Below, piece by piece: positions 1 to 64,000 of a DNA stretch of 64,000 nucleotides. Location of the stretch: assembly GCA_022818135.1 (NCBI GenBank), contig JAFMSR010000019.1:1550649-1614648 (forward strand), in the 5' to 3' direction. Numbering within the stretch: position 1 is the stretch's first letter; each line of letters starts with the position of its first letter. The position numbers were made by a program, and so were the translations under genes. The notes under the pieces are model-generated. The model was not told the DNA's origin and did no database searches. It saw nothing but the letters and a program-made list of their open reading frames with translations. This DNA comes from Saxidomus purpurata (taxonomy: Eukaryota > Mollusca > Bivalvia > Venerida > Veneridae).

Positions 1-26
1 TCGCCATTTGCCTGCTACTTTACATA

Positions 27-217
27 TACAGTAAACTCTGTCTATAACGACTACGGATATAGCGATATTCCGGATATAAGAAACACATTTTCTCTGCCCG
101 AATTTTTTTCTTTCTTAATTTTACACGGAAATGGTATATGGATATAAAAAAAACTCCGGATATAAGGAACAAATTTAAATGGTCCCAAAGAGTTCGTTCT
201 AAACGAAGTTTACTGTA
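27..217. repeat. MITE family A, copy 1
   Basis: About 190 bp element with terminal inverted repeats. It opens 'TA-CAGTAAACTCTG' and closes 'GAAGTTTACTG-TA', with TA at both edges as expected of a TA target duplication. The interior holds 'atatccggatataag'-type motifs. The same element recurs at about 4285, 7735, 10035, 18890, 30365, 52284 and 56919. No coding capacity is seen. The ends and TA duplication suggest a non-autonomous Tc1/mariner/pogo-type transposon (inference). Confidence 0.75.
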
Positions 218-281
218 GGCGACTCGTAAATGATTGGCTGCGTTACACGAAGACTTTTTCCAGCCTTTTTGTGACTTTTGA

Positions 282-284
<3 letters not shown>

Positions 285-328
<44 letters not shown>
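285..328. repeat. (TA)n microsatellite
   Basis: About 44 bp of uninterrupted alternating TA. Apparent open frames across it encode only Tyr-Ile repeats and are not genes. Confidence 0.95.
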
Positions 329-331
<3 letters not shown>

Positions 332-3300
332 GGTATTAAAAGATAAAAACACAGTCCATGAGATAATTAAATTATTATTTGCCAACCGGTTTCGCTTTCA
401 TGCTCATCAGGGCAAATATGGCGTCAAAATATGTGTAATTGCTTAGAAACGTACACAACGTACGTCAATATTGATGACGTCAGTTATATTTTTAGTCTAA
501 AAATAGGACGTCAATTAACGCTATTCAATTTTGGTTCAAAAATGTTTATAAAATATTGCTAAATATTTATAAAATATATACGGTTCACTGCGATTACAGT
601 GCTACAGACCATTGACATCGGTACCAATCCTTAAAACTATGATGGAATATTAAAGATCAATCCTTGGTGTGTTGATTATGAAATATTCATCATCATATTT
701 TGAATATTGAATAAACTACGACATATTTTCTGAGTATATACTTAGAAAGGTGGGTGAGTGTAGCTTTTAAAACTTCGAGTGATCTTTCAGCACGAGATGG
801 TAAATCAGCAATGTTTGGACTTCTAGTCCTTACGTGACACTGGAATTTATATCCTGAAAATATTGACATAAGCAGGTAAGACATTTGTCGGTATGCTTTT
901 TTAAAGCTCATTCTAGTCGTGTAGATATGTATTCATCATGGGATAATCAAGTCATACTAGTATTCAAAGTCCTGGTATAGACATTCTATTTTCAGAACCA
1001 TTTATCACGTGACTAACTTCCACAGTACGGTACGTTGATGCATACTTATTTTAATATCCTTGATGAAACCCTTGTATATGTCGAAACGTTGCACAATAAA
1101 AAACTTAGTTTAACTTAACTGTTTCATTTTATTTAAATTTCTCCTGATAGTATTCAAAGTATCAAAACAAGAAATATTTTTCAAAAAGATAAACAGTGGA
1201 ACCGAGCTACCGCACCAAAACAACAACAACTTTTATTCGGCATTAAGCAAAATTACAATGCTTCTAGCCTACCATAAGGTTGACAAATGACAAAACATTA
1301 AAAAAGATGAAAAAAAGATCACCGAATTAAAAGAAAAATGAAATATACCGAGAAGCCTCTATTTCAAACTATTAGTTTTTTTTGACCTACATATAGATAC
1401 AATGTTAGAATAATATATCTACATCTTGTCTACGCTTATTCGCAAAATACAAATATTTTGACAGGTTAACTATTTCTTTTTTAATTCTTGACATCATAAG
1501 TGTATCAACCTTATTTAACGTTGGTCAAGTATGATAACAAGGTTTCAAATAGTTTTGCGTAAAAACAGTATATTCCCGTTCGCACCTGCAACCAGTGATA
1601 CATTATTTTTTCTAATGTCTAATTAGAGCACTATGGCGTCACACATTCAAGATGGCCGTATCCATGATCCTCCATTTTGGAAATTTTCAGCCTTCGTTAT
1701 TTTCACATTTAATGATCCGATTTTCGAAATTCTTTCAACAGTGTGTTCCTATTAACAAACTCTTCAATTTAAGGTCAATTTATTTTCTGGTTTGCCTTTC
1801 TCGAATCAGGAGAAACAGAGGTAGTAGTAGTTTTGGATGTGTATCGTAATACACAGCGCACAACAATGCCACATACCAAACTTCAGTTTCAAAACGTACA
1901 CATATACATGCCAGTATATGCCATGTATGGGCAAGTTAAACTTTTACTGATTAAATTTTGCTTAACACTGTAAGTTATAGATGTGGAACAAGTACATTCA
2001 TACTAGTCCAAGATCTATTAGGGTACTTCATGAAACAAGAACTACCTTTAAAAAAGATAGTCGGCGCAATTTTAGTAAATATATAGGTCCGTGGATAAAT
2101 GAAGAAATTTGTAAATATCGTAAATACAAATCAAGTAAAATTACCAAAAATTACCGAAAAACAAATACTGCCGACCGGAAACAACTTGTTTTTCTAAAGA
2201 TAATATTATATCACTAGTACTGATTGATTATTCACTATTTACAAATTCCTTCATTTATTTAAACCTTAAATTATAAGTTATCGTTTGAATAAAAGTAATT
2301 TTCGGTCCTTTTCAGTCGTTTTCGGTCATTCTATGCACCCGGTATTATCCAATTAGAAGGTGCCTTACAGCGTAAATTTCTCATCTTAAAAAATGTTATA
2401 CATTCTACTCGTCATGTCATTGGCGGTTGAAGAGTTCCAAACTTTCGGTCAAAAGCGAGCTCAATACGGCTGCGCCGAAAAAGATTTCAAGATTTCAAGA
2501 TTTTATCTTATATAGTTCATAAGTCCCACGGAAGTGGGAAACATTAGCATTACAAACAATATGACATTATGATAAGTAAATATCACGTGTAATAATGGAA
2601 AACGGCTACATTAATGTAGTTAATTTACAAGCATAATGGGTAGTCTTCCTTAACAATACATTTTGGAAATAATTGTTTGTAGTATGTTATATCGATAAAA
2701 TTAAAAAAATGAAATATATGTCAGACAAATTAAAGCGATCACAAATATTACAAAAATACGAGTAATTCGTGTAATTGCTCTAAACTGTGTGTAGAAAAAG
2801 AGATATGTTTATGTATAAAGGGAGGTAACTGCACCAGCTTGACGACAATTAAAAACTCCTTCATAAGTGACCCTCTTCAAACCACGGAAGGTCTAATCCC
2901 TTAATTGTTTTATGACCACACTGCCTGATCAGGTGTTTTTAGCCTGGACATTTAGTCCAATAATTAGACAATCAATTTTATTTGATATGTAGAGCTAAGT
3001 GATTTATTGCTTATCTCATGCTGTTTGTTTTCTTAAGAAAGTGGTTTATTATCAACAATCAAAGTCTTTTTAACACAAAAAAGTGTTATCAAAAGTAAAT
3101 GTTTTGGTTAAGAAATGTATACAATATAATTATGCATAATTTGTTTAATGTTTTTTTTTATTCTGTATAAACCATTAATCTATCAAACTTGCCTTAAAAA
3201 TTAGAATCTTTTTTTTTAAATGAAGTAAAGAATGCCTCTACGACTAAAATTAATAATTTATTCGTGGAAGAAAAATATTGTACAATTTTCTCAGAAGGTA

Positions 3301-4284
3301 GCAAAAGTAACTAATTTGAGTAATTTATTTACATAACTCAATATACTTTACTCAATTTGGAAGATAAAGTGCATACCTTTATGGTATGACATTGACAGTT
3401 TACTAACCGCCATGTTTGTTAATATGTGTAGATTCTATTTAAAAGCATAAATAAATTGTTGATTTATTCATTTTTTCTCAAAAAATATGTTCTGAACTCT
3501 TTTTCATTATGTACATCTTTTATCAACTTTTATCTACTGTAATAGTAGATGTGCAGTAGACGACTATAAAAACAGAAGCTAGTCTACCATTGGCTAGGAC
3601 CCCTGGTCTGTCTGGCTATCTCACATTTACTTTTCAATTTTTCATTTACTTTTCAATTGTCATTAATTAAATCAAAACTAAATTACTAGAACTGGAAAAA
3701 GACACCATAAACGATGCAGTGTCGTGTACAATATAAAATCTATACAAAATAATACCGTTTATTTGTGCCCCGTTGGCGCCTTGCTAAGGAAGTTAACACT
3801 CAAGCGTTTTACTAAATCAACATACTTGCGATAGAGAAAAACTGTGATACAGATAACGTATAGCATGGGCCTAAACGTTATTTGATAATGTGTGGTTAAA
3901 TCGCATCCAATTATTTAGAATGAATAATAATAGATCAGACCTGATACACATAGCATGGCCATAATAGTCAGTTATGACTGGCTGCCATTATCTGAAAATA
4001 AATAAACTGTACGTATATAATAGTATACTTAAATCATACTCACATTTAAGGTATCTGAACAGTGTACTGAATTCATACTCACATTTAAGGTATCTGAACA
4101 GTGTACTAAATTCTAACTCATATGTAAGGTCTCTCTCAACCGTTGATAAAAATTCAGCCTCAGCATTGATTAAGATTTGATCACGTTGTACAGTAAATAC
4201 ACTTAGTAAGAATATAAAAGAAAACATACTATTACATGTATTCCAAAACATGTCCTGTTAGTCTTTGAATACCGTATTCCTTAA
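329..4284. other. intergenic, no gene recognised
   Basis: AT-rich sequence with only short open frames of low-complexity composition on both strands. None has recognisable homology together with splice context. A direct duplication at about 4032-4140 (unit about 42 bp including 'catttaaggtatctgaaca') makes two antisense open frames that are repeat artefacts. Confidence 0.6.
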
Positions 4285-4472
4285 TACAGTAAACTCCGTA
4301 TACAACAAACACCTTGGGACCATTCAAATTTGTTCCTTATATCCGGAGTATGTTATATCCATGTAGAATTTTTATATTAACTCTAGAGGAAGAAAAATCG
4401 GGCTCAGAAAATTGTTCTTTATATTCGGGATTTCACGTATATCCGGAGTCGTTATATACGGAGTTTACTGTG
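4285..4472. repeat. MITE family A, copy 2
   Basis: Starts 'TACAGTAAACTCCGTATACAAC' style and ends 'ATACGGAGTTTACTG'. The inverted ends match, with the usual interior 'gggaccattcaaatttgttc' and 'tatatccggagt' motifs. Confidence 0.75.
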
Positions 4473-4529
4473 TCTCTATTTTATGAACTTTTAAGATTAC
4501 AACATAAATAATTATAATTGTGACTCTGT

Positions 4530-4990
4530 ATAAAAGTGTCTTAGTGTGTATAAAATGTTATTTCTACTGGTGTAGTGTAAAGCAATGAAACGCCTTTAAC
4601 TATCTCAGACAAAAAGTGTCTAAAAGTGTATAAAAATATCTAAAAGTGTCTAAAAGTGTTATTTCTACTGGTGTAGTGTAAAGCAATGAAACGCCTTTAA
4701 CTATCTCAGAAATAGAGTGTCTAAAAGTGTCTAAAAGTGTCTAAAAGTGTTATTTCTACTGATGTAGTATAAAACAATGAAATTCCATTTACAATCTCAG
4801 ACAAAAAGTGTTTACAAGTGTATAAAAGTATGTAAAAGTGTCTAAAAGTGTTATTTCTGCTAGTGTAGTGTAAAGCAATGAAACACCTTTAACCATCTCA
4901 GACAAAAAGTGTCTAGAAGTGTCTAAAAGTGTTATTTCTACTGATGTAGTGTGAAACAATGAAATTCCTTTAACTATCTTAGACAAAAAC
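4530..4990. repeat. minisatellite, about 85-120 bp units
   Basis: About five imperfect copies of a unit containing 'gtgtctaaaagtgttatttc' followed by 'gtagtgtaaagcaatgaaa' and 'cctttaactatctcagac'. The 'gtctaaaagt' part varies in copy number between units. The antisense open frame at 4789-5043 is translated repeat. Confidence 0.85.
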
Positions 4991-5249
4991 TTACGTTCCA
5001 CTGCGTTGTCCAGGTATATTTTCATATCTATCCGCCCATACAAGATTTATTAGTTTACGTGTTTTCAAAGCATTCCATACTTTGTGTTGCAAACATTTTC
5101 CATGACCAAGAGCATTTTGGACAGTAACAGAGTAATACAACTTTAGTTTGTCGATCTTCCACGGGAAGCAAAACTTACTTGACAATTGAAAAGTAATTAA
5201 GCATGAATAAGTTAAAGGATATTAAAAGGACTTTACCAGCAGATAAGTT

Positions 5250-5352
5250 TTTTTGGGGGGGGGGGGAATTTTTTTTTTTTTTTTTTTTTTTTTTTGGGGG
5301 GGGTATATAAATATATATTTAAAAAAAATTTTTTTGGGGGGGGGGGGGGAAT
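5250..5352. repeat. G/T homopolymer tract
   Basis: Alternating runs of G and T (longest T run about 25). This is low complexity and may partly be sequencing or assembly error. Confidence 0.9.
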
Positions 5353-5782
5353 ATTTTTTTACGGTTGGGGGTTTTATATGGTTTACATGACATAATGACA
5401 CAATAATACATGTATCCACGTATAATTAAAGTAAATGTAAGTTATAATGAAATTATAGTTTTTAGTTCTTATACATACCGACTGTGTTTCCGTTCCAAGC
5501 TTTGTTGTAAGACGTCATTTGTTATCATTTTACGTGTACAAAATAACCCAACAAGCTAGGTACCTTATAGAAATAAGATAAACATTATTGCATTATTGAA
5601 TACAAGGAAAGTGATCTGTCACTGATGAATCGTGTTTCTCTTTTTGTTATTATGTTTGGGTGTTGAATGTTACTTGTTTTTTAAATGGCAGGAAAACATA
5701 ACTACTTAACTATTTGACTTAAATAACATTTTAAAAATATTTTTAATATTGTTACAATGAGTATAGGTAATTCATTGTGGAG

Positions 5783-5865
5783 AATCACGTGACTTCGTTT
5801 TGCTATACCTCGATCACGGAAAATAGCGGATACTGTGTGGTATAGCAAAACAAAGTCACGTGATT
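5783..5865. repeat. inverted repeat with two CACGTG boxes
   Basis: Two 27 bp arms (5783-5809 and 5839-5865) are reverse complements with one mismatch, separated by about 29 bp. Each arm carries CACGTG near its outer end. It could be a small palindromic mobile element or a hairpin-forming regulatory site. No adjacent gene is recognised. Confidence 0.8.
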
Positions 5866-6214
5866 TCCAACAGTAAAATATATACATGTTTGAGCTTCGC
5901 GTTTTCAGTTAGGCCTTAAATCTTATTTTATATAAAAATGACAGAAGTTAAACAAACGCCCTTTTAAATCTTATCCCGCAGACCGTCATTCAGCACCTTC
6001 AGTGCTTTGATTATAGACAAATTTAACCTTCAACACAAAAAACGTTATCTTTCCGCCTTTTTATTAGAGAAGTGATTTATACGGTTTACTCTACTATTCA
6101 GTGTATAAGCAGTTGTCTGGTAACATATGGAGATAAAACGAGGTACGTCTTTAGTTTATCTTTTTCCATGTGCTTGACAGAAATATTTACTAGGAATTCC
6201 ATTTGTGGAGACCC

Positions 6215-6390
6215 GTCTCCTTTGCCGAGTAGTTAAGGTCGCTTACCTATGACTTGTTATGGGTAATGGGTTCGAACCCTGCCAAAAACAAACGACTACT
6301 ACTTGTCCATCTCAGGAACAATAGATGCATAAACTAAAAGCTTGTTCTGTTGCTGACCACCAGAAAACTGGTCACAATAATTGGCAAATC
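6215..6390 (+). repeat. tRNA-derived SINE
   Basis: A Pol III type head is visible: box A-like 'TAGTTAAGGTCG' (about 6230-6241) and box B 'GGGTTCGAACCC' (6268-6279), then non-tRNA sequence. No clean acceptor stem or anticodon arm can be folded by eye, so it is called SINE rather than tRNA gene. The 3' end is not sharply defined. Confidence 0.55.
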
Positions 6391-6724
6391 CATATGGCAA
6401 CGTTTAATATTTTCAAATCTAGCTCTTTATATTTCGTAAAATTATACCCCGTCGGTTGCCTCTTTCACATTGGATCATTTTTGTTGCGCGTTCTTTTTTT
6501 GTAGAGTGCTGTACATACTATATTGGATTACAGTTTAAATTTAGAACAAAGGAATAGACCAATGTTTACTAGTTGTAAATTACTTCTTGTCAGATTACAG
6601 AAAATATGTTGATGTACAGTACAGCCGATAAACATGTCAAAGTCGTCTGCAGTGAAGATATCGCGACAATATTTAGAACAGGACTTTAGACAGAGGTGCT
6701 CTGGCGTACAAACAATTTGCAGAC

Positions 6725-6740
6725 ATGGATCTTAAAAAAG
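6725..6740 (+). CDS. possible 5' coding exon of the Death-NACHT gene
   Basis: ATG followed by four codons (MDLKK) and a strong donor G|GTGAGA. It ends in phase 1, which would join in frame to an acceptor at 9777/9778 inside the Death-domain exon. A 16 bp exon has almost no intrinsic signal. The alternative is that the true first exon lies elsewhere, for example around 9.5-9.77 kb. Confidence 0.2.
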
Positions 6741-6990
6741 GTGAGAAGTAATTTCTATCTTTTTCTGCAAACGTATGAAGCTTCCCTTTCTCAAATGTGC
6801 ACTTCCTATTTGATTTCTCATTAAAATTTTAAGGTTGTCAAACCGTTCACGCTGCATTCTGTACATGAAAGATAAAACATTACAATTTAAGAGATGTTTA
6901 ACATACATATCAACGTAGAAATTTGCAGAGAATTGTTCAATTTGAGATTCGCCACATTAATACTACATGTACATCAAATAACACTTAAAT

Positions 6991-7199
6991 TACTGTAATT
7001 TGGATAATTTTCGCGTGACGAAAAATTCGCGATTTGTGAACAGACAGACTTTTTCGTGACTGATGGAGACTAATCCAATCATGCTTATAGTTAATCTATA
7101 TGAAAAAAATATTTCGCGAGATTTTTAAATTAGCGAAATGGGAAATTCGCGAAATTAGCGAAAATTAAATCATCCCGAATATTTCCAAATTTACAGTAA
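6991..7199. repeat. MITE family B, palindromic 'TTCGCGAA' element
   Basis: About 208 bp with inverted ends: 'TACTGTAATTTGGATAATTT' at left and 'CCAAATTTACAGTA' at right. The interior is rich in 'ttcgcga' and 'gcgaaatggg'. Related copies lie at 32760-33110, 36192-36362, 39148-39357 and, more degraded, near 29625 and 43560. Non-coding. Confidence 0.7.
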
Positions 7200-7734
7200 G
7201 CTGGTTCGGTCATAATAGGACAGCTTTTAATTAAAATCCCTAAAAATCGTCAAAACATTATACCTGTATGTAGGAAATATGTATTTTTTTTATACCATTT
7301 TGAAATTCATAACCAGTCAATACAAGAGATTGATATCATGACCAGAATACTTAACAAAATATCATACCAGTCATCATGTCGTTAAATATCATTTGAATTT
7401 TCGGCTTCGCCGTGACGTCATACTGGCCCGTTAACCAATCGGATTAAAAGGTCGCGTCCATTTCTTCATTCGGTAACAGGTGAAAACTCGGTGATATATA
7501 CGAAGCAAAAATCTTTTAATCTAAATTCAATTCTCCGATTATAAACTTATGGTAGGCAGTCGTCTTCTTGGATTTCTTTCCTAAATATGATTGTGAAAGT
7601 AGCCAAAAATCCTACGAATTCTCCGAAATTATGGTTATATCTGTGTTCCGTTATTTACCACTTTTGTACGAAAGCTAAAATCACCAGAACTTTCCATGTG
7701 TCTTTTATATCTTATATTATGCTGGTAATAAAAG

Positions 7735-8010
7735 TACAGTAAACTCCGTTTATAACGTACTCACAGGGACCATTTAAGTGTGTTCCTTATATCCGATTAT
7801 TTTATATCCATAAGCAGTAAATTCCGTTTATAACGAACTTCTTGGGACCATTTAAGTATATTCCTTATATCCGGAGTATGTTATAGATATATCCATACAT
7901 CATTTTCTAGTAAGTAAAGAAGGAATAAAATTGGGGCCCAGAAAATGTGTTCCTTATTATAAGAAATTTCGCTATATCCAAAAAGGGTTAAATATGAAGT
8001 TAACTGTATG
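7735..8010. repeat. MITE family A, tandem or nested copy
   Basis: Two 5' ends are present ('TACAGTAAACTCCG' at 7735 and 'GCAGTAAATTCCG' near 7815) before a single degraded 3' end 'GAAGTTAACTGTA'. This is either a partial internal duplication or one copy inserted into another. Confidence 0.65.
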
Positions 8011-9767
8011 GCGTTCAAATACCGTTAAAAGGAGTGTTAACTACTTACAGATTGCATTCCAACGGAAAAAGAACAGGGCGCTTATCAACGATGCGTTTGT
8101 ACGGTGTGTTTTTTAAAGCGGGTGTCTTTGAGGTCGAGAAAGAGAGAAAAAAGGGGTGGAAGATCAAAGGGGAGAAAATAAAAAGGGTGGGACAGACCAT
8201 TATATCACGGACGACTAAAAGCCTGTAAAAGAGCTGGGGCCTCAGGACTCCTTTTGCACTGTCATTTAAGAAAGCTACCTTGCTCTCCCTGGTCCCTCAA
8301 ACTGGAAACCGCCACCATCTTTCTACCCCGATGGAAGCCCTTTTTAGTTTGACTGAAAGGTGTTAAGTTTACAGAAACAGACATTTTTTAGGCCTAAAAT
8401 ACATTTGAAAAAGCCTTTCCAAAACTGAAAGGAACAAAGTTAATCTCTACAAGCATAAACGTTCTTCAATACAGAAAGATAAGCCCTGAATCACTTTACC
8501 AACTCCTGCTTGAAACATGAAAGTATTGTTTTGTCTTTTTGCTAAACTTTTTTCCTCCTGTAAAGTTCAAGAATACCCTCCTTACTTTAAGGTCACCCTT
8601 AACCTGCTCCCTTCTCTAAACTGCCTGTTTACCTAAAAACTTTAATTTAAAGATACCAAGTTCTAATCAAAAGGTAAAGAGCACACCCTAAACTGCTAAT
8701 CGTATAAGAGCTATTATAAATATGGATTTTGTAACATAAAGGTTAGCCAATTTGGTGATAGCGTATATTTACATAAGTTTTCCTTGTCATATTTGTACCA
8801 TTAAAGGCAACCATCTTTATTTGCACCAGAGGCATTTACGTCTGTACCTCTTGTCAGCTTTATTTAAAACTTTTATAGCATTTTTCCTTATTGTACGTAA
8901 TCACTGAACACATCATTTTAATATAATACCCTTTTAAACAGGTCCGGTTATGGCAGTGCAAATCAATTTCCTCAATAAGCATACTGTTTTGTACAAAAAA
9001 TTTCGATCTGACACAAAATCACCTTCTGCTAGAGGATCTACAGTATTATTATATATTTCTGAATAAGCAGCAGCTTCCAACTCAAGTTTGAAACAGTCTT
9101 TTAACCACAGCTCCTTTAAACAACTATAGTAAATGGTTTTTGTCACAGAGAGGGAAATAAGAAGACACATATTTAATAGAAAAACATAATTTTTGTAGAG
9201 GCAGGCTGTTGTGGGTCCAAGGACACCCTTACCCCTGGTTCTAGCAATATTACTTTGGACATGAAAGAAGGCTCTGTCTCATTATCAACAAGCTCACCTT
9301 ATACTGTATCATACTAATTAAGTATTTTGTTTGAACAAAACATCACACAGATAGAGGCAGATAGCTACCCAAAGAATACACAAAGAGAATAGGTCTTCTT
9401 CAAATAAGTTGAACGCCGAAGATTCATGAGTCTGAAACAATACGTCGAGGAAAACGACTTGTACCTTTCGCCACATCAGCCCAAAACCTTTCGTGGCTGG
9501 ACGACAAAACCCCGTCGCCACAGCCGCCCTGCTGCAACTAATACGTCCCTCTTTTACCATTCTTCTTGTCTTTCACCATATGTTAGTTGAAGCAGACGCT
9601 TTTTTACATTCAACGCCCTTCTTCTTTAATAAAGTACTTCGAAGGCGCAGGCGATCCCCTGGTAAAATCTACATTTACTTGAGCGACGGGCTTTGTAAGA
9701 CGGTCGTAGTCGAGCGTACGATCTGATCAAACTTGCTTTTTAAATCGCGTCGTGTGACGCCTCCCAG
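8011..9767. other. no gene recognised upstream of Death-NACHT exon
   Basis: Short open frames occur here (for example 8934-9170 minus, 9493-9726 plus) but none has a recognisable domain. This stretch should contain the promoter or first exon of the Death-NACHT gene if the 6725 exon is not real. No TATA box or initiator can be assigned with confidence. Confidence 0.4.
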
Positions 9768-9999
9768 GCTATTATAGCCAAGGCCATTGGACGCAACTGG
9801 GAAATTCTAGGGACACATCTTGGATTATCTACTGCAACAATAGAGCGCATAAAGATGGACAACGACACATCTGTAAGACGGATACAACGAATGTTGTTAG
9901 ACTGGAAACAAATGAATGGAGGGGAGGCAACTCTTGGCAAATTGTACGAGATTATGGAGGAGGCACAGTCCGTCACGATAGACTGGGACGCTCTGCCAG
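9768..9999 (+). CDS. Death-domain exon
   Basis: Translates as AIIAKAIGRNWEILGTHLG, then the LGLS turn, then QRMLLDWKQM and a final helix KLYEIMEEA. This is the six-helix Death fold pattern with the conserved Trp of helix 2 and the 'ML..W' of helix 5. An in-frame TAA near 9738 limits the exon on the 5' side. Candidate acceptors are CAG|GCT at 9767/9768 (phase 0) and ATAG|CC at 9777/9778 (phase 1). The 3' donor is CCAG|GTAACA, leaving phase 1. A family A MITE begins only 35 bp beyond the donor. Confidence 0.75.
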
Positions 10000-12900
10000 G
10001 TAACAAGAATTACGTGTCATATTTTGCAAAAATGTACAGTAAACTCCGTTTACAACGAACTCAAACGTACCATTTAAATTTGTTCCTTACATCCGGATTA
10101 TGTTATATCCATATACCATTTACAAATTAAGTGAAGAAGGAATAAAATCAAGCCGAGTGTTCCTTCTATCCGAAATTCGCTATATCCGAAGTCGTTATAT
10201 ACAGAGTTAACTGTATCTAGTTATCTCAGCTAAATGTTCGATGCTTTATACCAGTTTTCGTGAAAATATTCGCAGCAAGACGTAGTTTCAAATGTTTAAT
10301 TCTAAAATGATTATTTGCAAGTTTAAGTGATGGCAGGATCTGTATATGTATATAATATACGGACACTGGTGGTATCATAGCCAAAGGGAGAGTAATTCGG
10401 AATGCTTTGTTATTTATTTGTACATGTTGATTAAAACGGGCAGAATTTGCCGCAGCTCTATCCTATATATAGCATACAAGATTTAAAACTTCGGCAAACA
10501 GGAATGTGGTATCTCCCATTAAAAATCTCCTTTCTGACATAAAATTACGACTGTCTACCATTAGCTTTTTATCGAAGAATTGAATTTATAATAATTTTAT
10601 GCTGTAAAAAGCTTTTTGTTTCGATTGAAATAAATTTAAACTTGGATATGAATCTACGATAAAGACCGAGTTTTCACCTTTTACCGAACGAAGAAATGAA
10701 CGTGACTCTAATATTGCGATTGGTTAACTAACCAATATGACGTGACGGGGAAGCCGAGAATAAACATTACGATTTTAAACTTTGTTTAATATTAACGTCT
10801 GTATACTAAGATGCCAAACATATGAAGATTTCATAGAATTTTGTTTGCAGGTGTCTCTTTACCAAAACAACGAGCGAGCCAATGCCTGACTGTTCACAAA
10901 CACGACAATGACTACATCAAGCTCAAAAAACGTAAGTAGTTTAAACATATATTTGTCTATGACTTTACCGGTTTTTGATAAGATAGATAACACTTTCTAC
11001 GTCCGTCATAGCGTTTCCATTCAAGCGTTTGCACTTGCTTAGAAGACCGTAGAAGCCGGTATTTTATGAACCGTATAGGGCGGGATTGTTTGTCATAATG
11101 TTTTCATTCAAGCGTTTGTACTTGTTGGGCGAGATTTTTCGAACCGTAGAGGGCGGGATTGTCTGTCATAGCATTTCCATACGAGCGTTTGCACTTGCTT
11201 AGAAGACTATGGAAGGGTATTTAAGTAAATATTCTGTTCATGTAACTGACAACTGTATTTGTCTAAATGACAAGTGCCTATGTGCAATTGATTTGTGCCT
11301 ATTTATAATTAACTACATTTAGTTACCTACCATTCATTGCTTAATGATAATTGCCTACGTTAAACTGATAAGTACATACGTATTAATACTAAGTGTCTAT
11401 GTTTATACGCTATGTGATTACGTGAAATTGTTAAGTGTTTACTGTGAAATTCATTGACTGCTGTGTTTGTGTATATATTTATACATAATCAATAGCAGTA
11501 AGCATATAGACGAATGCAACTAAACGAATGGACTTGTAAGAATGAAATAGAAAGGGAACCAATGATACTTATACCCTGCGACTGCAGGTATGGATATGCA
11601 GGTATGGATATGCAGGTATTAGATATGATGAGGTTGAGCTCAGCTCATCTTCAGTTGACTTTGCATTTAGAGTTAGAACATTAAATTACAGCAAAAAATT
11701 GACCTTGTTCTTGTGCGGCTGAGACCAACACGAACAGAGCCTAGCAGGATCAGAAATATGATAATTGAGTGAGCAAAACTTGTCCTTCTCAGCTTTAGTC
11801 GTGCAAAGCTCTCATTAAATATTTACAGTAATACAAGTACTTACACACATATTTTGTTTTTTGTTTTTCACACACCTTTCACAAATAAATTTCATAATAA
11901 CGGCAATATCTACCAGGCGGAAATGTTTATCGATAAGTCATTAATAGAAACTGTAAAAATATGTTTTTCAGAACTGAAAGAAGATTTAATAGACTTTAAC
12001 CAAGAGCAGCTAGGGACAGCGGCTATATCTCCTGTACACGAGGAAATTGACGCACCATTGTTAGAATTATATGTCTCACCTACTATTAAAAGAGTTGGTA
12101 CAAATTCTGGACAAAGCTCTGTTAAGCAAGCAACAACATTAGAAGAAATATTTCACGAACAAGCGAGACGTTATCAGCAGATATATATCACTGCAGAAGC
12201 AGGTCTAGGCAAAACCGTTTTCGCAAAACGTCTTGCTCTAATCTGGTGTCAAGCTAACGACCCTACCACTGAAAACACTGCCTTTTCTGATGACGAGCTT
12301 CGTGTTATGAAAGATTTTGAGTTTGTTTTCTTTGTCTCATTGAATGATCTTGATCCTTCCGACTGCAAGATAGATGACATGATCCAAAACCAAGTCATAG
12401 ATTATCTTGCAAGATCATCACAGTACTCGCGCAAGTTTATTGAAGATATCCTTTCACAAGAGTCATGCTTAGTTATCCTTGACGGGCTTGATGAATGGTC
12501 TCATCCAGCTGAAGGAGGCTGCAAGATGAAAATGAGTGAACGAAAAAGTAATATTCCCCACAAGAAATCAAGGGGAGCATGTACATTTCTTACTACAACT
12601 AGGCCTTGGAAACTACTCTTCGCTAACATCAGTAAGACGAAGATAGATCAACAATTTGAAATTGTGGGACTAGACGAAACTGCATCAGAAGAACTAAGGA
12701 CTAAAGTAACAGAAAAATTGAAAGTCCATTCAGACGAGGAAAGTTGTGCAAGCCGTCAACAAGACATTGAAGCTGACGATGTAGATCAGAAGATAGAGAG
12801 TATCAGGAGAAACCCAATGCTTATCATGTACCTGGCCTGCCTGCAAAACGAAAACAGAACGTTTGGCAGTTCTATGTGTGAACTGTACAGCAATATCCTT

Positions 12901-14640
12901 GAAATGATGTTGCAACGCACCGACCCCGAAGGCGATATCAGTACATCACCTGAACAAGACATTCCCAAATGCTTCCAGGAGAACGAATATTGCCAATCCT
13001 ATTTTAGTATTCTAAGAGAACTTGGCCATCTAGCGTTTCTGACGTTGTTCAACTTAAATGGAAAATCACGTCTAGTATTTGAAAATTCACTTGCAAAACA
13101 GTACATGTCTGAAGCACATCTAAGCATGTGGTTGAAGGCTGGGATTCTGACACAGATTGGTTTTCACAAACAATTGACTGGAAGAAACACTAAAGTGTCC
13201 TTTGTGCACAAAACTTTTCACGAGTTTTTTGCAGCACTTTATATGTGCATGGAAAAGTCCGAAATGTTTGTAGAGAATGTTTTGAAAACATGCAGACATG
13301 TCAATCATATTCTTGAAATGAAGAACACTTTCGTATTCTTGAGTGGGTTTTGTTCAAACCAAAGTAATATGATCTTGCGTCAGTTGACAGATGTCGTTGC
13401 CAATGATAGCCTAGCAATACGTTTCCGAAAGACGACATATCCATTTCTTGACTATTGGGAAATGTGCGATGTAGCAGAAGAGTTCCAGAGTATGATGGTC
13501 GATTGCGTGAAAGAAAGTTCTGACAATGGTCAGACTGTCGATTATTATATAGATGACGTAATACTGCATTCTAAGCATACGAAGAGATACATTTGTGCAT
13601 TAAAGCAATTGCTTAGACATGTCAAACTTATAAAGGTTGGAAGGCAGTTATCAAATGAAGACGCTCATGAACTCTTGGAAGAGTTCAATCTCTTTCGTCC
13701 CGAGTCCCTGCGACACCTTGAAAAACTTGACTTGTGGGGCACGCCAACAACTGACGACATCAATCTGCTTCTAAAGGGTTCAGCAAAAACATTGAAGTGC
13801 TTACTTCTGCATGGATGCAAGAAGATTGACAATAAAGAAACAGAGGCTTACATACAGCTCTCCGATACGTCCATGCAAATACTTCAAAGCATTGAAAGTC
13901 TCGAAGGTATAGATTTGTTTTGTATCGAAATGAAGCATCACCATATAGAAGAACTTCTCCAAATGTTAGAACAGAGACAATGCATGACTCAGATAAAATT
14001 ATCTCGTATTAAGTGTTCTGATCATAGAAAAGGTAACCACATAGAATTCATCAAATGCAAAGCTCAAAGTCGGCCATTTGATTTGTCGAGACATGAAAAC
14101 CTTTCGACTTTAGGACTCGGTACGATGAGAATGCCTGCAATGAAGATTAGGGCATCGACTATAGAAGAAATTTGGTTGGATAGCGAAAACTTCATAAAGT
14201 ACTTTCTCGATACTCTTGCTCCATCTACTGCGAAGCTGCATACACTAGTGGTAGAATTTGTTGAAGATCAGGACGTTGTCGAACGCCTCCTTGGGATTGT
14301 ACAAGAGCTGCCTAACCTCCGTTACTTGCAGTTGAAATGCATGGACTTCCAAGAAAGGGATTTGATTTTGTCACAACGTGATACATTCAAACACATTCGA
14401 TTGATAGAGATCGCTATGACCAGTTTATCTCTTGGGAGGTTGGTTGAGTTCTTCAAAACCTGCAGTTATTCTGTTACAGCGGAACTGGCGTCCTGTGACA
14501 TCAGATCAGCTGAGAATAAGGAGGCTGTTACATTTGAGGACCTGAAGAGGAAGATAGAAACATCCAGTGTGTTCGATGTACTTTTCAACTTGAGATGTTC
14601 TGGCCATGAAAATTCATTCGCTTTCAAAACACTTGTTTGA
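9768..14640 (+). CDS. Death-NACHT-LRR-like receptor gene (three exons seen)
   Basis: Exons 9768-9999, 10851-10931 and 11972-14640 join in phase to at least about 990 residues. They encode an N-terminal Death domain, a short basic linker, a NACHT NTPase and a degenerate leucine-rich C-terminus. Members of this NLR-like group are cytosolic sensors that oligomerise through NACHT on ligand binding and signal through the Death domain; this role is inferred from family. Walker A (AEAGLGKT), Walker B (LVILDGLDEW) and the late 'HKTFHEFFAALY' motif are intact, so the gene looks functional. The first exon and promoter are uncertain. AATAAA signals follow the stop at 14869 and 14926. No neighbour suggests a partner. 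Confidence 0.8.
10035..10215. repeat. MITE family A, copy in intron of Death-NACHT gene
   Basis: Inverted ends 'TACAGTAAACTCCGTTTAC' and 'ACAGAGTTAACTGTA'. The element sits 35 bp downstream of the Death-domain exon donor. Confidence 0.75.
10851..10931 (+). CDS. linker exon of Death-NACHT gene
   Basis: Follows a good acceptor (ttttgtttgcag) and ends C|GTAAGT, a near-consensus donor. It is 81 nt, phase 1 to phase 1, and encodes GVSLPKQRASQCLTV followed by an Asp/His/Lys-rich stretch. The phase agrees with the Death exon upstream and with the acceptor at 11971 downstream, which is the main support. Confidence 0.6.
10932..11971 (+). other. intron with three-copy direct repeat
   Basis: Intron between linker and NACHT exons. 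Positions about 10990-11215 hold 2.5-3 imperfect copies of a unit with 'gtcatagcgtttccattcaa', 'gcgtttgcacttgcttagaa' and 'gggcgggattgt'. A 15 bp repeat (tgcaggtatggata) occurs three times at 11586-11622. Confidence 0.6.
11972..14640 (+). CDS. NACHT/LRR-like terminal exon
   Basis: One 2.67 kb exon opening after 'tatgtttttcag'. The frame is also open further upstream, but this acceptor is the best one that matches phase 1. The order is: helical lead 'LKEDLIDFNQEQLG'; NACHT with Walker A ITAEAGLGKT (about 12190-12217); Walker B VILDGLDEW (about 12472-12500); sensor-like 'TTTRPWKLL'; 'NPMLIMYLACL'; winged-helix motif VHKTFHEFFAALYM (about 13203-13244). From about 13620 to the stop come repeated 'L..L.L' segments such as HLEKLDLWG and LPNLRYLQLK, read as degenerate leucine-rich repeats. 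Large single NACHT exons are common in invertebrate NLR-like expansions (family knowledge). Confidence 0.85.
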
Positions 14641-15168
14641 TATATGCAAACTTTAGAACATGCAAATTCAACTGAAAGTGAAAAAATTCTCCAGTATTTG
14701 AAAAAAAAAACGTGACTTGTACGAAATGGACAATTCTCCTGATATTCCCGTGGTATTCGGCATTAACTTTGCCGTCAGGCTACAATGTATTCGTGGTAAA
14801 GACAGTCTATATAATTTTTGTAATCTTTGATTTTTACATTTTACCAAGTGTTGTTACGTATTACTGGTAATAAATGATGGCTTAAAGATACTGTTAATGT
14901 GTTATTTGAAGACAGATGAAAATTGAATAAACCGCCATCTTTCCATGATGAACTGTGATTAAAAATTGAAGAACTGAATAATTATTCTAAATCGGTTACA
15001 CCATTCAAATCTAGTCAACTAATTATTGGTGCGTTATATAGGGTAAACACTGTTTATTTGTTTGACATTTGCAATCCATAAAACGCCTTTAAAAGGTCAT
15101 ATACATTTTCAATGGCTCAAACTATTAACGCTGTTGACATTTAAAAAGGCAACTGACAGAATCTTATA
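14641..15168 (+). other. 3' UTR and flank of Death-NACHT gene
   Basis: AT-rich non-coding sequence following TGA at 14638-14640. It holds AATAAA at 14869-14874 and again at 14926-14931. Confidence 0.55.
14869..14874 (+). promoter_or_regulatory. poly(A) signal AATAAA
   Basis: 229 bp after the Death-NACHT stop codon; a second AATAAA occurs at 14926. Canonical hexamer, position plausible. Confidence 0.5.
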
Positions 15169-15599
15169 TATACTAAACAAAATAAGAAACTTCCGCTAAG
15201 TTTGCTTAAACATTGCTGGATGAAAACAAATCGAGGGGATCATTGTTATATATGCGTTTAAAAAGTGCTCCATGATGCATCGTTTGATGACAAAATGTTT
15301 ACAGAATATGGGGGAAATTTTGGCCAAGTAAGGTAGGGGTAAAAAACAACTACACCTGTCAGTAGGACAGCGCGATCGACTTTTTTCAGTGTTTGCCAAT
15401 AAAACAAAACTTTGGCAGTAAAAGGCAAAACAAGGATCTGTATAAACAAGGGCCACAAGCAGCAAGATATTAAGTCAAGAGTTATCAAACTTAATTGTTT
15501 GATATCCCTGAATACTACAGCAAACCTTAAATCAATATTTTAAGTAGTTAATGATGTATGTGCATGACAGTGCCAGTTGCACACAAGATTTTAACTAGG

Positions 15600-16240
15600 G
15601 ATTCCTAAGTACAAATCAAGAAACATTGTCAGAGTTATCTTCTCTAGCCTACAGATAGGTGTCATGATGGTATACAAGGATTCCAACTTCCAAAGTAATA
15701 TCTCAATTGGTTTAGTCAACAAGTTGACAAGAACGAAAAATTTAACTGAGTTTTCTTAGTCGAAAAGGGCCATAATTCAAATGAAATCCGTGACAGAGTT
15801 ACCTTCTCCTGCCTACAGATGGGGGGTAATGATGCAAACAAGTATTCCATGTTTCAAAGCAATATCTCAAGGGATTTAGTCAGTAAGTGGATTTTACCCA
15901 TATTCAGTGTTTTTCGAAGTCAAAAAAGGGGCATAATTCTCACAAAAACCTTCACAGAGTTATGAACTCTTGTCTGTGGATGGAAGTACTGATGGTTAAT
16001 AAGTACGGAAAGTTTCAAAGCGATATCTACAATGGTTTTGAAATAAAGTGGGGTGGTACGAAAAACTTAACCAAGCTCAATGCACTTTCTAAGTAAAAAA
16101 GGGCCATAGTTCTGACAAAAACCTTGACAGAGTTATGTACTCTTGTCTGTTAATGGAGGTTATGATGGTAAACAAGTATGGTAAGTTTCAAAGCAATATC
16201 TCTAAATAAAGTGGGGTGGTACGAAAAACTTAACCAAGGT
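15600..16240. repeat. tandem repeat, about 190 bp units
   Basis: Units share 'aagggccataattc', 'acagagttat', 'tgatggtaaacaagtat' and 'tttcaaagcaatatctc'. Related units recur at 46430-47600, 54500-54720 and 63640-64000. Confidence 0.75.
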
Positions 16241-16251
16241 GTGACACCAAC

Positions 16252-16656
16252 GTGGACGCCGAGGCGAGTAGAATAGCTCCCCCTTTTCTTCCAAAAGTCG
16301 AGCTAAAAACAACACTTAATAACGGTATGACAACCTCTTCAGTTGACCACTACAGTGTATTGCCGACACACAGAATTGACTTAAGTGTGGATTTCTACCT
16401 GTGGAATATTGTTCCATTCCTGAACGAGGGCTTGATGAAGTTCTACGACGTTAGCAGTTGGGTTCCGACGATGCCTCACTCTTCTGTCCAGAATGTCACA
16501 GACCTGCTCGATTGGGTTGAGATCAAGACTGTTACCAGCCAGTCACCAATGAAAGTCATTCCTCTCTTCTATAACACCGCCAACATCTCGATTTTTCAGC
16601 ATGATAATGCCACATCTCATACAGCTAGACACACTAAATTTTCTTATAACAAATAA
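16252..16656 (+). pseudogene. Tc1/mariner transposase fragment
   Basis: A 134-residue open frame ends ISIFQHDNATSHTAR, matching the Tc1 transposase signature around the second catalytic Asp (QxDNAxxHxA). Translation stops a few residues later, before the region of the third acidic residue, and no N-terminal DNA-binding part is found. It is therefore inactive. It lies between the inverted ends of the surrounding element. Confidence 0.65.
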
Positions 16657-17383
16657 CACTGATGACTGGCACGCTAAGTCATAATAAGAGGAGGTCATAC
16701 CTGTTATTTTTGTTTTTAACCCCTACCTCACTTGGTCAAAATTTCCCCTGTATTCTGTTAACCTTAGGCCATCATTTTTGCACTGAACGATGTATAATGG
16801 AACAGTCTTTAAACGCATATATAGCAATGACCCCCCCCCCCTCATTTGATTTGTTTTCATCCAGCTATGCTCAAGCAAACTTGACGGAAGTTTCTTATTT
16901 TGTTTAGTATACATGCACCGTTGCAAATCTTACAAAGGCGTTAACCGTATATTTAAATGCAGACCAATATTAAGGATTTGAATACATGCACATAAACACA
17001 ACGTGTTGTATCAATCACTTATTATTAATATGAATGTAAAACAAACAAACAACTGAAAACACTATTATTTTTATTTTGTTCAACAAAAAAAGCATTTCAA
17101 ACACTGTAGAGGGAGAAAGATACATTACTTACACTACTCCCTGTATGCAGGTTTTAACTGTCATCACGAACCTATATACACATAGATTCGTGCTGCCATA
17201 TATGGTCAAGAAAAACTGTTATTAGCACTTTATTTACTACAGCACTATAACTAGTATATTGTTGTATAAAAATGGAAAAAAAATCATCTTTTCCTTTCAT
17301 TTTTCTGTGAGTTTTCTATTTTTGACTTCTGCAGACACTTCTTGTTTACCAGAAATCAGTTGGAACTTTGGTATAAATATTTA

Positions 17384-17573
17384 AACCAATTTCTACCTAG
17401 ATTTTAAAAATGGGATCTTCCAACTTCCAATTTAGCCAAGTCTATTTCTTTGAATAGGGGTGTTTTGCAAATTGTTTTCCTAAGCAGACGACATTATATT
17501 TGTCATCTGCTACTGAGTCTTACTGTTTGAAAAAAATATACAATTCAATAGACACTAGGCACAAATGGGTTAA
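17384..17573. repeat. repeat family C, copy 1
   Basis: About 190 bp unit: 'ttctacctagattttaaaa', 'cttccaatttagccaagtct', 'gaataggggtgttttgca', 'catctgcta', 'gacactaggcacaaatgggt'. Other copies lie at 23925, 25934 (tandem pair) and 28993. No inverted ends or coding frame are seen; it is an old dispersed element. Confidence 0.75.
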
Positions 17574-18379
17574 AGCCAAACACCGCGCCGTTGTGCTTTC
17601 CAAAAATCTTCATTGACATATATTCAGGTAAAAGCATGTCCTATTTTTGGCAGAAAAAAGTCATGGTTATAGCACTGACCTATATACACATGTATTTAAG
17701 TCCGTGGATAAAACATGTTTGTTTCAATCGTCGTTCTAGGTCGAAGATGTTTTCCACTGCAAGCAATTACATGTGTAAAACCTCCAAAGACTGAATCAGA
17801 TATTGTTTCTCTTAATCGCTGTCTCCTAGTGTGCAAAAGCAAAATACAATTTCAGCAACAAACTAAACAATAAATTAATAAAAGAGGTAATGGGTTTCAA
17901 AAAAAAGTTGAATTGTCATTACATTTTGTATATATCTCTTAGAAGAGAATCTAAAGTTTCTTTTAGGCACGGAAGTGCATACTTCCATGTTTTAACTGAA
18001 CAATAATGTTTAAGACCTAAACCTTTTTAATAAAACACTATAATTAATTGAAATATTTCTCACTATCGTTTCAGGTCTTTTCTGACTGCAAAAAATTCTT
18101 GTTGAAGTTATATTAATTAAACTGTTCAAAATGACCCCGTAACAACTTGGCAAAGAGAAATGCTTATAAAACAATTTGACCACTGTAAAAAAAACGCGCA
18201 AGTAACTTCAAATATGTCTCTTCTATCACTGACAGATAAAAAATTAAAATATATCAAGTAACTGGGTGGAATTTTAACTTTTGACAAAAAAAGAATTTTC
18301 AATGTTTTTTATAAACCAATTTGAAATTCACTCGGAAAACAACTCTACTTCTGATTCCTATTTTTTGGCTGTGACTTTG

Positions 18380-18407
18380 CTATATATATATATATATATA
18401 TATATAT
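18380..18407. repeat. (TA)n microsatellite
   Basis: About 27 bp of TA alternation. Confidence 0.9.
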
Positions 18408-18889
18408 TTTTAAGAATACATATTGGCAATGAACGTCTGTCTTAACTGGACAGTACCATAACGTTAAAACTGTTATTTACGTATATGACTTTGAAGAAGA
18501 AGAATTATTTAGGTTTACATACTTTTCTCCATATTTATATATTAACAGGCCAATAACAGTTTCATTAACACTTGCCTTGGTATAGGTGTCTCTTTAAAAA
18601 ATGGCCTTTTCTATAAATAAAATGTAAAAATATACAAAGGCAGATCCATGCATAACAGCAGAAATAAGCGAATCCATTCTACAAATCTAAGAAACAGTGA
18701 AAGGTGTATAAATTATGTACATTGTATCAGCATAAATCTACACTCCTCATCCAAAGAAGATATGTATTAATTTAAACGTTCTATGTAATTTACAAATGGG
18801 GGAGTGACACAGGAAAACCGGTCATTAAAAAAATTGTTTTCAAAAACATTCATTTTCTATTTTTAGAAACGACCAAATAAATATTGCTC

Positions 18890-19058
18890 TACATATAACA
18901 AACCCATTGGGACCATTTAAATTTGTTATTTATATCCGAAGTTTGTTATATCCATATAGCATCTTCATATTAAATAAAGTTGGAAATAAACATCAAGTCC
19001 AGAAAATTTGTTCCTTTAACCTTATATCCGGACTTTGGCTATATCCGAAGTTTACTGT
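18890..19058. repeat. MITE family A, 5'-degraded copy
   Basis: The left terminal repeat is worn. The interior 'gggaccatttaaatttgtta' and right end 'CCGAAGTTTACTGTA' are clear. Confidence 0.65.
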
Positions 19059-19809
19059 ACATGGATTCGTAGAATGGAGATGGTGCACTTTATCTTCAAG
19101 ACCGGTTTTCTCACGTCTCTCCTCTTTATATCCTCTTATTTCAAAGTTTGTCCTTTTATAAAAAAGCTTACTGTCCCATTCATACAACATAATTATCTGA
19201 TGCAATAACACAAATCTGGTATTATTTTTATTTAGAAATCTGCAAATGTACTACTTTGGGGAGAGATAAAAATAGAATTTCTAAAAGCTGTTGGTATAAG
19301 GTTTATAAGATCAAACTGACCAAATGTTTAAGTCTCTGCTTACATGATAAAATGTATGTTCACTCATAAGACATATCCAGTTCTTAGTCAATGCTGAATT
19401 TGGTCTGGTATTGTAAATTGGGTCATTTTTGCATGACGAAAATTCCTCAATTTGTGAGCTGATGGACTTAAATGCAAATTTATATGTTTTGTGCTTCATG
19501 TATCACTTGAATAAGCGACTAAATTTACTGCGACATGTATATTGACAAACAAAATCTGCTGGACTCGTATAATACATACATACACAAATTCGTAAGAGAT
19601 ACAAAAAGTCTTGTAACAAATGTAACGTTACAGGAAAAGGCATAGCATAGCAAAACCAATAGCACTTCAAAGAAGTTTTCGAGACACTAATTACGTAAAC
19701 AATGATCCACTAATTGCTGGTTAGACAAGGTTTCACACAATAATTCTTCTTCTACATTACAAAAAGTCTATACCAACATACCAATACCATTTCTATGTCA
19801 ATACAAGCC

Positions 19810-20609
19810 AAGAGGGCCAAGATGGCCCTATATCGCTCACCTTGGTACAAGTCCACTTGCCTGGTGGAAGATCACTAGATAATGTTATATACCAAATAAG
19901 TTTTCCTGTATACGCCTTTGTAAAACAAATGATCCCCCGGGCAAGGTCAATTTTGACTCCAGGGGCATAATTTGAACAAACTTTGAAGAGGTCTACAAGG
20001 CAATGCTACATGCCAAATATCTATGCTCTAGGCCTTGTAGTTTCAGAGAAAAAGATTTTTAAAGTTTTCCCTATATAAGCCTATGTAAAACTAAGTGACC
20101 CCCGGTGCGGGGTCAATTTTGACCCGGGGCTCATAATTTGAACAAACTTGGTGGAGGTCCACTAGCCAATGCTACATGCCAAATATCTAAGCTCTAGGCC
20201 TTGTGGTTTCAAAGAAGAAGATTTTTAAAGTTTTTACTATACAAGTCTATGTAAAACTAAGTGACCCCTCGTGCGGGGTCAATTTTGATCCGGGGCTCAT
20301 AATTTGAACAAACTTGGTGGAGGTCCACTAGACAATGCTACATACCAAATATCTAAGCTCTAGGCCTTGTGGTTTCAGAGAAGATTTTAAAAGTTTTTCC
20401 TATTTGTTGCCATAGCAACTAAAGTTCTGCATGGAATGGAATTCTTTGAACAATTTTGGTAGAGCTTCATGCAAGGAACATTCCTGCATAGTTTTATCAA
20501 CATTGGCCTAGAGGTTTCAGAGGAGATGTCATTTGAATCAAAATGTTGACGGACGACGGACAATCATCGATCAGAAAAGCTCACCCTGGCGTAGCCAGGT
20601 GAGCTAAAA
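19810..20609. repeat. repeat family D, 800 bp copy
   Basis: Opens 'agggccaagatggccctata' with 'cgctcacct' and closes 'agccaggtgagctaaaa', so CTCACC/GGTGAG form short inverted ends. The interior has three internal tandem units (about 170 bp) with 'aagtgaccccyggtgcgggg' and 'gccaaatatctaagctctag'. Other copies lie at 41221-41717 and 47670-48470, with a start at about 37690. Confidence 0.75.
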
Positions 20610-22987
20610 ATTGTTTCCAAAAGCCACTACATGGTCAGAAATGAGGTAAATGGCACATTTTTAAACAAACTAAATTTTGAAACCTTTTTTGCTTCCTGCA
20701 TGTCATTTTCAACGTATTTTCTCAAATTGCTACGTATTTACTTGTGCTGTTGATTCCAGCTATTACTTTTAATTTTTCTGCTTTAGTATAACATTTTGGA
20801 GAAATTATATTTTTTCACCGGAAACTGTGAATGAGCATTTTAATTTAGTCAAAAGACTTTTAAACATTTTGACTTAGATGTTGCTAAGACTCTTCTCCCT
20901 GGTGGCAGTCTGTAACCCAGTTCCCTAGAAAGTTATGGCGCAGTCTAGCAAGTCAGGAAAATACGTTAAATATCAAAACGGGGTCCAGCTCCCTATAATT
21001 TTTAGCAAAACAAGCTCAAAAGCTCACCAGTGAGAACATTGCTCTCAGATTGGCTTCAAGCTAAAGTAATGTAGAATACTGAAATACGCCCTGGATTATT
21101 TTCTTATTGTTCCTAAGACTTAACACGATTGTTGAAAGGTAAAATGATGTTGGGATTAAAACACGAGACAAGCACAGTATAAATAAACACATCAATGTAA
21201 ATCTATTGGCACATATTATTACCATAGCAACAATACAATAATAAACATAACAATTTGCACCAACAGCAACACAATGTTATTTGATTTGTTGTTGTTGTAG
21301 ATTTTCTGAGACAAATGACAATTATACATCATTCTAATTCCACATAAATGCTCTCGTTTATTTTTCTTTCTATTTTAACATCTTATCCATTTTTCCCCAA
21401 GCAACTGAATGAAATACAGGTCATTTAAGGAGTGTGTGATGTTCTTTTATCTTAACAGCATGTCTTTTAATTTACAACATGTATTTTGTAAAAAAAAAAA
21501 AAAAAAAGGGAAAAAAAAAGGGCAACACTACAGAACATTACTTCTCGCTTTTTTTTTCGACAACATAGATAAAACCTTTAATTACTAAAATTGTTGTCAT
21601 TTTACATCTTTTTTATTTATATATTTTTGTTATAAATAAAATGAGTAAAAACCATTAAAAGTGAAAATATTACAATTACAGGAATTTCTTTTACTGAAAT
21701 ATTAATAGCTTTTACTGAAATAGTAATATTTTACTGAAATAGTAATAATTTTTACTAAAGTAGTAATCACAAAGCTTAACCCAGATGATATACATGTTTA
21801 CGATTGACATGACTATACAACTACACCAGACACTTTGTAATCCAACATACAGTGCAGCCGTTTGCTCCTCGGCCAAACTAAAAAATATATTTTGTTAAGG
21901 GTCTCCCAACTGACATTAACTTTTTATTGCCAACCTCAAACTTTCTTTTATAAGAAAACGATTAAAAAGACTAATTTGCAAGTGTTTTGCAGCAGGAAAG
22001 GCAAAAAAAAAAATGCTAACCAAACATAATTTCTTTTGGCAAGGGGACCCAAAACACCGATATGTTTTTGTTTGGCCTTTAGTTTTAAAGTAGCACACAC
22101 ACACACACTCATGTAACAGTTACATCATCCTAACTGATGTCTGCAATTGGGACAAAGTCCGTCCAAAAAAACTGAGATTTTGATTTACAAAATCTTCAAT
22201 ATTGCAGCCTACTTACACAGTTAATTCAGCTTGGAACAACAACAACAACAACATAAAATGTTACAAACTATCTGTGTTATGCTATCACCTAAAAACTGCT
22301 TTGATACTAGAGACCAAAAACATACTTTTGTCACATTTTTATCTTTAAAACATATGATTTTGCTTTAGTTCAAACCTGTTAAAAAACACTGTATATTGAA
22401 AAAACAACAACTGAAATTATATGGGATAAAAACATATTTGGGGTCAGTAAGAACGCATATAAACCTAGTGTGATGCATTTAACTAAAAAACCACACAACA
22501 TTGACCAATATCATCAGTAACTAGGAATAATCCAGTGAAATCTCTTGTGCAATTATTTACATTTGTTTACATTTGTTTAACGAAATGGTGCATCGAAAAC
22601 GTCAACAATATTAACACAGACTTACAATAAGAATGATTCTTACCATTTCTCGATTCATTTTGATAAATTTTTAACAATAAATAAGCACTCTCACCAGAAA
22701 TGTAAATGCACACTACCTGTACACACACAATTGTCTAAAATATCAGCTAAATAACTGGATATTTAACTGTGCTAATTCGCCATGGTACTGATTGGCTAAA
22801 ATTCCTGTAATTCCAAAATTATACATTTTACACACTAAAACACCGACAAAATGTTTCATTGAGTACACATCTGATACATCTTCGAAGTTTTTGCTTCACA
22901 TCTTAAAAGTAATGCCACAAAATTTCGTAAACGTGTAGTAGCGTAAATATTCTAAACGTTCAACAAGTAGCCTCAACGTTTCTAAAT

Positions 22988-23181
22988 TTAGAAGAATTTA
23001 ATATCTTCGCCGCTATCACTTTTAATGCTAGGAATACTTGGGATGCTTGCCTCTCCCTCTAGTACGTTAAAGCTTGGGACACTCGTTATTCCTGTTATCG
23101 GAGCTAGTAGTGAGGAGCCTCTGGGGTCCGCAGCGCTGATCACTCTCATTGTATTTGTAGATCCAGAACCTGGTTTCCAGC
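22988..23181 (-). CDS. PK: pyruvate kinase exon 13B (distal C-terminus)
   Basis: Follows acceptor tttttccag. It completes a split Gly, encodes the effector loop [16 protein letters not shown], and then an extra tail of about 46 residues rich in Ser, Pro and Ile (ending [10 protein letters not shown]) that ordinary animal pyruvate kinases lack. TAA is at 22988-22990. The GWKPGSG loop corresponds to the fructose 1,6-bisphosphate activation loop. The acceptor plus first about 20 nt are repeated about ten times upstream in the intron. Confidence 0.85.
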
Positions 23182-26100
23182 CTGGAAAAACAAGAAAATA
23201 TTTATTACATAGAACCTGGTTTCCAGCCTGGAAAAGGCAAGAAAATATTTATAACATAGAACCTGGGAGGAAAATATAATCTTATGTACCTGGTTTCTGG
23301 CCTGGAAAGGAAGGAAAACATTTATCACATAGAACCTGGTTTCTTGCCTGGAAAGGGCAATAAAACATTTATTACATAAAACCTGGTTTCTTGCATGGAA
23401 AGGGCAAGAAAACATTTATTACATAGAACCTGGTTTCCAGTCTGAAAAAGGTAAGGAATATATAATCTCATGTACCTGGTTTCTAGCCTGAAAAGGCAAG
23501 AAAATATTTGTTACATAGAACCTGATTTCCAGCCTGGAAAGGCAAGAAAACAGTTAACTCATGTACCTGGTTTCCAGTCTGGAAAAGGCCATCTCATATA
23601 AATCCCATATAAATATCATATAAAACATTTAACTCAAATTTCAACACTTGATATCAAGAGTTTTCAAACTTGAAAGGAGGAAAACAAAAATATTGCTGGA
23701 AACCATTTTGGATAAGTGATGATCCTCTTAAAGCAATATTTGATGTTTTGTTCTTTTGAAAAATATCTGGACCAATTAAATCATTTTATTACGTGTTGAA
23801 AATAAGATGAGCGTAGGCGTTGTTATTTCGGGAGTTTCAATACCAAATTATCATTCTGTAATTATTTCAAATGCTTTTTTCTAGAAAACAATTACCTAAA
23901 TAAACTGAAGATTAAAGAAGATAAACCCATTTATACCTAGATATTCTGACTTCTAATTTAGGCAAGTCTATTTCTTTAAATAGGGGTATTTTGCAGCATT
24001 GCAATCGAAAAGGCTAGTAACTTAAATCCTGATCAGACATTTGTCGTCTGCTTCAGAGCTTACCTGTTTGAAAAAGTAGGTATTTTAATCATAGACCACC
24101 GTATCTATAAAAAAAAAAAAATGTATTATATAATACAATTTTTTTTTTTTTTTTTTTTTCTTAGATACGGTGGCCTATGATTTTAATAGACACTAGGCAA
24201 AAATGGATTAACAGTAAGAGCATTGCTAACTTAAATATGGCGATTATACTGTTCAAAAGATATTTGTCAGCACTTTCATACCCTTCAGCTATCATATGGG
24301 CTCTGTACAGCATTATGAGACAGGTTGTAACTGCCTCCGTGGTCAAGTGTGGTTAAGAGTCGGCAACCTGAAATCTCTGTAACGTACTGCTCTGTGGTTA
24401 AGAGTTGGCAACCTGAAATCTCTGTGACGTACTGCTCTGTGGTTAAGAGTTGGCGACCTGAAATCTCTGTGACGTACTGCTCTGTGGTTAAGAGTTGGCG
24501 ACCTGAAATCTCTGTGACGTACTGCTCTGTGGTTAAGAGTTGGCGACCTGAAATCTCTGTAACGTACTGCTCTGTGGTGAAGAGTTGGCGACCTGAAATC
24601 TCTGTAACGTACTGCTCTGTGGTTGAGGGTTGTTGGTCTCCTGCTATCAACCATGTCTCTTTATGTGAAAAAAAATGGCTGTTACTTATGGAAGATAGGG
24701 TTCTAGTACTGGTCCTTAGGAAAATTGCCAGCCTGTAAAATAACGGGGGGGGGGGGGGGAAATGCCAAACTGCTCTTAAACCTCTGACCTGCTGCATTCC
24801 CTGTTTATTTATCTAGGAAGAACACAACCATCTTACCTGAAACAATGACAACTGGGTCACCAACTTTGATGAATCCTCGGTCCAAGCCGACTTGAATACC
24901 CTTATAAATTCTTCGGTCAACATCAACCGTCCATTCGTTCAGGATTCCATCTGAAACAAACAACGTAAACGTTTTACTTTACCTTTTCAGTGTGTCTGTC
25001 TTAACAGTAACTTTTCACACATTTATAATTTTTAAGCGTGTACATATCTACCCCAACTTAAGCCTCACAAATTAATTGCATGATTATCATCCTATCATTT
25101 CATATCACAGACAGACTTGAGATTTTTATTTTGTCATAACCAAAACACGAAATATTATCTGACTTGTTTAGTAAAACTTAAACAAAACTTTTTAAATTTC
25201 AGCATACCACTTGCTAGAAAAAGCTCCAATTCAAATGTGTGATTCCTATGAAAAGTAAATATTTCAAATTTGCAGAATTTCTGGAAAGCTGCATATCATT
25301 TTTTGTGAGTTTCATGAAAAATTCTGTGAGAACAACTTGCATACTTGGCTGGGATGATAATCCTGCAATTACTTATGACCTTAGCGGTGTTTTCAAAATG
25401 AAGACCTGGGGCTTTACCAATTTCCAATTCTACTAAAATGTATCTATTTTCTTGCAAAATGTATCTAAATATATATAATATAGTCTAAATATAATGATAT
25501 ATAAATGAAAGGAATGTTAGAAATGAAAAGTTTTCAATTTGAAGGAAGCAAAATTCATTCTTATTTATGATTAGAAATGAAGCGTCAAAATGAGCTGAAA
25601 AAATATTTAAAAACTCTTTTAGTGTTAATATTAACAAAAGAAAGGTGAGATGTTAAAACTGTAAAAGTGACACAGTGTTACTTTTGTGAAAAATGATACG
25701 AAAAATCAAAGAAAAATGCAGCTACTATCTAAAATGATAAAAGCAAAAAACCAATATGGCTACCAATTTAAAACAAGGGAGGTAAGTATTGTAGATGTGG
25801 AAACTATCTATAAAAAGCCTTCAGATGCAGCCATTCTTCTATCACTACAAATCTTTTATTTCCATCACCAGGCACATAACACACTAGACAATATGTCCAG
25901 TACATGCGTGCTCCCTTGTCCAACTGTAAGCTTAACCAACTTCCACCTAGATTTTTACAATGGGATCTTCTGACTTCCAATTTGGGCAAGTCTATTTCTT
26001 TAAATAGGGGTGTTTTTCACAATAAATTGTGTGATCCAAAAGGCTAGATCAGATGATACTGTATTTGTCAACTCCTTCAAAGTGTAGCTGTTTTTAGATT

Positions 26101-29100
26101 TTTACAATGGGATCTTCTGATTTTCAATTTGGGCAAGTCTATTTCTTTAATAGGGGTGTTTTGCAGAATTGAAATCCAAAAGACTTACAGCTTAAATTTT
26201 GATCAGACAACTCTGCTTTGAAGTGTAGCTGTTTGAAAAGGTACGCTTGTATATTTTAACGGACACTAGGCACAAATTGGTTAAGGTTTAAGTGATTACT
26301 GTTAGTAAAGAAAGTTTGGTGTATAATGGCAACTTTGTTGGTGAATGATAGTCCATTTTTAGTTACATAACTTTCTGTTAGCTTAGCTTTAGAACTAAGC
26401 TGAAAATGTCATTTTGTTACGGCAATGCTGATGTACATATAAGTTCAAACTCAAAGTAATGCAGATATGCAGTTACACTGCTGTTCTAAAAGGGTGACTG
26501 ATGTTAACTTTTTATAAAGTTTAAATTTGTTTCAGCTCCTGACATTCATATGTGCTTCTATATTTGTTTCAATCAACTACAGAAAGCACCAAAGTGTAGT
26601 GTAACAATTAACATGACCAAAGCAGAATAACTTTAACTGTTTGTTATTTAGACCAACGTTTTAGCATCTTACAGAGCCTTCATCAAAGATCAACTAGATG
26701 CCCACGTGCAACATGTCGAGCCCGCCATATGTCAAAAGGGCTAACTCCTTACCAAGTAGAGATGGGTCAAAATACACCTAAATATTGGATGTTGTACCAC
26801 AGAAAAGTGGTCTAGATTTTTCTCTACGGCCAGTAATAAAAAAAGTTACAATATAAGCTATTTATAGTAACAACAAAGGGAAGTAATTCTAAAAACCAAG
26901 GGTAGCCCATGGTGGTGAACATTTGTACAAAAGTAACATCAAAACCCTCCATGCATGAAGAAGAAAGCTCAAGACAAAGATATTCTTGACTTTGAACTTT
27001 AACCTCAGGTGTGACCTTGACCTTAGACCTAGGGACCGGTTCTTGCACATGACACTCCGTCTCATGATGGTGAACATTTGTGCCAAGTTAAATTAAAATC
27101 CCTCCATGCATGAAAAAGATATGCTCCGGACAAAGTCATTCTTGAATTTGACCTTTAACCTCCAAGTGTGGCCTTGACCTTAGTCCTAGGGACCTGGTTC
27201 TTGCGCATGACACTCCGTCTAATGATGGTAAACATTTGTGCCAAGTAACATCAAAACCCCTCCATGCATGGAAAAGATATGGTCCGGACAAAATCGGGGG
27301 GGGGGGGGGGGCGGGGGGGGGGCACCCACATACGACCGTGGGGCCGCCACCGCCAAAAGTGACAACTATATCCAGTTCACCGCAAGCGGGCTCAACAAAA
27401 ATGTTTTCAGTAACGTACTTTTTTCTATTTTATAAATGCTACAAAAAAAAAGAAAAGAAATCTGATGAAGGCTTTGAAAATGATGATATAAAAACGTTGA
27501 AATAATGTGTTGTTGTTGAATTTTCCATTTTTATAATACTACCGGTAGTATTATTTATCAGTCATGTAATTTTGTGGTAACATCTCTTTGCAGTGATAAA
27601 CATCAACATGTGAACAAAACCTTTCAGAAATATCATTTTTGCTTAACATAACTTTGCAGTGTTAAACATTTTAATAAAGAAACTTCTATGTGACATAATC
27701 TTTTATTAACGTAATTTTTCAGTTACACTTTAAATTTTCAACTTGACTTTTCATTGATATAACGTTTGGCTTAGGGAACTTTTCAACATTATGTAATATT
27801 ATGTTAATTAACATAACTTTTCAACAATGTAAAGTTTTGTTAATGTCACTTTTAAATTTGTAACATTTTGATAACATAACTTTCAACATATTGAGAACGA
27901 AACTTTTCAATAATATAACATTTTGTTTACGTAACTTTTCAATGATTTAACATACCTGAACATTTCAATGCTGTAACATTTTCTTAACATAACTTTCTGT
28001 TATGTAACATATGTTACTTTACTTTCAATAACATAACATTTTGTTAACATAACTTTTCAATGATATAACATTTTGTTAACGAAACGAAACTGAAACAACT
28101 ATATACTTACATCATGTAATGACACCGTAAATTTTAACCATAATTCCAGTTTTATGCGGTTCAAATTACACTAACACTTATAGTTATGACTTTTTTCATT
28201 GGTATGATATTTCTGTGACTATTCTTTTCACCTATTTGTACTTTTCTATCAACATTTAAGGATTGTTCTCTGTGTTACAAGTAACTTGCACAAGAACAAA
28301 TGCAGACAAACAGACAATTTTAACTAAACTTCTGTTAAGCAATTCCATGCAATCAAAAAAAGAATCATCCATTTTCTGTTTAGATTTTTTTCGTAAATGG
28401 TGATAAAAATGAAAGCACAATGTACATCAATGTACATGTACGTAAAATTACTTTGACAGAAAAGACTGGTTAACAATTTATTCTGAAGAACACATTTTCA
28501 TAGAAAATTAACATGAGCCTTATTGCATTTCAAAGATCTGAATCTCAGACCAAAACACTATCGACACTATTGATTCATTCACTTTTCATATGTGATTTCT
28601 AACGTAACTGTCTATCTTTATCACCTAATTGTTGAATTTGAAATGTTCAAGTCCTTTTCTATCTATAGCATTACGTTTTAATCATTGTAACCCTTAATAA
28701 TTGGGGTCCCTAAAATCGGTCCTTCATCTGTTTCCGGGACATTGATCAACCTCATTGTGTTAGTGTAACCAGATCCGGACTTCCAGCCGGTTACTATGAC
28801 AACTGGATCTCCGGTTTCCATCATTCCACGGGCCCGGCCAACTGCTATGCCTTTGTACAGCCTCTTATCCATGTCCTCGGCCCAAAACTCCAGCTTTGGT
28901 TCTAGACATATTAACGACAGAACATGCAAATCTAACTACTGTACTGCTATGCTAACATACCCTGGTGCTATACACTGGCAGTAAATGATATATACCTAGA
29001 TTTTTAAAATGGAATCTTTTGACTTCCAATTTGGGCAGTCTATTTCTTTTAATAGGGGTGTTTTGCAGAATTGCGACTCAAAAAGGCAAAAAAACTTAGA

Positions 29101-32100
29101 ACCTGATCAGACGACAATATATTTGCCGTCTGCTTTGAGGTATGGCTGTTTGAAAAGGTATATATTTTGATAGACACTAGGCATACATTGGTTAAATTTC
29201 TTCACTGCAGGGTTAAGGTACTAAATGTTTATGGTCTGCTTTGATACTCAACCTCTACGATTAAAGCAAACAAAGCACACTTCAAGCAACATATCGGAAA
29301 CCAAAACTTAAATTCATACCAGAGTTAGGAAGAATTCAACCAGAGTTAGGAAGAATTCATACCAGAGTTAGGAAGAATTCAACCAGAGTTAGGAAGTTAT
29401 GCTTAATGAGATGATGAAAGAGTTAGGCAATAATCTAATTCAGAAACCAACCCAGAAACTGTTTCAAAGTATTCTTTTCAGTCATCTTCACTGCTTTTTA
29501 AAGTGGACGGTCATTCTGAGCTCAAACCCAAAAACCCACAGACTTTGGAATGAGTGACCAAAACTCATACTGGTAATGTAATTCTCAAATCAATATGTTT
29601 ACCTCATGATGACAATTCAAACTACTGTAAAAGTCTTTAAATTCGCAAGTTGTTTATTTTGGAATCTTTGAATTCGCGAGCGAACACTATCTTATTATAG
29701 TCACTGTTTGTTTGCTATCTTAGCGAGTTTTTTTATGAACTTGCAAAGTGCTTCATTCAAGAAAATAAAAATCTTGCAATACAAAATCGAAGGAGAAGCA
29801 AGAGAGAGGGTGTATATAGAATAGTATGTGGAAAGAATAACCTAGCATATCGACTTCAAGTGGAAAGCTATAAGGCTAGCTATAAATAGCATAAAAGTTA
29901 CCAAACCATTTGACAACTGATCAATTTTACCGGTATTACAACCCTAGGTTCGAACCTGCACAGGACGACGACTTAGCCTAGCAATGCAATATTCTTGATA
30001 ATGAGAGGCAATGGAAGCTGCTGCTGATAATGATGAAGGAAATATGCTGGATGATTTCTATGGTGATGATAATGATGAAAGTGATGTAGATGACAATAAT
30101 TGCCGATGAAAAAGAAATTTGATAATGAAGTCGATGATCAACGAACTGATGGTCTTTACAAACGATAGTGTTAACCACTAAGATTGACCACAAAACTGTT
30201 GTAAGTCTGTTGTTATTTCATTTAAGTTACAACAGTTTTGCGGTTAACCCACAAATTATGACCCAAGCTTTTCATAGCTCCTCCAAAGGTTAGATAGAAA
30301 TGGTACTAAATAAAATTTGAGAGGGGGAGCAAAATTATTTCAAGCAGTTGAAGTCCTTATGAGCTACAGTAAACTCTGTATATAACAAACTCCTTGGGAA
30401 CATTTAAATTGGTTCCTTATATCCAGGGTTTGTTATATCCATACAGCACATTCATATTTAATAAAGAAGAAAAAATATCGGGCCCATAAAATTTGTTCCT
30501 TATATCCGGGGTTTGTTATATCCATACAGCACATTCATATTTAATAAAGAAGAAAAAATATCGGGCCCATAAAATTTGTTCCTTATATCTGGAATTTCGC
30601 TATATCCGGAGTCGTTATATATAGAGATTACTGTAAATACAAACTGGGGAATGCTAACATGCTATTAACTAATATTAATGGATGGATAGGTGACTGGGTA
30701 AGGCCCATACATGTGTAAATATTCCAGGTAAAAATGATAAGGAATGCAACATGCAATAAAGATTGTTTATAAATGGGTCACAGGTTATCTTTCTAACACA
30801 CTTCAGTTACATGTTCTAATTAGTAATGTCATTTAAAATATTCGCACGTCATTACTGTATACCTTAAGCAGTACAATTTCCTAATAAAATTTTTGGAATT
30901 GTTCATGGAAAAAAACTTGGGAGTATCAATTGTTTACATTCTTTTCCAAGCTGTTGTTAAACCAAGTGAAAATCAAAACAATGACAGGGACAATAAATGC
31001 GGTCACAAATTGAACAATTTTTTAATTGAATAGTGAATTAAATTCGCGTTTTTAGAAAAAAAAGAACATGAAAGTGACCATCAGAAACAATCTTTACTAC
31101 ATTGTCCAGTGTCCACTGATCAGTTACCAATTATGACACAAAATAACACAATACAAAAGAGTCAGCAAACTGGGGTGTTACCTGATTACCTGATTGGTCA
31201 AATACAAAACTGAGCCCACCTCAATCAGTTTTCCATGACCAGTCAAGTACAGCTTCAACTGCTTCCTGATTGGTTAAATATCTGTCAAATTTAGAAATAA
31301 GCTCATCTGATTGGTCAAATTCCAATGTGAGCTCTCTTCTACATGATTGGTCAAATATAAAGATGATCTCACTTCTAGCCAATCAACTGCTAGGAAATGC
31401 AGTGATACAAATTGTGTGAAAGTGCAGAATTTTATGTGTGATTTTCTTCAGATGTATAAAAGTGAAGATCTAAAGTCATTGTAACCCCAGTTTACAGATT
31501 CTGTTTGTTTATAGTACTATCATATAGTTACTAATGACACATCTCCATACCTTCCTCTGTAAAACATGAATTAAAGTTACAAAAAAAAACCAACAATTGG
31601 CTCAAATGTATGTTTTCTTTCTACCAAACTAAACCTGAATATCTTTTAAATCTGCACAGACATATACTTAACAACTTTAAAAACGCAACCAGAAGTTTGA
31701 TCTGTATTTTGTCATTGAAAGAGTGATTTGGAAAATTTAAGAACAGTCCATGCCTTTGGCCATTTCTTGGTTTTATTCAACACACTTATTACAAAATTTA
31801 AATATAATGCCATTGGTAAACATGATTTTATAATGCAAAAAGGTTGCAATTTTACTAATAGCTCAAAATCTATGACTTATCAAAAAGGTTGCAATTTTAA
31901 TGTTGTAAAGTATATATAGTTTGCAGGCAAATTAACTCCAGCTTTTTTTACCCAAAATCAGATTACAAATGCCTTAAGTTTATGAATGAGCAGATTAAAA
32001 ATACTTTATCACACATACTTCATTTTCGTCACATCAAGAGTTTACTTCTCAAGCGTGTATACTGTAAACCAATTACTTTTCGCACCAGTTAACGTTTGCG

Positions 32101-35100
32101 CTAGGCTCATGTTGGACTGATTCCCTGATGGTTAAATTGGCATATTTCAGAATAAAAATGAGAGAAAAAAAAAATAAAGCTAGGGTATATTATTCAACGT
32201 TTTCTAAAGTTTTGGGAAAAAGCAATCTCTGCAAATATAGTGAAAATAAATAGCACGCAAAAAATAGTTGGTTTTCAGTTATACCACCACATTAAACATT
32301 GTATACTGACTGACTTTGACCATGTTGAGTATTTCGCATGGACTTGTCACATTTACTAAATTTAGACCCTTATATTAATCTACCAATTGCTCTTAAATAG
32401 CAAGAAAAGATAAAAATCAACATATATTTCACTGGTGCCCAGGACTTATGAAAATATGAACTGCCTCTCCCTGAATCTGATGTTGAAATATAATATATAA
32501 GTGTGATACGATTAACATATTTTAGCACCAAAAGCAATCAAACATAGTCCATGGCTCACTGGGGCAGGAGAACAGTCGGGTAAATGAAATAACTACCCAC
32601 AATCAAGGGAGATAACACATGGAAATTGAACTACAACTACTGGAAACACAAGGAAAAAAAGAGAGTATCAAGGGGAGACAACCACAAACAATAAATCCTG
32701 TTTCTATGGTGTTTTACCAGAGTATTTTGCAAATATATCAAAGACTTCAAAGTTCTGTAAAGTGGGTAATATTCATAATGATTTAATTTTTGCTACTATT
32801 TCGCTAATTTACCATTTCGCGAATTTACCATTTCGTTAATTTACCATTTCGTGAATTTACCATTTCACTAATTTACCATTTCGCGAATTTACCATTTCAC
32901 TAATTTACCATTTCACTAATTTACCATTTCGCGAATTTACCATTTCACTAATATACCATTTCACTAATTGAAAAAAATCTCATGAAAGATTTATTTTTTC
33001 ATATATTTATTATTAGAATATTCTTGATTTGTGAATTTTGAAAAGTTTGAATCTCGTCTGCTCTAAAATCGCGAAATTTTCGTTACGCTAGAATGACCCT
33101 AGTTACAGTAGCGGACACATTAAGTTTTGCCATGTCTTCAGCAGGTTGATACATTAACTCTTAAATACAACGCTATCAGATCTATCATTACAGGGTGTCT
33201 TTCTCCCATATCTGCCATGCAAGTAAGCCTCAAATAAATTTCCAGTATCAGGACATCACCAAGGCCAAGTGGTTAGAATCGTCGACTTGAAATTGCAGTA
33301 ACCTCTCATTGCTGGAAGGTCATGGGTTTGAGCCCTTGCACTGACCAATGTCTCTTTATAAAAGAAAGTTGGCAGAGTACAGAGTTTAAGTACTGGACTT
33401 TCCCAGGAACTAAAATTAGGTTAACTGCCAATCTGTAAAAATGACTGATATACTGTTGAAACAGAGGTTAATCTACCGGGAAATACAAAAAAAAAAACAA
33501 CAACACTTTCATGTCATTTTTTCAGTGGTTTAAAATCGTATTCCACGGCTTTAGATTTGTGTTTAATGCTGAAACCATAAGAAGTCAGACCAGACAAGAT
33601 TTCCTGCCTCAAGCAATTTCTATACTGTCTTCTTAGACATCAAACTTGTTGCTATGGCAACTGGGAAGCTGATTCCGTTAAGCATAGGCTGTAACTTTAA
33701 ACTGTGAAAATTTACACAGACTAATCTCATTAAGTTGGGTTGTTGAACAATTTCCTTAAAATTATCTTAATTACATCCATGATGGAAGAAAGAGAAGAAT
33801 TTGAGGTACTGGTGCCAAATTTACAGCTGGTAGGACAGAGGCACATAAAATTTTTTATGTCACATCGGTTGTCTTGCCAAAGGACACAATAAAACAACCT
33901 TGGCGGGCGATCAAACTTGTGTCCGCTGGGTTACTAATGAAATGTTGTCTAAACAATAACAGTAAATGTCACATCAATATAAAACGTGACATCTAGTTCT
34001 AACGCACTTCCGTTATAAAGTCGATTCAAACTGTTAAGTCAATTAATTTGTTTTGTCTGAATAACATATAGTACAGTTCAAACTATTTCCATTAACAGCA
34101 TTCTAACACATGGTAACATTAGAACGTGGTTAACCAGTTTGTGATTTTGACATTTTTTTGCGGTGTCATCAACATTTTCTTTTAAATTAACAGCGTCAGC
34201 TAATGCCGTCTGCGGCCACTAAAATCACATATTACGATCACAAATATCAACATTACAGCACAGTAAGCCCTATAATGTAAAAGTATAACATGAGAAACGA
34301 ACAAAACATTTTTCACAAAAGTGATTTCTGTTATCATACAATTTCTTCAGGCTTAGAGCAAAACTGTGTTATCGCTTTGTTTATAATGTCATTTACTGAA
34401 TGCTAAACTGTCCTATAGTTTGATGCTCACCTCTCAAATTACGATAGTTTCACGCTCATCTCTAGAATTACTATAGTTTCACACTCATCTCTGACTCGAA
34501 ATTACGACAGTTTCACACTAATCTCTCAAATTTACTATAGACTTTAGTTTCATGCTCTTCCATGCTCATCTCTCAAACAACGATAGTTTCATGCTCATCT
34601 CTTGAAAAACGACCATTTGATGCTCATCTCCTGTATTACGATAGTTTCACACTTGCCTCAAGAATAATTTGTAGATACAACAATTTTGCTCAAAAACATA
34701 CAAATGGATTTCTAAAGCACATTTCATTGGACAAACAAATGACATCATTTTTTTTGCATGCATGAATAAAGAAATTACCTTTACCTGAGTCTCCATCATT
34801 ACTTCCTTTCAGAAGTCAGAAAATGATAAGAATGACATCACAATTATAAGAATGACATCACAATTATTCATACTGTTCTCAACATGTTCTCTAAAATAAC
34901 TCGTCATGACAACATGCAAGTTCAAACTAATCTCTCATGAAACTAAAAAAATCAGCAACTTTTATAAATAGAGGGTATGGTATGGGGCATCTTGGTACCA
35001 GGTGCCTGGATTTGTGGTCGAAAAACCTGGGCTTGAACCTGGGTCTTCTGTGTTGCAAATTGAATGCAATGTCCATAACCCTCTGCTGATGCTTTGATGA

Positions 35101-38100
35101 CAGGTCGGGACAAATAAAGAAACGCCTTTTCTTGTCCAACGTAAGATATCAACTAAAAGCTATTTTAAGATGAGTAAAACATATTCATTAGTATCTATTT
35201 TAATAATTCTAGAAACTTAAAGCAAAATGAACTAGTTGCTATAGCAACTGCATGCACTAAAACAAAATGGCAGCTTCAAAAAGGAACACTGTAAATGCAA
35301 TAATGTTCATGCGTTGTTTATTTCACAGTTTGATTGTTTACAAGTTAATCACAACTTTTTTTGATTTGGAGAAGTATACTATCAAGATTAATCTAAGTTA
35401 CGGAAATTTAGCAAAACTTTTGACCTTATGATGTCTCATTCCTTCAAATACCCCCCACCCCAACCTCTGATGACTTTTACAGTATCATAATAATTATCTC
35501 GCAGTGAATTATCAGTAATGATTAGACATTTTAAATTTTGAGGGTTGACTGACAATCTTCCTGAGTGAAGCTTTTTTACAAAGCGGGAGATCTTAATCCG
35601 ATAGCGAACATAAAATGTAACACAAGCAGAAAAATATGGCGGGTGAAATTTAAAACTGAATAAAATTTTCCATTCTTTCATTCAAGTTACCACTATCTTG
35701 CATAAAACCCACGAAATAGATGCATAAATGTTAGATCTAACAGAGTAAGTGTTAGTGTTAGTAACAGCATCGCTATTTTTCTGTTGCCCAATGAAGCTCT
35801 AGCTCACATCTACAGCCTGACAGACTCTTCCTAAACCCTCACCCTGCTAATATTGAGACATGTACTTATTGGTCTTTCACTGTGTTCTAAGTGTGTTTCC
35901 AGTCTCCCAGCCGACAAGAACATTTTACTGCCGATCCCAATCGTTTTTATGAGCAAATGATCAAATAGATCAATTTTAAAGTGTTTTCGAGCAAAACCGG
36001 CAAAATGGAAAGGAACAAATTAAAAAAAAAATAACCTGCAGACTGACCTTAATTTTTTATTTTTGGCAAAGTGACCAGAAACTCCCTTCATACCCTTATA
36101 TGGTGTTCACTAAAATATTTACTCAATTAATATCAAACAGAGCTGGTCATGTAATGACTTCACAGGTCACAAAAGCAGAATGACTGTGAATAGGGTAATT
36201 TTCGTCTGACAAAATTTTTTCAATAACTTATTTGTGAATTTTGAATTCCCGAAAGGAGGAATCTCTAATAGTAATTCTATGTGAAATGAATCTTTTGCAA
36301 GATTTTTCAAATGGGAAATTCGAGAAAGTGAAATAATCGCAGATTTTACCCAATTTACAGTTACAGGGTAAAGTAACAGTTACCACAGAAATCATACTAA
36401 GCATATACTTCACAGTGCAAAAACATGTCCATAAGTCAATAATTGTTAGCCGTCAAAGGACTTGAGTAGCAGTTAAAAAAACGTTGATAATACCCAGGTA
36501 TTTCAATGTAATTCGGATATTTGTGACTGTGTATATATAAATTTTAATGGTTTAAAATATTTTTAATGATGGCGGCGACTGATAAAATCATTACACGTCA
36601 AAATCACTAAAATGTCAAACCTATTCTAATGCACAGTGCTCTTAATTGCCGTAATTACAGATTATTTCATTTACAGAACTACATAATACGCTATACAAGG
36701 ATCACAAATATGACAGATATAACCAATCAGAATTGACTTTACAACAGTGGTGCGTTAGAAATACAAATTTTCAATTCACTCCCCAACACTTGACTTATGG
36801 ATTAGTACAAGATGTAGCTAGCAGAACTGAAAAGCTCTCTTATAATCTCAAAAGCTGAAATAAAAAGTACTGACTACAAGTGCAAAACAGTAATGAAAAC
36901 ATTTGAGCAGACGACACAAATCAGTCCTTCACTGCAACAAAGTTGTATAACTCTTAACGAAATAGGATAGGAGTTACATCGCTGTTGCATCGGAGGGACA
37001 AAATGACGTAAAAGGTATAAGAACTTACCGACATAATGTATGGGGAAAACCCCTCTGTATAAGTGACCTTGCCTCGCTGTTTGAGCATTCCTGGTAATGG
37101 CCAAAACCGGACATCTTGGTCGATATGCCGAGATTAAATATGCAGATCTGGAAAAAGCAGGTATTTAGTATTTCAGATGACCATTCACTCTCAAAATGAA
37201 AATATTGAGGGCTGACATCAAAACTGTTGTAAAACTGTTGTAAGTCCTTAATTTCATTAAGTTACTGCAGTTTGGCAGTCAACCCTTGTTATTCTATTAT
37301 TTCAAAATCTTTCAATGCATGACAAAGTCACAGTCCAGACACAAATGTGTGCATTTATACAGGATTTCATTACCTTCAAACTTTAAGTGTGACTTTAACC
37401 TTTGAGGTAGGGACGTTGGTCTTGCACACGACACGTCTTGAATGTGCTGAATATTTGTGCCAAGTTATTTCAAAATCCTTCAAGGCATGACAGAGTTACA
37501 GCCCGGACACAGAAAAATGTAAGGGCAGACACATGGACGGACGGACGGACTGTGCAATTTTAATTTGCCACCCTTTGGGGGCATAAAAAGGATGTTTCTG
37601 TAACACAAGCAACAATATAGTGACAAGACAAAAGGGTAATAAAATCATTACAGAAAAACTTTCTCAATCAAACTGGAGATGGCCAAGATGAAACAAGAGG
37701 GCCAAGATGGCCCTATATCGCTCACCTGACAATATGTGACCAAACTTGAACTAGAAACTATATATCACCGTTAAACTCCGTATAACGGGGGGGGGGGGGG
37801 GGGGGGGGGGGGTGGGGGGGGGGGAACTAGAAACTATTGTCAAAAAAGCATGTCCCACACAAAACAAATGTTCGAAAACGTAAACACACAACATTGCAGG
37901 TAGTTAATGACCTTTGCCTTGCGGTACAAGGCAAAGTTAAAACATTAGGCTTGACCGATTTTCGGTCCGTTATCACAAGCTGACCTCTTGGGTTGTTAAA
38001 TAATCACTTCTAAATCGTGGAATTAATATTTGTTTGCATCTTTGATTGCAGGCTTACCTGAACTTAAATAAATCAATTACAAAACTGTTATTGTTTGTTT

Positions 38101-41100
38101 TAACAAAAAAGTACTTTCACTTTAGCCCTCATTTTCGGACAAATGGATGTACTTTCGTTTTCAATACAAATATTACGTAAGAATTTCTTATACATTAATC
38201 GGAACAATTTATTTTAATAGAAATATTTCTACAATTTCCTCAAGATTCTAAATCATGATGCGTGCTAAACTAATAAGCTTTAATTTGGTTAGATGAGGGG
38301 GGGGGAAGATAGAATGAAAAATGACAGCCTCTATTGCATACAAATGATTTTCCTACACAAACCAAATTTTGACCTAGTTTTTGGCCCTAGAACAGGCTAG
38401 AAGACTCATGTTTGAACTTGACCTAGATTTCATCAAGGCAATCATACTGACCAAGTTTCATGAATGTCCAATGAAAAATGCAACCTCTATAGCATACACA
38501 AGGTTTTTCTATGATTTGACCCCATGACCTAGTTTTTGACCCCAGATGACCCATGTTTGATCTCAACCTGGATTTCATCAAGTCAATCATACTGACCAAG
38601 TTTCATGAAGGTCCAATGAAAAATGCAACCTCTATTCCATACACAAGGTTTTTCTATCATCTGACCCCATGACCTACTTTTTCACCCCAGGTGAACTATA
38701 TTTGAACTCAACCTAGATTTCATCAAGGCAATCATACTGACCAAGTTTCATGAAGATCCAGTGAAAAATGCAGCCTCTATTGCATACACAAGGTAAAGTG
38801 TGGACAGACAATGGACACCAGGCAATCACAATAGCTCACCTTTGAGCACTTCGTAATGGGGCTAGCTAGAGTTATGGTTCTTAATATTCACTGCACTCCC
38901 TCTTATTGCCTCTTATCAATGTGTGAATAAACATCTCAAACTCATAGTTTTACATAGTACATTTTGTACTTGTCCATGCACAGTTTTTGAGTTATGCTTC
39001 AGACAAGCATATTACAAAAAGGGAGATAATTCAAAAACGGGGAAAGCTAGAAAGCAGAATTTTCGCAATCAGACAATGCTGTCTAGACTGAATTGATTTT
39101 TGATGATGCGGAAGCTTCAATGTCACCTTCAGAAAAATCATTCATTCTGTAAGTTGGGTAATCTTTCGTGCAACGCACATTTCGCGATTATGAGCAGACA
39201 ACTGATTCGCAAATTGAAAGGAGAATTCAGAGTGAGTGTTATAGTAAATCTATGTGAAATTAATCTTTTGCATGAATTTTTAATTAGCAAAGTGGGAAAT
39301 TTTGCAAGAGTAGCCAAAATTAAATCATCGTGAAAATAACCAAGTTTACAGTATCGACTTACCACAAATCTTGCTGCAATTCATTGCGATAGAGATGCAA
39401 GAATGGTCTGAACGGCAGACGTTTAACCAGACAAAAATGATGTTTATACTCTTAAACAAAAGATGTACTGGTTCCTCCAGGAAATATCTAGTAAAGTATT
39501 TTAGGTATTTGTTAAATGTAATGATGTTATCAGGACCCTGTTTACACCCACGATAAACACTCCTGCATGTCTTTTACCACATGGCTATCAATAAGAACAT
39601 TTTATGGTAAAAAGAGTAGAAAACTTCGAGGCACCTTCCAGTAGTTGTTATGACAATTATAGCTGCCGCCATGCACTTAAAGGATGCCTCTACAGCCGCT
39701 ACGGCAACCGTATGTGAGGGATCAGTTGGGGTCGGGGTCTCTCGTCGCAAATCCTCAAACAGTTGACTGTGGAAAACAGCTGACTCGGCTTCTCTGCAGA
39801 TCTGTGGGGAGACAAAAATAGTTGCATGAGAAGAGATTTTGATGAGAACTGCCATAAACTAGAGCTATCAATAAAGCTGATTCATCCCTCATCAATGTGC
39901 CATGGCACTAGGAATGGTGAGTATAAGTTTATAAGGGGACACAATTTGAAATATAACCCCAGCAGAGTTATTCACCTTGAGTTTGCAAATGGTACAATGG
40001 TTATTATGGTATGAATTGAAAGTCTGAAAATAATGCCACAAACACTTGGCAAGAGGTCAATAAGGGCCAGTAACACTCTACTGGACTGACTTGACTGTTC
40101 TGAGCAAGTTTTGTAAAATTTATTTGGACTTTTATCAAGGAAGAGCTGGCAGGTCACTGTCACCTTTACCCACTGACCTCAAAAACAGTAGGGATCGTGT
40201 ACTCAGTGAGCCCAATCATTCTATGAAGTTTGAAGACTGCTGTTGATAGTGAGAACTCAAGATATTAAGGAATTGATTTTCAGGTAACTGTGACCTTGAA
40301 ATTTTGTCCCACTGGCCCCAAAATAATAGAGATCCTCTACAGGGTGCAAACAACCTTCTGAGCAAGTTTCGTGGAAATTTGTGACCTGAAGAGTTTTAAC
40401 AAGTTTTTGGACAGACAGACAAATCATGGCAGAAGCTTTTCTGGACTTTGTCCAGTAGAGCTAAAAATAGTCACTTTAGTTGGCCTCATAAGAAAAACCA
40501 GTTGTGGACAATGTATGAATGAGAACTGTTGCAACCAAAAGAAGGATCTAACCTAAAACTTACTGGTGCATGTATGACTTGAGCAGCATTTTCTGAAAAT
40601 TAATACCCTTAGGTAAATCAAGACTTGAGCATTTTGAATTTTAAACTGAACCCATGAAACTACAGAGACTTTGAACATTTTATGAGAACGCCAGTTTCAA
40701 ATTCAAACCCCGGTGCCTTAAAGCTAGTAAATGAACAGTAGAACCATGATTAAACCATGATAGATGTATATCATGAGGGAAGGCATTTACCATTATTGGG
40801 TACATTTATTAGCCAATTATCTCCAATAAAACTAAAATTCTACGAAACTTCTTCAAAATTTACAGACTTTCAAGAATTCAATCTGGGCCCTACAAGTCAC
40901 ACTGACTGTGACAAGAGAATTTACCTACAGAAAAGCAAAGTAGGGAAAAAACATTGTGTCCTTTCACTCACAGAATGCATGATTTTCAAAGCCTCCAGTG
41001 GGTAGTCTCCCTTGGCAGTCTCGCCGGACAACATAACACAGTCAGCACCATCTAAAACAGCATTAGCTACATCACTCGTTTCTGCACGGGTTGGACGGGG

Positions 41101-44100
41101 TTTCTTCACCATACTTTCTAACATCTGAAAGAAAATCAAGTTAAGTTCATGTGTACTCAGTTTACGTTTCCTAAAAAGTAATCGGAATTCACTCGGAATT
41201 TTGTTGTGTGGTATATTCAAAACAAAAGGGCCAAGATGGCCCTATATTGCTACCTGGCTACCATTGGCTATACAAGGTCATACATAGCAGAAAGAGTAAA
41301 TTTTGACCTGGGGGTCATGCTTTGAACATTTTTGATAGAGGTCAACTCTGTAAAAACAAGTGACCCCCCAAGCCAAGGTCAATTTTGACACATGGGCTAT
41401 AATTTGAATAATTTTGGAAGAGGTCCACTAGGTTATGCCACATGCCAAATATCTAAGCTTTAGGCCTTCCTGTTCTTGATAAGAAGAGTTTTAAAGTTTT
41501 TCCTTTCTGTTGCCATGGCAACCAGAGTTCTGCATGGAATGAAATTATTTGAACAACTATGAGTGGGCTTCATGCATGGAACATCCCTGCCAAGTTTCAT
41601 CATCATCAGCCTAGTGGTTTCAGTGGAGACATCGTTTGAAGGAAAATGTTAATGGTCATGTACAACATACAACGTACGCCGGACTGTACGCATTCTGACA
41701 CTCAGTTGAGCTAACAAAAGTCCAAGTAAAAGACATACATCAGTGGTCACTTTACTAGTTAGCCATTACACAGTGTAATACTCTTTTTCTATATTGTGTA
41801 AGTTTTTCTTGTGGCTAATAACACCCGTTCAAAGAATATTTGATTAATCACAGGTGGGGAATTTAACTTACCAATCATTGACTTGGGATGGACTGGATGT
41901 ACCAGACTGCCATCCGTGAGAAACTGCCAACTTTCTCACATAAAGAGTAATGTTGGCAGTCAGTTGTTTACAAATTTAAAGTCTGTGATCTTGACGACCC
42001 AATCACAGAATGTAGCACGAGGAACCAGCTGGTTGAGGTGAGTTTGTAAGATATAGCAAAATATGTGCTAAAAGTGCCAGAAACTAAGACCATAACAGGT
42101 AGTCAGTCCTATAACTGAATGAAATGCCTTATAAATATAGTCATATATCAGTCTGGTAAAAGACAGAGCTTTATCAACTATCTATCTAAATTACGACTGT
42201 TTAATAACTTCCTCTCATTTGTCATATGCTTAGACAGATTTCCTGCAGTATCTGAGATAATGACATTAATCATGAAAGTGTGATAAGTAATAGAGCATTT
42301 GGTGCTAATATTCTATATTGGGCTAGTGGGTAGGTGCTTAGTTTTGTTTAGTTTATACTAATTTATTTTAGCTTGATTGTGAAGAAAGCTTGTAGCTTAT
42401 TGAGTCTGGAAAAACCAGTACTGGTGCCATATGAGGAGGTAAGGTCGTCATCCAGTGGGACTCAAACCTGCAACCTCTGGGTTGAGCCACAGGCACATTA
42501 ACCTCTTCACCATGGACCCCCTTGGGATAGGAGCTTTGACATACAACCATTGTAAAGGTTTGATATGATACATGTATTGGTATTTTGCAAAATCTTAGCT
42601 GCTTATGCCAAATTTATAAATTTTGTGTAAATTTTTTTGGACCAAATTTTTGGCAAATTCTGAATAAATTAATTGCCTAACAAGTTATATATTACTCCAG
42701 ACCTGCATTTTCCTCACTGACCTTGACATTGAAGTAATTCAAGGAATGTCCTTGACCTACCTGTGTAGCGCAAATGGCACTTTTACCCGCTCTGTTACAT
42801 CTACCAATCATCATTTTCTGTGCTAGGAAAACTTTCTCTGGCGGAATTTCAATACCTAAATCACCACGGGCAACCATGACACCATCAGTCACATGTAGAA
42901 TCTCATCAAATCTGAAAACATGAACAAGTTTCTTCAAAGTTCATTTTAAATTGTCAACAAATTTGTTTTCGGATAAACCTCTTTTAAAATCAACATTCAG
43001 GATGACACACTTCCTAATTATTTTTCAAAGCTCCCATTTTTGGAGAGCCAACTACAGAACTGTCTTCTTTCCTTCTATTTCTATATAAACTTCTAGCGAT
43101 TCCATGCTCCGCAATCATACGTACATCAGATCGCGAACATTAAAACTGCTTTTGCAAATTTAAAACATTGATAATTATGAAATAATATCCGTTTCAGCGG
43201 TGTTCATTGTCTAATAAACAATGATTTGGAGTTCTGATGTGCAGTAATTAACCACGATGATTGGACGCCCCAGTAGTTTATAATTGTGCATCAGAATGAC
43301 AAAGAGTTGTTATTTAGGCAACAACAACGCTAAAAAGGTTCCTATTTTGATTCTAACATGACCAGATATTGCAAAAGATGAATAAATGTAAAGCGTTATT
43401 TTCTAGGCAGATATTTATTTAATGTCATGCAGCACAACATGAAGTCACTTTTGACTGCATATCGACCCGCGTGTTTTTCATGGCAGAATAAAACATAATT
43501 TTTCTACTCTTTGTATATAGAGGCGAAATCACGAGTCATGTTAAAATGACTGATACAGAGTGTTAATTTCAAAATCTCGCAAAAGGTTAATTTCACGTAG
43601 AGTTCTCCTTCACGAATTTCACATTCATGAATAAGTCTGTCTGTTCACAAATCACAAAAATTTCCCAATGACAGTAAAGCACTGAAGAACCCATTGAACA
43701 AGACTTATTTTGCTCACCCTACTTCTTTAAAGGGGCACTCCCTACATCTAGCAGATTATATTCTCGAAACAGATAATGTGTTCAATGAACGTAAAATGAT
43801 AAATAATTACAATTTCAAAGAACAACATATGGCTAAAAATGCCTCATATTACTGCATAAAATCAATATAGAGGATTTAATAATTATGTAATAAATCCCAT
43901 CCACCCATTTATTGTACAACAACAACTTTACATAGATTATTGAATGGTTAACAGTACTGCAAGATATTTTTAAAATGCTGATTGTATCCATAATGACTGG
44001 AATGCATAGCTTAAACTTTTAGGTTCAGTTATAATACTTCCGAATATTCTAATTTTTTATGTCTTTGAGGTTACTTAGTTTGACATCAGTTATCGGGTAT

Positions 44101-47100
44101 GTCCCTTTAACTATCTACTTGCACACAGCTCTTCAGCTGAAACAGTGCATGCAAATCCCCCCCCCCCCCCCCTCAAAAAAAAAACAAGAAACATGGCAAT
44201 GCCACGAAACCAGGTTTTCAAAAATGTTGTTCTGATTCAAGTACAAAGTAGACATGAAAAATATATCATATCTTTTTAAATACCTCCAAAGATGATAGAC
44301 CTTTGACTGCCAAATCAAGTTAAAACATGAAACAGGATTTTCAATGTAAGTCACTGTGACCTTGACCTTGGAGCCAGCCATGGGAACATGCGTTCTGCCG
44401 CATCTTATGTGGTAAACATTTGTCTGAAGTTTCATCAAAATTCTTCAAAGGGTTGAAGAGTTACAGAGCGGACAGGATTTTCAAGTTAAGTCACTGTGAC
44501 CTTGACCTTGGAGCCAGCCATGGGAACATGCGTTCTGCACGCCATCTTGATGGGGTAGGGGACTTTGTCTGAAGTTTCATCAAAATTCTTCAAAGGGTTG
44601 AAGAGTACAGAGCGGACAGGATTTTCAAGTTAATGTCACTGTGACCTTGACCTTGGAGCCAGCCATGCGGAACATGCGTCTGCACGTCATCTTGATGTGG
44701 TAAACATTTGTCTGAAGTTTCATCAAAATTCTTCAAAGGGTTGAAGAGTTACAGAGCGGACAGGATTTTCAAGTTAATGTCACTGGACCTTGACCTTGGA
44801 GCCAGCCATGCGGAACAATGCGTTCTGCACGCATCTTGAGGGTAAACATTTGTCTGAAGTTTCATCAAAATCTTCAAAGGGTTGAAGAGTTACAGAGCGG
44901 ACACACTTCGTTTGACGCCCGCCCATCCGCCCATCCGCCCATCCGCCCATCCGCCCATCCGCCCATCCGCCCGCCATACCCCAATCTAATAACCAGGATT
45001 TTCAAAATTGAAAACCTGGTTAAAAACAGAACAGACAAACAATATTTCAAAGAAGTCAAGTTTAGTTTAATTGAATTTTACAAGTATCTAAAATGTAGTT
45101 TTTTCTCTCTTTAAAGTTTGACACTACCATTCACTGCTCAAAGGGGATGGCCACCAAGCTTTTACTGACTGACTAGAACAAACTGTGAAGATTCGCAGAT
45201 TGATCATGATCTACACTGCTCACAAAGGCCAAAACATTTGCTTCCTAAAAGGGGTAAAGATTAAATACACTAGAGAAAGTAAATCAGCTTATTTCTGGAG
45301 CAAACCAAATATTTTGTGCTTTCATCTCTAAAGGATTAACTGAAGTGTGATCGAAGACAAAAACCCCTACATTGACTAGTACTCACTTTTTTACACCCTC
45401 ATGGTTTTCTATTTTAGAGATTATTTTTATATGCCGTCCTTTCTCGCCAAGAATTTGTCTGATATGTCGGACACCATCTGCTGATCGGATGAATGAAGCA
45501 AATACCATATCCACCTGGAAATGAAACAGACAACCCTGCGTACACATAGAGGAATAAATAAAATTAAAATTCTGGGCTTGACACAAATGGTGGTATGCTG
45601 GTCTGTGACCGCCGACCTTTTGAAAAAGTCTTCATCAAGGGAAAATAAGAGAGTATCAAACCCAGACATTACATTATTGCTTTAAGAGAACATTACAGAA
45701 AGTAAGTTGTTGTAAGTGACTGCAATTTCAGCGGGAATCATCTGTAATCCTAAATAGGTGAATGATTTTCCAAAACTACCACAACATTTTTTTAAAAATT
45801 TTGTTCATATGAATCTATTTCAGTCTGGATGTGAAGGAAATTTCCTGAGCTTATTGCACTGCTTTCGAACACTCCAGATGTTTTAAATATTCCCCTTACC
45901 ACTGTTAAATACTGGACTCGGGATTGTTCCGCTAAAAATACCCTTTTCTTCAACAACTTACAACATAGCCGCTGCTTCATAATTATAATCGTACAAACTA
46001 CTACACAAGCGGGCAAAGATGGCCTTACACTGCTCACCTGAGTCTACAGAGAACATAATTTTCATTCACGCTCAGGTGAGCGAAAAATACAAAACTACTT
46101 ACCCCGTGTTCTACGCCAAATTTGAGATCCTGGATGTCTTTCTCTGAGACTGCAGGCAAATCTACAGCGATACCGGGCAGATTGCAGCCCTTCTTACTGC
46201 CAAGGTCACCTCCGTTCTCGATATCGCACAAAAGGTAATCCTCGCCTGAAAAGTAAAAGAGAAGCTTATTTCACATTTTCTGCTGCTTTTTTTGTGTATC
46301 AATAAAACAGTGACTGCCTTGGTAAGTCAAAATTTACACCCGTTACATCTGTTTTCATTGTACTTATTTGATTAAGCTGTCTAAACAACCAGTTTTCTTA
46401 ACTAACTTATTAAAGACCTAAAAAAACTAGAGCTATCACTAAATGTGATTAATACCCCCAAAAGGATTGCTTTATAAACTGAAGAAGTTTGCCGCAACAT
46501 AATACCGCAAAAAATAAAAAGAGATATTGTTGTTAGCAGCCAAATTGGGCATGACCATTGTCTTAAGGATTGACCAACAGTTTTTAAAAATCTCCAAACA
46601 GGAAAAGTAACAAAGGGCAATAACCCTGTAATTAGCAAGATGGGTGGTTACTGTGCACGCACTCCTCTCACTGTGCTTGACCATTGTATGAAGTTGTATT
46701 GAATACCAACTATAAGTATGCAAGTTGTCTCATAAGGAAAGTACAAAGGGTAAAACAATGAGCAAGAGGGGTATGGTTCCTGTGATGACTTCCTCCAGGG
46801 AATGTAATCAAACATATGAGGTTGTACTGAATTCCAACAAGTAGCTGTCAAGTTAGCTGACAAGGAAAAACAAAGGGCAATAACTCAGTAAATACTCAAG
46901 ATAGAGTTATAGTTCTTGCCTATAAAACAATGACTTCCTCTGACAGTGCTTGATAATGGCATGCAAGTTGTACTATTCCAACTAGTAATTTCTAAGTTAG
47001 GCGGACAAGGAAGATCAAGAAACATTTTTATCAGGGAGTTATCGTTCTGCTCTTGCTTATGGTGACCATTAAGTGTTGCGGTCATGTATGGTCACAAGAA

Positions 47101-50100
47101 AAGTAACAAAGGGCAATAACTCATACTCAAGAGGTTATATTACACTGCACTTCCTCTGAGTGTGCTTGATCATTGTCTCAAATTGGTTAAGTCCAACCAA
47201 GTTGGTTTCGGACAAGGAAATGAAAAAGGGATAATCTTTAATTAGTCTGGAGTTATGGTTCTAGGTCATAAAGAAGGTATTGAATTCCAATAATAGTCAA
47301 GATCCACAAGAATCAAGGGCCATAACACTGTAATTAGCAAGATGGAGTTATAGTTCTTTGCACTGCACTGCCCCTCAATGTTTTGGGACCATTGTATGGT
47401 AAACAAGTATTCAAACTTTCAAATTAATATCTCAAGACAGTTCAGTCAGAAAGTGGACCGACCAACACCGGTGACTCAAAACCCCCTAAACTCGGTTTGG
47501 GGGTATAAAGATTCTATAGTTCCGACTACAAAACGGCAATCTGGCAACATATACAGAATAAACAGTTTAGCAAACAAAGTGCCATAAATTTTCATTAATC
47601 AGAGAATTACCTAGTTGCAATGTCTATAAATTAATACAAAATAACTTCCAGGGGAGGTAATCAAAATATGGAAAACAAGAGGGCAAGATTAACACCTTGG
47701 TACAAGTCCACTTGCCTAAAGGAAGATCTCTAAAAGGTTATAGGCCAAATAGGTTGTCTATACGCCTTTTAACACATATTCCCCACGGGCAAGGTCAATT
47801 TTCACCCCAGGGGATCTTGAAAAGGGCTACTAAGTCAATGCTACATGCCAAAAACTAAGCTCTGAGCCTTGTGGTTTCAGAGAAAAATTTTAAACTTTTC
47901 CTATTAGCCTATTTAAATAAGTGTCCCGTGATGGGTAAACAAGTATGCCGGGGTAATAGTTTGAAACAATCTTTACCACTCCAATGGTATATGCCAAATA
48001 TCTAAGTCAGGGTGGTTCAACGAAGAAATTTTAAAGTTCCTAAATAGCCTATGCAAAAATAAGTTCCCTGGGGTATTTAAAAAAACGGGGCCATAATTTC
48101 AATTGGCAAAGGTCCACTAGACAAGAGTATGTAAATTCTAAGGTCCAGGCTGTGGATGGAGACTTTTAAAGTTTTTCCTATGTATGGCTAGCAAAAACTA
48201 AGGGCCCACGGGGCAATTTTCCCGGGGGGCATAAGTTTGAACAATCTTTACCACTAGCAATGCTACATGAAATAAAGTAGGCCTGTGGTTTCAGAGGAGA
48301 AGATTTTTAAAGATTTTCCTATTTGTTGCATGGAAGGAACATTCCTGCATAGTTTTATCAACATTGGCCTAGAGGTTTCAGAGGAGATGTCATTTGAATC
48401 AAAATGTTGACGGACGACGGACAATCATCGATCAGAAAAGCTCACCCTGGCATAGCCAGGTGAGCTAAAAAAATGTAGAAAGGGCAACAACTCACCTACT
48501 TCCTTAACAATTACAGAAATAAGTCCATCGTCAATAAACATTTTATCACCAATTTTCATGATTTTCACTATGTTTTTATAGTCGACCCATATACAGTCCA
48601 CCGTTCCTTTCTCGTAGTACTCATCGTCGATTGTTATCTTGATCGTTTTGCCCGTCTCAAGTTTAATCTCGGCGCTGGCTCCCTAAAATAACACAGAAAC
48701 CCATGTGCAAGTTGAACCCGTGTTAGTGATCATCTGAACCCGGTTGTTCGAAACTTTAACTAGCAGTTAAGCTAACTGCTGATCAACTATTGATTGAACA
48801 AAATGATTCTAGGTTGAATAGTTTGATTTTGCTTTGGTGAGTTTTTGGTCCTCATTTTATTGTGCCAGGCAAGCACTTGTTTTAGTAATAGTCTTTAAAA
48901 CCCCAGAAATATAACCCTACAATTTTACAGACTATTAGCTTAACAGCCGGTTAAAATTCCAAACAACCAGGTCCTTAACTAAGCAGCCATCTGCCTTATG
49001 CAGAATGTAATCAAGTTGTTGTTGTAGGAGTTTAAAGCCTGTTCCAACAGTATTTACAGGCGGGTAGTTTACCTAACCCATCGTTCCTGGGAAGAACCGG
49101 TACTAGACTCCTAGCCTCTGTAAGAAACTGCCAACTTTCTCAAATAAAGAGAAATTGCCGGTAGCAGTACTTGAAAGTAAGCCATTCATTAATACTAAAT
49201 ACATCTTATCAATGCAACCACCTGTCTGAAGAGGCCACTTTTCATTGGGTGACTGTTTAATACTGGATGAAAAAGGTTTTTATTGCATGGATACCATCAC
49301 TAGACCAATGAAAACTGTCCTAAACAATCTGCCAAGTAATAATCAAAAGTGGTAACTTAAAGTAAGGACTATTTAATATATTGTGTATTTAACACCAAAA
49401 TTTTTGACTGAGATATATCAGTACTGGCCATTATCATTGGTGCCACCAAAGGGATAAAACTACTAATAACTGCTTAGATTTCCCTAGAAGTATAAAAGTA
49501 CTAAATATGTAAATGCAATGATTGCTAAATTTTCCCAAGAGGTATAACACAATTAAATCTGTATATGCAGACTGCTAAATTTTCCTTAGAAGTATAACAC
49601 TACTAAATCAGTATAATTATTCAGAGGTATAACACTACTAAATTTGTATAGGCAATGATTGCTAGGTTTTCCAAGAGGTATAACACAACTAAATCTGTAT
49701 ATACAGACTGCTAGGTTTTTCTTAGAGGTATAACACTACCAAATATGTGTATGCAGACAGTTGATTTTTCCATTAGAGGTATAACAGTACTAAATCTGCA
49801 TATGTAATGACTGCTAAGTTCTCCCAGAGATATAACAGTACTAAATCAACATATGCAGATTGTCAAGTTTCCCCCAGAGGAATAACACCACTAAATCTGC
49901 ATATACTGTGACTGTTCAGTTTTCCCCACAGGTATAACACTACTAAGTTTGTTTGTGCTTCATATATAACTGTAAGTCTGGTTACAAATAGCATCTGCAT
50001 CACTAAATACCGCAGAAAGAGATGACATAATCTAGATTCCCATGCAATATCCTAAGAAACCTGATGTTCTGCTGCATTTTCTGAATCAACTTCCCTTTGA

Positions 50101-53100
50101 CATCAGCAGGAAATGATGATAAACGGATTTTATACTGTAGTAGGAATTCTCTGCGGACGCCAAGTTTAATTTTTTTTCTTTGAACTGACAGATACTTTGT
50201 GTATACAGCAATAAACACTCTGATATTCTAACTGAATTTATTTCAACACAATTGTATTTTAGATAACTGAAGAATGTGAATTTACTGTATCTATATTGTA
50301 TATAATGTTCAAAGGGGTGTTTGACATGCTGCAATGAAAGCATTTAGGCAACCTTTAAAGAAACTTTTGTTTCCCTCTCCTGTATGACCAGGAAATAGCA
50401 GCTGCCCATGACGAAAAACTTTCACTGCCAAAATTTTTTATTATTTTTTTATTGTTTCAGTCACTTACTTGAGCAACTGGCTTCAATTTCATGAAAATAC
50501 TTAAGTAATTACTCAGTAACATGCTCAACTTATTTCAACACCTATCAGCCCCTTGCATGTTTATTCATTTAAAGAATTCAAGTTTGTCAGAATCTTGTTT
50601 ACCCTTTTATTACATTTACATACCCTTGTTAGTATTTGTGCAGGAAATGCGGTTTTATTGCAAGTAACCTATATAAGTAAATTCTTAAAACTTCTCAAGT
50701 TGTACTCAAAAGAATTTTTCACTATATCTGACTTGCATTTAGCATTATACAACATCTTTTTATTCTAACATGTTAATTTCATTATAAAAATAGACTATCA
50801 TAAAAAAATGACAATAAAAAATATCCTTATTTTTAGTGACAATTAGACTTTAAGATAACTTACTAAGCTGAGCAATTACTTGAGCATTTTCATAAAATTG
50901 GGGCCTGGTCTTTTTACAGCAGAGTCTTAAAGGTCCACTACTAAGCGAAAATTAAGTGACAGTTATTTAAATGGCAAGTACATTACCTTTTGCAAGACAC
51001 TAAATAATGAAGAATGGCATGTTGTAATTTACAAAAAGTGTTTGGAACTCGCAGAATAGTATGTGTATTATGTTGAAATCTCAGTGAATCGACAAAATGA
51101 CTACCCAGGTCTTTTTAACTTTCTTCATAATGCATAGAAAAATAATTGTACATGTACTGTGATTTATTAACAATTTCTACATACCAACTTTAATTTTGTA
51201 TCAAAAATAACTTATTTATGTGCTTTTTAAAACATATATGAATTTTCACTTTCTTTAGTATTGGACCTTTAAGGGCATTAGCAGGGGAAACAATAATTAT
51301 CAAAATCTGTAAGCTACTTCCTAAGCCTCTGTGCCCCTTTGCCCCTATTTGGCTGCAAATTAGCCCTTACCCTACTAAATCTCTAAAATGGACTTGTCCA
51401 ACTTTCAATTTGGGGCAGAACCATTAATTGTTCAAAGGGGTGCACACTGAAACTTTACTGGCTGTAACAGCAAACAGTGTAGATCATGATCAGATTGTAC
51501 ATATCTGCATGTTGATAATGATCTGCACTGTTTGTGTAAGGTAAGAGTTAAAGGCCCATTAACATCTTAGATACTATAAAGCTAAAGGTCCATCAACACT
51601 TTAAATGCTCATAATAAAGTTAAAGGCCCATTTACACCTTAAATGCTCGTATATAGAGTAATATACAGACAGAATAATGATAGAACTGAGCTCTATTGGG
51701 TCTAAATCAATGTTGACGTTTACCTAAAGTTCTATCATATTGTTGTTGCTCCTTCACCAAAAAGCGTTGTAAGACATTCTTTCTTATTTTTTCAATATCA
51801 TTGAAAACTTACTGTGCAGTAAGAATAGCATTTACAGTGAGTTTAAAAGCAATTTTAGGAATGTTAATATGAGCTATAAATAGATTTACATTCAAAGTGC
51901 TAATGGGCCTTTAAAAAAAAAGTGGCATAAATGTTAGTATAATATGTTTCTACAAACTGTTTTCATCCGCTACAGATCCCAAAATTCAGAGTAACTGTAC
52001 CCTTTGAAAAAAATACCTCTGTTCCTTTTTCTACTTCAAATATTGCACGTCCGCCTCACCGCCAATTCCATTTTTTTCTGGTGTGGCAAAAATTAATTTA
52101 TTTTCTGATAATCATTCCAGCTTTTTCTACAATTTTGAACCTCAAAAATTAGATTTTTTGGAATGAAAATTAGATGGGGAGATTGCCTTTAATGCCATTA
52201 GAGAAATACAAGGCAAATCGGGTACGAGAATAAAGGCCTAAAAGTAACTTCACTTCATAAAGTTGTATTTTGTATTAACAGCAACAGTAGTCCCTACATT
52301 CCAATGCCTTGGATCCATCTAAATTTGTTCCTTATATTCGGAGTATGTTATATCCATATAACATTTTAAAATGAAACAGCGAAGACAGAAAGATTATGAA
52401 CACAAAAATTTGTTCCTTATTATAACTGGAATTTCACTATATCCGAAGTCATTATAAACAGCGTTTACTGCTCTGCTATACCTCTAACTGCATTAAATAT
52501 AAGCTCAAATGACATTGGTTTTTTTTCTTCAAATTTAAGCTCAAATCACACTGTTTTTTTTCTTCAAATTTAAGCTCAAATGACATGTTTTTTTTCTTCA
52601 AATTTAAGCTCAAATCACTTTTTTTTTCAAATATAAGCTCAAATCACATTGGTTTTTTTTCAAATATAAGCTCAAATCACATTTCCCCCCCAAATATAAG
52701 CTCAAATCACATTTTTTTTTGTTTTTTCAAATATAAGCTGAAATCACATTGGTTTTTTCCCAAATATAAGCTCAAATCACATTTTTTTTTCAAATATAAG
52801 CTCAAATCACATTGGTTTTTTTTTCAGAATGTACAGTCACTCAGCAAAGGTTAAGAAGCACAATGTAAGCAAGATGTTAATGATAAAACTCAAAAGAAAA
52901 TATGACAAACCCCTGCCAGCAGTCCAGTCCTTATTTCCGGACCTTTGGTATCCAGCGCAATCGCCACAGGTCTCGGATGACTAAATTGGGAAACCGCCTC
53001 CCGTATATTCTCAATTGTTCCGGCATGGTACTGTTCAAATATACAAAATGTAAAAAAGTAATATATCAACGAACCCCAGCGTTAAGTCCTGTACGGATTT

Positions 53101-56100
53101 CCGGACCCTTTGTATCCAATGCTATAGCACATGTGGGCCTTGGCTCACTGAACTGTTGAATGGCGTTCCGAACATTTCGAATTGTCTGTTCATGGTACTA
53201 AAATGTAAATAACTTCATTTTGACCTATTAAATTTATTAGTGATTTAACTAGCCAAAACAAACAAGGGTTATCAAGCAGGGAACCATTTCTAAATTAATA
53301 TAAAGCATGTAACTAAAATCCATTCTTGAATTACAACCCAGGAACAAAATAAAGCTGCAGGTAATTAAAAGTAATTTCTAAATCAATTTAAAGCAGGGAA
53401 CCAAAAGTCATACATTTCAAGCAGGGAACTAAAAAACAATTTCTAATTCAAATTCAATGAAGTAACCAAAATCCCATTCCTAAATCAATGGCAAGCTGGA
53501 AATCAAAAGTCAATCTAAATTAATTTCATGCAGGGAACCAAAAATCAGTCTAAATTAATTTCATGTAGGGAACCAACCATATCAAGCAGGAAACAAAAGT
53601 CATTTCATAATCAAACATAATTCGAAGCTGGGAACCAGACTGGTGTTCAGCAAGGCTAAAATGTTTTGCCAACACAGACGTGTACTTTTGGCCTAATCAC
53701 AGAACAGTGACAAGAACACACACTAGGCACCAAAGGTTTAAAGCTCAAATACAAACAATTAAGGCCAAAACATAAAACTACCAGATAATTTTTTTCTTTG
53801 TGACATAACAGAAAAGTGAGAGTGTGTTAGCAGGTTGGAAAATTAGTGCCTCATGAATATTAATGACCTCACAGTATCACCTACATACCGGTACCTGGTC
53901 TAACACAGTATCACCTATATACTGGTACCCGGTCTATCACCTGCTTCATGTTCACTCCACGGTATATTCACTGATGATTATTCTCAACTCAACTCAATGC
54001 AGAGAATCAATGTCACTTACAGACGTCAGACTAACTTTACAAAAAATATACACAACTACACATCATGCCCGGATTTCAATTCAGTTAGGCCTAAAAAAAT
54101 CAATAGTCTGTTTCCTGTAACCCTACCCACCCTCCTTTTTTAACCCTGACCCAAATTTTTTTATGAGCCCGAAAAAAATTAACATATAGAAAATTTATAT
54201 TTTCATGAATTTTGGTGTTGTCTGCGTTCAAAAAAGGGTTTTTATGGACTTCTTCCATAAATATTACATCAAAGACCTAGTTAAAGCTGAAAACTGTTGT
54301 GGGTACCCATAAGATTTCAAGTTCATATTAAAAAAAAAAAAAAAAAATCCCTACCTACTGACCCATTTTTTTTCAACATGTTACAGGAAACACACACATT
54401 CTTTTTAAGGCTTACTTGAAAATTGTACAATCTGTTCATGCCACAACTATTTTCAGTAATTAATATATTATATATAAATGCTATATATACAATCAAATGC
54501 ATATAGAATACAGTTAAAGGGCAGCAACTCTGTAGGAACTGAACCCTATGCAAGTTTAAATATATATCAGGCATATCTACTTTTTGCTTATCATCATTTA
54601 TATACACAAATGTAGAACTTGAGTCTAAAAATATTTTTAAATCAAGGGCAACAACTCTGTTGAAACTGAAGCAATGAAATTGTGTTAAGATGTATATTTT
54701 TATGGTGACCATGCAGTGTGCCAAATTTGATTACATAAATCATTTATTCATTTTATAAAAACAAGAATTATTTGTAAAATATAACTACACATCTAGAATT
54801 CAAAATTTGAGCAACGTAAAGGTCAAGTTAACCTTGACCTTTGATAAAATTATCAGGATTTAAATAGGGGCCATCCTCTTGTTGAGAGCAACCAGTATCT
54901 TGGGCTATAAAAAGCCTCATTTCTGCAATGTGAGGGGTCAGCTGAAGGGCCAAAGCTGGTTACATAATGGAACAATTAACTTTACACAGTTTCGGCAATT
55001 TTTCAATATAGGACCTTGATACTTATCAGCTAAAAGAATAGTGTGTGTACACGTAGAACATTTTGCCAAAGGAATTTAATTCCAGTCGACTATTATGGTG
55101 CCTCTGTAAGTTTTTAGCATAGAAACCTTAATTTCAACAGCTTTTACACGACCTTAATACTTTGGGAATATTGAATATTTTGGCTTATTTTACATCTACC
55201 CGAAATTTACCTCGTATGTTCCGTGTGAAAAATTGAGTCTTGCAATATTCATGCCTTGAATGATCATCTTCTGTAAGGTCTTTACTTCTCTGCATGCTGG
55301 ACCTGCAACAAGATCCACAAAATGCATTCAGCCAATCAAAGGACTAAGTTTTCAAACAACTACCTACTGTGGTCCGATTGGTTTCAAATCTGTCCAATCA
55401 AGGTCAGAGATTTCAGACAAACCATGATTTCACTCTAAAATGAATATGTTCATTGTTCATTTTGGACAGTACAATAACTGTTGATTTTTTAACATGGTGT
55501 TTGCTGAAAATCCAACTTCTGTCTAACTGATAATTGTTCCACATCTAGCCAATCAAAGGACTAAGTTTTCAGACAACTAGCTACTGTTGTCTGATTGGCT
55601 AATGTTTCAAATCTGACCAATCAGAGGGCTGAGATTTCAGTCAACTGCCAACTGATGTTTGACTGGCTTATATTCAATACCTGACCAATCAAAGAACTGA
55701 GATTTCAGACAACTGCCAATTGACGTCTGATTGGCTAATGTTTGAAAACTGAGATTTCAAACAAGAGTACCCATTAATTCTGATAGGCTGATGTTTAAAA
55801 TCTGAGAATTTAGATGGTTAAGGCTTGAAATATTTAATTCCTATCACTTTCAAAAAGTTAGGACTTCTCTAAACTTTATAACTGAAATAAAAATGGCTAC
55901 AGTAAAATTGCTTCTTGTCAAAATTTTCACGGAAACAATATACCTATTGTGCATATGATTCCACTCATACGAATTGTATTGGGCTCCGAGTCGATGTCCA
56001 GCTTGCATTTGTGCTCCAGCGGGCTATTTGCGTACGCGGCATGAAGCTGTTGTTTCTGGACATAGTACTCCCCCTCATGTTCCATACCCTTGAGGTCAAA

Positions 56101-57167
56101 CTGTAACGAGAAAACATTATTATAACAATCCTTAAAAACTGGTGTCAAATTAAAGAGGCACTCACTAAAACTGGTGTCATATCAGGGAGGCACTCCCTAA
56201 ATCTGGTGTCATATTAAAAAGGCACTCCATCAATCTGGTGTCATATTAAAGAGGCACTCCCTAAAACAGGACTATTTAAACTTCCACTAATTCTATACCA
56301 GGGGAGGTCATTCTTCACCCCTCTAAAGGCATGTGATTCTCCTTACAGAATGTGATGTGCCGGCTGATCATGATCTACAATTATGATTGTAAATGCAATA
56401 CCACTTGCCATCTACAGAGTAAAAGTATAATACTCTTAATATTTGTGAATAAAAAAAAGTGCAGAATTACTTCATTTATATTCATTGGAAAACAAAGAAA
56501 AACATTCCATGTAACATAACCCCCATTCATCATCAGTTTTTCCTTTCACATTCTGTTTCAAAGACAAAATCATTAAAATCATCGATTCATCAAATTCCAG
56601 AAATCAACTTTGAGAATGTTCGCCAGAGTTTAACATTAAAGCAGCCGCACCATGAATCAATGGCGTCACTCATTCTGCCTCTGTGTTCTAATAATAATGA
56701 CAATAATAAAATCTTTATTTCAACAAGGTAACTGCAAACTGTGGAATATTTACGACGATTGAATTTCTGCCATTTCTGCGAATTTTGACTGTAAGAGCAA
56801 TGGAGAGACTCGATATTCTAACAACTTCCTCACTATCAAATTCTCGGTGTTACAAGTATGTCAGGGATATCATTCAATTGCAAAAATAAAAGTCATGCAC
56901 AAATTTCCCTCTTGATGGTACAGTAAACTCTGTATATAAAACACCAACTGCTTGGGAACTTTTATATTTGTTCCTAAATTATTTCCAGAGTATGTTACAT
57001 CTATATATAAAGACAGAAAATAAATCGGGCCAAGGAAATTGTAGTTCTTTATATCCGGAATTTTGCTATATCCGGAGTCGTTATATACAGAGTTTATGGT
57101 ACAATGTCATACTTACACTTGACCTATTTCTCTCTGGTAGTACTTTTCCTCCGAGAAAGACCGGCAT
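22988..57167 (-). CDS. PK: pyruvate kinase, alternatively spliced gene
   Basis: Cytosolic enzyme converting phosphoenolpyruvate and ADP to pyruvate and ATP, the last step of glycolysis. Eleven exon positions plus alternative 3' exons join in phase: 57117-57167, 55944-56100, 55211-55302, 4a 53075-53197 or 4b 52911-53030, 48496-48682, 46103-46245, 45387-45514, 42761-42911, 40972-41124, 39635-39801, 37029-37147. The last part is either 12A 28678-28901 (563/564 aa) or 12B 24837-24950 plus 13B 22988-23181 (591/592 aa). Catalytic residues are in place: [26 protein letters not shown] (active Lys about 284), [15 protein letters not shown]. Each is offset about +14 from human PKM. The fructose 1,6-bisphosphate loop TTTGRS is present, so an allosterically activated enzyme is expected. 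The exon 4 and C-terminal choices are the unusual features. Confidence 0.93.
23163..23605. repeat. tandem array of exon 13B acceptor region
   Basis: About ten copies with a period of about 47 bp of 'agaacctggtttccagcctgg' (split here for length) plus 'aaaggcaagaaaa' and 'tatttattacat'. The first copy is the real intron/exon 13B junction. On the minus strand each unit reads pyrimidine-CCAG|GCTGGAAACCAGG, a duplicated 3' splice site with the start of the exon, and many units also contain AATAAA. Copy 3 is truncated; several copies have CAG changed. Confidence 0.9.
23925..24212. repeat. repeat family C copy with nested hairpin element
   Basis: Family C landmarks ('ttctaatttaggcaagtct' and 'gacactaggcaaaaatgg') are split by a 96 bp insertion at 24087-24182. 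Confidence 0.7.
24083..24187. mobile_element. small hairpin element at TTAA-like site
   Basis: Inverted arms 'aatcatagaccaccgtatct' and 'agatacggtggcctatgatt' enclose A- and T-runs. 'TTTTAAT' occurs on both sides and the host repeat C is interrupted exactly here. The TTAA duplication suggests a piggyBac-type MITE (inference). Confidence 0.55.
24335..24745 (+). repeat. SINE copy with internal 45 bp tandem expansion
   Basis: Six copies of a 45 bp unit 'tggttaagagttggcgacct' + 'gaaatctctgtgacgtactg' + 'ctctg', followed by 'atgtctctttatgtgaaaa' and 'agatagggttctagtactgg'. The order matches the SINE at 33245-33470, where the unit occurs once. As 45 is divisible by three and few stops occur, long open frames run through on both strands; they are not genes. 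Confidence 0.75.
24746..24759. repeat. poly(G) run
   Basis: About 14 consecutive G next to the SINE 3' end. Confidence 0.9.
24837..24950 (-). CDS. PK: pyruvate kinase exon 12B (distal C-terminal choice)
   Basis: Acceptor gtttgtttcag, donor TCAG|GTAAGA; phase 1 in, phase 1 out. Encodes [18 protein letters not shown], then a [18 protein letters not shown] segment. It aligns without gaps to the first half of exon 12A ([18 protein letters not shown]), and the Trp and Arg seven residues later are both kept (positions about 496 and 503, human W482 and R489). It accepts the same split codon from exon 11 as 12A does, so the two are alternatives. Confidence 0.88.
25934..26284. repeat. repeat family C, two adjacent copies
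   Basis: A truncated unit (from 'cttccacctagatttttaca') is followed at about 26094 by a fuller unit starting 'tagatttttacaatgggatc' and ending 'ggacactaggcacaaattgg'. Confidence 0.7.
26905..27322. repeat. tandem repeat family E with poly(G) end
   Basis: About 2.3 units of about 175 bp sharing 'ggtgaacatttgtgccaagt', 'cctccatgcatga', 'gacctttaacctc' and 'ttgaccttagtcctagggac'. The last unit runs into a G-rich tract at 27296-27322. Family E also occurs at 37315-37565 and 44335-44915. Confidence 0.8.
27590..28085. repeat. degenerate AT-rich minisatellite
   Basis: Repeated 'aacttttcaatgatataaca' / 'ttttgttaacataac' modules of about 28-33 bp, strongly diverged. Confidence 0.65.
28477..28482 (-). 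promoter_or_regulatory. poly(A) signal for exon 12A
   Basis: AATAAA on the minus strand, 196 bp beyond the 12A stop codon. It supports exon 12A as a true terminal exon. Confidence 0.5.
28678..28901 (-). CDS. PK: pyruvate kinase exon 12A (proximal C-terminus)
   Basis: Acceptor 'catatgtctag', phase 1. Encodes [18 protein letters not shown], then [20 protein letters not shown] and [20 protein letters not shown], ending KGYND and TAA. It is uninterrupted, whereas the alternative 12B/13B pair has an intron before the GW of the loop. Trp496, Arg503 and the [11 protein letters not shown] loop are the fructose 1,6-bisphosphate contacts in animal homologues. It resembles vertebrate C-termini more than 12B/13B does, so it is likely the standard isoform. 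Confidence 0.9.
28993..29195. repeat. repeat family C copy
   Basis: Complete-looking unit from 'cctagatttttaaaatgg' to 'gacactaggcatacattggt', 92 bp above exon 12A. Confidence 0.75.
29325..29398. repeat. short minisatellite
   Basis: Four copies of 'accagagttaggaagaattc' with small variations. Confidence 0.85.
30365..30635. repeat. MITE family A with internal duplication
   Basis: Inverted ends 'TACAGTAAACTCTGTATATA' and 'TATATAGAGATTACTGTA'. An internal block of about 85 bp ('gtttgttatatccatacagc' through 'aaatttgttccttatatc') is present twice in near-identical form, so the element is about 270 bp instead of about 190 bp. Confidence 0.8.
31180..31390. repeat. CCAAT-rich tandem repeat 1
   Basis: About six spaced copies of '(t)gattggtcaaat' followed by 'gagctc/act' modules, period about 45-60 bp, lying in pyruvate kinase intron 11. 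Related arrays lie at 55330-55800 and 62815-62885. Confidence 0.65.
32760..33110. repeat. family B element with internal 14 bp expansion
   Basis: The ends resemble family B ('gtgggtaatattcat' and 'ccctagttacagta'). The interior has about ten tandem copies of 'taatttaccatttcgc' variants at 32800-32970. Confidence 0.7.
33245..33470 (+). repeat. tRNA-derived SINE
   Basis: Head 'ggccaagtggttagaatcgt' with box B-like 'gggtttgagccc', then 'accaatgtctctttataaa' and the conserved tail 'aactgccaatctgtaaaaat'. It is the unexpanded relative of 24335-24745 and of 58750-58900. Confidence 0.6.
34415..34650. repeat. minisatellite, about 30-38 bp
   Basis: About seven imperfect copies of 'ttacgatagtttcacgctca' + 'tctctcaaa'. 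Confidence 0.8.
36192..36362. repeat. MITE family B copy
   Basis: 'gggtaattttcgtctgac' at left and 'ttttacccaatttacagtta' at right form the inverted ends; the interior has 'gaaattcgagaaagtgaaat'. Confidence 0.6.
37029..37147 (-). CDS. PK: pyruvate kinase exon 11
   Basis: Acceptor ctttttccag, donor GTCG|GTAAGT. Completes the Arg of TTTGRS and encodes [18 protein letters not shown], then [17 protein letters not shown]. This is the C-domain core. It ends with the first base of the codon that either 12A or 12B completes, so it is the shared donor for the terminal choice. Confidence 0.92.
37315..38845. repeat. repeat cluster in intron 10 (families E and D, poly-G, 140 bp tandem)
   Basis: 37315-37565 is one family E unit. 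37690-37735 has the family D start 'gagggccaagatggccctat'. 37789-37824 is a poly(G) run directly after 'aactccgtataacg', a truncated MITE A end. 38330-38800 has about three units of about 140 bp with 'catgacctagtttttgac', 'catcaaggcaatcatactga' and 'ccaagtttcatgaaggtcca'. Confidence 0.7.
39148..39357. repeat. MITE family B copy
   Basis: Ends 'ctgtaagttgggtaatcttt' and 'aaccaagtttacagta'; interior 'catttcgcgattatgagcag'. Lies in pyruvate kinase intron 10. Confidence 0.65.
39635..39801 (-). CDS. PK: pyruvate kinase exon 10
   Basis: Acceptor ccccacag, donor AAG|GTGCCT. Encodes [20 protein letters not shown], a Thr/Pro loop, [18 protein letters not shown] and ends in VITTTGR. It contains most of the fructose 1,6-bisphosphate phosphate-binding loop (TTTGRS). 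The position equal to human K433 is Thr. The Glu of the non-regulated PKM1 is not present. This is the segment that vertebrates vary (PKM exon 9/10); here only one copy is seen. Confidence 0.92.
39802..40971 (-). other. pyruvate kinase intron 9
   Basis: 1.17 kb. Part of it (about 40030-40460) resembles a degraded repeat with 'tgttctgagcaagttt' and 'tgtgaccttgaaattttg' motifs. No second exon 10 copy was found. Confidence 0.6.
40972..41124 (-). CDS. PK: pyruvate kinase exon 9
   Basis: Acceptor tttcag, donor TCT|GTGAGT, phase 0 both sides, 51 codons. Encodes [40 protein letters not shown] and [11 protein letters not shown]: helix 6 and 7 of the barrel, near invariant in the family. Confidence 0.95.
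41221..41717. repeat. repeat family D copy
   Basis: 'aaagggccaagatggcccta' at the left end, 'gccacatgccaaatatctaa' inside, 'tcagttgagctaaca' at the right end. Confidence 0.7.
42761..42911 (-). CDS. PK: pyruvate kinase exon 8
   Basis: Acceptor catgttttcag, donor CAG|GTAGGT. Encodes [40 protein letters not shown] and [10 protein letters not shown]. It includes the metal-site Asp (about 310) and the catalytic-pocket Thr (about 342). Confidence 0.95.
42912..45386 (-). other. pyruvate kinase intron 7
   Basis: Contains a degraded family B segment (about 43560-43690), a poly(C) run (44159-44172) and the family E array at 44335-44985. No additional exon recognised. Confidence 0.6.
44335..44985. repeat. 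family E tandem array ending in (CGCCCATC)n
   Basis: About four units of about 145 bp ('gtgaccttgaccttggagcc', 'acatgcgttctgcac', 'catttgtctgaagtttcatc', 'gttgaagagttacagagcgg'), then about seven copies of an 8 bp unit at 44921-44972. Open frames on both strands here are repeat translation. Confidence 0.85.
45387..45514 (-). CDS. PK: pyruvate kinase exon 7 (active-site lysine)
   Basis: Acceptor atttccag, donor AAAAAA|GTGAGT. Encodes [20 protein letters not shown] and [20 protein letters not shown]. It contains the family signature around the catalytic Lys (about 284) and the metal-binding Glu (about 286). Confidence 0.95.
46103..46245 (-). CDS. PK: pyruvate kinase exon 6
   Basis: Acceptor acttttcag, donor GGG|GTAAGT. 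Encodes [40 protein letters not shown] and LKFGVEHG. It spans the end of the B domain (lid) and re-entry into the barrel. Confidence 0.95.
46246..48495 (-). other. pyruvate kinase intron 5, repeat-filled
   Basis: 46430-47600 holds about five units of about 200 bp ('gacaaggaaaagtaacaaag', 'ggcaataactctgtaattag', 'gtgcttgaccattgtatg', 'gaattccaactagtag'). 47670-48470 is a degraded family D copy ending 'agccaggtgagctaaaaa', 25 bp from exon 5. Confidence 0.75.
48496..48682 (-). CDS. PK: pyruvate kinase exon 5 (B domain)
   Basis: Acceptor gttattttag, donor GTAG|GTGAGT-like. Encodes [40 protein letters not shown] and [20 protein letters not shown]. This is the mobile lid domain. The incoming phase 0 matches both exon 4 versions. 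Confidence 0.95.
49480..49950. repeat. minisatellite, about 55-60 bp
   Basis: About eight imperfect copies of 'agaggtataacactactaaa' + 'tctgtatatgcagactgcta' + 'aattttcc'. Confidence 0.85.
52284..52471. repeat. MITE family A copy
   Basis: A degraded left end 'cagtagtccctacattcca', the interior 'catctaaatttgttccttat' and a right end 'aaacagcgtttactg'. Confidence 0.65.
52500..52830. repeat. 'ataagctcaaatcacat' minisatellite beside exon 4b
   Basis: About eleven units of about 30 bp: 'caaatataagctcaaatcac' followed by a T-run. It starts 80 bp downstream (minus strand) of the exon 4b donor. On the transcript it reads as A-runs separated by GTGATTTGAGCTTATATTTG. Confidence 0.9.
52911..53030 (-). 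CDS. PK: pyruvate kinase exon 4b (alternative copy)
   Basis: 120 nt, phase 0 both sides; acceptor atatttgaacag, donor GGG|GTTTGT. Encodes [20 protein letters not shown] and [20 protein letters not shown]. It keeps the Asp-Thr of the monovalent-cation site and the Arg of GPEIR. It corresponds position for position with exon 4a. Confidence 0.93.
53031..53074 (-). other. 44 bp spacer between exons 4a and 4b
   Basis: It has a GT donor (GTTCGT) and an AG acceptor but is only 44 nt. That is probably too short for donor and acceptor to be used together, which would force a choice between 4a and 4b. Confidence 0.75.
53075..53197 (-). CDS. PK: pyruvate kinase exon 4a (alternative copy)
   Basis: 123 nt, phase 0 both sides; acceptor tttacattttag, donor GGG|GTTCGT. 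Encodes [20 protein letters not shown] and [20 protein letters not shown], then G. It has one codon more than 4b. The catalytic half is identical, and the differences cluster in the preceding helix and the PRP-(T)-(C/V)-A turn. No disabling change is seen, so it looks like a selected alternative, not a dead duplicate. Confidence 0.93.
53198..55210 (-). other. pyruvate kinase intron 3
   Basis: It holds a 35 bp minisatellite directly upstream of exon 4a, a short repeat at 53860-53945 ('cacagtatcacctacatac'), and two 'gggcaacaactctg' units at 54500-54720. No exon recognised. Confidence 0.6.
53265..53640. repeat. 'aagcagggaaccaaaa' minisatellite beside exon 4a
   Basis: About ten imperfect units of about 33-37 bp ('tcaagcagggaaccaaaagt' + 'catttctaaatcaatt'), starting about 70 bp upstream (minus strand) of exon 4a. 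Confidence 0.8.
55211..55302 (-). CDS. PK: pyruvate kinase exon 3
   Basis: Acceptor cttgttgcag, donor GAG|GTAAAT. Encodes [20 protein letters not shown] and [11 protein letters not shown]. It contains the substrate-binding Arg-Leu-Asn-Phe-Ser-His-Gly motif (R about 91, N 93, S 95). Confidence 0.95.
55330..55800. repeat. CCAAT-rich tandem repeat 2
   Basis: About seven units of about 60-65 bp with paired 'ccaatcaaaggactaagttt' and 'ctgattggctaatgtttcaa' modules in intron 2. Each unit therefore carries CCAAT in both orientations. Confidence 0.75.
55944..56100 (-). CDS. PK: pyruvate kinase exon 2
   Basis: Acceptor tttctcgttacag, donor ATAG|GTATAT. Encodes [40 protein letters not shown] and [13 protein letters not shown]. 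The QQLHAA..LEH.C.LDID and GIICTIG segments match the animal N-terminus. An internal ATG (in LKGM) could give a shorter N-terminus from another promoter. Confidence 0.94.
56145..56275. repeat. short tandem repeat
   Basis: About four copies of 'aaactggtgtcatattaaag' + 'aggcactccct'. Confidence 0.8.
56919..57101. repeat. MITE family A copy at exon 1 donor
   Basis: Ends 'TACAGTAAACTCTGTATATA' and 'TATATACAGAGTTTATGGTA'. The element ends only 9 bp from the GTAAGT donor of pyruvate kinase exon 1. Confidence 0.75.
57117..57167 (-). CDS. PK: pyruvate kinase exon 1, start codon
   Basis: ATG then [17 protein letters not shown] (17 codons), donor AGT|GTAAGT, phase 0 into exon 2. The start is chosen because it is the first ATG in a frame that joins exon 2 with a consensus donor. 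N-termini of this family vary, so homology cannot confirm it. A TATA-like 'CATATATTTTTA' lies on the minus strand about 105-115 bp upstream (near 57273-57284); weak evidence for a promoter. Confidence 0.65.
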
Positions 57168-58749
57168 GGCGATCTCGTGCACAGGTAATTATTAGACAGT
57201 GTAAATAATACAAGACACGATAATAAATAGCTGCAACCACTGCTGTCAATTCACAGTGCAAGGTAAAAGGTAAAAATATATGGTACCAGTCACACACTTC
57301 TCCACGGCAACGAAAATGTTCAGCTAGAAATCACTGTTTCCCCGAACAAAAAGAAAAATCTGTTCCTAATTTCTGACAAAATTTAACCCAGATACACACC
57401 CCTCAGACATTTGTGTTGCCTATAACTCGCTAAGTTATGCCAGTGCTACCCTTATTTTTTTTCATTCATTCATTTTTTAAATGCTTTAGAAATTCTTAGC
57501 CTTAATCCTTAAAGCAAGCGTAGTTCAGTGCAAACAACTTGAAGGCTTTAACTGTTGAAACAATTAAACCCAGCATTTTTGCCTTCTTTAAGTGTGTAGA
57601 TCATGATTACACAAAACAATGCAGTCAGATCATGATCTACACTGGTCTTAAAGGCACGAGTCTTTGCTATTTCTAGTGTAAAATGTAATAAAATGAAGAT
57701 AATGCTGGCACTGGCATTTAAAGCATAATTATTCATCCATAAAACACACATCAATGATTATCAAAACTCCCTGCTTTGAACATAATATAACAACTGGCAC
57801 TATTTTCTATTTCAACAAATGGCACTATTTTCTATATCAAATACTGTACGTATTACTACACTCCTTAAATGCTTCTGAACAGAAATAGCGAAAAATTTTA
57901 ATAGTTAATTTCAGTACGACATTGTTTAATGTTAAATTGAAATAATGCATAACATTAATTATTGTACAATTAAACGATGTTGCAGCTGCTGAATACTAGA
58001 AACAAATCTACATATTTTCAGTCATAAGTCGATATCAGCTATAAGACGGATCTCCAATTTCTATTTATAAATGCTGTTAATATTATAATACTTCTTCATT
58101 TCCCGGCCAACCCAAGGATTTCTCCCCGGGTGAACTTGCCAAGACTCCTATATTATAATAATTCTGTCATTGCAACCTTGGTAGGTAGGTGGACCTTATT
58201 ATCAGTCACACATAATCATGTACAGTCTGACTGTGACCCCTACATACAGTTTGATTTTGACTTCTACATTATTTTCAATGTTGAAATTCTGCTCATGAAC
58301 CTGTCAACACTATTCATGTGCTCAGTTTCTACAGTGCCAAGCAGATCAAGCAAGTCCATTTCAGATAAACATGGGACAGATTTCATAATCATCTCTGAAT
58401 CTGCAGTCTGACATTAGAAATTGAAATTCAAACTTAAGGCAACAAATTATGTTGTTTGTTTGGCAATTCAAAGCATATAAATTTAGCAAGCTGGTTTTTA
58501 AAAACATCTAACTAGAAAACAAGAAAATAAAAGATGACCTATTTGGAACCTATTAATCATACTGACCTTTTATCAAATGGAGAATAAAGTCAGTCATATG
58601 GGCAAATTTTTATGAATGTTTACAAATTCAGAAATACTTTTAAGCCTAACTGTTATAATATCAAGTGCTATTTAAGGATTGTTAAAAATGTGCATAATAT
58701 TGAATGGATGCCATAACTGTCCTGATATATTTGATTTGCCCTCATTATT

Positions 58750-59420
58750 CTCCAGTCCAGACTCAGTGGTAAAGTGGTACGTAGAGTCATCGACTTAAAA
58801 GCAAAGTAACCTCTCATAGAGCCGGGTCAGCATTTTGGAGCCTTGCTTCATGGACCATGTTTTAGGCTGGCAGTTTCTTACAGAGGATAGGGTTCTAGTA
58901 CTGGTTCTTCCTAGAAACAATGGTTACAGGAAACTAGCCTCTGTCTTCGAAACAATAGTTACAGGAAACTAGCCTCCAGTTCTTCCTGGAAACAATGGTT
59001 ACAGGAAACTAGCCTGTGGTTATTCCTGCAAACAATGGTCTCAGGAAACCAGCCTCTGGTTCTTCCTGAAACCAATGGTCACAGGAAACTAGCCTCCGGT
59101 TCTTCCTGGAAACAATGGTCACAGGAAACTAGCCTCCGGTTCTTCCTGGAAACAACGGTCTCAGGAAACTAGCCTCCGGTTCTTCCTGGAACCAACGGTC
59201 ACAGGTAACTAGCCTCCGGTTCTTCCTGGAACCAACGGTCACAGGTAACTAGCCTCCGGTTCTTCCTGGAACCAACGGTCACAGGTAACTAGCCTCCGGT
59301 TCTTCCTGGAACCAACGGTCACAGGTAACTAGCCTCCGGTTCTTCCTGGAACCAACGGTCACAGGGAACTAGCCTCCGGTTCTTCCTGGAATCAACGGTT
59401 ACAGGAAACTAGCCTCCGCT
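58750..59420 (+). repeat. SINE fragment with 40 bp minisatellite tail
   Basis: SINE-like head 'cagtggtaaagtggtacgta' and 'agagtcatcgacttaaaag', then from about 58900 about thirteen copies of a 40 bp unit 'ctagcctccggttcttcctg' + 'gaaccaacggtcacaggtaa'. Copies at 59160-59380 are nearly identical, indicating recent expansion. Confidence 0.85.
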
Positions 59421-60089
59421 AAAAATGACTGAGATACAGGTGAACCACTGGCCTTAACCCCCCCCCCACCCCGCTACAACACTATGCATTTACAGTTACC
59501 CCACAATACAGCTTTGATGCAACAAACATGACAAAGTATAATATTACTAAACAATTTTGCAGCCAAATGAAGAAAGTCTACCTTTAACAAAAAGAGTAGA
59601 AAAAGTTTTCATGAGTAATAATATCCTATAACATGCTTAGTTTCTAAAATGGACTTGCAATTGTCCGTCTTTCAGTTTGGGAGCTTTAAGTATGCATTGG
59701 TTGCTGGGTGCTCACTGAAAATTAACCGACTGAGTAGCTAACAGTGATGACCATTCTCTGATTGGACTACAAGGAGGGTCATGAATAATAGTTATCACAA
59801 TAGTTATCACTTACAATGGCAGGATATAAGTTGCCGCCAGCAGCATGAGGTTATTTACTCCCTGAACTATTCAGCATCAGCTGTATGTACGCGTAACCAC
59901 TGAGCATCACTTGCCGCCTGCAGCATGAAGGCTAAGTAAATGTCACACCTTGTGCATCTCTAGGGCTTGATGTAATTATATCCTATTATTATTAACCGTC
60001 TGGCGCAGGAAAATCTCCTGCCAGCAAAATCTCCTGCCAGCCAACAGTGACTCAATCAACATTATAATCCTATTATCGAATACCATGAT

Positions 60090-60325
60090 CAGAAGTGGAC
60101 AAAAATCAGCGATAAAGTACAAAGCACTGAAGTACAGAAGGTTATCAATAAAATACAGAAAGATAGCTGACTATTTTAGGAAATGGCTTATCAGTAAATG
60201 TGGCTTGGTCAGAAACATGCAAAGCACTGAAGGACAGGAGGTTATTGATAAAATACAGAGAGAACAATTAGCCGACTATTTAAGGAAATGGCTTATCAGT
60301 AAATGTGGCTTCTTTATACTTGGTC
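60090..60325. repeat. direct duplication, about 120 bp
   Basis: Two copies of 'aaagcactgaagtacagaag' / 'gttatcaataaaatacagaa' / 'aggaaatggcttatcagtaa'. The open frame through it is a repeat artefact. Confidence 0.75.
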
Positions 60326-60970
60326 AGAATCATGCGTAACCTTATACATGACAACAATTACTGTTCTCGGAATTCTTTCAGATTATCTACTGATACAGCA
60401 AAACTTAAATGTCAACACAGTTTCATTGATTTACTATTTCCCAGATGCTAGTGGTGGGTTCTGTCTTTGCAACCAGTAGAGATCATGATCAGCAAAATGT
60501 ACAGCTGAAAACAAAATCTTTATATTTCTGTAGTAATTCTCAAGCAGAATTTTTCCTTTTTTAATACTGCTTATTCAAGATATAAATTTCTGATTTTTTA
60601 AAAATAAAATGTTACCCACCTTGCTTTTTATTTTATTTACTTTAAACATTGTGCATGTATCCCTGTTAAAATCCACAGTACATATGAATTCAATTATCTA
60701 AATTCTTTAAAGCTGATTAACATGCCCTACCTGACATTTCACACGTGGTAAAAACTTCATTGTTACTTCCCCTTAAAAAAAATGTGTACACTCTCATCAA
60801 TAAATGAAACTGTTTCCTGAAGAGCTTCTATCAAAAACGCCAGCTCCCTTAAATAAAATCAATATTTTATTCCCCCGCCCCACCCACTGATTTTAAGTGA
60901 CTAACTTAAAAGACATCTAAAATAACAAAAACAAAAACAAAATTACGCAAGTTATCAAATGAAATTTTAA

Positions 60971-61119
60971 TTAAGCCTCAAAATATTTCGCATGTATCGT
61001 GACAATCAAAGGGGATGATGCATGAATTTGTACAGGTAGGCCTGGTTTAATACACTTCCTATGTTCATCCCAATCAAAATTTATTTTTGGTGAGTCGCTG
61101 TCCTTTTCCACCACAACCT
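60971..61119 (-). CDS. candidate terminal exon, unrecognised protein
   Basis: After acceptor 'catgttatcag' the frame encodes 48 residues (VVVEKDSDSPKINFDWDEHR, KCIKPGLPVQIHASSPL..., ending HAKYFEA) and TAA. AATAAA follows 100 bp later on the minus strand (60866-60871). The composition is protein-like and not low complexity, but there is no recognised domain and the frame is also open 5' of the acceptor. The other exons would lie outside the window. Confidence 0.35.
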
Positions 61120-61775
61120 CTGATAACATGACTATACAAAAATAATTAATGAGTCCTACAAGGTTAACAATCCAGCCTCCTATGTTTATGCGCTTGTCAA
61201 AACATTTGCACATAACATTTATACCTACGTGCTATCGGTATACTTTACCTATGCACACCTGAGTGGTATAAAATTAATGACATCCAATGTGCTTCAAGTT
61301 AAACCAGTTTATTACCTTTGTATACTTTTGCTCTATTTATTTCCTAATTAAGTTAAGTTGCATCTGAATAATTGTTTTTCTCTCTGCATCACTGCACGAC
61401 ACAGTCTCCTACATAAAGCCTAAGTAATTACTATCAGCCCAAAATTAACTTAATTAACTGCAGGTATTTAAATATGCCGGTAATCGGTGCAGCCGGTGTC
61501 CTCTTATTTCGCTAACCGTCTAGCTGGTATCCAACCATTATAAACCCTGCTTATTTTTTTAAACCTGACTTGCCGAATCCTTTTGCTACGGACAGTACCA
61601 TTGGTTGTTAAAAGAGATTCCTTACTGGCTGAATAGTGAACAGTGCAGATCATGATCTTATTACGAGGATGTGATGGTTAATTATGATCTGAATCACCTG
61701 GGTCACAAAAGGGGAATCACTTACCATCACCCCATCACCAGGGTATTAGGACTTAGACTTCATTTACACCTAAAT

Positions 61776-61925
61776 TTCTTCCCCCTTCCCACCCCACCCC
61801 AGCCCGCTTCAACTTATCAACCAGGCTGTAAAAGTGCTATTTATAACTCACTTCCCCCTGCCCACCCCACCCTGCTTTATTCAGCTTATCAACCAGACTG
61901 TAAAATTAAGTGCTATAACTAACTT
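61776..61925. repeat. direct duplication, about 78 bp
   Basis: 'cttccccctgcccaccccac' and 'caacttatcaaccaggctgt' occur twice in tandem. Confidence 0.75.
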
Positions 61926-62610
61926 GTAGCAACCCATTTTTTCTAAAATCTGTTTTCTCATCTGCATAAACAAAATGCTAGGGTAAAAGGTAAAGTTTCT
62001 TTATTAATTTGCAACTTTTTGCTAATTTTCTGCTTTGAAAAAGAAAATTACTTATGTAAATGGTCCAATAAAATCTAGATAACAAATTTAAATAAATATT
62101 TTGCTTCACTCTGGATTTAACACTGCTAAATAAAGTAACTAAAATCTCTTCAGGGGTATTACAAGATAACATCGGGTTAAGATATTTGTATATGCAAATA
62201 TTTGCAATCCTCAAATACTACAGTGTATTCAAACACATTTCAAATTTTAAACCATGTCACATACTTAGCTCAAATCTGTATGAATATCGAAATCTTTCAT
62301 ACAATAAAAAACATTCTTGCAGCATGCCTTTTACAAGCAGGAAGAAATTTTGCTGAAATTTCCTTCTTAACACTCACCTCCTTAAAAGCTAGCAATAATG
62401 CATCGATAATTTTGTTCTTTTTGCAACTTTTTTTCAGATTTGTATATTAGCAAGTGTGAAACCAGAATGTGCGTGAATTTATGTGCGTGAGCGTGTGTGC
62501 ATCTCTGAGAACTTTCCTATCTGCTATGGATATCTATGGAAGGCCACAATGAGATTGTGATAAATGTATGATTTTGTATAAATGCCTGTGCTACCTTCTT
62601 GAAATTAAGT

Positions 62611-62691
62611 TTTTATTATTATCATTATTAATATTATTATTATCATCATTATCATCATCATTATTATCATTATTTGTTATTATTATAATAG
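62611..62691. repeat. (ATT/ATC)n microsatellite
   Basis: About 80 bp of imperfect trinucleotide repeat. Confidence 0.9.
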
Positions 62692-63028
62692 TCATGTGAC
62701 ATGAAGATTTTACCATCTCTTGTCACATAATCAAATTTTTAACCAAAGTCAATTTTTTCCACCTCGGTAAAACAACTTCTCTTAAAAGTTTCAAGAAATT
62801 AAAATTACCCACACCAGTCTAGAATTTCTAGCCTCTCATTGGTCAAATTTAAAAGTGAGCTTTATAAACCAATCAAAAGCAAGGCATTTCAGACTGGTCT
62901 TGATTTTAACATCAAAATCAATAGTTTCTGAAACAGAAATGACAAAAGATGCATTATCCAAGTTAGACCGAATGTCAATAAATAACGACCATTATACTTA
63001 AGCATTTTATTTTGTGCACTGAATATAA

Positions 63029-63034
63029 TTTATT
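63029..63034 (-). promoter_or_regulatory. poly(A) signal for candidate exon 63144-63328
   Basis: AATAAA on the minus strand, 110 bp beyond the stop. Confidence 0.35.
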
Positions 63035-63143
63035 AGTCTGACTCTAGGAATTATATTTAGAATATTTCAGGAAGCCAGTTCACTGCTCATTAACTTATTC
63101 TCTCCTGCCTCCAGCACAGACAATAAAATAAATTTTTGTCTCA

Positions 63144-63328
63144 TCATTTTCTAGCACCATATTCATCTGCCACACTTGGGAGATCATCAAAGAAGGAAAC
63201 AGATCGATACAACTGCTTTAAAACATGAACATTCTTGTTGAGAATCACAACGTCTTTAAATAGCAGCATCAGATGTTTAACAAAACCTGCCCCCTGCCAT
63301 TTGGCTATGATCACCAAATGCCCAAGTT
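63144..63328 (-). CDS. candidate terminal exon, unrecognised protein
   Basis: A strong acceptor (tttccttcttcactctgtag) is followed by 60 codons: LGHLVIIAKWQGAGFVKHLM, LLFKDVVILNKNVHVLKQLY and RSVSFFDDLPSVADEYGARK, then TGA. The amphipathic, helix-rich composition without repeats and a downstream AATAAA argue for a real 3' exon. I cannot assign a family. The phase 1 acceptor equals that of the candidate exon at 61119, so both could serve the same off-window gene. Confidence 0.5.
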
Positions 63329-64000
63329 CTACAGAGTGAAGAAGGAAACAATGACAACAACAACAACAAGAGCCTGTCCATGACAGCACGCTTTGTGGGT
63401 GTTTGCTAATAAAACAAAACTTTTATCAGGTAATAGCAAAAGGGGGGACAAAAATGTGCCAAATATTAAGTATAAACTAGGAAAGTTGAATCATAAAAAA
63501 GTCATATAATATAATTTAATTTTTGTAAACTTAATGTGTTTTACAAGAAACGTTGCAAGGTTTGATATAACCACCAAGTGGTTACAGAGAAAAGATAGTA
63601 CCTTGCATGCAAACTTTACCCATTTCAAATAAACAAGGGCCATAATTTAATTTAACAAGAGTTATCTGACCTGTGACACCTCTTAAAACATTAAAAAGTT
63701 TCAAGCAATATCATAAGTGGTTATAAAGTGCATGATTACCTACAGGAAACACTTTAACCAAACTATGGAAGAAAAAGGGCCATAAGAAGTACATAATTCT
63801 ATAAAGATTATCTGACTTGAGCTGGTCAATAATTTCTTTTTATGATTTTCCTTAAAGGCAAAACTTTAATTTTAAAGTGAAAAAGGGCCATAATTACTAA
63901 ATTTTTCAAGAGTTACAACCTTGATATACACCCTTAAAGACTGGACAAATTCACAATCAAAAGTGGTTACTGAGATATGTAGTATCTAGCAGGCAAAACT
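63329..64000. repeat. repeat-rich end of window
   Basis: 63370-63445 resembles the segment at 15356-15432 ('tttgctaataaaacaaaact'). 63640-64000 has three units with 'gggccataattt' and 'caagagttatctgac', the same family as at 15600-16240. Confidence 0.6.

What the first reader, a model, noticed from the sequence alone, without database searches (positions are those of the whole stretch)
52911..53197. Tandem mutually exclusive exons 4a/4b in pyruvate kinase
Two adjacent exons encode alternative versions of the same 40/41-residue segment ([10 protein letters not shown]... and [10 protein letters not shown]..., both ending [13 protein letters not shown]). Both are phase 0 and have intact splice sites and catalytic residues. 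Only 44 nt lie between them, so splicing 4a to 4b should be sterically blocked. The classical vertebrate PKM switch uses a different segment (exons 9/10, the C-domain interface). Here the swap would change a helix next to the barrel entrance before the cation and nucleotide contacts. I do not know of a description of this arrangement.
Basis: partly seen in the sequence, partly recalled or inferred. Interest (0 to 1): 0.88.

Follow-up and report, generated by a model that had tools for sequence, protein, structure and literature searches.

The report
Swappable exon in clam pyruvate kinase
A clam gene for the sugar-burning enzyme pyruvate kinase carries two intact versions of one internal exon side by side, so the animal can probably build two forms of the enzyme that may respond differently to amino acids such as alanine; it has not been shown here that both forms are made.

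Summary
Two adjacent homologous exons (53075-53197, 41 aa; 52911-53030, 40 aa), phase 0 with AG/GT ends and 44 nt between them, encode the segment of human PKM 83-126 in a bivalve pyruvate kinase gene (92% identical to Mercenaria). Not chance or an assembly duplicate: each matches Pfam PK; DNA identity is 65% (78 of 120), synonymous sites near saturation, only 10 of 40 residues differ; 0 of 26,510 accepted neutral simulations were that conserved. The 40-aa form is the one in all 48 mollusc rows inspected; 4a's arginine-to-strand spacing is in none of 248 homologues, though 90% clustering may hide isoforms. Mutual exclusion is likely by spacing alone: inclusion of both, or neither, stays in frame. 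Catalytic residues agree in both. Differences lie in one helix and the loop holding the R106 equivalent, the amino-acid-pocket anchor, where the 41-aa copy has one extra residue. I propose a switch of amino-acid (alanine) sensitivity. The gene also has alternative terminal exons, a type already annotated in other bivalves. No RNA was available; use of the 41-aa exon is unproven. New variant of a known kind.

The parts
53075..53197 (-). Exon 4a, 123 nt, 41 aa [41 protein letters not shown], phase 0
   Evidence: Pfam PK 31.6 bits for 53066-53197
52911..53030 (-). Exon 4b, 120 nt, 40 aa [40 protein letters not shown], phase 0; the usual mollusc form
   Evidence: Pfam PK 35 bits for 52890-53081
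53031..53074 (-). 44-nt intron between 4a and 4b; retention gives VR and then a stop codon
55944..56100 (-). Exon 2 (contains a possible start Met, [10 protein letters not shown]); exon 1 not located
55211..55302 (-). Exon 3, inferred donor for 4a or 4b
48496..48682 (-). Exon 5, inferred acceptor for 4a or 4b
46103..46245 (-). Exon 6
45387..45514 (-). Exon 7
42761..42911 (-). Exon 8
40972..41124 (-). Exon 9
39635..39801 (-). Exon 10, counterpart of vertebrate PKM exons 9/10 (recalled); single copy in the window
37029..37147 (-). Exon 11, holds the H464, F470 and P471 equivalents of the amino-acid pocket
28678..28901 (-). Terminal exon 12a, coding part (C-terminus ...PIIKGYND, stop)
24837..24950 (-). 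Exon 12b, alternative to the first half of 12a
22988..23181 (-). Terminal exon 12c, coding part (C-terminus ...GEDIKFF, stop)

Best explanation
Exons 4a and 4b are a functional pair of tandem duplicated exons in a bivalve pyruvate kinase gene, used one at a time. Shown from sequence: both are intact, in phase, and conserved as protein while their synonymous sites are close to saturation. Inferred: exon 3 is spliced to 4a or to 4b and then to exon 5. 4a cannot easily be joined to 4b because the 44 nt between them leave less than 50 nt from the 4a donor to any 4b branch point in that intron. Equal, weak donors would let a tissue or stress factor choose. Inferred function: both forms are active K+-dependent kinases, because cation, hinge and catalytic residues are unchanged, but they differ in the helix and loop carrying the equivalent of PKM R106, which anchors free amino acids in the regulatory pocket. 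In 4a one extra residue between that arginine and the strand ending in LDTKG shifts it by one position, so the 4a enzyme should bind alanine and other amino acids differently, probably more weakly. Together with two alternative C-terminal ends one gene could make four enzymes.
For: Intact phase-0 exons with AG/GT ends. 4a against 4b: 42 of 120 nt differ, by codon position 11, 6 and 25; 10 of 40 aligned residues differ; of 30 codons for the same residue 17 differ in DNA. Nei-Gojobori dS about 3 (near saturation, rough), dN 0.27. If 4a had been unconstrained while 4b was constrained, 0 of 26,510 accepted simulations (of 60,000 run) had 10 or fewer changes; the minimum was 14. With its extra residue left out, 4a keeps 14 of 14 invariant and 5 of 5 nearly invariant columns that a 41-protein alignment has in this segment. 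44-nt spacing against 588 nt or more elsewhere. Pocket residues R43, N70, H464, F470 and P471 are present in the clam protein; N44 is M. The R106 register is R in 46 and K in 2 of 48 rows taken as mollusc, and P in 4a; no one of 248 proteins has RP at the 4a spacing. All 48 mollusc rows have the 4b length. AlphaFold of the Mercenaria protein (634 aa, pTM 0.79) places this arginine (residue 191) between a helix (170-185) and a strand (194-198). R106A weakens amino-acid binding 2-4 fold (PMC10004559, section 16 read); citrullination of R106 lowers sensitivity to Trp, Ala and Phe (PMC7979715, passages).
Against: No RNA evidence for either splice form. No second species with 4a was found. Inclusion of both exons, or of neither, is in frame, so nothing but spacing enforces exclusion. 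4a lies on a much longer protein branch than 4b (0.33 against 0.0025) in an unresolved tree. R106A in PKM2 kept the same pattern of activation and inhibition, so a shift of this residue may matter little. R106 is not universal: R stands at this register in 157 and P in 16 of the 244 proteins with the motif, the 16 all outside the 48 mollusc rows, and the total length of 4a occurs in 7 of 248, all outside those rows, with the arginine, where there is one, kept in register. No unusual RNA structure spans the pair (z -0.49).
Confidence: 0.55

Rival explanations
1. A true mutually exclusive pair, but the helix change acts elsewhere: it tunes subunit contacts, stability or a binding partner, with no effect on amino-acid regulation.
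For: 7 of the 10 substitutions fall in the helix (equivalents of 85, 86, 89, 91, 93, 95, 96), including, from 4b to 4a, E to R at 89 and E to N at 93. The arginine itself is kept one residue away in 4a. PKM2 R106A keeps its response pattern.
Against: The only length change falls between the anchoring arginine and the conserved strand, a spacing (RP plus three residues) seen in none of 248 homologues.
Confidence: 0.3
2. 4a is a rarely used or vestigial exon: splicing nearly always chooses 4b, and 4a persists with little function.
For: The 4b length is the ordinary mollusc one (48 of 48 rows), no 4a relative was found, 4a sits on a long branch, and both donors are weak.
Against: Protein conservation with near-saturated synonymous divergence excludes a long unconstrained period for 4a: 23% of the accepted neutral runs stayed free of stops and none reached the observed conservation.
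Confidence: 0.12
3. Both exons are included together in some transcripts, giving an enzyme with a repeated 41-residue segment.
For: Double inclusion is in frame without a stop, and very short introns can occasionally be spliced (recalled).
Against: The 44-nt intron is under the 50-nt steric limit used in PMC5740500, and the product would repeat a barrel helix and strand. Of 248 proteins one has the DTKGPE motif twice (P0001, a sturgeon record marked UNVERIFIED_CONTAM), and its copies are 298 residues apart, not adjacent.
Confidence: 0.03

Closest known systems
Vertebrate PKM exons 9/10 (M1/M2 switch)
   Same: Tandem alternative exons in a pyruvate kinase gene that change regulation, not catalysis (recalled); PKM is among the human tandem duplicated exon genes discussed in PMC9741552 (passage).
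   Different: Other segment: here PKM 83-126 (helix, amino-acid anchor, cation strand). The clam counterpart of exons 9/10 (e10) is single in the window. In PKM both exons are 167 nt, so double inclusion breaks the frame (recalled); here it stays in frame.
coq-2 exons 6a/6e (rhodoquinone switch) in nematodes, annelids and molluscs
   Same: Mutually exclusive homologous exons in a metabolic enzyme, present in molluscs and tied to anaerobic life (PMC7434440, abstract and passages).
   Different: Unrelated enzyme; there the switch changes substrate choice, and splicing was examined by RNA-seq.
Human mutually exclusive exon clusters with steric interference
   Same: Short distance between donor and branch point (<50), reported as potential for 57 clusters, 9% (PMC5740500, passage).
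   Different: Human set; the word 'invertebrate' does not occur in the main text.
Alternative C-terminal ends of bivalve pyruvate kinase in public records
   Same: Mytilus trossulus (X4 and X2) and Saccostrea echinata (X5 and X1) isoforms end in YND or KFF, as exons 12a and 12b/c do here.
   Different: The exon-4 segment is the same in both listed isoforms of each species.

Membership tests
Pyruvate kinase (animal PKM-like) | Barrel and C-terminal domain homology along the full length | tested here: met
   7991 candidates scored (capped), all E <= 0.001; highest identity listed 92%, Mercenaria; PDB PKM E 2e-237; Pfam PF00224 and PF02887 on single exons (exon 12b alone had no match)
Pyruvate kinase (animal PKM-like) | Cation, hinge and catalytic residues kept in both versions | tested here: met
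   R73, N75, S77, D113, T114, E118, R120, K270, E272, D296, T328 equivalents present with 4a and with 4b (functional roles recalled)
Tandem duplicated mutually exclusive exons | Adjacent homologous exons of similar length and same phase with own splice sites | tested here: met
   123 and 120 nt, phase 0, AG/GT, 30 of 40 residues identical
Tandem duplicated mutually exclusive exons | Both copies under protein-level selection | tested here: met
   (simulation and pairwise dN/dS; no codon model on a tree)
Tandem duplicated mutually exclusive exons | A device that blocks joint inclusion | tested here: inconclusive
   44-nt intron fits steric block; the frame does not block it; no RNA structure beyond shuffles
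Tandem duplicated mutually exclusive exons | Transcripts with one and only one of the two exons | not testable with these tools
   No RNA reads; the search for homologous proteins lists only 90%-cluster representatives
PKM M1/M2 exon switch | Duplication of the exon for about residues 380-435 | tested here: not met
   e10 has no second copy in the window
Amino-acid-regulated pyruvate kinase | Pocket residues R43, N70, R106, H464, P471 | tested here: met
   All present with 4b; with 4a the arginine is shifted one residue from the strand; the neighbouring N44 is M in the clam. Regulation itself not tested.

The most novel reading that the evidence does not exclude
One clam pyruvate kinase gene carries two independent regulatory swaps: exon 4a/4b sets sensitivity to free amino acids, and terminal exons 12a or 12b/c rebuild the region around the fructose-bisphosphate site. 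That gives four enzymes. The 4a form would be an alanine-tolerant pyruvate kinase that keeps glycolysis running when alanine builds up without oxygen.
Probability: 0.22. Interest if true: 0.85.

Novelty: new variant of a known kind. Interest (0 to 1): 0.6.

Why it matters
Bivalves live through hypoxia and make alanine as an end product (PMC4018674 and PMC6472746, passages). A spliced swap at the amino-acid anchor of pyruvate kinase would be a simple genetic handle on that tolerance. It would also show that evolution placed a PKM-like splice switch at a second, different regulatory site of the same enzyme. It turns the question of what distinguishes forms of mollusc pyruvate kinase into a junction count and a two-protein assay.

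Tried and rejected
Chance or assembly duplicate: rejected, since the copies are only 65% identical in DNA (78 of 120) and 75% in protein (30 of 40), each with its own splice sites. Third copy of exon 4 in the window: none. Other duplicated exons: only the last exon (12a against 12b/12c) gave matches that I take as real; exon 9 had one weak match elsewhere (E 3e-4, see Noticed in passing); e10 had none. A 4a-like form elsewhere: a whole-length search (7991 scored, a cap; 120 listed), a search restricted to the 4a segment (9 matches among 11 candidates) and a fragment search (2614 matches among 2723 candidates, 120 listed) gave none among the 248 sequences inspected (4 of the 248 lack the motif used). 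The unlisted matches were not seen. The database is clustered at 90%, so isoforms that differ only in exon 4 can be hidden; the absence is weak evidence. An exon-4 tree was unresolved (24 rows, 40 of 41 columns kept), so the age of the duplication is not fixed. Local RNA structure: none beyond shuffles; no Rfam match at gathering score. My first neutral simulations were too simple: one (all 42 changes on one copy) gave none as conserved, the other (half of them) did not exclude neutrality (18%). The version matched on third-position divergence replaced them; it kept 26,510 of 60,000 runs.

Novelty searches, all in an open-access library: 15 of 47 listed; 20 of 38 listed. In the listings, and in the passages I read, I saw no alternative exon 4 in pyruvate kinase; the Daphnia pyruvate kinase event is skipping of exon 9 (PMC7318467, passages). 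PMC9013439 holds none of the terms looked for, PMC8659336 led to coq-2 (passages), and a Manila clam splicing paper does not mention pyruvate (PMC9803972, passage). Subscription literature is not covered.

Full report
WHAT IS THERE. The window holds most of a pyruvate kinase gene on the minus strand, from about 56.1 kb down to 23.0 kb. Fourteen exons were placed (2, 3, 4a, 4b, 5 to 11, 12a, 12b, 12c); all 14 follow AG, and the 12 that are not terminal precede GT. The first exon was not located. The spliced protein is 92% identical to pyruvate kinase of the venerid clam Mercenaria mercenaria, the highest identity among the 120 listed, and matches PKM structures over most of its length. The source is therefore very probably a bivalve close to Veneridae.

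THE PAIR. Between exon 3 and exon 5 lie two homologous exons: 4a (53075-53197) and 4b (52911-53030), with 44 nt between them. The joins around them are phase 0. Of 40 aligned residues 30 are identical; 4a has one residue more. Of those 30 codons 17 differ in DNA. Nei-Gojobori counts give dS about 3, close to saturation and therefore rough, and dN 0.27. In simulations where 4a drifts freely and 4b keeps its protein, matched for third-position divergence, none of 26,510 accepted runs was as conserved as observed. With its extra residue left out, 4a keeps every invariant and nearly invariant column that 41 homologues show in this segment: 14 of 14 and 5 of 5. So 4a has been read as protein for a long time. 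That is indirect evidence; no RNA was available.

WHICH COPY IS WHICH. The 4b length is the one molluscs have: 48 of 48 rows taken as mollusc, 10 of them without a species name. A 4a-like segment was not seen in any of 248 proteins inspected from three searches; each long search listed only its best 120. The total length of 4a does occur in 7 of the 248, none in the mollusc set, but none of them has 4a's spacing of RP plus three residues before the strand. Because only representatives of 90% clusters are listed, a 4a isoform in Mercenaria or another clam could be hidden: the Mercenaria cluster alone stands for 13 sequences. A tree of exon 4 is unresolved, with 4a on a long branch.

HOW SPLICING PROBABLY WORKS. 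Both donors are weak and alike (GGG|GTTCGT and GGG|GTTTGT, 5 of 9 consensus positions; the other 10 internal donors 6 to 8). The 44-nt spacing is under the 50-nt donor-to-branch-point limit that PMC5740500 used as a sign of potential steric interference (passage); the other introns placed have 588 nt or more. Retention of the 44 nt would give an early stop. Joint inclusion and joint skipping are both in frame, so, unlike PKM exons 9/10 (recalled), frame-based decay cannot clear mistakes. No unusual RNA structure was found across the pair. A 33-nt tandem repeat array lies downstream of 4b (52495-52822); whether it matters is unknown.

WHAT THE SWAP CHANGES. Exon 4 covers PKM 83-126. The strand [12 protein letters not shown] with the cation and hinge residues is identical in both copies. 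Of the 10 substitutions 7 fall in the preceding helix; the extra residue falls in the loop before the strand. In the AlphaFold model of the Mercenaria protein these are helix 170-185 and strand 194-198, with the R106 equivalent (191) between them. R106 of PKM2 anchors the carboxylate of free amino acids. R106A weakens binding 2-4 fold but keeps the pattern of response (PMC10004559, passages and section 16). Citrullination of R106 lowers sensitivity to Trp, Ala and Phe (PMC7979715, passages). The other pocket residues R43, N70, H464, F470 and P471 are conserved in the clam; N44 is not (M). At the R106 register 46 of 48 mollusc rows have R and 2 have K; in 4a the extra residue puts proline there and moves arginine one place out. 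Across all sequences the position is less conserved: R in 157 and P in 16 of 244, which weakens the argument. The proposal that the swap tunes alanine sensitivity is therefore reasoned, not shown. It is attractive because alanine is a hypoxic end product in molluscs.

A SECOND ALTERNATIVE REGION. Exon 12a (28678-28901, ending YND) and exons 12b plus 12c (24837-24950 and 22988-23181, ending KFF) encode alternative versions of the last part of the enzyme, with the W482, R489, G518 and G520 equivalents in each. Both types occur as named isoforms in Mytilus trossulus and Saccostrea echinata. Of 48 rows taken as mollusc 6 end in YND, 30 in KFF or RFF and 12 otherwise. This switch is thus already in public records, whereas the exon-4 pair was not seen there. 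The counterpart of vertebrate PKM exons 9/10 is single in the window.

COMPARISON WITH THE KNOWN. It looks like tandem duplicated exon pairs such as PKM 9/10 and coq-2 6a/6e, the latter also present in molluscs and linked to anaerobic metabolism (PMC7434440, abstract and passages). It is not the PKM 9/10 switch, because that exon is not duplicated here. In the open-access library I saw no description of an exon-4 alternative in pyruvate kinase (listings).

VERDICT. Real, selected and probably functional; a new variant of a known kind. The main gap is RNA. My confidence that both forms are made is about 0.8; that amino-acid regulation is what differs, about 0.4.

Noticed in passing
22988-28901 (exons 12a, 12b, 12c): Two alternative 3' ends of the same gene; both C-terminal types (YND and KFF) are found as named isoforms in two other bivalves.
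   Followed up: partly
23165-23589: The intron before exon 12c holds an array of about 47-nt repeats that resemble the 12c acceptor and first codons (TTTTCCAGGCTGGAAACCAGG...), that is, a row of decoy-like 3' splice sites directly upstream of the real one.
   Followed up: no
52495-52824: 33-nt tandem repeat array (about 10 copies) starting less than 100 nt downstream of exon 4b in the transcript.
   Followed up: no
58903-59418: 40-nt minisatellite, 13 copies, upstream of exon 2.
   Followed up: no
11692-11808 (+ strand): Weak match (45% over 29 aa, E 3e-4) to the exon 9 peptide on the other strand, with a stop codon in the longer match; chance or a decayed fragment.
   Followed up: no
P0001 (Acipenser sinensis record): A sturgeon protein marked UNVERIFIED_CONTAM carries the exon-4 segment twice, 298 residues apart; probably a faulty gene model.
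   Followed up: no
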